A DNA stretch of 35,379 nt from Bacteroidales bacterium (GTDB taxonomy: Bacteria; Bacteroidota; Bacteroidia; Bacteroidales; B18-G4): assembly GCA_021107535.1 (NCBI GenBank), contig JAIOSQ010000159.1, positions 1 through 35,379 of the forward strand, given 5' to 3'. The notes beneath the pieces are model-generated. The model ran no database searches. It was not told where the DNA came from and was given only the letters and a program-made list of their open reading frames with translations. The translations under genes and the position numbers were made by a program. Below, piece after piece: positions 1-35,379 of the stretch; the first letter of the stretch is position 1; every line of letters starts with the position of its first letter.

Positions 1-964
1 AAAAAACATCAAGGTCAGCATTGTCAAGGATCCCAAGTCCCCGTTTGACTACCTCAAGCTCAAAATAATACCCTAGCAGCGGGTATGATTTAAAGTCGCG
101 GTGATCACTTCTGTAGCTATAAGCAAGCGATAAATATTGGAGTTTGGTTTTATCATTAACCGAAAACCCGGGATTGATCATTAGAAGAGTGTCGGCAAAA
201 TTCATGAAATTATATTCGAGCCGGAAAGTTTGTGTATTATAGATCTCTTTGCGATAGATCAGGCTGACATACGATTTTACCATATCCATCACATAATGAT
301 CTTCATCCTTGTAATAGTGCAGTTTATTGATCGAATCTATAACCGGCACTTCCCTGGTCCTGCCATAATTGACTCCAATGCCCAGTCCCAGGGTTTCTTT
401 TTTATTCAGGTATGGAATGGTATAATGGAGCCCATATTGCTCATTATAACCAAACTTCAGGATAAATTCAAGGTTTTCCTTACGGCCCCTGAAATTTTCC
501 CACCGCATAGCGACCCCGTAGCTCAGCCTCGTCAGGTCTCTGTTTTCAGTCCACCATGTATTAAAATTGCGGTCGGCAAATTCAACGATGGGCCACGGCC
601 ATATATACCAGCGCTCTGTGAAGGAAAATGTGATATCAAGGCAGGCCGGATTTTCTTCAGCACTTTTGCTTTCCACATTTACAAAATTAAAAAGGGAAGT
701 GTTCAGCAGGTTTTCACGGCTCTTCTCCATAAGAAGATGCAGTTGTGAGCTTGGAAGGGTATCCCCTTTTCTGAACATCAGTTCCCGGTCGATGATGCGG
801 TCCTTTGTAATCTTATTTCCCTCATAGGAAATACTGTTGATGATAAGCAGACTGTCATGCTCAGGATCGTTCTGAGCAAAGACATTCAGCTGTGATCCTG
901 CCATAGCGATCAGGATCAGTATCGAAAAGAGGCCATGCCACCGGTGATGAAGTAATTTTCCCAA
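1..964 (-). CDS. Omp85/BamA-family outer membrane protein, partial (C-terminus off the left edge)
   Basis: An open frame runs on the minus strand from 964 to the window edge, giving 321 codons without a stop. The only start that yields a full signal peptide is a TTG at 964: a basic head (KLLHHRWH), a hydrophobic core at about residues 11-22, and an FAQ cleavage site near residue 31. A single POTRA-like segment follows (about 40-117, with SISYEGNKITKDRIIDRELM and the RKGD turn), then alternating aromatic beta-strand sequence from about 120 that looks like the surface-antigen/Omp85 barrel. Family knowledge: such proteins insert or translocate substrates in the outer membrane; one POTRA is fewer than BamA has, so I do not call it bamA. 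It lies 267 nt downstream of the CBS gene on the same strand, and no TAnnTTTG promoter was seen in that gap. An internal ATG at residue 21 is a poorer start because it would cut the signal peptide. Confidence 0.8.
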   Translation of the reverse strand, partial: MGKLLHHRWHGLFSILILIAMAGSQLNVFAQNDPEHDSLLIINSISYEGNKITKDRIIDRELMFRKGDTLPSSQLHLLMEKSRENLLNTSLFNFVNVESKSAEENPACLDITFSFTERWYIWPWPIVEFADRNFNTWWTENRDLTRLSYGVAMRWENFRGRKENLEFILKFGYNEQYGLHYTIPYLNKKETLGLGIGVNYGRTREVPVIDSINKLHYYKDEDHYVMDMVKSYVSLIYRKEIYNTQTFRLEYNFMNFADTLLMINPGFSVNDKTKLQYLSLAYSYRSDHRDFKSYPLLGYYFELEVVKRGLGILDNADLDVF

Positions 965-1231
965 TACCCTAAGCCAGATAAACTGGAAAACACAAAATCC
1001 AAAAGACAAAATCCAAATAAATTCCAATTTACAGACCATTAAATTCCAAACCTGCTTTCTCCGACTGCGTGCCGCATAATGCCTTAGCGCAGCGCCGGCG
1101 GCAAGCCTTTGGCGGCCGATGGGTGGTGCAAGGGAATAGAGGCAGGCATGTAATGGGGGGTTTTGATAGATCATTGCGATTTGTAATTTTCTGCCAAAAA
1201 ATACACGAATATTATTAATTAGATACGAAAA
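965..1231. other. Intergenic region with AT-rich simple repeat and a GC-rich block
   Basis: The left part (about 985-1050) is degenerate simple sequence built on aaatcca/attccaa words. The part at 1062-1135 is distinctly GC-rich and holds AGCGCCGGCGGCAAGCC followed by TTTGGCGG (1091-1115), which resembles a stretch just before the tRNA-Gln gene (11968-11990). No gene or clear promoter was found. Confidence 0.5.
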
Positions 1232-1894
1232 TTAAACATTCAGGAAATTCATAAGTGAATCGAAGCGGTCTTTCAAGTCACCGGGATCTTCTTCCTCTCC
1301 ATATGAAGCTTTGATAGAATAATCGTACCTGTTAAATGTATTGGTAACCTGAGAAATATCCTGTTTATTGATTTTCAGGATCACCTCCATTATGGTAGAA
1401 TCTATCCTTGAGGTAATGTACATGCTCAGGATCTTCGCATCATTAGACTCGACGATCTGAGCAATCTCTGAAAGGCTGTAATCATTCTGGCTCATTTCCA
1501 ATACCAGTATTGCCCCGGGATTCTGAATGGCAGTCATCATTGCCAGCTTATCTGTGAGGACCTGCAAGCTGATTACCCCAAGGTAGTTTTCATTGTCATC
1601 AACAACCGGAAGCAGGCTCAGGTGATGATCTGTTATCATCCTGATCACATCAAAGATATGCTGGTAATCATTGATCATCGGCCTGGAAAGAGATAATTTC
1701 ACATTTCCGACAGGCGTTGCGGGATCCACTCCTGTGTCAATATCAGATTCGGATACAAGGCCGAGGTATGAGCGGTTGTTTACCACCGGCAGGTGTGAAA
1801 CCTTGTATTCATCCATCATTTGAAGAGCCGTTTCAACGATATCGGAGGTTTTCAGGGGAACAATTATATCACTTAATAATTCTGAAGCTATCAT
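1232..1894 (-). CDS. CBS-domain protein with C-terminal ACT-like region
   Basis: This 220-residue soluble protein has two CBS motifs in tandem: residues about 5-55 (VSHLPVVNNRSYLGLVSESD) and about 70-120 (HLSLLPVVDDNENYLGVISL). The remaining 90 or so residues look like an ACT-type regulatory fold. CBS pairs bind adenine nucleotides and usually sense energy state or regulate an attached or partner protein; the partner here is unknown. It starts with ATG 11 nt after the rsgA stop, so it is probably the last gene of a cupin-rsgA-CBS operon. No catalytic domain is attached, so a specific function cannot be given. Confidence 0.85.
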   Translation of the reverse strand: MIASELLSDIIVPLKTSDIVETALQMMDEYKVSHLPVVNNRSYLGLVSESDIDTGVDPATPVGNVKLSLSRPMINDYQHIFDVIRMITDHHLSLLPVVDDNENYLGVISLQVLTDKLAMMTAIQNPGAILVLEMSQNDYSLSEIAQIVESNDAKILSMYITSRIDSTIMEVILKINKQDISQVTNTFNRYDYSIKASYGEEEDPGDLKDRFDSLMNFLNV

Positions 1895-1905
1895 AGCATT
1901 TATAT

Positions 1906-2820
1906 TTATCGGTTTTCATCAGACATGATCCGAATATATCCGTTGTATCTCATTTTGCTTATCTTTCCATTTTTTACGGCTTCTTTTACCGCACATCCGG
2001 GTTCGTGAAGGTGGGTACAATTTGTATACCTGCAGGAATGCATCAGGGCCCGCATTTCAGGGTAACGTTCAGCCAGTGTACTTTTTTCAAGGTCGTACAG
2101 GCCGAATTCCTTGATCCCGGGCGTATCAATAATAAAGCCACCGAAAGATAAGTTGAACATTCTTGCAAAAGTTGTGGTGTGCACCCCTTTGAGATGTGCT
2201 TTGGATATTGCCTGGATTTTAAGGTTCAGGCCGGGTTCTATACAATTTATCAGGGCAGATTTCCCAACACCTGAGTGCCCGGCAATAAGTGAAACCTTAT
2301 CTTTCAAAATCTCTTTTACCATCTCTGTTCGATCTCCTGTCAATGCTGACACGCAGAAACAGGGATACCCGGCAGCCGTGTATATTTCCACAAGTCCGGC
2401 GAGTTCATTCATCTTTTCCTTTTTATATATATCTGTTTTATTGAAGATGATCACAGCAGGAATATGATAGGCCTCGGCAGTGATAAGAAAGCGATCGATA
2501 AAGCCGGTGGAGGTACGTGGCTCTGCCAGTGTTACAATAATGATGGCCTGATCGAGGTTTGCAGCAAGAATTTGCGATACTTTGGATAATTTTGTTGCTT
2601 TACGGATGATATAATTTTTCCTTGGATGAATATTTGTGATCATACCCGTATTTTCCTCCCCAAGAACCCGAAAATCTACATGATCACCCACGGCAATGGG
2701 ATTTGTGGTTTTTATTCCACTGACTTTGAATTTCCCCCTGAGCTTACAATCGGTAAGCGTTCCGTCAGGGCTTAAAACATTGTACCAGCTTCCTGTAGAT
2801 TTGATTACAATTCCTTCCAA
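1906..2820 (-). CDS. rsgA: Ribosome small subunit-dependent GTPase RsgA
   Basis: A 304-residue circularly permuted GTPase, normal length for the family. The N-terminal OB fold starts with IKSTGSWYNVL (6-16). The G motifs come in permuted order: NKTD (127-130, G4), SAL (158-160, G5), GHSGVGKS (181-188, G1), TTT (215-217, G2) and DTPG (232-235, G3). A zinc-binding knuckle follows with C263, C268, H270 and C276. RsgA acts in late 30S maturation, releasing other factors on GTP hydrolysis. The start is TTG: an in-frame TAA lies six codons upstream, no ATG is available, and this start gives the standard N-terminus. It is 11 nt from the upstream cupin and 11 nt from the downstream CBS gene, consistent with one operon. 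Confidence 0.95.
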   Translation of the reverse strand: MEGIVIKSTGSWYNVLSPDGTLTDCKLRGKFKVSGIKTTNPIAVGDHVDFRVLGEENTGMITNIHPRKNYIIRKATKLSKVSQILAANLDQAIIIVTLAEPRTSTGFIDRFLITAEAYHIPAVIIFNKTDIYKKEKMNELAGLVEIYTAAGYPCFCVSALTGDRTEMVKEILKDKVSLIAGHSGVGKSALINCIEPGLNLKIQAISKAHLKGVHTTTFARMFNLSFGGFIIDTPGIKEFGLYDLEKSTLAERYPEMRALMHSCRYTNCTHLHEPGCAVKEAVKNGKISKMRYNGYIRIMSDENR

Positions 2821-2831
2821 TAGCCTGTCTG

Positions 2832-3101
2832 TTACTTAAATCTGTAATGTTTGCGTATGCTTTTCTTGATATCCCAGATACAGTTCAATCCGTCCCGGAA
2901 AGTCACAAAGTCCCCGGGCTTGATATGGACAGTTCCATCCGGAGTCTCTACATCAACCTCCCCCTCAAGGATATAGCATTCTTCATCCCCATCGTATGTC
3001 CAGTCGAAACGTGAGATTTCCTTTTCCCATACCGGCCAGCTTTTGATCCGGCGTTTTTCGATTTCTTCCGGCCCAAGATTTTCAATTATCACCTTTGCCA
3101 T
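2832..3101 (-). CDS. Small cupin protein (DUF861/Cupin_3 type)
   Basis: An 89-residue protein of a single cupin barrel, with EECYILEGEVDVETPDG and the second motif region HIKPGDFVTF. Homologues are small plant-germin-like cupins of the DUF861 (Cupin_3) family; no reaction can be assigned. The frame stays open back to 3188, but I place the start at ATG 3101 (MAKVIIENLG). A promoter of Bacteroidetes type lies at 3129-3161, inside the longer frame, and the extra residues are not cupin-like. First gene of the rsgA operon. Confidence 0.8.
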   Translation of the reverse strand: MAKVIIENLGPEEIEKRRIKSWPVWEKEISRFDWTYDGDEECYILEGEVDVETPDGTVHIKPGDFVTFRDGLNCIWDIKKSIRKHYRFK

Positions 3102-3128
3102 AATACAAATATTATTATTTAATTTATA

Positions 3129-3161
3129 CAAAGGTACATTAATGAAACTCACTGCGGCAAA
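3129..3161 (-). promoter_or_regulatory. Promoter of the cupin-rsgA-CBS operon
   Basis: On the minus strand a TTTG box (3158-3161) is followed after 21 nt by TACCTTTG (3129-3136), matching the Bacteroidetes consensus TTTG / TAnnTTTG with usual spacing. The expected start of transcription is about 20 nt before the ATG at 3101. Confidence 0.7.
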
Positions 3162-3191
3162 CAGCGGAGTATCTTTATGTGATTTCACACA

Positions 3192-3215
3192 TTTTTTGCC
3201 TCAAGAGGCGGGGAA
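3192..3215. repeat. Short palindromic repeat, copy 1 (T6 then GCCTCAAGAGGC)
   Basis: A T6 run followed by the inverted repeat GCCTC-AA-GAGGC and GGGGAA. The same 24-nt pattern recurs at 33057-33080 with 21 of 24 positions identical. Function unknown. Confidence 0.4.
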
Positions 3216-3257
3216 TATTAAGCTGTCCCTTGTGTTGGTGTGGGCGGTAGGCGGTGG

Positions 3258-3336
3258 GCGGTACGGGGGTGAATAATTTACAGTATACAATTTACAGTTT
3301 ACAATTTACAAGGTACAGCACTCTGCCTGCCGTTAA
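3258..3336 (+). repeat. 79-bp direct repeat, left copy, next to hipA
   Basis: This copy matches 5166-5244 at 77 of 79 positions, in the same orientation. Its centre is an internal 14-bp tandem (AATTTACAGTATAC, AATTTACAGTTTAC, AATTTACAAGG). G-rich degenerate words (gcggtag/gcggtgg) precede it, and one cgttaatcagttaatcgttaat block follows at 3353-3375. The two copies enclose hipBA. Confidence 0.85.
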
Positions 3337-3449
3337 CCATAAATCGTTAATCAGTTAATCGTTAATGATTATAGGTCAAAGACAGAAAAGTGAAACCTTG
3401 ACGGGTAATGTTGTGTTGGTATGGTAACTGGCTGAATTATTCGACGGAA

Positions 3450-4667
3450 TCACCCGATCACCCTGGCGATCAAATCACGCGACACTTTACTAACTCCGGC
3501 ATCTTTTGCATAATTCTGCCAGTTGATAATTACTTCACGAACTTCATCCAGGATATGATCGGGATTCTTTATGCCAAACTGTTCGCCAAGAGATAGTAAT
3601 TGGGTAGCACCCGGGTTTTTGCTTTCGCCATCAACCATGGTGCTGTGATGGCCATGGGAAGAATAAGAAAATGTGAGATCAAAGGCTGGGGCAAAAGTCC
3701 ACCGGCCTTTAGCATCCATCAGGAATGCAAAGTTTTTGCTGTGATCGTCGCGGTTGTGGGCAAACACATTAAAAGCTGCCAGTCTTAAGATCTTATCATA
3801 GGCCGCAACATGTCTCTCCAACGTGAAAGCAGCATCCATCAGGTGGCCATAATCCATACTGCTCAGGCTATAATTATCATGCATCAGCCCTGAAGCCGAG
3901 TGCATATGCAAGCGTTCTGCACCTTTTCGGTCGAAGCGTTTTGTGCCAAAATATGCTCTCCCTGACTTTCCGGTGAACAGCCTTGACTCACTCATATGAA
4001 TGCCGGCACACACGGCCATCAAATAATAAGCATACTCAATATTGGCAATGTCAGGCCGATCGACCGATGCGGGGAATTTGACAATCCAGTGCTCATACCC
4101 TTCCGGTAAAGTTTCTTCGTCTCTAATGAAATGATCAGTTTCGGGATTGTATCCAACAAGTATCTTGGGCCTGGCTCCCCCGGAAGAACCTCCCAGGCGA
4201 AAGAGATCATCAAGAGCAACAGCACCTTTTCCCTCAATGGCCTGCTTAACCTGGCCAGCTATCTCATCAAGACCAGATATGCCGGGGGCATCTTTCCCGT
4301 GCCAGATTTCCGGACGGTAAATCAGTGCACCCATCCCGGTCCGGCCAACATAAGACAGACGGTCGAGCGGGTTGATCTGTTCAGGCAGGATGCCTTTGGC
4401 CGCCAGGATCCTGTCGAGCAACAGGCGTCCCCAGCCATCAGGGAGTGAGTCGAAGAACACTCCATGCAGGCCTTCAAAGAAATCAACCTCCGCCTGCATT
4501 ATCTTTTCATTGAGTGGTAATTTAAAAGGTGATATCTGCAGTCCAAAACGTATAAATTCCGCGTTATAACGAAAGTAGATCCTGGCACTATTGCGCACCA
4601 GTTCTCCTACTTCCATTTCCTCTCCTCCAAAATGTATTGAAACAAATAATTTGTCTACATCAGGCAT
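3450..4667 (-). CDS. hipA: HipA-family serine/threonine kinase toxin
   Basis: A 405-residue HipA-type kinase with all key motifs. The N-terminal domain (LSYVGRTGMGALIY, 104-117) precedes the kinase core: Gly-rich GGSSGGARPK (159-168), the ATP-anchoring lysine in VKFP (196-199), RFDR (244-247), catalytic NRDDHSKN (305-312) and metal-binding APAFDL (326-331). E. coli HipA phosphorylates glutamyl-tRNA synthetase, halts growth and promotes persistence; the target here is not known. No frameshift or motif loss is seen, so the toxin looks intact. It starts 5 nt after the antitoxin stop, so the pair is one transcript. The hipBA block lies between two near-identical 79-bp repeats, suggesting a module gained or moved as a unit. 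Confidence 0.93.
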   Translation of the reverse strand: MPDVDKLFVSIHFGGEEMEVGELVRNSARIYFRYNAEFIRFGLQISPFKLPLNEKIMQAEVDFFEGLHGVFFDSLPDGWGRLLLDRILAAKGILPEQINPLDRLSYVGRTGMGALIYRPEIWHGKDAPGISGLDEIAGQVKQAIEGKGAVALDDLFRLGGSSGGARPKILVGYNPETDHFIRDEETLPEGYEHWIVKFPASVDRPDIANIEYAYYLMAVCAGIHMSESRLFTGKSGRAYFGTKRFDRKGAERLHMHSASGLMHDNYSLSSMDYGHLMDAAFTLERHVAAYDKILRLAAFNVFAHNRDDHSKNFAFLMDAKGRWTFAPAFDLTFSYSSHGHHSTMVDGESKNPGATQLLSLGEQFGIKNPDHILDEVREVIINWQNYAKDAGVSKVSRDLIARVIG

Positions 4668-4672
4668 AGCAA

Positions 4673-4957
4673 TTACGATTTGTTCGTGAATAGTTTTTCA
4701 ATATCCCGGATATCTTCACCGGGCTGTAGTATCCCATCGAATTCATCCAGGCGGCCCAGGATATGAAGAAGTTTTAAAAATGATTCCAGGGATATCTTTC
4801 CGCTTGCTTCAAATCGTTTCAAGCTGCCCAGAGATACGCCTGAGCGTTCTGCCAGATTGGACTGGGACAGGCTTGCAAGCTTTCGGAGCATTCGAATTTT
4901 TTGGGCAGTACTCCTAAGGACTTCCGGTGGAAGCTTTTTAAGACTAAATTTACTCAT
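4673..4957 (-). CDS. hipB: HipB-like XRE-family antitoxin
   Basis: A 94-residue protein with a helix-turn-helix of the XRE/Cro type at about residues 17-65: TAQKIRMLRKLASLSQSNLA then SGVSLGSLKRFEASGKISLE. It should bind the operator and neutralise HipA. An in-frame ATG at 4978 would add seven residues, but that codon overlaps the -7 promoter element (4976-4983), so transcription should begin downstream of it. I therefore use ATG 4957 (MSKFSLKKL). Gene order antitoxin-toxin, with 5 nt between, is usual for hipBA. The protein is expected to repress its own operon through the TAGCTAATATTTTATC repeats. Confidence 0.88.
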   Translation of the reverse strand: MSKFSLKKLPPEVLRSTAQKIRMLRKLASLSQSNLAERSGVSLGSLKRFEASGKISLESFLKLLHILGRLDEFDGILQPGEDIRDIEKLFTNKS

Positions 4958-4959
4958 AA

Positions 4960-4975
4960 TAGCTAATATTTTATC
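4960..4975. promoter_or_regulatory. Putative HipB operator O1
   Basis: Sixteen bases TAGCTAATATTTTATC, identical to 5001-5016. It covers the likely transcription start of hipBA, so binding there would block initiation. Confidence 0.55.
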
Positions 4976-4983
4976 CAAAAATA
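4976..4983 (-). promoter_or_regulatory. hipBA promoter, -7 element TATTTTTG
   Basis: TATTTTTG on the minus strand fits TAnnTTTG. The expected -33 region (about 5004-5008) falls inside the second operator copy. The first operator copy directly adjoins the -7 element on its downstream side. Confidence 0.65.
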
Positions 4984-5000
4984 CAAATATTAATTCGTAT

Positions 5001-5016
5001 TAGCTAATATTTTATC
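5001..5016. promoter_or_regulatory. Putative HipB operator O2
   Basis: Exact second copy of the 16-bp O1 sequence, 41 bp away (about four helical turns), lying over the -33 region. A weaker GCTAATTTT word follows at 5026-5034. Confidence 0.55.
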
Positions 5017-5165
5017 TATTTATTTGCTAATTTTCCTTCAAATCTTAATATATGAGATAGATAATTTTCGCTTTTCCCCTTAATCTCCCGCCAGTTGGAT
5101 GAGGTGGTGTTGGTGCTGTAAAGGGGGCATGAGGTGTGCGGTGTGCGGTGCACGGTGCGCGGTAC

Positions 5166-5244
5166 GCGGTACGGGGGTGAAAAATTTACAGTATACAATT
5201 TACAGTTTACAATTTATAAGGTACAGCACTCTGCCTGCCGTTAA
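5166..5244 (+). repeat. 79-bp direct repeat, right copy, between hipBA and dprA
   Basis: This is the partner of 3258-3336 and differs from it at two positions. It is preceded by a degenerate G-rich tandem (gcggtgt/gcggtac words, 5132-5172) and followed directly by the cagttaat tandem that ends at the dprA stop codon. Confidence 0.85.
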
Positions 5245-5299
5245 TCGTTAATCAGTTAATCAGTTAATCAGTTAATCAGTTAATCAGTTAATCGTTAAT
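5245..5299 (+). repeat. Tandem repeat of an 8-bp unit (cagttaat)
   Basis: About six units of CAGTTAAT lie between flanking cgttaatc words, ending at the dprA stop codon. The corresponding place after the left 79-bp copy holds only one such unit, so the copy number differs between the two sites. Confidence 0.75.
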
Positions 5300-6495
5300 C
5301 ATTTCCGAATTTCATAGAGTTTCCCCGGCAAAGCGGTGATGACCCCTTCAAATTCAAGTTTTAGCAGGACTGAAGCAGCTTTCGAAGCACCCAATCCGCA
5401 GATGATCACGATGTCGTCAACAGATGCCCGCGTTTTTTCAGCAATGATGCTTAGTATTTTCTGTTCATCAGGGGAATGTCTTTTCAGCAAGTCAGCCTGA
5501 TTTTTCTTTTTGACAGCGGGGCCCTCCCAGCCCATGGAGTACCTGATATCGTCGGCCGACCTGGCAAGGGCAGCAATATTTCTTCGGATGAGCAGATGAC
5601 ATCCATCCGAAAATTTGTCATGCACTTTCCCCGGTACAGCAAATACGTCCCTGTTATAGGAATTTGCAATATCCGCTGTGATCACTGCACCGCCTTTTTT
5701 AGCTGACTCTACGACCAGCACGGCATCGGAGAGGCCTGCGATGATCCTGTTTCTCTTGGGAAAGTTTTCCCTGTCGGGTTTTGAATTGCTCATGAACTCA
5801 GTAATCAGGCCGCCCTGTTTCAGCATACGCACAGCCATGCTTCTGTTTTCCATTGGATAGATCCTGTCCAGGCCATGGCCCAGAACCCCGACAGTATTCA
5901 ATCCATAAGACAATGCCTTTCGATGAGCACAGCTGTCAATGCCATAGGCCATGCCACTTATGATCAGCACATCATCCCCTGCAAAGCCCTTTATGATCTC
6001 TTCGCAAACACGCCGGCCATAGGAGCTTGCCTGCCTGGTTCCCACAATGGCCAGCATCTTCTTTTGCATAAAATTTTCAACTCCTTTATAATATAATAGC
6101 AAGGGACTGTCAACACAATGTTTCAATCTTATTGGATAGTCATCGTCGTAATAATATAAAGGTGTGATCCTGCTGTTCCTGACAAAGATCACTTCCTGCT
6201 CAGCCCGTTGCAGGATTTCCTTGAAATTTACATCCCGGCCCAGGAGTTTTATCATACCCGGAATCTTTAGTAATTCGCTTTTAGGTTTTTTGAATACTGC
6301 TTCGGGGTCGCCGCACCATGAGATCAGCTTTTTAGCATTCATGTGGCCTATGCCGGGGATCAGTGTTATAGCGATCCGGTAAAGCAGCATTTCCTCTTTT
6401 TCAGGCATCATATGGATACAGTTTATTTCTATCTTTGTATAAGGTTCCCTTTGTCCCTGGATTATTAACAGTTCGTCTATACTATTAATATTCAT
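5299..6495 (-). CDS. dprA: DNA-processing protein DprA (Smf)
   Basis: A 398-residue protein with the complete DprA layout: an N-terminal helix-hairpin-helix/SAM-like part (about 36-110), a Rossmann domain, and a C-terminal winged helix (about 330-398). Rossmann signatures are VGTRQAS (151-157), SGMAYGID (180-187), NFPKRNRIIAGLS (244-256) and KGGAVITA (267-274). DprA loads RecA on incoming single-stranded DNA during natural transformation. The ATG at 6495 is preceded by GGAGGTGA, a rare strong Shine-Dalgarno site for this phylum, and by a TATTTTTG promoter; this supports the long N-terminus over the ATG codons at residues 29-30. The gene diverges from the glycosyltransferase with 44 bp between starts. 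The repeat tract abuts its stop codon. Confidence 0.94.
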   Translation of the reverse strand: MNINSIDELLIIQGQREPYTKIEINCIHMMPEKEEMLLYRIAITLIPGIGHMNAKKLISWCGDPEAVFKKPKSELLKIPGMIKLLGRDVNFKEILQRAEQEVIFVRNSRITPLYYYDDDYPIRLKHCVDSPLLLYYKGVENFMQKKMLAIVGTRQASSYGRRVCEEIIKGFAGDDVLIISGMAYGIDSCAHRKALSYGLNTVGVLGHGLDRIYPMENRSMAVRMLKQGGLITEFMSNSKPDRENFPKRNRIIAGLSDAVLVVESAKKGGAVITADIANSYNRDVFAVPGKVHDKFSDGCHLLIRRNIAALARSADDIRYSMGWEGPAVKKKNQADLLKRHSPDEQKILSIIAEKTRASVDDIVIICGLGASKAASVLLKLEFEGVITALPGKLYEIRK

Positions 6496-6507
6496 TTTCG
6501 CAAAATG

Positions 6508-6515
6508 TCACCTCC
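6508..6515 (-). promoter_or_regulatory. Strong Shine-Dalgarno site of dprA (GGAGGTGA)
   Basis: GGAGGTGA lies 12 nt before the ATG at 6495. It supports that start, although the spacing is somewhat long. Confidence 0.55.
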
Positions 6516-6519
6516 AATG

Positions 6520-6527
6520 CAAAAATA
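6520..6527 (-). promoter_or_regulatory. dprA promoter, -7 element TATTTTTG
   Basis: TATTTTTG on the minus strand, 24 nt upstream of the dprA ATG. No good TTTG box at -33 was seen; that area lies in the start of the divergent gene. Confidence 0.5.
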
Positions 6528-6539
6528 TTTTCTGATATT

Positions 6540-7628
6540 TTGAAAAAAAACAAAAACATACTTGTTTGTCCGCTCGACTGGGGAATTGGCCATGCATCCC
6601 GTTGTGTGCCTATAATCAGGACCCTAAGAGACAAAGGGGCTCATGTTTTCCTGGGTAGCTGGGGCAGGACTGCTTCCTTCTTGAAATTTGAATTTCCTGA
6701 GCTGGAACATGTCCCCTTTCCCAGATATAACATTTCCTACCCAAGAAATGGCAGCATGGCTATCCATATGTTATGGAAGAGTCCATATTTGCTGCGGGCC
6801 ATCAGGAAAGAACATCGTGTGCTGGATTCACTGATCAGCACTTATGACATTGATGCGGTGATCTCAGACAACAGGTTTGGGCTATGGTCGGAGCGAATTC
6901 CATGTGTATATGTGACGCACCAGGTGATGATCAAAGCACCAAAGGCTTTTTCCTTTATTGAGCCTGCATTATATCATTTTCACAGAAAAATCATACAGCA
7001 CTATTCTGAATGCTGGATTCCCGATCTTGCCGGGCCTAATAATCTCTCAGGAGACCTGGCACATAAGAGGGGAACGGCGGTACCTGCTTATTTCATCGGT
7101 GCACAATCACGCTTCGATCACTCCCGGCTTAACGGAATAGAGAAAAGATACGAGATCATGGCCATCATAAGCGGACCTGAGCCACAGCGAAGCATATTTG
7201 AAAAAGTCCTGCTCAGTCAACTCAGGCAGGCCAATGTGAAAGCCCTGGTAGTTTTAGGAAAGCCTGAAATACATCCACAGCAACGGACAGACGGGAATAT
7301 CGAGATTTTCGCTCATATGGATACTCTTGATATGCAAAAAGCACTCTTAAGTTCCGGGCTGATCATCAGCCGCCCCGGGTATTCCAGCATTATGGATCTT
7401 GCAGTGCTGCGCAAGAAAGCAGTCTTTGTCCCGACACCGGGGCAAACAGAGCAGGAATATCTTGCAGATTATCACATGAAAAAGAAACATTGTTATTCAG
7501 TTTCTCAGAAAGCATTTGATATGAACAGCATTTTGGAAACTGCAGAAAAATATACAGGGCTGAGGACAGATGTGAACAATGATGAGTTGGATGGGCGTGT
7601 TGAAAGATTGCTTGACAACAAGTTTTGA
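6540..7628 (+). CDS. MurG-like glycosyltransferase family protein
   Basis: A 362-residue protein of GT-B type. The N-terminal half begins ILVCPLDWGIGHASRCVPII (7-26), a glycine-rich loop and GHASR motif seen in GT28-like enzymes. The C-terminal half has GYSSIMDLAVLRKKAVFVP and PGQTEQEYLADYH, the nucleotide-sugar binding region related to MurG. The donor and acceptor cannot be told, but a UDP-sugar transferase acting on envelope glycans or lipids is likely. The start is TTG at 6540; no in-frame ATG exists before residue 72, which would remove the GHASR motif. It diverges from dprA. Its stop codon lies within a 7-bp tandem repeat (agttttg). Confidence 0.8.
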   Translation: MKKNKNILVCPLDWGIGHASRCVPIIRTLRDKGAHVFLGSWGRTASFLKFEFPELEHVPFPRYNISYPRNGSMAIHMLWKSPYLLRAIRKEHRVLDSLISTYDIDAVISDNRFGLWSERIPCVYVTHQVMIKAPKAFSFIEPALYHFHRKIIQHYSECWIPDLAGPNNLSGDLAHKRGTAVPAYFIGAQSRFDHSRLNGIEKRYEIMAIISGPEPQRSIFEKVLLSQLRQANVKALVVLGKPEIHPQQRTDGNIEIFAHMDTLDMQKALLSSGLIISRPGYSSIMDLAVLRKKAVFVPTPGQTEQEYLADYHMKKKHCYSVSQKAFDMNSILETAEKYTGLRTDVNNDELDGRVERLLDNKF

Positions 7629-7725
7629 GTTTTGAGTTTTGAGTTTTAAGTGTTGGCCAGATCCAGCAACCAGCAACCAGTGACCAGAAACCAGTATCCA
7701 GTATCCAGTATCCAGAATCCAGAAT
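7621..7725 (+). repeat. Two adjoining simple tandem repeats
   Basis: Four units of a 7-bp word (agttttg, 7621-7648, overlapping the stop codon of the upstream gene) are followed by degenerate 7-bp units of the type agcaacc and agtatcc (about 7662-7725). They fill the gap before lgt. Function unknown. Confidence 0.8.
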
Positions 7726-7740
7726 AGCAAACAATCTACG

Positions 7741-7748
7741 TATATTTG
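7741..7748 (+). promoter_or_regulatory. lgt promoter, -7 element TATATTTG
   Basis: TATATTTG matches TAnnTTTG and lies 41 nt before the lgt ATG, just downstream of the tandem repeats. No clear -33 box was seen. Confidence 0.55.
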
Positions 7749-7789
7749 CAAAAATAATTTACGTTGGCTTATAAATAAAAACCACTTTT

Positions 7790-8620
7790 ATGATCCTAAA
7801 CTTTATTATCTGGAATCCCACTCCCGAGCTTTTTGAGCTTAGCATACCCGGAATCGGTACGATCGCACCCCGTTGGTACGGACTTCTTTTCGCCATGGGA
7901 TTTGTGGTGGGTTACATCATCATGCAAAAGATCTTCAAAAAAGAAGGCATTCCAATAAAGGTTCTTGATCAGCTGGCCACTTACATGATCCTGGCCACTA
8001 TCATTGGAGCCAGGCTTGGGCATGTGCTCTTTTATGAACCACTGGAATATTTCAGAAATCCCGTGGAGATACTGATGATCTGGAAAGGAGGATTGGCCAG
8101 CCACGGCGCTGGTATTGCCATTATTATAGCCTTGATATTGTTTTCAAGGAGAAATAAAAAGCCATTCAGCTGGATTTTCGACAGGATTGCTATTGTGGTA
8201 GCCCTGGCGGGGGCATTTATCCGTACAGGGAACCTTATGAATTCAGAAATTTACGGAGTGGAGACTTCACTTCCCTGGGGATTTAAATTCATTGCCAGTG
8301 ACCCGAGCCTGATCCCCAAGCATCCGACACAGATCTATGAGGCCCTTGCATACTTCATGATATTTATATTTCTCTGGCTCGTTTATTTGAAAAGAAACGG
8401 AAAACCCAGGCCGGGATTTCTTTTCGCCATGTTCATGATCCTGGTATTCACTTTCCGCTTTTTTATTGAATTTTTGAAAGAGCCGCAGGTAGGTTTTGAG
8501 ATAGACATGACTTTGAATATGGGCCAATTGCTAAGCATCCCCTTTGTACTGGTGGGAGTGATTATCCTGATCATAATCTATAGAAAGAAGGATCGTCCTC
8601 AAAAGGAGGTCAAGGTATAA
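7790..8620 (+). CDS. lgt: Prolipoprotein diacylglyceryl transferase Lgt
   Basis: A 276-residue inner-membrane enzyme with about seven membrane segments. It moves diacylglycerol from phosphatidylglycerol to the lipobox cysteine of prolipoproteins, the first step of lipoprotein maturation. Signatures in order are RWYGLLFAMG (28-37), GARLGHVLFYEP (73-84), GGLASHGAGIA (100-110, with the catalytic-region histidine), FIRTGNLMNSEIYG, HPTQIYEA and FRFFIEFLKEPQ. Length is normal. The ATG at 7790 follows a TATATTTG promoter by 41 nt. It converges on the DUF2723 gene with 30 nt between the stops. Confidence 0.96.
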   Translation: MILNFIIWNPTPELFELSIPGIGTIAPRWYGLLFAMGFVVGYIIMQKIFKKEGIPIKVLDQLATYMILATIIGARLGHVLFYEPLEYFRNPVEILMIWKGGLASHGAGIAIIIALILFSRRNKKPFSWIFDRIAIVVALAGAFIRTGNLMNSEIYGVETSLPWGFKFIASDPSLIPKHPTQIYEALAYFMIFIFLWLVYLKRNGKPRPGFLFAMFMILVFTFRFFIEFLKEPQVGFEIDMTLNMGQLLSIPFVLVGVIILIIIYRKKDRPQKEVKV

Positions 8621-8637
8621 AACCCGCATATCAGCAC

Positions 8638-8654
8638 ATAAGAAAGCTTCTTAT
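8638..8654. terminator. Possible bidirectional hairpin between lgt and the DUF2723 gene
   Basis: Inverted repeat ATAAGAA-AGC-TTCTTAT between two convergent genes, overlapping the downstream stop codon. It lacks a GC-rich stem and a long T tract, so it is weak. Confidence 0.35.
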
Positions 8655-11600
8655 CTCAGCACTTCCATATGTCCCATAAGGATAGCTTCTATTTCTTCTG
8701 ACAGTTCCGGCTGGCCATTTTCTCTGGTCACTTCCGCCATTCTCTGAAGTACCGCAACGGCCTGTTGCATTTCAGCAGAATAATAAGTATCAGCAAATGC
8801 AGGATCGAGTGATAAGAAATAGGTGAGTTCCTGGTCACAAACATCCACCATTTTCCTTACCTCTTCAGTGGCCGTTTCCATCCTGCCTGCATTATAATAG
8901 ATCTCAATAAAGGGCATCATGATAATATCATAATGAATTTTATCTGCAGGAAAATAATGGATACAAGTATCAAGGATAGCGGCTGCTTTTTCTGGTTTCC
9001 TGTCATTAAGCAAGGCCTGTGCAATCCTGAGAAAATTTTGTTTCTGGACCCTTGAATTTCTGTAGCTTTCACGGTCGACAGTAACCGAAGGGTCGTTCAG
9101 GTTTCCAAAACGGAAATCATTCATGATAATATCATAGGATTTATCGGCATGGACGCCACCCAGCCTGGGAATATAATCTTTCGCCTTCACCGGCATGAAC
9201 TTATACACATTGCCTTCAAGATGGCAATATTCATCTATATCGATCAGTTTTTCCAGTGAGCTGGGGTTTGCAAAATACAGCGGCCTTTCCCAATTATTGG
9301 TGGCCAGAAAATCGAGCAGCATCAGGTCGTTCTTATACAAGGCATTCTGCCTGATCTCCCATTCGATATAAGGAACGATAAGATGTGCCATCTCCCTGGG
9401 AACGATTCCATTATCAACACATTTGGCCGAGTCAACCGTGAGCCTGAGTTTTTTTGCAGGTATATAATTGATCTTGTCACCGGTGGTGAGCGGTAGTTTG
9501 GTCCGATCATCATCACTGGCGATGAAGTTGATCAGGTCTTTCACTTCAACATGACCTTTAATGCCACGATCGACATACATAATATACTGGTTCACACCTT
9601 TCTCATACTGTCCGGGTGTAAGTGTCAGCTGCAAGGGCTCAGAATCGTACACCTTTCTTCCCAGCTGATGTACATACCAATATCCGGAGGAAAGCATATA
9701 ATTCACCACCCTTATATCCGTCCGGAAATCTTCCACTTCCTGCACATACCAGAGGGGGAAAGTATCGTTATCGCCATTGGTGATCAGTATCGCATTGGGG
9801 TCGCATGATACCAGGTAGTTCATCGCAAAATCACGTGTTGCATATTTCCCTGAGCGATCATGATCATCCCAGCCCTGCTGAGCCATAATGCCAGGCACAA
9901 ACAGCAGGCCGATAAGGGCAATCCCTCCGGCCGCGAATTTATTCTCCCCAAGATACTTTTTCAGCCAATGGTAGAGCCCAAGCACACCAAGGCCAATCCA
10001 GATTGAAAATGCATAAAATGATCCTGTATATGCATAATCACGCTCCCTTGGCTGATAAGGATATTGATTCAGGTAGAGCACAATGGCAATCCCTGTCATC
10101 AGGAAAAGCAAGGCCACTACCAGGGTATCCCGCTTGCTTGAATTCAGATGGAAAAACAAACCTACAAGGCCAAGAAGAAGAGGAAGGAAATAAAACTTAT
10201 TACGGGCCGGATTGCGAAGACTCTCCGGAAGATTAAGCTGGTCGCCAAGCCTGGCATTATCGATAAACCCAAGCCCGCTGATCCAGTTTCCGTTTTTGGG
10301 GCCGGGTTGTGCTTCCACATCATTTTGCCTCCCGGCAAAATTCCACATAAAGTACCTGAAATACATATGGCCAAGCTGATAATCGAAAAAGAAACCGAGG
10401 TTATCCCCGAATGATGGCTTTTTGATGATCTCACCATCCACCTGTATAGATCTGGCGTTTCCGGCATATTGGTTATACATGCGCTTATGTTCTGGTTTAC
10501 GGCTGCTCCACATCCGGGGGAATATGGTTGTAAAGCGCTTATCATAAACCGGAATTGTACCAACTCTTTTGTCTGTGACCTTATATCTTCCGGCTTCCCG
10601 GTCCTTCACATATAGCGGATTTCCGTCATCATAGTCTACAATTGGGGCATTATAATATTGCCCATGCAATATCGGCCAGTCACCATACTGTTCCCTGTTG
10701 AGGTATGATAAGAGGGCAATGGCATCCTCCGGACTATTTTCATCGATGGGCGTATTTTCATTAGAACGAATGATCAACAGCATAAAAGATGAATAGCCAA
10801 TGAGGATGAAGACAAAACTCAGGATGGCAGTATTCAGGACTACCTTCCCGTGTTTGCGGGTAAGTATCAGCCCAAAAATGATCAGGGCGATCAGGATCGC
10901 AAAGTATATCAGTGTTCCTGAATTGAATGGCATCCCCATAGAATTCACAAAGAATAATTCAAATGCTGTTGAAAGGCTTACTATGCCCGGGATAATGATA
11001 AACATGATGATGCTGAGCAGGATCATGGATATGGCCAGAGTAAGGATGGCTCCTTTTACAGTTGATTTATATTTTTTGAAGTAATAGACAAATGCGATGG
11101 CAGGTATTGCCAACAGGTTCAGCATATGAACGCCTATTGAAAGGCCGATAAGGAAAGCGATCAGGATGATCCATCGCAGGGCATATTTTTCACCAGCTAC
11201 CCTTTCCCATCTTAAGATCGCCCAGAAAGTGATGGCCGTAAAGAAAGAAGACATGGCATAAACCTCACCTTCCACTGCTGAGAACCAGAATGAATCGGAA
11301 AACGTAAAGGCAAGTGCTCCAACCACACCACTTCCAAGGACTGCAACCATATTTCCTGTTGTCATTTCTCCGTTGCTTGTCACCAGTTTTCTGGCCAGCA
11401 TGGTAATGGTCCAGAAAAGGAACAATATGGTAAAACTGCTGCTTAATGCTGACATGGCATTGATCATCATAGCCACTTTTGAGACATCACCAAAGGCAAA
11501 GAGAGTGAAGAACCTTCCAAGCAATTGGAACAGCGGAGCTCCAGGGGGGTGGCCAACCTGCAATTTATAGGCTGTTGCAATATATTCCCCGCAGTCCCAC

Positions 11601-11698
11601 CAGCTGGCGGTAGGTTCAAGCGTAAGAAAATAAACAATGGTAGCAATAAGAAAAACAAGCCAGCCAAGCAGCTTGTTTAATTTGGTATAGTTTTCCAT
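8651..11698 (-). CDS. DUF2723 membrane protein, probable GT-C type O-mannosyltransferase (TMEM260-like)
   Basis: A 1015-residue protein. The first 620 or so residues hold about 12 membrane segments. A signature near the N-terminus, ASWWDCGEYIATAYKLQVGH (31-50) then PPGAPLFQ, carries the acidic pair D36/E38 placed as in GT-C glycosyltransferases. A soluble part follows with ITNGDNDTFPLWYVQE, and the last 130 residues are helical and TPR-like. The family includes human TMEM260, reported as a protein O-mannosyltransferase and classed in GT117; the bacterial substrate is inferred only. Bacteroidota commonly carry one or more genes of this length. The start is the ATG at 11698. A possible promoter (TAATTTTG on the minus strand) is at 11837-11844. 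It may work with lgt and the T9SS cargo in building surface proteins, but gene adjacency is the only support. Confidence 0.85.
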   Translation of the reverse strand: MENYTKLNKLLGWLVFLIATIVYFLTLEPTASWWDCGEYIATAYKLQVGHPPGAPLFQLLGRFFTLFAFGDVSKVAMMINAMSALSSSFTILFLFWTITMLARKLVTSNGEMTTGNMVAVLGSGVVGALAFTFSDSFWFSAVEGEVYAMSSFFTAITFWAILRWERVAGEKYALRWIILIAFLIGLSIGVHMLNLLAIPAIAFVYYFKKYKSTVKGAILTLAISMILLSIIMFIIIPGIVSLSTAFELFFVNSMGMPFNSGTLIYFAILIALIIFGLILTRKHGKVVLNTAILSFVFILIGYSSFMLLIIRSNENTPIDENSPEDAIALLSYLNREQYGDWPILHGQYYNAPIVDYDDGNPLYVKDREAGRYKVTDKRVGTIPVYDKRFTTIFPRMWSSRKPEHKRMYNQYAGNARSIQVDGEIIKKPSFGDNLGFFFDYQLGHMYFRYFMWNFAGRQNDVEAQPGPKNGNWISGLGFIDNARLGDQLNLPESLRNPARNKFYFLPLLLGLVGLFFHLNSSKRDTLVVALLFLMTGIAIVLYLNQYPYQPRERDYAYTGSFYAFSIWIGLGVLGLYHWLKKYLGENKFAAGGIALIGLLFVPGIMAQQGWDDHDRSGKYATRDFAMNYLVSCDPNAILITNGDNDTFPLWYVQEVEDFRTDIRVVNYMLSSGYWYVHQLGRKVYDSEPLQLTLTPGQYEKGVNQYIMYVDRGIKGHVEVKDLINFIASDDDRTKLPLTTGDKINYIPAKKLRLTVDSAKCVDNGIVPREMAHLIVPYIEWEIRQNALYKNDLMLLDFLATNNWERPLYFANPSSLEKLIDIDEYCHLEGNVYKFMPVKAKDYIPRLGGVHADKSYDIIMNDFRFGNLNDPSVTVDRESYRNSRVQKQNFLRIAQALLNDRKPEKAAAILDTCIHYFPADKIHYDIIMMPFIEIYYNAGRMETATEEVRKMVDVCDQELTYFLSLDPAFADTYYSAEMQQAVAVLQRMAEVTRENGQPELSEEIEAILMGHMEVLR

Positions 11699-11836
11699 GG
11701 AAAGAAATATTTATGCTGTTGATTGCGTCAGCGAAAATATGAATTTTGATTTGATTGCGCCTGAGGCCGGACTGAAATTATTAAATTTTAACAATCAGGC
11801 AGATGTAAAATGCAAAAACCGTCGGTAATTTTACCA

Positions 11837-11844
11837 CAAAATTA
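11837..11844 (-). promoter_or_regulatory. Possible promoter of the DUF2723 gene (TAATTTTG)
   Basis: TAATTTTG on the minus strand fits TAnnTTTG but lies 138 nt before the ATG and has no clear -33 box. The near match TATTTTCG at 11730-11737 is closer to the gene. Confidence 0.35.
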
Positions 11845-11875
11845 GTGTAAATATTTTTTTAATAATAATTTTTTG

Positions 11876-11883
11876 TACTTTTG
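11876..11883 (+). promoter_or_regulatory. Promoter of tRNA-Gln, -7 element TACTTTTG
   Basis: TACTTTTG matches TAnnTTTG. It sits about 110 nt before the tRNA, in a very AT-rich tract, and is the only good promoter before the tRNA-rimP-nusA-infB block. Confidence 0.6.
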
Positions 11884-11994
11884 CAGTCCGTTTTTCTGCC
11901 CTGGGTTTGCCTTAGGCGGAAAATGGAGAAAAGCCCGCCTTCGCTAACCGCGTGTTGCTATAGCTTCAGCGGTGGCACAAGTTTTGGCGGACAA
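11884..11994 (+). other. Structured, GC-rich leader before tRNA-Gln
   Basis: The leader contains possible stems GGCGG/CCGCC (11915-11941) and ACCGC/GCGGT (11947-11972). It ends with CGGACAA directly before the tRNA, which repeats the tRNA 3' end and could pair with the tRNA 5' strand TGTCCG. A block at 11968-11990 resembles 1091-1115. No coding potential was seen. Confidence 0.4.
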
Positions 11995-12067
11995 TGTCCG
12001 ATGGTGTAACTGGCAACACGTCTGATTTTGGTTCAGAAGAGTCCAGGTTCGAGCCCTGGTCGGACAA
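11995..12067 (+). tRNA. tRNA-Gln (anticodon UUG)
   Basis: A 73-nt cloverleaf. The acceptor stem is TGTCCGA/TCGGACA, the D stem GTGT/ACAC, the anticodon stem TCTGA/TCAGA with loop TTTTGGT (anticodon TTG), and the T stem CCAGG/CCTGG with loop TTCGAGC. The discriminator is A and CCA is not encoded. All stems pair fully. It is followed at 20 nt by a strong hairpin terminator and then by rimP. Confidence 0.97.
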
Positions 12068-12087
12068 CCCTAGGCGGAAGGATTTAT

Positions 12088-12111
12088 GAGGGGACATCTG
12101 TCCCCTCTTTT
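12088..12111 (+). terminator. Intrinsic terminator between tRNA-Gln and rimP
   Basis: GAGGGGACA-TC-TGTCCCCTC followed by TTTT. The stem is a perfect 9-bp inverted repeat. It ends only 10 nt before the rimP ATG, so rimP-nusA-infB may depend on read-through, which would make it an attenuator. Confidence 0.8.
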
Positions 12112-12121
12112 ATTGCTAACA

Positions 12122-12583
12122 ATGATTAAAGAAAAATATATAAGAAAACTTGCGGAGCATGAACTGGAAGGATCTGACAACTTTGTTGTGGAGGTTTTGG
12201 TGAAATCCGGCAACCGCATCAGGATCTTCATCGATAGTGATCATGAGATCAGTGTTGATGTTTGTATTGCGCTGAGCCGGGTGATTGAAGGAAGTCTCGA
12301 CCGCGAAGAAGAGGATTTTGAGCTAATGGTTTCTTCAGCAGGGCTGGACCAACCTTTCAGCATGCTGAGGCAATACAAGAAGTATCTTAACAGGCAGGTG
12401 AATGTGGAGTTGGTTGACGGAAGCAAACTAAGCGGCATCCTTACACATGCAGATGAAGACAATATTACAATTAAGACACTCATCACTAAAAGCAAACATA
12501 AAACTGTTGAGGAAGGCCCTGAACAGCATCTTCAATACAACGAAATAAAAGAAACAAAACCGGCTATTCTTTTTAAGAAATAA
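12122..12583 (+). CDS. rimP: Ribosome maturation factor RimP
   Basis: A 153-residue RimP: an N-terminal alpha/beta domain (VEVLVKSGNRIRIFIDSD, then SVDVCIALSRVIEGSLDREE) with the typical VSSAGLDQPF turn, and a C-terminal SH3-like barrel (NVELVDGSKLSGILTHADED). It aids 30S subunit assembly. The frame is open back to 12086, but that start lies in the terminator hairpin and adds non-homologous residues; ATG 12122 (MIKEKYIRKLAEHEL) is the family start. It begins the conserved rimP-nusA-infB cluster, 22 nt ahead of nusA. Confidence 0.95.
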   Translation: MIKEKYIRKLAEHELEGSDNFVVEVLVKSGNRIRIFIDSDHEISVDVCIALSRVIEGSLDREEEDFELMVSSAGLDQPFSMLRQYKKYLNRQVNVELVDGSKLSGILTHADEDNITIKTLITKSKHKTVEEGPEQHLQYNEIKETKPAILFKK

Positions 12584-12605
12584 GCCGAACGAAAATTAAA
12601 GAATA

Positions 12606-13841
12606 ATGGATAATATAAATTTGGTTGAAACCTTTTCGGAATTTAAGGAATTCAAGAACATCGACCGGGAGATGCTCATGGTGATCATCGAGGATATCTT
12701 TCGTCATATGCTTGAAAAAAAATACGGCACCGACGATAACTTTGACATTATTGTGAACATCGATAAGGGAGACCTTGAGATATGGAGAAACAGGGAGATT
12801 GTTGAAGACAGTGAGCTTGAAGACGAAAATCTTCAGATCACCCTGTCGCAAGCCATCAAAATTGAACCTGATTTTGAGGTAGGTGAAGAAGTTTCAGAAG
12901 AACTCAAACTTAAAGATTTCGGAAGGCGGGAGATCCTCACGATCAGGCAGAACCTGATCGCTAAAATCCAGGAATACGAGAAAGATGCTGTATATCAGAA
13001 GTATAAAGAAAAGATCGGGGATATCATCACAGGCGAGATCTACCAGATATGGAAAAAAGAAATCCTGGTTCTCGACGATGAATACATTGAGTTGACCCTG
13101 CCTAAATCAGAGCAGATCCCCTCCGATTTCTACCGTAAGGGAGATACCATCAGGGCGGTTGTTGCCATGGTAGAAATGAAAAATGGTACACCTGAGATCA
13201 TCCTTTCAAGGACTTCTCCTGTCTTTTTGGAAAGACTTTTTGAATCAGAAGTACCGGAAGTTTACGATGGACTGATCACCATAAGAAATATCGTAAGGGT
13301 TCCCGGCGAGAGAGCAAAAATTGCAGTTGAGTCCTATGATGACCGTATCGATCCGGTCGGGGCTTGTGTGGGAATGAAAGGTTCCAGGATCCATGGCATC
13401 GTGAGAGAGTTGAAAAATGAAAATATCGATGTTATCAACTTCACCACCAACGCCACTCTTTTCATAACAAGGGCACTGAGCCCGGCAAAAATCAGTTCTA
13501 TCACCATCCATGAGGAATCAAAAAAAGCTGATGTTTATATGAAACCTGACCAGGTTTCACTTGCCATTGGAAAAGGCGGGTTTAATATCAGGCTGGCTGG
13601 CAAATTAACGGGTTACGAGATCGATGTATATCGCGATGCTGATATTGACACTGAGGATGTTGACCTGTCAGAATTCTCCGATGAGATCGATAAGTGGATC
13701 ATTGAAGAACTGAAAGGTATCGGTTGCGACACAGCCAAGAGCGTTCTAGAACTGGAACCGCTTGAACTGGTCAAAAGAACAGACCTTGAAGAAGAAACCA
13801 TTAAGGAGGTCATTAGGATCCTCAAAGCTGAGTTTGAATAA
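12606..13841 (+). CDS. nusA: Transcription termination/antitermination factor NusA
   Basis: A 411-residue NusA: N-terminal RNA-polymerase-binding domain (about 1-125), S1 domain (about 130-205, GDIITGEIYQIWKKEILVLD), KH1 (about 225-275, with the conserved DPVGACVGMKGSRIHGIVRE) and KH2 (about 300-350, AIGKGGFNIRLAGKLTG). One helix-hairpin-helix-like segment ends the protein (IIEELKGIGCDTAKSVLELE); the long acidic repeats of E. coli NusA are absent, as is usual outside Proteobacteria. It binds elongating polymerase and modulates pausing and termination. Placed between rimP and infB. It could feed back on the terminator at 12088-12111, which is inference. Confidence 0.96.
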   Translation: MDNINLVETFSEFKEFKNIDREMLMVIIEDIFRHMLEKKYGTDDNFDIIVNIDKGDLEIWRNREIVEDSELEDENLQITLSQAIKIEPDFEVGEEVSEELKLKDFGRREILTIRQNLIAKIQEYEKDAVYQKYKEKIGDIITGEIYQIWKKEILVLDDEYIELTLPKSEQIPSDFYRKGDTIRAVVAMVEMKNGTPEIILSRTSPVFLERLFESEVPEVYDGLITIRNIVRVPGERAKIAVESYDDRIDPVGACVGMKGSRIHGIVRELKNENIDVINFTTNATLFITRALSPAKISSITIHEESKKADVYMKPDQVSLAIGKGGFNIRLAGKLTGYEIDVYRDADIDTEDVDLSEFSDEIDKWIIEELKGIGCDTAKSVLELEPLELVKRTDLEEETIKEVIRILKAEFE

Positions 13842-13906
13842 AAGTATTATTTTTATCGCAATATTATCCTGAACAATATCAGGATCAAATTATTTGAGTC
13901 TATAGT

Positions 13907-16777
13907 ATGACGGAAGTTAACAAAGCCATCAGATTGAGTAAAGCTGCCAAGGAGTTCAATGTCGGCCTTCGCAATATTGTTGAATATCTTCTTGAAAAAG
14001 GTATTGAGATTGAGGCGAAGCCTACAGCTAAGATCAGTGGTGAAATGTATGAAATGCTTGTGCAGGAATTTCAAGAGGAAAAGGCTGTTAAAGAAGAGTC
14101 GAAGAAAAAAGAAATAGATACAAGTAAGCATCAATCCATCAGAATTGGTGATGAAGACACATTGACAAAAACAGAGGAAAAAGCAACAGAGGTGGAGATC
14201 ATTATCAAAGAAACTTCTATCCCTGAAATAAAGTCAAAAGAACCTGTAATTGAAGAGAAAACGGAAGAAGTTCCTAAACCTGAAGCAAAAGTCACCAAAA
14301 AGCCGAAAAAGGAGGTAAGCGCAAAAGAGACAGTCGAAGAAAAAGATAAGAAAGCTGATTCTACAATCAAAATCCTGGATAAGATCGACATCGACTCGAT
14401 AAACCAGAAAACACGTCCTGCCAAAAAAACAAAAGAAGAAAAAGCGAAAGAGGCAGAAGAGAAGGAGAAAAAAGAAGCGAAAGGCAAGAAAACTGCAAAA
14501 AAAGAAAAACCGGAAGATAAAAAGGAAAAACCCGCTAAAGAAGAAGAAATAGTTGCAGAAGCAGTGAAGAAAGATGCCGATACTGACACTGAGGTTCCAG
14601 CAGATAGCAAGAAAGAAAGGAGAGGGAAGGAAAAATTTATCAAAACAGAAGTTGATAAACTTGAAGGCCCGAAGATCCTTGATAAAATTGATCTTAAGGA
14701 ATTTGAAAAGAAACCTGTAGCATCTTCCAAAGATGAAAAAGTATCGCAGAAAAAGAAAAGAAAAAGAATAATTCAGCCGAGGCACGTATCAGACACGGGT
14801 GGCAAAAAACATGACGACAGGAGCAGAGGCAGGGGCCGTAAAAAGAAAGAAGCTCCAAAACCGGAACCTACCGAAGAAGAAATTCAGAAACAGATCAAGG
14901 AAACCCTTGCAAGGCTTGCTCCCACTGGAAAATCCAAAAGCGCAAAACACCGGAGGATGAAACGTGCAGCAGTCAGCCAGCAAATTGAAGAAGATCAAAA
15001 GAAAATTGACGCCGAAAAGCAAACACTGAAGCTCACGGAATTTGTTACGGTAAATGAACTTGCCACCATGATGGATGTTTCCGCAACAGAGGTTATTTCT
15101 GCTTGTATGACGTTGGGATTATTTGTTTCAATAAATCAGAGGCTTGATGCAGAAACACTAAACCTTGTTGCTGAAGAATTCGGATTTGAAGTGGAATTTG
15201 TAAGCGTTGAAGTACAGGAAGCCATTGACGGAATCGAAGTTGTCGAGGAAGATGAAAGCAAGCTGTTGCCAAGGGCACCGATTGTTACCGTGATGGGGCA
15301 TGTTGACCATGGTAAAACAAAACTCCTTGATTATATCAGGAAATCGAATGTGGTTGCCGGTGAGGCAGGTGGGATAACCCAGCATATCGGAGCTTATGAA
15401 GTAGTTCTCGAAAACGGAAAGAATATCACATTCCTGGATACTCCGGGACATGAAGCTTTTACTGCCATGCGTGCCAGGGGAGCAAAGGTTACTGATATTG
15501 TCATTATCATCATAGCGGCAGACGACGATGTGATGCCCCAAACCAAAGAAGCCATCAATCACGCACAGGCTGCGGGTGTACCGATCATCTTTGCCATCAA
15601 TAAAATTGACAGGCCCAATGCCAATGCGGAGAAGATCAAGCAACAACTGTCAGAAATGAACATTCTGGTAGAAGACTGGGGTGGGAAGTATCAGAGTCAG
15701 GATATTTCTGCTACAGAAGGAACCAATATTAACGAACTCCTCGAGAAGGTATTATTGGAAGCTGAGATGCTTGATCTTAAAGCCAACCCTGAAAAAAATG
15801 CGATTGGCACCGTGATCGAGTCCTCACTCGACAAAGGAAGAGGATATATAACCAATGTTTTGGTGCAAGCTGGCACTATACATGTGGGAGACATGGTACT
15901 TGCCGGTTCACATTTCGGCAAAATAAAGGCCATGTATAATGAAAGAAACCAATTGATAAAAGAAGCCGGGCCTTCTACGCCTGTATTGTTACTTGGGCTT
16001 AACGGAGCGCCCCAGGCTGGTGACGGATTCAACATTATCAGGAACGAAAGGGAAGCTAAAAGTATTGCCAATAAACGAGAGCAGCTGCAACGTGAACAGG
16101 GCCTGCGTACGACAAAGCATGTTACCCTCGATGAGATCGGCCGCCGAATTGCCATCGGTGATTTTAAAGAACTTAACATTATTGTTAGAGGTGATGTTGA
16201 TGGTTCGGTTGAAGCCCTGTCGGATTCACTGCTCAAATTATCGACTGAAGAAGTACAGCTTAATATCATACTGAAAGGCGTTGGTGCAGTGACTGAAACA
16301 GATGTTATGCTCGCATCAGCTTCAAATGCAATCATTATCGGATTCCAGGTCCGTCCTCAGCCCGGAGCCAGGAAACTGGCCGAACTGGAACAGATCGACA
16401 TTCGTCTGTACAGTATTATCTACCAGGCCATCGAAGAGATCAAATCTGCTATTGAAGGTATGCTCTCACCTGATATTGAAGAAAAGATCACCTGTAACGT
16501 GGAAGTCAGGGAAGTATTCAAGATCACCAAGGTGGGTACCGTTGCCGGGTGTATGGTGCTTGAGGGTAAAATTACCCGTAAGACCACTGTACGCCTGATA
16601 CGCGACGGCATTGTTGTATATACCGGCGTTCTGGGATCTCTTAAACGATTTAAGGATGATGTTAAAGAGGTGGCCACCGGTTACGAATGTGGAATGAACA
16701 TCGAGAACTTTAATGATATCAAAGTCGGTGATATTATTGAGGGATATGAAAAATTTGAAATTAAGAGAACGCTGTAA
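13907..16777 (+). CDS. infB: Translation initiation factor IF-2
   Basis: A 956-residue IF-2. An IF2_N motif (about 6-51) is followed by a long lysine/glutamate-rich low-complexity linker (about 60-370), a second IF2_N motif (about 380-430), and the G domain. The G domain has GHVDHGKT (about 464-471), [18 protein letters not shown] and NKID. Domain II and the C-terminal fMet-tRNA binding domains follow ([20 protein letters not shown] near the end). It brings initiator tRNA to the 30S subunit. The linker gives long shadow frames on the opposite strand that are not genes. There are 65 nt between nusA and this ATG. The stop codon forms part of a small hairpin. Confidence 0.97.
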
Positions 16778-16791
16778 TCACTTCGTGATTA
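16775..16791 (+). terminator. Hairpin at the infB stop codon
   Basis: TAATCAC-TTC-GTGATTA, starting at the stop codon TAA, followed by a degenerate aaatcag tandem (16792-16821). It lacks a T run, so it is a weak terminator between convergent infB and purA. Confidence 0.4.
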
Positions 16792-16822
16792 GAAATCAGA
16801 AATCAGATATCAGAAGTCAGAA

Positions 16823-18115
16823 TTACTTCCTGAATAATGTTTGGGTCCGGTCGGGGCCAATTGAAACGATCTTAATAGGAATTCCGGTGTTTTTCTCAAT
16901 ATAGCTGATGTAATCGTTCAGTGTATCTGGTATCTGCTTATTGTTCTCCAGGCTGTCGATATTACGGTTCCATCCCGGCAGGGTAGTATACACCGGCTCA
17001 ATTTTTTCGCTGCACAGATCGAACGGGATTTCCCTGGTGAGTTCACCACCAATCGAATAGCTGGTGCAGACATCCAATTCTGTGAAGGGGCTGAGCACAT
17101 CGGTCTTCATCATAAAAAGTTTCGTAACCCCATTGAGCATGATGGCGTAATTCAGTGCAACCAGGTCAAGCCAGCCACAACGGCGAGGACGTCCTGTTGT
17201 TGAACCGAATTCGCGCCCGGTTTCGCGTATCAGGTCACCGTTTTCATCCAGTAATTCTGATGGGAAAGGCCCGCTCCCCACACGGGTACAATAAGCTTTG
17301 AATACCCCAAAAACCTCACCTATCTTTTGAGGGGACACTCCCAGTCCGGCACAAACGCCGGCACAAATAGTGTTTGATGAAGTAACGAAGGGATAAGTCC
17401 CGAAGTCTATATCCAGCATGGATCCCTGCGCGCCTTCTGCAAGTACTTTTTTCCCTTCAGCAAGTGCATTATTAATAAAATATTCGCTATTGACCATGTG
17501 GAGATCGTCAAATATCCCCAGGGCTTCAAACCAGGCCGATTCATAATCAGAAAATGACATGTCATCGAGTTCGAAATCTCCGGGATTAAACCCGAATGAT
17601 TCAATGATCCGCATATGCATATCCCGGATCTTATCAAATTTCTCACGGAAACCAGTCTCGTGTATATCTCCAATCCGCAGGCCAAGTCTTGCAACTTTAT
17701 CTGTATATGCAGGCCCAATACCTTTTAATGTAGAGCCAATTTTTTCTTTTCCCTTTGCTTTCTCATAAGCGGCATCCAGTAAGCGATGCGAAGGTGTTAT
17801 CAGGTGCGCTTTGCGGGAGATGAAAAGGCGGTCCCTGGCCGGAATATTATTGGTGTCCAGGTTGTTAAGCTCCTTTTGCATGATGAAGGGATCGAGGATC
17901 ACTCCGTTCCCAACTACATTTTGTGATGTTGAAGAGAAGATACCAGATGGGATGGTGTGCAGAATAAACTTTTTCCCATCAAAAATAATGGTATGCCCTG
18001 CATTGGGGCCTCCCTGAAATCTGGCAATAATATCATAATCAGGGGTTAGAACATCCACAATTTTTCCCTTACCTTCGTCTCCCCACTGGAGACCAAGTAA
18101 TACATCGATTTTCAT
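16823..18115 (-). CDS. purA: Adenylosuccinate synthetase
   Basis: A 430-residue PurA, normal length. It joins IMP and aspartate with GTP to make adenylosuccinate in AMP synthesis. Signatures are GDEGKGK (12-18, with catalytic D13), FQGGPNAGHT (33-42, with H41), LKGIGPAYTDK, LAEGAQGSMLDIDFGTYPFV and the GTP/IMP-loop TTGRPRRCGWLDL. The ATG at 18115 follows the Fur-family gene by 11 nt, so the two are co-transcribed. It converges on infB with 45 nt between. Confidence 0.97.
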   Translation of the reverse strand: MKIDVLLGLQWGDEGKGKIVDVLTPDYDIIARFQGGPNAGHTIIFDGKKFILHTIPSGIFSSTSQNVVGNGVILDPFIMQKELNNLDTNNIPARDRLFISRKAHLITPSHRLLDAAYEKAKGKEKIGSTLKGIGPAYTDKVARLGLRIGDIHETGFREKFDKIRDMHMRIIESFGFNPGDFELDDMSFSDYESAWFEALGIFDDLHMVNSEYFINNALAEGKKVLAEGAQGSMLDIDFGTYPFVTSSNTICAGVCAGLGVSPQKIGEVFGVFKAYCTRVGSGPFPSELLDENGDLIRETGREFGSTTGRPRRCGWLDLVALNYAIMLNGVTKLFMMKTDVLSPFTELDVCTSYSIGGELTREIPFDLCSEKIEPVYTTLPGWNRNIDSLENNKQIPDTLNDYISYIEKNTGIPIKIVSIGPDRTQTLFRK

Positions 18116-18126
18116 GAGCCTGATTT

Positions 18127-18570
18127 TTATTGTTTGATATGACCGTAAAACGTAAGTGAATGATGGGTAACTTCTACATTCAGTGTCTTCTCAACATAGT
18201 TCTTAATATCCTCTATTCTCGGATCTGAGAATTCGATAACCTGGCCATCGTTAACACTGATGAAATGATCATGTTTTTTGAACTTGTAGGAACGCTCAAA
18301 TTGTGCACAGTTATTGCCAAACTGGTGTTTCGTAACAAGATTGCAGTCGAGCAGCAATTCGATCGTATTATAAAGTGTAGCCCGACTGACACGATACTTG
18401 TTGTTCTTCATCCTGATATAAAGAGTCTCTATATCAAAATGCCCTTCCGTTGCATAAATCTCTCGCAAGATCGTGTATCTTTCAGGCGTTTTCCTGTGCC
18501 CTCTCTGCTCAAGATAATCCGTGAATATTTTCTTGACTTGTTCCTCTGTATCCTTATTCGCATCTTTCAT
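18127..18570 (-). CDS. Fur-family transcriptional regulator lacking the zinc-binding cysteines
   Basis: A 147-residue Fur-type protein. The winged helix (about 10-85) contains [20 protein letters not shown] and [19 protein letters not shown]. The metal-sensing part has [20 protein letters not shown], in which the HDH and EF elements remain but the usual C-x2-C (as in ICxxCG) is replaced by SVND; no C-terminal cysteine pair is present. Structural zinc is therefore probably absent, as in some Bacteroidetes homologues such as the haem-responsive Har of Porphyromonas (from memory). A longer frame starts at a TTG at 18597, but that codon lies inside the -7 promoter element (18595-18602), so I use ATG 18570. 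It lies between rel and purA, an order I recognise from Bacteroidales. Metal or ligand unknown. Confidence 0.85.
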
Positions 18571-18594
18571 CGACGTACATTTTATTACAAGCTT

Positions 18595-18602
18595 CAAATT
18601 TA
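18595..18602 (-). promoter_or_regulatory. fur-like gene/purA promoter, -7 element TAAATTTG
   Basis: TAAATTTG on the minus strand fits TAnnTTTG and lies 24 nt before ATG 18570. It overlaps the alternative TTG start and so decides the start of the gene. The tract upstream (18603-18655) is very AT-rich; no clear TTTG box. Confidence 0.6.
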
Positions 18603-18699
18603 ATAAAAAAATATTTATTATAATTTGGTTTAAATAAAAATAATTTCACCCATTCGCCAATAAAATGATTAAATCCCTATAAAAGTGACACTTACAAGG

Positions 18700-19608
18700 C
18701 TAAGCCAAAGAGCGGTCTATTCGGCTGATCTTTTGAATTTCAGGAATTTTCTTGAGGTTATCGATTAATTGATTCAGGGTTTCCGTATTTTTAATGTATA
18801 GCATGATCACGGCATCAGTAAGACCGTCATGGGTATTCAGGTTAAATGAACGGATCCCAAGATCATGTTTATCATAGATAACCTCGGATATTTGCTTTAC
18901 GAGGCCCTTCTTATCAACACCTTTTAATTTAATTCCAGTCAGGAAGCCGATAGATTCATTGGTTTTCCATTTCGCTTTAATGATCCTGTTGCCATAGCTG
19001 AACATCGATTGAATGGCTACCGGGCAGTTTGTACGATGGATCATGATTTTACCTTTTCGGCTAATGAAGCCCATCACATCATCTCCGGGAATCGGGTTGC
19101 AACATCTGGAAATAACATAGCGGATATCCTCAATGTCGTCGCTTAGAACGAGTGTTTCGGGTTTCTCATTTAACTGTTCAATAAGATCAGGGGCTACCGA
19201 CTTCTGAGTTTTTGAGCGTGTAAAAGGTTTGCTGATAAACCTGAGCCAGTTCCCTTTATCAGTTAATTGTGTAAAGGTTTTCACATCCTGTAAGCGAATC
19301 CTACCATGCACCAGATCATAATACATCCTGATCTGCGATGTATAGCCTACATACTCCATAAAACGGTTTGCCACCCCTTCAGAGCATTCGACCTTTTGTT
19401 GTCCGAGGTATTTTTCAAGCAATTCTTTTCCTTCTTCGGTAAATTTCCTGTATTCGTCTTTCAGTGCCGCTTTGATACGATGTTTTGCTCTTGCTGTGAT
19501 CACAAATCCCAGCCAGTTTTCTGTTGGCACCTGCTTCTGGGATACGACCACCTCTATCTGGTCACCGCTGTTCAACTTATGGTTCAGGGGGACCAGATTA
19601 TGGTTCAC
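18700..19608 (-). CDS. rel: Stringent factor Rel/SpoT, C-terminal part (split gene)
   Basis: This 302-residue frame carries the second half of a Rel protein: the end of the TGS domain (NHNLVPLNHKLNSGDQIEVV), the helical domain, the Cys-rich/conserved-cysteine segment (RCCNPIPGDDVMGFISRKGK then HRTNCPVAI) and a C-terminal ACT domain (about 225-302). It starts at GTG 19608; the stop of the N-terminal frame overlaps it as GTGA. In a normal protein this would continue directly from the upstream frame. This half binds the ribosome and senses the uncharged tRNA. Whether it is made by reinitiation or is dead sequence cannot be told. No other damage is seen in it. Confidence 0.85.
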   Translation of the reverse strand: MNHNLVPLNHKLNSGDQIEVVVSQKQVPTENWLGFVITARAKHRIKAALKDEYRKFTEEGKELLEKYLGQQKVECSEGVANRFMEYVGYTSQIRMYYDLVHGRIRLQDVKTFTQLTDKGNWLRFISKPFTRSKTQKSVAPDLIEQLNEKPETLVLSDDIEDIRYVISRCCNPIPGDDVMGFISRKGKIMIHRTNCPVAIQSMFSYGNRIIKAKWKTNESIGFLTGIKLKGVDKKGLVKQISEVIYDKHDLGIRSFNLNTHDGLTDAVIMLYIKNTETLNQLIDNLKKIPEIQKISRIDRSLA

Positions 19609-20912
19609 CTTGGCACCTGGGAATGGATATTATATGCAAAGTCAAGGACTGTAGTATCAACAGGCATGATCTTCAGATCACCTTTGGGAGTATACACAAA
19701 GATCTCATCAGAAAACAGATTAAGCTTGAAGTCATCCAGAAAGTCAAGTGCATCGGAATCTTCACCATGAAGCATTTCCCTGATCTTGTTTAACCATTCA
19801 TCAAGGCCGGTTTCATGGTCAATCCCGTCTTTATATTTCCAATGGGCAGCATATCCCTTTTCTGCGATTTCATCCATGCGTTTTGTACGGATCTGAACTT
19901 CCACCCATTTCCCGATCCGGCTCATTACCGTAGTATGCAGTGCTTCATATCCATTCGCCTTGGGGAGGGAAATCCAGTCACGCAGCCGTTTCTGATTTGG
20001 CCGGTAATAATCTGTAATTACAGAATATACTCTCCAGCATTGTTCCTTTTCCTTCTCAACAGGCACGTCGATGATGATCCTGATGGCAAAAAGGTCAAAA
20101 ATATCTTCAAACGGAATTTCCTTGCTTTGCATTTTCTCCCAGATAGAAAAAACAGATTTCTCCCTGTCCAGGATCCTGAAATCCATTCCCTTTCCAGCGA
20201 GGTCTTTCTTAATGGGATAAATGAACTTATTAATAAAGCGTTTTCTTTCCGGTCTTGATTCTTCCAGTTTCCTTGAGATGGTATTAAAAACTTCCGGTTC
20301 CAGAAACTTCAGCGACAGGTCTTCCAGTTCGCATTTGATGGCATGCAGTCCGAGGCGGTGCGCCAGTGGTGCAAAGAGGTAAAGGGTTTCAGATGCAATT
20401 TTGAGTTGTTTATTTTCAGGCATAGCATCCAGTGTGCGCATATTATGCAAACGATCGGCAAGTTTGATCAGGATCACCCTCACATCCACTGACATGGTCA
20501 GAAGCATTTTTTTGAAATTTTCAGCCTGGGCTGAAGACGCAGGATGTTCGAAGATCTCTTCGATTTTTGTCAATCCGTCAATGATCCTGGTTACTGTATC
20601 CCCGAATAAGGACCTGATATCTTTCAGAGTATACTCAGAATCCTCCACAACATCATGGAGGAGAGCACAGATAACAGAAGTGGTACCCAGACCGATCTCT
20701 CCGGCAGCGATCTTTGCAACATCAAGCGGGTGATAAATATAGGGTTCTCCCGATTTTCTGCGCATATCCTTGTGAGCATCAACTGCAAGGTTGAATGCTT
20801 TCCGGACAAGTTTTTTATTGACCGGTTTTTCACGTGTAGCCCAAACCCTGAGCAGGTTTCGGTAACGATTCAATATTTCTCTTTTTTCCTTTTCCGGGTC
20901 TGGATTATACAT
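19605..20912 (-). CDS. rel: Stringent factor Rel/SpoT, N-terminal part: ppGpp hydrolase and synthetase (frameshifted in TGS)
   Basis: A 435-residue frame with an intact hydrolase domain (RRKSGEPYIYHP at 51-62, catalytic HD at 86-87 in ALLHDVVEDS, KLADRLHNMRTL at 150-161) and synthetase domain (RDWISLPKANGYEALHTTV at 311-329, WVEVQIRT and AAHWKYK). It reads into the TGS domain (EIFVYTPKGDLKIMP, then TTVLDFAYNIHSQV) and stops at once after Q-V-P-R. The expected GxxCxG segment is missing; the normal frame resumes as AKVNHNLVPL. Relative to the family, 19 nt are lost, which shifts the frame. Truncation here would remove the regulatory half; in E. coli such RelA fragments are constitutively active. 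Promoter TAATTTTG at 20944-20951. Assembly error remains possible. Confidence 0.88.
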   Translation of the reverse strand: MYNPDPEKEKREILNRYRNLLRVWATREKPVNKKLVRKAFNLAVDAHKDMRRKSGEPYIYHPLDVAKIAAGEIGLGTTSVICALLHDVVEDSEYTLKDIRSLFGDTVTRIIDGLTKIEEIFEHPASSAQAENFKKMLLTMSVDVRVILIKLADRLHNMRTLDAMPENKQLKIASETLYLFAPLAHRLGLHAIKCELEDLSLKFLEPEVFNTISRKLEESRPERKRFINKFIYPIKKDLAGKGMDFRILDREKSVFSIWEKMQSKEIPFEDIFDLFAIRIIIDVPVEKEKEQCWRVYSVITDYYRPNQKRLRDWISLPKANGYEALHTTVMSRIGKWVEVQIRTKRMDEIAEKGYAAHWKYKDGIDHETGLDEWLNKIREMLHGEDSDALDFLDDFKLNLFSDEIFVYTPKGDLKIMPVDTTVLDFAYNIHSQVPR

Positions 20913-20943
20913 AGGTATATGTTTCCATTTCTGAACTACCTAA

Positions 20944-20951
20944 CAAAATTA
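20944..20951 (-). promoter_or_regulatory. rel promoter, -7 element TAATTTTG
   Basis: TAATTTTG on the minus strand, 31 nt before the rel ATG. It is back to back with the promoter of the divergent T9SS cargo gene. Confidence 0.55.
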
Positions 20952-21007
20952 CAGTAAAATAAGTTATTCTTTAAAGGAAGACAGGCATTTATTCTAAGGA
21001 ATATTAT

Positions 21008-21015
21008 TAATTTTG
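21008..21015 (+). promoter_or_regulatory. Promoter of the T9SS cargo gene, -7 element TAATTTTG
   Basis: TAATTTTG fits TAnnTTTG and lies 28 nt before ATG 21044. Confidence 0.55.
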
Positions 21016-21043
21016 GATTGGCCAGAACAAAGAATTCGCAGTA

Positions 21044-23659
21044 ATGAAAAAACTTTTCCTGTTTAGCCTAATGATTACCACCTGTTTATCTCTTGTCTTT
21101 GCAACGCATCAAAGAGCAGGTGAGATTACGTATACTTATGTTTCAGGCCTGACCTTTGAAATAACCGTCATTACTTATACCCGGACTTCTGCGCCAGCCG
21201 ACAGGCCATGGCTTGAGATTTTATGGGGTGATGGCAGCAGCAGCGAGCTTCCCAGGACTGAAAAGATCAATTACGGCAATGACATCAGCCGTAATGTCTA
21301 TGCATACGTACCTGAGGTAGGGGCAACACAAGCGCGACATACTTATTCTTCGCCCGGAACATACAAGATTTCCGTGGAAGATCCGAACAGGAATTTTGGC
21401 GTAATGAACATCCCTAATTCAGTGAATGTGCCACTGTACATAGAAACTGTCATGGTCATCAATCCGCTTATGGGCATGAACAACTCTCCTGTTTTGCTGA
21501 ATCCTCCCATAGACAATGGCTGCGCTAACCAGATCTACATCCATAATCCGGGCGCCTGGGATATTGACGGTGACAGTCTTGCATACAGTCTCATCACTTG
21601 CAGGGGGGCAGAAGGTCTTCCTATTCCGGGTTATACCCTTCCGATAGCCACTGACAGCATCGGTATCAATCCCGTAACCGGTAACCTGTTGTGGGTGACG
21701 CCCCCCATGCAGGGCGAATTCAACATTGCCATCCTCATCGAGGAATACAGGAACGGGATCTGGATCGGGAGTATTACGCGCGATATGCAGATCAACATCA
21801 TCGCCTGTGATCATCACCCGCCCACTATTTATGCAATCAGCGATACATGCGTGGAGGCTGGTGACACATTAGTCTTTGATGTGATTGCCACCGAACCTGA
21901 TGGAGATGTTGTAGAACTCAGCGCTACAGGAGGCCCCTTTGAAATGGAACAAAGTCCGGCGTGGATCTTCCCTGATCCGGCCACAGGAATTGATACCGTA
22001 AAAATCACCTTCACCTGGGAAACTGTGTGTAAGCACGTGCAAAAACAGCCCTATTACACCTATTTCAAAGCCAGGGATGATGGAGAGCCTGTCAATCTCG
22101 TGGATTTGAAAACAATATCGATTAAAGTAATCGGCCCTGCGCCCAAAGGACTGACTGCTGAGCCAGTTGGAAATTCAATTCATCTCAGTTGGAATAAAAG
22201 TCCGTGCCTGAAAGCCGTACGCTACACATTATACAGAAGGGTGGGCTTTTACGGATATATACACGGTTATTGCGAAACAGGTGTACCTGATGACATAGGT
22301 TACAACCTCATCCATACAACTGCCACGGTTGACGACACCACATTTGCAGACAATGGAGGCGGCTCCGGACTGATCAATGGGCTGGATTATTGTTATATGG
22401 TGGTTGCAATATTTGTTGATGGTGCTGAGAGCTATGCATCGGAGGAAGTTTGTGCCCGCCTTAAAAAAGATCTTCCCATTATCACAAATGCAGGAAACGA
22501 CAGTGCCGACCTCTTCAATGGATATGCCCGACTGGCTTGGTCAAAACCAACAGAACTGGACACCGTCCAGATACCCGGGCCATATTATTATGAACTTTAT
22601 CGGGCCGAAGGCTTAGCTGGTCAGGATTTCCAGTTCATAGAAAACTTCCCGGAACTGGACGACACCTTATATCTTGACCAGTCCTTAGATCTTAATGCAA
22701 GTCCTTTTGCATATAATTACAAGTTAGACTTTCTGAGCGGATCTTATGGATACATTGGCTCTACACAGCAAGCCACCACTATATACCTGGACATTTATGA
22801 GACCGACAGGAGGCTTGAACTCAGCTGGCATCTGAATGTTCCCTGGAGCAATGAATACTATACGATCTATAAAAAAGAACCCGGCAGCAGTGATTATATT
22901 CAAATCACAACAACAACTAAATTATTTTATGTGGATTCGAACCTGGTAAATCATGAAGAATACTGTTATTACATTGAAAGTACGGGAAGTTACGGAACCA
23001 CAAGCTTGATAAATCCCATCATTAATTTTTCACAGCTCGCCTGTGGAGAGCCGGTAGACAATGTCCCCCCCTGCCCTCCCGGACTTGCAGTTTATACTGA
23101 CTGTACGGAATTTAATAATATACTAAGATGGAGCAATCCGGCACTCATTGACAGCTGTGACCCGGATGTTGCACAATACTATGTTTATTACGGACCGGAT
23201 GAAAGCTCCGACCTTTCGCTGATCGATTCCGTGTTGCAAAGCAATGAAGACAGCATTACGTATATCCATGAGGGTTATACACTCGGGTGTTATGTTGTAA
23301 GCGCCCTTGATTCATTGGGCAACCAGAGTGCATATAGCAACAAAGTATGCACGCCGGGCTGTTCAGGCTATGATCTTCCGAACGTTTTTACCCCTAATGG
23401 TGACCAGTATAATGATTATTTCACCCCGTTTCCTGAAACTGTGAGCAGTGCAGAAAGTATAGATATCAAGATTTTTAACAGGTGGGGACAGCTGGTTTAT
23501 GAAACGACTGACCCGATGGTTAACTGGGACGGAAGAAACCATAAAACAAACAAAGATTGTCCTGACGGCACCTATTTCTATGTTTGTGAAGTGTATGAAA
23601 AAACCCTGACAGGGCTTGTTCAAAAGACCCTTCAGGGTTCGATCACTATTTTAAGGTGA
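21044..23659 (+). CDS. Large secreted protein with T9SS type B (CHU_C / gliding-motility-associated) sorting domain
   Basis: An 871-residue exported protein. The signal peptide is MKKLFLFSLMITTCLSLVFA (1-20). The body shows Ig-like/PKD-type segments: WGDGSSSELPRTE and HTYSSPGTYKISV (about 65-120), a cadherin-like WDIDGDSLAYSLI, and FN3-like domains (about 365-770). The last 99 residues (773-871) are the type B sorting domain: LPNVFTPNGDQYNDYF, IKIFNRWGQLVYETTDP, and WDG near the PDGTYFYV strand. This directs export by the type IX system to the surface or medium. No enzyme domain is seen, so an adhesin or structural role is likely but unproven. Ten or more cysteines suggest disulfides. It diverges from rel and converges on gap. 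Confidence 0.9.
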   Translation: MKKLFLFSLMITTCLSLVFATHQRAGEITYTYVSGLTFEITVITYTRTSAPADRPWLEILWGDGSSSELPRTEKINYGNDISRNVYAYVPEVGATQARHTYSSPGTYKISVEDPNRNFGVMNIPNSVNVPLYIETVMVINPLMGMNNSPVLLNPPIDNGCANQIYIHNPGAWDIDGDSLAYSLITCRGAEGLPIPGYTLPIATDSIGINPVTGNLLWVTPPMQGEFNIAILIEEYRNGIWIGSITRDMQINIIACDHHPPTIYAISDTCVEAGDTLVFDVIATEPDGDVVELSATGGPFEMEQSPAWIFPDPATGIDTVKITFTWETVCKHVQKQPYYTYFKARDDGEPVNLVDLKTISIKVIGPAPKGLTAEPVGNSIHLSWNKSPCLKAVRYTLYRRVGFYGYIHGYCETGVPDDIGYNLIHTTATVDDTTFADNGGGSGLINGLDYCYMVVAIFVDGAESYASEEVCARLKKDLPIITNAGNDSADLFNGYARLAWSKPTELDTVQIPGPYYYELYRAEGLAGQDFQFIENFPELDDTLYLDQSLDLNASPFAYNYKLDFLSGSYGYIGSTQQATTIYLDIYETDRRLELSWHLNVPWSNEYYTIYKKEPGSSDYIQITTTTKLFYVDSNLVNHEEYCYYIESTGSYGTTSLINPIINFSQLACGEPVDNVPPCPPGLAVYTDCTEFNNILRWSNPALIDSCDPDVAQYYVYYGPDESSDLSLIDSVLQSNEDSITYIHEGYTLGCYVVSALDSLGNQSAYSNKVCTPGCSGYDLPNVFTPNGDQYNDYFTPFPETVSSAESIDIKIFNRWGQLVYETTDPMVNWDGRNHKTNKDCPDGTYFYVCEVYEKTLTGLVQKTLQGSITILR

Positions 23660-23662
23660 CAC

Positions 23663-23681
23663 AGGCTAAACAGCCTTATTT
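23663..23681. terminator. Small hairpin between convergent T9SS cargo gene and gap
   Basis: AGGCT-AAAC-AGCCT followed by TATTT, overlapping the stop codon of gap. A short stem; possibly a bidirectional terminator. Confidence 0.4.
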
Positions 23682-24680
23682 GTCAATGCTCATCAAGAGT
23701 GTGATCAGATCAACTACCCTGTTGGAATATCCCCATTCATTGTCGTACCAGTTCAGTGTCTTGACGATTCTTTTACCAAGCACTTTGGTATATTCAGGGT
23801 CATAGATAGAACTGTATGAGTTCCCTACTATATCTGATGAAACAACCATGTCTTCTGAATAAAGGAGGATGTTTTCCATGCGTTTGGTTTTGGAAGCAAT
23901 CCTGACAGCAGCATTGATATCCTCGACCGTAACATCTTTTTCCACCTCAACCACCAGGTCGACAACAGAGCCATCAGGAACAGGCACCCTGGAGGCCATG
24001 CCATCCAGTTTACCTTTCAGAGCCGGGATAACCTGCCCAACAGCTTTGGCTGCACCGGTTGTTGTTGGGATGATATTCTCGGCTGCTGCACGGCCACGGC
24101 GCCAGTCCTTGTGCGGTACATCTGCCAGGCGCTGGTCATTGGTATATGCATGCGTTGTGGTCATGAGGCCTTCCTTGATACCGAATGAGTCGTTGAGGAC
24201 TTTGACCATCGGTGCAAGGCAGTTGGTTGTACAGCTGGCATTGGAGATGATCTTATGTTCCGGTTTCAATTCATCTTCATTTACACCCAGTACCACAGTA
24301 CAATCAATTTCATCTTTGGCCGGCACTGTCAGGATAACCCTTTTCGCTCCTGCCCTGAGATGAGGTTCCAATTTTTCCCTGGTGCGAAAGATCCCTGTAG
24401 CTTCTACCACTACATCAATACCCATTTCTTTCCACGGGAGTTCTTCAGGATCCCTAATGCTAAGCATTTTCACTTTTTCATGCGGTGTAACCAGGTAATC
24501 ATCTTTCAATTTGATATCCTGACCGAAGCCTGACATCACAGTATCATATTTCAGGAGGTATGCCAGCACCTCATCATCAAAAAGGTCGTTTATAGCAATC
24601 ACATCAATGTCTTTCCTTGCATTCATGATCCTGAACACCGAGCGTCCGATCCTTCCGAATCCGTTTATTGCTACTCTCAT
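23676..24680 (-). CDS. gap: Glyceraldehyde-3-phosphate dehydrogenase (type I, NAD)
   Basis: A 334-residue GAPDH with all catalytic features: GFGRIGR (7-13), N31-D32 for NAD, active-site SNASCTTNCLAP (146-157, nucleophile C150), H177 in TTTHAYTNDQ, TTTGAAKAV (207-215), R231 in ASRVPVPDGS and NWYDNEWGYSNR (310-321). It oxidises glyceraldehyde 3-phosphate in glycolysis, or the reverse. Its ATG overlaps the stop of the upstream GAPDH-like gene by 4 nt (ATGA), so the two are translated together in a fixed ratio. The identity of the gene itself is not in doubt. Confidence 0.97.
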   Translation of the reverse strand: MRVAINGFGRIGRSVFRIMNARKDIDVIAINDLFDDEVLAYLLKYDTVMSGFGQDIKLKDDYLVTPHEKVKMLSIRDPEELPWKEMGIDVVVEATGIFRTREKLEPHLRAGAKRVILTVPAKDEIDCTVVLGVNEDELKPEHKIISNASCTTNCLAPMVKVLNDSFGIKEGLMTTTHAYTNDQRLADVPHKDWRRGRAAAENIIPTTTGAAKAVGQVIPALKGKLDGMASRVPVPDGSVVDLVVEVEKDVTVEDINAAVRIASKTKRMENILLYSEDMVVSSDIVGNSYSSIYDPEYTKVLGKRIVKTLNWYDNEWGYSNRVVDLITLLMSIDK

Positions 24681-25699
24681 TTTGTGTCTCCTTTCTTATC
24701 TAATTCATTATAAGCAACTATAGCATCTATAACCCTGCAGGCCGTTGCAAGGGCGGTATGATACCAGGTGAGTGTTTTTACCATTCTACCCGGCGACATC
24801 AATGTTGCCTGTTTATCAAAAACCACGGAATGCCGGTCACCAATCACATCCGTGGAAACGATCGGATCCTCCACAAGCCTGACAACGGCAGGATTCTTTT
24901 TTGCATACGCTTCTACAGCCTGGTTTACCTGATCTTTTGTCACTCCTTTATCTTTAAGGATGGTGGTAAGGTCAAGCAATGATCCATTGGGCACCGGGAC
25001 ATTCAGGGCAGAGCCTTCTATCCTTCCTTTGAATTCAGGCATAATATGCTGGATCCATCTCGGACTGGGTGTTTCATTGGGAATAATATTTTCCGCTGCC
25101 GAACGGCTTCTCCTGAAATCCGTACTCGCTTTGTCGCGCAGAGGCTGATCTGAAGTATATGAATGTACGGTGGTGAGAAGAGCATAGTCAATACCGAAAG
25201 CCTCATCAAGGACCTTCAGCATCAGTGCAGTTGCATTTGTGGTAGCCGAGCCTGCCGATATCAGACGATCGGATGCTTTCATGCTATGGTCGTTCACGCC
25301 CATCACCACGACCCTGTCGATCTCATCCGATGGCAGTGTGGTAAGCAGTACGCGTTTCGCCCCTGCCTGGAGGTGGCGTTCCATATCAGCCCTTGATTTA
25401 TATATACCTGTTCCATCGATGGCCACATCCACATCCAGCATATCCCATAAAATATCACCGGGCTCCATGCTTTTTCTCTGGATCATCCTGGCCCTGCCAT
25501 TTTCAGAAATAAGGAAGTTCCCCTCCAGTTTCACATCAATACCTCCTTTGGTCTCGACTTTCAGAAGGTACTCGAGGATCTCGGGACGCCCAAGATCGGC
25601 AATGGCAACGATCTCTATCCGGTCACTATTGAGACATAAACGGTAAATATGTCGTCCGACCTCTCCGAATCCCATAATTCCAACTCGAATCTTGTCCAT
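24677..25699 (-). CDS. GAPDH-like protein without the catalytic cysteine
   Basis: A 340-residue protein alignable over its length with the gap product next to it. The Rossmann part is kept (IMGFGEVGRHIY, then AIADLGRPE, TGIYKSRADM). The catalytic motif SNASCTTNCLAP reads SAGSATTNATAL here (148-159): the nucleophile is A152 and the second cysteine is A156. H179 stays (TTVHSYTSDQ). Also lost are the TGAA loop (ETPSPRW instead), the phosphate-binding arginine (SALNVPVPNG instead of MASRVPVPDG) and the YDNEWGYS motif (YHTALATA). The frame is clean, so this is not a decayed pseudogene. Dehydrogenase activity is very unlikely. It may be a structural or regulatory subunit joined with gap, by analogy with mixed GAPDH tetramers; this is inference. 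Promoter TAATTTTG at 25811-25818. Confidence 0.9.
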   Translation of the reverse strand: MDKIRVGIMGFGEVGRHIYRLCLNSDRIEIVAIADLGRPEILEYLLKVETKGGIDVKLEGNFLISENGRARMIQRKSMEPGDILWDMLDVDVAIDGTGIYKSRADMERHLQAGAKRVLLTTLPSDEIDRVVVMGVNDHSMKASDRLISAGSATTNATALMLKVLDEAFGIDYALLTTVHSYTSDQPLRDKASTDFRRSRSAAENIIPNETPSPRWIQHIMPEFKGRIEGSALNVPVPNGSLLDLTTILKDKGVTKDQVNQAVEAYAKKNPAVVRLVEDPIVSTDVIGDRHSVVFDKQATLMSPGRMVKTLTWYHTALATACRVIDAIVAYNELDKKGDTK

Positions 25700-25810
25700 T
25701 TTAAATATTTTTATCTGTTAAAAATGCACCTGAGCAAATCAGGTTTTGGCAATAATTTAATTCCTTTATGATAACAACGTTAAAAAAACCGCTTGGTTCA
25801 TAAAGGACAC

Positions 25811-25818
25811 CAAAATTA
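25811..25818 (-). promoter_or_regulatory. Promoter of the GAPDH-like/gap operon, -7 element TAATTTTG
   Basis: TAATTTTG on the minus strand gives a leader of about 105 nt before ATG 25699. The -33 region has only a poor match (TTGC). Confidence 0.45.
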
Positions 25819-26107
25819 ATATTAATAATTATAGCAACAGTATTAATAATGTGTTAATTCCTGATTGCTGCCCCTGCAATGAAAATTCATTCTTCAGTAA
25901 AAATCCACCCTCTGAGAAGGTGGCTTTGAATTGTACCCATTGGGCGCTTGATGGAGGAAGATTGGAATGATGGAAAAATGGAAAGAAAAACATATTAATT
26001 GTAGTGCAATATTCCAATATTCCAATAACATCCCTCATGTATAACAAAAATGGACATAAGCACCCTCTAAGAAGGTGGATTTCTAATTCAAATTAAAGAA
26101 TTTATGT

Positions 26108-26115
26108 TATTTTTG
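26108..26115 (+). promoter_or_regulatory. lepA promoter, -7 element TATTTTTG
   Basis: TATTTTTG fits TAnnTTTG and ends only 5 nt before the lepA ATG. The message would have almost no leader. Confidence 0.6.
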
Positions 26116-26120
26116 CGGAA

Positions 26121-27908
26121 ATGGAGAACATCAGGAACTTCTGTATCATCGCCCATATTGATCATGGGAAAAGCACACTGGCCGACCGACTGCTTGAGAT
26201 CACAGATACAATCAGTGAGCGGGACCTTCAGGAGCAGGTGCTGGATGATATGGATCTGGAAAGAGAGCGAGGGATCACCATAAAAAGCCATGCCATCCAG
26301 ATGGAATATGAGCATGAGGGACAACACTATATTCTAAACCTCATCGACACCCCCGGACATGTTGATTTTTCTTACGAAGTTTCCCGGTCTCTGGCAGCCT
26401 GCGAAGGAGCCCTCCTGATTGTTGATGCCGCACAGGGTATACAGGCCCAGACCATATCCAATCTTTACCTCGCCATTGATAACGACCTCGAGATCATCCC
26501 TGTGCTGAACAAGATGGATCTGGAAGCTGCCATGCCCGAAGAAGTGAAGGACCAGATCGTTGACCTCATTGGTTGCGACAGGGAAGACATCATTGAAGCC
26601 AGTGGAAAAACAGGTTATGGTGTTGACAGAATACTGGAAGAGATCGTACATAAGATACCCCCGCCTGAAGGCAATCCGGAAGCCCCACTGCAAGCGCTCA
26701 TATTCGATTCTGTTTTTAATTCATATCGCGGAATTATTGCCAATATCAGGATTTTCAACGGTACGATGAAAAAAAATGATCACGTCAAGTTTTTCAATAC
26801 CGGCAAAGAATATGAGGCAGATGAGATCGGGGTATTGAAATTAAAACAGGAAGAAAGAAAAGAGCTGTCGGCCGGTGATGTAGGATATATCATTTCCGGG
26901 ATCAAGCTTTCGAAAGAGGTCAAGGTAGGTGATACGATCACCCATGTTGAGCATCCCTGCGACAAATCCATAGAAGGCTTTGAAGAAGTGAAGCCAATGG
27001 TATTTGCCGGGATCTATCCGGTCGATGCCGATGAGTATGAAGAATTAAGGGCTTCGATCGAAAAGCTACAGCTTAACGATGCTTCCCTGACATTTATACC
27101 CGAATCTTCAGTAGCCCTGGGATTTGGCTTCCGCTGTGGATTCCTGGGACTGTTACATATGGAGATCATCCAGGAAAGGCTTGACAGGGAATTTGATATG
27201 AATGTGATCACCACTGTGCCCAATGTGTCGTACAAAGTAGTTACCCGTAAAGGAGAACACCTTGAAGTACATAATCCTTCAGGCCTTCCGGACCAAAAGT
27301 ATATCGACCATATAGAAGAACCATACATCATTGCTCAGATCATTTCCAAAAGTGAATATGTGGGTTCAGTTATGAACCTGTGCATTGATAAAAGAGGAAC
27401 CTTGAAAAACCAGGTTTACCTTACCAGCAACCGTGTAGAAATCACCTTTGAGATGCCGCTGGGCGAAATCGTTTTTGATTTTTATGATAAGTTAAAGAGC
27501 ATTTCAAAAGGCTATGCCTCATTTGACTACCACCAGTCGGAATACAAACTGGCCAATCTTGTCAAACTCGACATCCTGCTGAACGGAGAGTCGGTGGATG
27601 CACTGTCCACACTCATACATCGCGACAATGCTTACGATTTTGGGAAACGCATGTGTGTGAAGTTAAAGGAACTCATTCCACGGCAGCAATTCGATATCGC
27701 CATCCAGGCTGCCATCGGAGCCAAGATCATTTCCCGTGAAACCGTTAAGGCAGTGCGAAAAGATGTAACAGCAAAGTGCTATGGCGGTGATATCACACGT
27801 AAAAGAAAACTCCTCGACAAACAGAAAAAGGGGAAAAAACGCATGCGGCAGGTAGGGAATGTGGAGGTACCGCAACAGGCATTCCTTGCAGTATTGAAAT
27901 TGGATTAG
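26121..27908 (+). CDS. lepA: Elongation factor 4 (LepA)
   Basis: A 595-residue LepA, normal length. G domain with AHIDHGKST (11-19), [17 protein letters not shown] and NKMD; then the EF-G-like domains with [20 protein letters not shown], and the LepA-specific C-terminal domain ending [18 protein letters not shown] and [12 protein letters not shown]. It is a ribosome-bound GTPase that acts on stalled or assembling ribosomes. The start ([19 protein letters not shown]) agrees with the family. Its promoter lies so close that the mRNA is probably leaderless. Confidence 0.97.
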
Positions 27909-27914
27909 GTAGAT

Positions 27915-27985
27915 AAAAATCCAAACTTCAAATTTCAAAATTCAAAAAAACTTCAAAAATTAAATTTCAAATTCTAAACATGAGT
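27915..27985 (+). repeat. AT-rich simple repeat downstream of lepA
   Basis: Degenerate words of the type aaacttcaaatttcaaaattcaa. Their reverse complement matches the tttgaagtttgg words upstream of the four-helix-bundle gene, so the gene is bracketed by inverted simple sequence. Confidence 0.7.
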
Positions 27986-27992
27986 TTAGTGA

Positions 27993-28343
27993 TCATTGCT
28001 TTTTCAGATTTTTTTGAATTATTGACGAGAAGATTCTAATGAGTTCTTTTGATTCCTGAATAAGAGCTGATATTTCATCTGGACTAGAAATCATATTCGT
28101 ATTCTCAATTACTTTTAGCCAATATCGGCTTTCCTTTGCTTCTTTTAGGCAAATCCGGATTCGATAAATGAAATCTTTTTTACTCAAACTTTCGATTGCT
28201 TCAATAAAATTTGCACCAACTGAACCCGACGATCGAATTAATTGTACAAAATCATCATGATTTAATCGATTTTGATTCAAAGATTTAACTAACTTTCTAA
28301 TATTGACAGCATAATTAAACGTCCTATCTTTCAAATCAATCAT
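27993..28343 (-). CDS. Four-helix-bundle protein (S23/IVP type)
   Basis: A 116-residue protein of the family first found as the product of 23S rRNA intervening sequences (four helix bundle, PF05635). Diagnostic parts are TFNYAVNIRKLVKSL, QLIRSSGSVGANFIEAIESL (conserved R-S-x-S-x-x-x-N) and KEAKESRYWLKVI. Related to Avd, the helper of diversity-generating retroelements, but no reverse transcriptase is present here. No function is known. It is AT-richer than its neighbours and lies between simple-sequence repeats in inverted orientation, which suggests a mobile history. No good promoter was recognised. Confidence 0.88.
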   Translation of the reverse strand: MIDLKDRTFNYAVNIRKLVKSLNQNRLNHDDFVQLIRSSGSVGANFIEAIESLSKKDFIYRIRICLKEAKESRYWLKVIENTNMISSPDEISALIQESKELIRIFSSIIQKNLKKQ

Positions 28344-28440
28344 TGCATGGTAATATTAAAGGCCTCCCTACTTTATTAATACCAAAAATTAATAAATGTC
28401 ACAAATTATTTCTTGATTTGAAGTTTGAAGTTTGGTTTTT

Positions 28441-28540
28441 TTTGAAGTTTGGCTTTTGTAGTTTGAGCTTTTTTTGAAGTTTGTATTTTTTTTTGAAGTT
28501 TGGCTTTTGTAGTTTGAGCTTTTTTTGAAGTTTGTATTTT
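28441..28540 (+). repeat. Tandem duplication with a 51-bp unit
   Basis: Copy 1 (28441-28491) and copy 2 (28492-28540) agree over 49 bp. Each unit is made of tttgaagtttg, cttttgtagtttgagc and T-rich runs. Similar words flank the block at 28416-28440 and 28541-28555. Frames across it are repeat artefacts. Confidence 0.85.
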
Positions 28541-28622
28541 GTAGTTTGAAATTTAATAAACTGTAACTTTATCCCAGGCAACCCGTCTCATAATAAATCA
28601 GGATGTTGGGAATATTGGATCA

Positions 28623-29111
28623 ATGACTACCCGGGAATATAATAAGTGTGTGGATATGCATGCCGACGGTGTGTTCAGGTTTATTCTTAAAAACCTCAGG
28701 AATGAACATGATGCCCAGGATATTGTCCAGGATTCTTTTGAAAAACTCTGGTTAAACCATAGGAAGCTTGATGGCGGAAAAGCCAGGTCCTATCTGTTTA
28801 CTACTGCTTACCATACCATGATCGATCACATCAGGAAGAACAAACCGACAGGAAGTATGGAAAATCAAGCGGAACAGGAAGGAAGCGAGATGTTTCGACA
28901 ATATTCCGACCTCAGGGAAATCCTGGACGATGCACTTGACAAACTGAATGAAGTACAAAAGTCGGTTATCCTTCTCAGGGACTATGAGGGTTACTCATAC
29001 CATGAGATCAGCAAGATCACAGGATTGAATGAATCCCAGGTGAAAGTATATATATACAGGGGCAGGATGTTCCTGAAAAACTACATTGTAAGCCCTGAAC
29101 ATGTAATATAG
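28623..29111 (+). CDS. ECF-type RNA polymerase sigma factor (sigma-70 family)
   Basis: A 162-residue ECF sigma. Region 2 is at about 10-75 (NEHDAQDIVQDSFEKLWLNH and RSYLFTTAYHTMIDHIRK), region 4 at about 105-155 ([40 protein letters not shown]). It redirects RNA polymerase when freed from its anti-sigma. The next gene begins 1 nt after its stop and encodes a membrane protein fitting the anti-sigma role. An approximate -7 element (TAACTTTA) is at 28564-28571, but there is no firm promoter. Confidence 0.92.
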   Translation: MTTREYNKCVDMHADGVFRFILKNLRNEHDAQDIVQDSFEKLWLNHRKLDGGKARSYLFTTAYHTMIDHIRKNKPTGSMENQAEQEGSEMFRQYSDLREILDDALDKLNEVQKSVILLRDYEGYSYHEISKITGLNESQVKVYIYRGRMFLKNYIVSPEHVI

Positions 29112-29112
29112 G

Positions 29113-30132
29113 ATGGCAATTAACAGACATAATTACGAAATTTACTTCATCGATTATCATGAAGGCAATCTGCCCCCGGACAGGAAGGAGGAGTTGATGG
29201 CCTTTCTTATAGCCAATCCTGATCTTAAAAAAGAATTTGATGAATATTCTGCGGAACCCCTGCTTGCCGATCAAAATATAATATTCAGGAACAAAAAATC
29301 GCTTAAAAAAGAAGAAAGCACCCCGGAATTCAATGAAAATGACCAGATGGTCATTGCTTATCAGGAAGGTGATCTTTCTGCAAACGACAAGTTGAGAGCA
29401 GACTCAATGCTCAATGAGGATGATAATTTTCAACAACTACATGAACTTTATCTTAGAACCAGATCAATTGCTGACTACAGCATCACATACCCGGACAAAG
29501 CGGTGTTGAAGAAAAAAAGCAATGTGGCTTTCCTTCTTCCTCAATACCTCCGCTATGCTGCTGCAGCGGCTATCGTGATCTTCATTGGCATCACCGCCTA
29601 CTTTCGCTTTGCCCCTGCCGATGAACCAAGGATTACAAGCATACCGCAGCGGCTGGAAACCCGGCCATCAGGCCACATTGACCTTCAACCCGATTACCCC
29701 GTCCTGAAATCCAGGAATGATGTGCCTTCGTCCGTTCAAATGTCATGGCGCGAGGAAAGAGAACCTCCTGTCAGACTTGCTTCTGTACATCCCCTAACAG
29801 TTACACCTTCAACTCAAGATACATATGCAGCGGTCATTTTAATTCCCAGGCCTTTCCCTGTTTCAGGATCTGATGCTTTCGCAATGGATGAAGAAATAAA
29901 AAAGAAAAGCCTGATGGGGAAAATTTTCTCAGGACTTTTTACAAAAGCCAGTGCACCCTTCTCTGTAGAAAACAGCAACAGACAGACAACTGATCCAGGC
30001 AAGCTTTCTATCTGGGATATCGCTGACCTTGGAATGAAAAGCATTAACGTCCTCGGCGATCATGATTATACGCTTGTCAGAAAGTATAATGAGGATGGCA
30101 ATGTAAAGGGAGTTATGCTTGCTGGAAAATAG
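29113..30132 (+). CDS. Probable membrane anti-sigma factor with a duplicated N-terminal module
   Basis: A 339-residue protein: cytoplasmic N-terminus (1-145), one membrane segment (about 146-164, LRYAAAAAIVIFIGITAYF) and an extracytoplasmic C-terminus with proline-rich stretches (about 190-270). The N-terminus carries two similar modules: residues 8-46 (YFIDYHEGNLPPDRKEEL then IANPDLKKEFDEY) and 77-115 (MVIAYQEGDLSANDKL then NEDDNFQQLHELY). No HxxxCxxC zinc motif is present. It follows the ECF sigma by 1 nt, which together with the topology supports the anti-sigma call. Signal sensed is unknown. The last 60 residues (DLGMKSINVLGDHDYTLVRK) are of unknown nature. Confidence 0.75.
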   Translation: MAINRHNYEIYFIDYHEGNLPPDRKEELMAFLIANPDLKKEFDEYSAEPLLADQNIIFRNKKSLKKEESTPEFNENDQMVIAYQEGDLSANDKLRADSMLNEDDNFQQLHELYLRTRSIADYSITYPDKAVLKKKSNVAFLLPQYLRYAAAAAIVIFIGITAYFRFAPADEPRITSIPQRLETRPSGHIDLQPDYPVLKSRNDVPSSVQMSWREEREPPVRLASVHPLTVTPSTQDTYAAVILIPRPFPVSGSDAFAMDEEIKKKSLMGKIFSGLFTKASAPFSVENSNRQTTDPGKLSIWDIADLGMKSINVLGDHDYTLVRKYNEDGNVKGVMLAGK

Positions 30133-30139
30133 ATTAATT

Positions 30140-30235
30140 CAAATTCCAAGGGATAAAATCCAAAATCCAAAGTTCAAAATCCAAAAAAAGCTCAAACTTC
30201 AAAAAAAATCAAACTCCAAACTCAAAGTACTTTAA
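30140..30235 (+). repeat. AT-rich simple repeat before the DUF2807/barrel gene
   Basis: Degenerate 8-12-nt words (aaaatccaaa, gttcaaaatcc, ctcaaacttcaaa). The same family as at 27915-27985, in the same orientation. Confidence 0.7.
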
Positions 30236-30344
30236 ATACTCCAAATACTTCAGGCAATTACCAGCAAACACCAAGTTCCTGATACAAAAAATGTAACTAT
30301 TTATAACATACATCCGTCACACTACAAACTATAAAACAAAAATT

Positions 30345-31916
30345 ATGAAGAAAATAAGTTTACGATTGATGATCATGCTTCTGACAGGAGCATTTGTGTT
30401 GTCCTCAGGACCAATTCAAGCCCAGGATAACATCGTAAAAGAGGTCAGGGAGGTTCCTGATTTCAATGGAATTGACGTAGGAGGTGCTTTCGACATCCTG
30501 TTAAGCCAGGCTGATGTTACCAAAGTTGTTATTGAAACGGAAAAAGAAAACCTCGACAAAATCCACACCATAGTAAAGAATGGTGTTTTGGAAATCTCCT
30601 CTAAAAGCATTAAAAAGTCGGACAAGCTGAATGTTTATATCACTACACCAAAAATAGACAAGATCAGCATTCATGGTGCCGCCGACCTGAAAGGACTTAC
30701 CGGCATTCATGGGACTGAGCTTGTAATCCGTGCCAGTGGTGCATCCGACACCAAACTGGATGTTGACTATGACAAAGTCAACTCAAATGTTTCCGGTGCT
30801 GCAAGCCTTGTTTTATCGGGAAAGACGGGCATTCATACCATTGTAGTCAGCGGGGCGGGAGATGTCAATGCCGGCAAACTGCTCACCGAAGTCAGCAATG
30901 TTACCGTAAGCGGAGCAGGGTCGGCAGGGGTTAATGCAGTCACCGAAGTGATTTCCAATACTTCAGGAGCAGGAACCATCGAGCTTGTCAGCAAACCGGA
31001 AACCCTGACCATTGTCTCGGGAGAGATCATTGGCGAGAGTGAAAACATCAGGGTTCAAAGCACGAAATATGGAGATACAACTAAGGTCAAAATAGCTGGC
31101 ATCAGGGTAGAGGTCATCGACGACGACAGTACAAGAATTACCATTGGCAACAGAAGGCTGACGGTTGATGAAAACGGCAATGTGAAGTGGTGCAAGGTTA
31201 AACTACGTAAGTTTAACGGGCACTGGGCAGGAGTCGAACTGGGTGTCAATGGTTACCTGACTAAAGATTACGACATGAAGTTTAGCCCGGAAGACGAATA
31301 CATGGACCTGCGCATGGAAAAATCCCTGCAGGTGAACATAAATATTTATGAGCAGAATATTGCCCTGAGCAAGAATCAGGAATGGGGTATGCTCAGCGGT
31401 ATCGGCCTGTCGTGGAACAATTACCGTTTCAGAAGGCCCACCACACTGAACCCTGACTCTTCATATCTGATCGGTTATATTGATGAAGGTATCAGCGTTA
31501 GAAAGTCCAAACTGGCTATTGCTTATCTGCAGATACCGCTGATATTTGAATGGCAGAACCATACACTGAGAAAACGCAATTCATTCCATGTCGGCCTTGG
31601 TGTGGTTTTTGGGGTACGTCTCTGGTCATGGCAAAAGAAGTATTATAATGAACTCAACAAGGAATATACCCTGACCCAATATGACCCGGCCAGCAGGCAA
31701 TACATCGATGTATGGAAAAGGACATCACCGACTTATAATAAAACCCATACCTATGATGATTATCATCTACAGGCTTTCAAGGCAGATGCCACTCTTCGTA
31801 TAGGTTGGGGGTATATAAACCTTTTTGCAACTTATAATCTGGTGCCTATGTTCCGCAAGGATAAAGGGCCCGAGCTGCATCAGTTTGCAGCAGGAATTAC
31901 CTTATTGGGGTGGTAG
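30345..31916 (+). CDS. DUF2807 (head GIN domain) protein fused to an outer-membrane beta-barrel
   Basis: A 523-residue exported protein. Signal peptide with AQA cleavage at about residue 27. A DUF2807 domain (about 30-230) is recognisable by the opening EVPDFNGIDVGGAFDILLSQ and the repeated S-G-A turns (GASDTKL, VSGAASLVLSG, VSGAGDVNAG, VSGAGSAGV, TSGAGTIEL) of a right-handed beta helix. The second half (about 290-523) is a beta barrel of the PorT/OMP_b-brl type: WAGVELGVNGYL, then IGLSWNNY, then FHVGLGVVFGVRLW, ending in the aromatic strand FAAGITLLGW. It lies 212 nt downstream of a sigma/anti-sigma pair and may be part of the same response; no promoter was recognised. Ligand unknown. A terminator follows. 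Confidence 0.85.
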   Translation: MKKISLRLMIMLLTGAFVLSSGPIQAQDNIVKEVREVPDFNGIDVGGAFDILLSQADVTKVVIETEKENLDKIHTIVKNGVLEISSKSIKKSDKLNVYITTPKIDKISIHGAADLKGLTGIHGTELVIRASGASDTKLDVDYDKVNSNVSGAASLVLSGKTGIHTIVVSGAGDVNAGKLLTEVSNVTVSGAGSAGVNAVTEVISNTSGAGTIELVSKPETLTIVSGEIIGESENIRVQSTKYGDTTKVKIAGIRVEVIDDDSTRITIGNRRLTVDENGNVKWCKVKLRKFNGHWAGVELGVNGYLTKDYDMKFSPEDEYMDLRMEKSLQVNINIYEQNIALSKNQEWGMLSGIGLSWNNYRFRRPTTLNPDSSYLIGYIDEGISVRKSKLAIAYLQIPLIFEWQNHTLRKRNSFHVGLGVVFGVRLWSWQKKYYNELNKEYTLTQYDPASRQYIDVWKRTSPTYNKTHTYDDYHLQAFKADATLRIGWGYINLFATYNLVPMFRKDKGPELHQFAAGITLLGW

Positions 31917-31940
31917 GTCCGCTTCAATATCCTGAATTGA

Positions 31941-31974
31941 GGGAAGCAGCGAATTGGTTGCTTCCCCTATTTTT
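31941..31974 (+). terminator. Intrinsic terminator after the DUF2807/barrel gene
   Basis: GGGAAGCA, a 10-nt loop, TGCTTCCC, then CTATTTTT. The stem is a perfect 8-bp, GC-rich inverted repeat, 24 nt after the stop codon. Confidence 0.85.
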
Positions 31975-32050
31975 GTAGCGGAGTGCTATTTATGATTATG
32001 GATTATGAATGAATTTTAAATGTTGAATTTTGAGGTTTAAATTATTCTTA

Positions 32051-32129
32051 ACTACAAAGACACAAAGTCGCAAAGGTTCCGCAAAGAAATCCTTAACGGT
32101 TCTTTGCAACTTAGCGCCTCTGCGGTGTA
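32051..32129. repeat. Imperfect inverted repeat of cAAAGtcgcAAAG type
   Basis: The left arm (ACTACAAAGACACAAAGTCG and onward) and right arm (ending TTAGCGCCTCTGCGGTGT) are imperfectly complementary. At the centre GCAAAGAA (32081-32088) and TTCTTTGC (32100-32107) pair perfectly. Elements of this look are common in intergenic DNA of environmental bacteria (from memory). Nearby (32179-32210) is a tandem of ggtaacc/cgttagcc words. Confidence 0.65.
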
Positions 32130-32218
32130 TTCTTCACCCAAGGATTTAAGCCTGCAACAATTTAACAATTTATCATTTCCGGTAGCCCGTAACCGTTAGC
32201 CGGTAACCTCTTTTTTTG

Positions 32219-32226
32219 TATCTTCG
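32219..32226 (+). promoter_or_regulatory. Possible yebC promoter, -7 element TATCTTCG
   Basis: TATCTTCG differs from TAnnTTTG at one position and lies 41 nt before the yebC ATG. Confidence 0.35.
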
Positions 32227-32267
32227 CATTCCATTAACAACAATAGTATTATTTAAAATCAAACATC

Positions 32268-33008
32268 ATGTCAGGTCACAGTAAATGGTCCACGATCAAA
32301 AGGAAAAAGGGTGCGAATGATGCCAAAAGATCCAAGATATTCTCAAAGATAATTAAAGATATCACTATTGCAGTGAAAGATGGCGGTGCGGATCCTGAGG
32401 GGAACCCAAGGCTGAGGCTGGTCATTGCCAATGCCAAAGGCGCCAGTATGCCCAAAGACAATATCCAACGTGCCATCAATAAAGGAAAAGATAAAGATGC
32501 CAGCAACTTCCTTGAATATACCTTTGAAGGCTATCTCCCCCATGGCATTGCTGCTTATGTTGAATGTACTTCCGATAACCAGCAGCGTACCGTAAGTAAT
32601 GTTCGCTCAATATTTAATAAATTCAGCGGTAACCTCGGGACACACGGTTCTTTGAGTTTTATGTTCGACCGCAAGGGTGTTTTCATGATTCCCCTGGGTG
32701 ATCTAGACCAGGATGAATTTGAGCTGGAGATGATCGATGCCGGGGCGGAGGATATTGTTGTTGAAGATAATTTTATCACTGTGACCACTGTCATGGAAGA
32801 TTTCGGCTCGCTCATGAAAAAGCTCGAAGAACTCGGAGTGGAACCTGAAAACGCTGAGTTACAAAGGATCTCGAAAGAAAGCATAAACCTCAGTGTGGAA
32901 GATGCAAAAAAGATCATGAAGATCGTGGAAGCTTTTGAAGACGATGATGATGTCCAAAATGTGTTCCACAATATGGACATCACAGATGAATTGATTGAGG
33001 CGATGTAA
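32268..33008 (+). CDS. yebC: YebC/PmpR/TACO1-family protein
   Basis: A 246-residue protein with the family start MSGHSKWSTIKRKKGANDAK (1-20), followed by KIFSKIIKDITIAVKDGG and GASMPKDNIQRAINKGKDKD, the mid-region YLPHGIAAYVECTSDNQQRT, and an acidic tail. Members have been called transcription regulators; more recent work on YebC and mitochondrial TACO1 points to relief of ribosome stalling at proline-rich stretches. It stands alone with its own terminator, and the next gene begins 362 nt later. Confidence 0.95.
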   Translation: MSGHSKWSTIKRKKGANDAKRSKIFSKIIKDITIAVKDGGADPEGNPRLRLVIANAKGASMPKDNIQRAINKGKDKDASNFLEYTFEGYLPHGIAAYVECTSDNQQRTVSNVRSIFNKFSGNLGTHGSLSFMFDRKGVFMIPLGDLDQDEFELEMIDAGAEDIVVEDNFITVTTVMEDFGSLMKKLEELGVEPENAELQRISKESINLSVEDAKKIMKIVEAFEDDDDVQNVFHNMDITDELIEAM

Positions 33009-33032
33009 TTTAGAATTAAAAAATATAACACG

Positions 33033-33062
33033 GCAGCTTTCCATGGAAGGCTGCTTTTTTTT
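33033..33062 (+). terminator. Intrinsic terminator after yebC
   Basis: GCAGCTTTCC-AT-GGAAGGCTGC with one G-U pair, followed by eight T. Strong. It lies 24 nt after the stop codon. Confidence 0.9.
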
Positions 33063-33080
33063 GCTTCGAGAGGCGGGAAA
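33057..33080. repeat. Short palindromic repeat, copy 2 (T6 then GCTTCGAGAGGC)
   Basis: A 24-nt pattern matching 3192-3215 at 21 positions. Its T run is shared with the yebC terminator. Confidence 0.4.
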
Positions 33081-33307
33081 GGGAGTATAAAAACTGAGTC
33101 TCGCTAATTTAAAACCAATATAAATTAACTTAATGAGAGATAAAATAAATTCCAACAATAATCAGCATATTTTTCTCATTAACAAACACTTATACAATAA
33201 GCCTTGTGATGTTATTCAAACACCCCTAACATAACACCTTAATTTACTGATATTTAAAGCACTCTACATCTGTCTTCATTCCGATTTTTATCTTATAAAA
33301 ATTATAC
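33081..33307. other. AT-rich intergenic region before the porin gene
   Basis: Very AT-rich (mostly A/T with few G). No open frame, RNA gene or recognised repeat was seen. It leads to the promoter at 33308. Confidence 0.5.
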
Positions 33308-33315
33308 TAATTTTG
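33308..33315 (+). promoter_or_regulatory. Promoter of the porin gene, -7 element TAATTTTG
   Basis: TAATTTTG fits TAnnTTTG and lies 55 nt before ATG 33371. It may also serve acs downstream. Confidence 0.6.
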
Positions 33316-33370
33316 TGCCCTAATGAATTAACTGTTAATTTATTAACACTAAATTATAAGCATCCATTAC

Positions 33371-34636
33371 ATGAAAAAAAGTTTATTTTTAGTATTATTT
33401 TCAGTTATCCTGACTGCCACCTCCATCGCCCAGGATAACAATAGTTTTGGGATCAGGTTCTCCGGATTTGTCAAAACAGATATCTTCTGGGATTCCAGGC
33501 AGACCGTAGCAGCCCGGGAAGGTCACTTTTTACTCTATCCTCAAAATGAAAAACTGGATGCCAACGGCGAAGATATCAACGCCAAAGCTAACTTCAACAT
33601 GCTCTCCATCCAGACCAGGCTGCGCGGAACCATAACCGGCCCCGATGCCCTGGGTGCAAAAACATCAGGTATTATTGAGGGAGCATTCTTCGGCCACACA
33701 AGTGGTGACATCAACGGCTTCAGGCTACGCCATGCATTTGTAAAACTTAACTGGACAAGAACTGAACTACTCGTCGGGCAATACTGGCATCCGGCATTTG
33801 TCACCTATTGTTTCCCCGGGGTAGTATCCTTCAACACTGGTGCGCCATTCATCCCCTTTACCAGGAACCCCCAAATCAGGATTACCCAGAAGCTTGGGAA
33901 GATCAATCTCATGGCCACTGTTCTGAGCCAACTCGACTTTTTGAGCACAGGCCCTGATGGCGTCAGTGCAAAATATTTTCGCAATAGCGCCTTACCGGCC
34001 CTCAACCTTCGCTTCGAATACAGGAATGTGAACACAGATGAAAACAAAGAATTTCTTATCGGTGCGAGTGTGAACTTTAAAATGCTGACCCCGCGCCTGG
34101 CTACCGACAGTAATTATAAAACTTCAGAAACAGTTACGTCCATATCAGAAACCTTCTATCTAAAACTTAAATTTCCCAAGATTACTTTCAAACTGCAGGG
34201 AGTATATGCACAGGATCCTTTCAACTGGCTAATGATCGGTGGTTATGCTGCGGAAAACATCTCCGACCCGATGAAGGACTACAGGAATTATGTACCCATC
34301 ACCACTGCCTCCGGCTGGCTTGATGTACATAGCAATGGGAAGAAATGGCAGGTAGGACTGCTCGTCGGATATGCCCAAAATATGGGAGCAGGGAAAGATT
34401 TTCTGCACAACGTAAACAAAGGTGATAATTTTGTCTACCAACGCGGAGCAGACATTGCCTATCTCTACAGAATCTCACCCCGCTTCGTTTATAATTCAGG
34501 CAAATTCAGGGTCGCCCCTGAGATTGAATATACTGTCGCTGCCTATGGCAAAACCATTGAAGCCAATGGCATTGTAAAAGACACAAAAGAAATAGGAAAC
34601 CTACGCTTTCTCTTAGGCTTCTACTATTTCTTTTAA
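33371..34636 (+). CDS. Porin-like outer-membrane beta-barrel protein
   Basis: A 421-residue exported protein. Signal peptide 1-20 (MKKSLFLVLFSVILTATSIA, cleaved before QDNN). The mature part alternates hydrophobic and polar residues as in a 16-18-strand barrel, and ends with an aromatic strand (LLGFYYFF), as outer-membrane proteins do. Residues RLRHAFVKLNW and LLVGQYWHPAF resemble DcaP-like or trimeric porins (weak, by eye). Lying 59 nt before acs, with no terminator seen between, it may import a small acid used by that enzyme; this is inference from adjacency. Confidence 0.75.
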   Translation: MKKSLFLVLFSVILTATSIAQDNNSFGIRFSGFVKTDIFWDSRQTVAAREGHFLLYPQNEKLDANGEDINAKANFNMLSIQTRLRGTITGPDALGAKTSGIIEGAFFGHTSGDINGFRLRHAFVKLNWTRTELLVGQYWHPAFVTYCFPGVVSFNTGAPFIPFTRNPQIRITQKLGKINLMATVLSQLDFLSTGPDGVSAKYFRNSALPALNLRFEYRNVNTDENKEFLIGASVNFKMLTPRLATDSNYKTSETVTSISETFYLKLKFPKITFKLQGVYAQDPFNWLMIGGYAAENISDPMKDYRNYVPITTASGWLDVHSNGKKWQVGLLVGYAQNMGAGKDFLHNVNKGDNFVYQRGADIAYLYRISPRFVYNSGKFRVAPEIEYTVAAYGKTIEANGIVKDTKEIGNLRFLLGFYYFF

Positions 34637-34695
34637 TCAAGCTGTAAATCAAAAAATCAATAAATAAATTTTCAACATTTAAAATTATAAACACT

Positions 34696-35379
34696 ATGAC
34701 AAACAAAATCACCAGTCTGTTGGAATATTTCCAGAAATACCAGGAAAGCGTTGACAATCCTGAAGGCTTCTGGGGAAATATTGCCGAAGACTATATCTGG
34801 AGAAAAAAATGGGATAAAGTTCTTGAATGGAACTTTACCGAACCAAATGTGAATTGGTTCGTGAACGGTAAACTGAACATCACTGAAAACATTTTCGAAA
34901 GGAACCTTCCACACCGGAAAGACCAGACCGCATTGCTCTGGGAACCTAATGATCCAAATGAAGAAGCAGTTTCCATCACCTATGGTGAACTTTACGAAAA
35001 AGTAAGCCAGTTTGCCAATGCCATGAAGAACCTGGGTGTTAAGAAAGGTGACCGTGTGTCGCTTTATCTTCCCATGATCATCGAGCTTCCCATTGCCATG
35101 CTTGCATGTGCCAGGATCGGAGCCATCCATTCCATCGTATTTGCAGGATTCTCAGCCAACGCACTTGCCGACCGCATCAATGACTCACTCTGTAAGCTTG
35201 TGATTACATCAGATGGCGGTTACCGTGGAACCAAGAGCATTCCGCTGAAAAGCATCGTAGACGAGGCTGTGGAAACATGCCCTTCAGTCGACAATGTGAT
35301 CGTTTTTAAACGCACAGGCGAAAACATCAACTGGGTTGAAGGCAGAGATGTTTGGTGGCATGATGCCATTGAAGGTATG
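34696..35379 (+). CDS. acs: Acetyl-CoA synthetase, partial (C-terminus off the right edge)
   Basis: The first 228 codons of an ACS-type AMP-forming ligase (full family length is about 640-650). The N-terminal cap has FWGNIAEDYIWRKKWDKVLE and NWFVNGKLNITENIFERNL, then the adenylation domain begins (YGELYEKVSQFANAMKNLGV, KKGDRVSLYLPMIIELPIAM, GAIHSIVFAGFSANALADRI, ITSDGGYRGTKSIPLK). It activates acetate to acetyl-CoA. The catalytic A3 loop and C-terminal lysine lie outside the window and cannot be checked. Start ATG 34696. Same strand as the porin-like gene. Confidence 0.95.
   Translation, partial: MTNKITSLLEYFQKYQESVDNPEGFWGNIAEDYIWRKKWDKVLEWNFTEPNVNWFVNGKLNITENIFERNLPHRKDQTALLWEPNDPNEEAVSITYGELYEKVSQFANAMKNLGVKKGDRVSLYLPMIIELPIAMLACARIGAIHSIVFAGFSANALADRINDSLCKLVITSDGGYRGTKSIPLKSIVDEAVETCPSVDNVIVFKRTGENINWVEGRDVWWHDAIEGM

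Follow-up and report, generated by a model that had tools for sequence, protein, structure and literature searches.

The hipBA toxin-antitoxin pair in the window (the whole 35,379-nucleotide stretch of Bacteroidales DNA that we analysed) lies between two nearly identical direct repeats, R1 and R2. A toxin-antitoxin pair between direct repeats readily passes for a mobile cassette. Here the repeats probably reflect ordinary intergenic repeat turnover around a hipBA pair that is gained and lost, a composite block of 7-mers having been duplicated or converted in this lineage, rather than marking the termini of such a cassette. The orthologous empty site of a sister genome shows repeat duplication and gene gain or loss to be separate events at this locus.

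A direct repeat pair around an intact hipBA

The preliminary description placed the copies at 3258-3336 and 5166-5244, in the same orientation and identical at 77 of 79 positions, and these coordinates proved exact on recheck. Within this 79-nt core the copies, spaced 1.9 kb apart, differ at 3274 and 3309 and have in common exact runs of 34 nt (the longest) and 27 nt. The longest exact direct repeats produced by 200 first-order shuffles of the window measured 13-19 nt; the similarity of R1 and R2 is far beyond chance. The pair extends beyond 79 bp (Table 1), and a shorter alignment of it covers 3240-3345 and 5148-5253 (90% over 106 nt). Beyond R1 lie the cupin gene and rsgA, and beyond R2 lies dprA. 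The interior consists of hipA, hipB and short overlapping frames, with no transposase, as had been reported. The accompanying claim that the repeats enclose only hipBA is nearly right, but they also enclose a 53-bp block (3375-3427) and the sequence 5097-5149, both of which are present at the hipBA-less site of the sister genome G003.

Table 1. Features of the hipBA spacer and its neighbours in the window
Feature	Position	Strand	Evidence
Cupin-domain gene, left neighbour	2832..3188	-	Cupin_3 PF05899, E 7e-22; orthologous stretch in G003 93% identical in DNA
Spacer segment A, conserved, left of R1	3108..3241	.	84% to G003:C104 14294-14427
Left repeat block R1, mosaic of 7-mer arrays	3245..3366	+	91% over 124 nt to R2; TRF periods 7 and 14
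Block K/M', anchor inside the repeats, just left of hipA	3375..3427	+	90.6% to G003:C104 14615-14667
Left member of the 25-nt imperfect duplication	3403-3427		Last 25 nt of K/M'
hipA, 405 aa	3450..4667	-	HipA_C PF07804, E 2e-45; Couple_hipA PF13657, E 7e-15
hipB, ~94 aa from ATG at 4957	4673..4957	-	HTH_3, 31.6 bits (cut-off 23)
Putative HipB operator half, TAGCTAATATTTTATC	4960..4975	.	Direct repeat with 5001-5016
Putative operator, second copy, TAGCTAATATTTTATC	5001..5016	.	Direct repeat with 4960-4975
M'', right member of the 25-nt imperfect duplication	5097..5121	+	18/25 identical to 3403-3427
Right repeat block R2	5153..5276	+	90% over 72 nt to the single G003 spacer region; TRF period 7/14
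(GTTAATCA)n array ending R2 beside dprA	5240..5301	+	TRF, 8 copies, 94% matches
dprA, right neighbour	5299..6495	-	PF02481, E 3e-75; G003 protein 95% identical

The window comes from a draft genome of 341 contigs (G000), and a short-read metagenome assembler could have duplicated or misplaced the block. We regard such an artefact as very improbable: the copies differ at two of the 79 core positions and at more in their flanks, and outwards each continues into orthologous sequence.

The genes themselves are unremarkable, and compared with chromosomal type II HipBA modules the duplicated flanking block is the only peculiarity of the locus. As in those modules, the order is hipB-hipA, with an HTH antitoxin upstream, a full HipA comprising N-subdomain and kinase domain, and paired operator-like sites ahead of the genes. 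All three Pfam domains (PF07804 and PF13657 in hipA, HTH_3 in hipB) score above cut-off. The hipA frame is full-length and free of internal stops, and its NRDDHSKN motif aligns with HipT(Lp). The start of hipB in the open reading frame list is a TTG at 4978, with an alternative ATG at 4957. Judged by these features, the pair looks intact and may well be active. Upstream of hipB, TAGCTAATATTTTATC occurs in two exact copies, which form a putative operator that HipB would bind; look-alike sites precede the hipB genes of G003, G138, G090 and G034.

The orthologous spacer of a sister genome separates hipBA from the repeats

G003 belongs to the same genus and has the order rsgA-cupin-spacer-dprA without hipBA. 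Its spacer runs from segment A (84%), which has partial relatives on two other contigs of the window's own genome (G000:C279 and G000:C245), through about 187 bp of other DNA to K/M (~91%), a match to window positions 5097-5149 (94%) and one repeat region (90% to R2) adjoining dprA. No counterpart of R1 was found at its place in this spacer. K/M has no second match anywhere in G000 and, because it is unique there, can be used as a positional anchor. It lies between R1 and R2 and yet is kept in G003; the G003 site is therefore not the product of recombination between R1 and R2.

This result bears on the idea that the repeats are functional ends of a small excisable cassette, from which homologous recombination deletes hipBA and leaves one copy. 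Loss by recombination had been raised in the preliminary description, and the layout would allow it: the copies are 97% identical over 79 nt, in one orientation and 1.9 kb apart, their 34- and 27-nt exact runs offer homology, and hipBA does vary between the sisters, the G003 spacer being without it. A lone repeat between the cupin gene and dprA had been named as the thing to look for, and G003 indeed has a repeat region on the dprA side only. However, the vacant site in this one genome is not a single copy with nothing from between, as K/M is retained; a mobile cassette bounded by the repeats is thereby ruled out for the observed empty site. Moreover, the G003 region is single and R1 is specific to the window lineage, and no single-copy product of an R1 x R2 deletion was found in the genomes compared. 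An excisable cassette is thus unlikely.

The hipBA indel instead maps between 3427 and 5097, with a 25-nt imperfect duplication on either side. The 25-nt element is single in G003, where it has five mismatches to 3403-3427 and two to 5097-5121. From these alignments, the junction between presence and absence of hipBA lies inside the repeats, at the 25-bp duplication. The duplication might be what an old hipBA insertion left as its target-site duplication, since degenerated, with G003 having lost hipBA by recombination across it; this would be compatible with ordinary repeat turnover, as it bears on the hipBA junction only. One copy in G003 and one on either side of hipBA in the window is the expected pattern, but the window copies are only 18/25 identical, and a GTGTTGGTG-like motif also ends segment A, so that local motif repetition explains the arrangement equally well. 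It also counts against this idea that two further genomes of the genus, G001 and G002, are without the whole spacer, their rsgA-dprA gap being about 60-80 bp with no cupin gene, hipBA or repeat. We consider a target-site duplication possible, if somewhat doubtful.

R1 and R2 have changes in common that are not seen in G003, for example CAGTATACAATTTACAGTTTAC and CTCTGCCTGCC. These common derived bases, together with the mere two differences in 79 positions, indicate that the right copy gave rise to the left one, or converted it, after the split from G003. R1 thus seems to be recent and lineage-specific, and not the end of an inserted cassette common to several genomes. Gain of hipBA in the window lineage and its loss in G003 are indistinguishable, because a single sister genome has a usable orthologous spacer.

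The repeat block is a composite of heptamer arrays

In the block, a short unique core is surrounded by tandem 7-mers, (GCGGTAC)n or (GGCGGTA)n, (AATTTAC)n and (GTTAATC)n. TRF resolves the order as (GGCGGTA)n, then (AATTTAC)n with a 14-nt higher period, the unique sequence AGGTACAGCACTCTGCCTGCC, and finally (GTTAATC)n or (GTTAATCA)n. Periods of 7 and 14 were found at 3243-3263, 3275-3311, 3331-3366, 5133-5173 and 5183-5216, and the final array, 5240-5301, has period 8.

Among the arrays in the intergenic DNA of G000, those of period 7 are the most frequent. In stretches sampled from that genome (statistics of the sample, not of the whole genome), the smallest period was 7 in 25 of 42 classified non-coding arrays (135 kb sampled), and non-coding DNA matched itself at lag 7 with a frequency of 0.333 versus 0.282 at other lags; coding DNA of the sampled stretches gave no lag-7 excess. 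Few genes have arrays on both sides (5 of 175 sampled ORFs with a length of 100 aa or more). No single dominant heptamer was seen by TRF in the window, the units differing from array to array.

A search of G000 with the 79-mer recovered both window copies, a third at 81% on C9 and seven partial matches, all short, and the core AGCACTCTGCCTGCCGTTAA, with up to three mismatches, occurs at five places in G000 (the window's two included) and two in G003. For the (GTTAATC)n tail by itself, more than a dozen further matches were found in G000. The preliminary description named scatter over hundreds of intergenic sites, unconnected with hipBA, as what would refute it. Scatter does hold for pieces of the block, (AATTTAC)n and (GTTAATC)n, which recur in more than a dozen further places, but not for the whole block, which is confined to the two window sites and the diverged C9 copy. 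Parts of the block are scattered in G000; the complete, near-identical block is found only at the hipBA locus. Dispersed repeats also occur elsewhere in this genome: G000:C146 (L125) carries dense direct repeats of 60-240 bp over 1900-15030, including copies of a TGGTGGGCCCAC-type block.

Over-representation of heptameric repeats in bacteria is already known (PMC4692102, PMC4679880). Examples are GGGAATC in Xanthomonas and GGGGATT in Nostoc (PMC4692102) and TAACTGA in Beggiatoaceae, Cyanobacteria and some Bacteroidetes (PMC4679880). It has been proposed that polymerase slippage favours 7-nt units (PMC4692102, PMC4679880), and heptamer arrays vary in length between close relatives (PMC4692102). 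The arrays described here are similarly tandem, mostly intergenic, length-variable in close relatives and over-represented relative to other unit sizes. Unlike the cited cases, in which one heptamer is central, many unrelated degenerate 7-mers occur in one genome and are strung into composite blocks. Our literature search found no paper on heptad arrays in Bacteroidales, which is no proof of absence.

A proposed slippage-based origin for R1

We infer both the order of events and slippage as the mechanism. R2 would be an old resident of the cupin-dprA spacer, and R1 a recent duplicate of it, or a sequence recently converted to match it, in this lineage only. Most likely, slippage and short-homology recombination would reshape 7-mer-rich spacers such as this one. 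A single event of this kind may have placed a copy of the dprA-side R block near the cupin gene, with GTGTTGGTG, which precedes both copies, as a possible anchor. hipBA would have been gained in the window lineage, or lost in G003, at a different junction of the same spacer. The repeats may be read as by-products of slippage and short-homology recombination because the hipBA boundary lies inside them, at the 25-bp duplication beside the anchor. With both copies in place, slippage or RecA recombination between them could now and then delete hipBA.

Like composite transposons, MITEs and target-site duplications, the locus has direct repeats on either side of a cargo pair. In contrast to composite transposons and MITEs, the interval has no transposase, no conserved termini and no target duplication of fixed length, and the empty-site junction does not fall at the repeats. 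Two observations count against the turnover explanation. The 28% divergence of the M copies fits an older insertion followed by loss in G003, and local direct repeats also surround a small number of other hipA loci, which leaves room for insertion-linked duplication.

Direct repeats at other hipA loci

Overall, a direct repeat pair spans 12 of 74 hipA loci and 7 of 208 control genes. The order-level set, in which pairs at 0.9-3 kb spacing across hipA were counted, contributes 9/37 hipA loci (window included) versus 5/120 controls (p=0.0008), and the independent class-level set 3/37 versus 2/88 (p=0.15). In a matched comparison, where controls had to have 100 bp or more of non-coding DNA on both sides, the counts were 6/41 and 3/60 (p=0.10), or 5/40 and 3/58 without the window (p=0.18). 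A general association of hipBA with repeats was accordingly rejected, the excess being not significant against flank-matched controls.

The repeats at these other loci are real but inconstant, with lengths of 24-165 bp and unrelated sequences: 144 bp (96%) in G451, 165 bp (93%) in G534, 93 bp (92%) in G345, 121 bp (93%) in G028, 47 bp (96%) in G006 and 24 bp (100%) in G112. In G075 an 85-bp, 94% pair at wider spacing surrounds hipBA plus an ATPase gene. Such pairs, and the overall excess at hipA loci, could mean that Bacteroidia hipBA inserts without a transposase, duplicating 24-165 bp of the target spacer, or is carried between local repeat copies. That is improbable, given that neither the class-level set alone nor the flank-matched comparison, with or without the window, reaches significance and that repeat length and sequence are not constant. 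A broader version, in which transposase-free HipBA insertion across Bacteroidia duplicates tens to more than 100 bases of local intergenic repeat DNA, leaves a signature of variable length and prefers 7-mer arrays as landing sites, strikes us as quite unlikely. The pattern is most simply explained by a tendency of hipBA to occupy long spacers rich in repeats. Titles and abstracts in the literature held nothing to the point on direct repeats around hipBA.

Some hipBA loci have individual peculiarities. The G075 repeats (L250 6427-6511 / 9701-9784) enclose a DUF4143-like ATPase gene with hipBA, in a polysaccharide gene cluster with wecB-like and DUF354-like neighbours (gene names by eye). In G090 (L179 558-635 / 2357-2435), hipBA is flanked by two stretches similar to a tmRNA or tRNA 3' end (GGAGCTGCAGGGTTTCGAACCCTG), and on the left there is a degenerate fragment of a second hipB; the site looks like an integration hotspot. 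In G034 (L247 6597-6630 / 8181-8214), a 34-nt palindrome, AAGACCTGTCAGGTTTCAAAAACCTGACAGGTCT, stands on either side of hipBA.

Turnover of hipBA and of array-rich spacers between sister genomes

Absence of hipBA is reciprocal. G003 has a hipA of its own, 63% identical, beside an OstA-like gene on C234; at the orthologous site G000 (C332) has 213 bp of array-rich DNA instead, and each genome thus holds one hipBA where the other has none. Both are drafts, about 91-93% complete, and each empty site is read through on a single contig. Close HipA relatives (57-61% identity) are scattered over Bacteroidia, as expected for a horizontally moving toxin-antitoxin module. hipBA is a gain/loss module whose turnover is separate from the repeat duplication. 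A plasmid or phage origin was considered and rejected: on plasmids and on four phage contigs of faecal origin, tblastn gave distant HipA relatives only, all below 60% identity. A scan of viral contigs found no HipA relative, and a plasmid DNA search matched hipA coding DNA only and never the repeat.

Degenerate 7-mer arrays of many kinds fill the intergenic DNA of this Bacteroidales genus, and the sizeable intergenic differences between G000 and G003 in the window mostly contain them. Whether arrays act as landing or deletion sites for accessory genes is now a testable question. Apart from the hipBA spacer, the window stretches of more than 100 bp that do not align to G003 are 964-1228, 25904-26092, 27907-28558, 30165-30286 and 31946-32204; all except 25904-26092 contain arrays of 7-mer or 14-mer period. 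Around genes for four-helix-bundle / 23S_rRNA_IVP-like proteins (PF05635) in G000 and G003, a 7-mer array lies within 350 bp on at least one side at 12 of 15 loci and on both sides at 4 of 15, compared with 52/175 and 5/175 for other ORFs, controls that were not matched for gene or spacer length. One such gene (28029-28328, minus strand) lies in the stretch 27907-28558, which the syntenic G003 contig lacks, and has inverted 7-mer arrays on its two sides, at 27915-27939 and 28417-28441.
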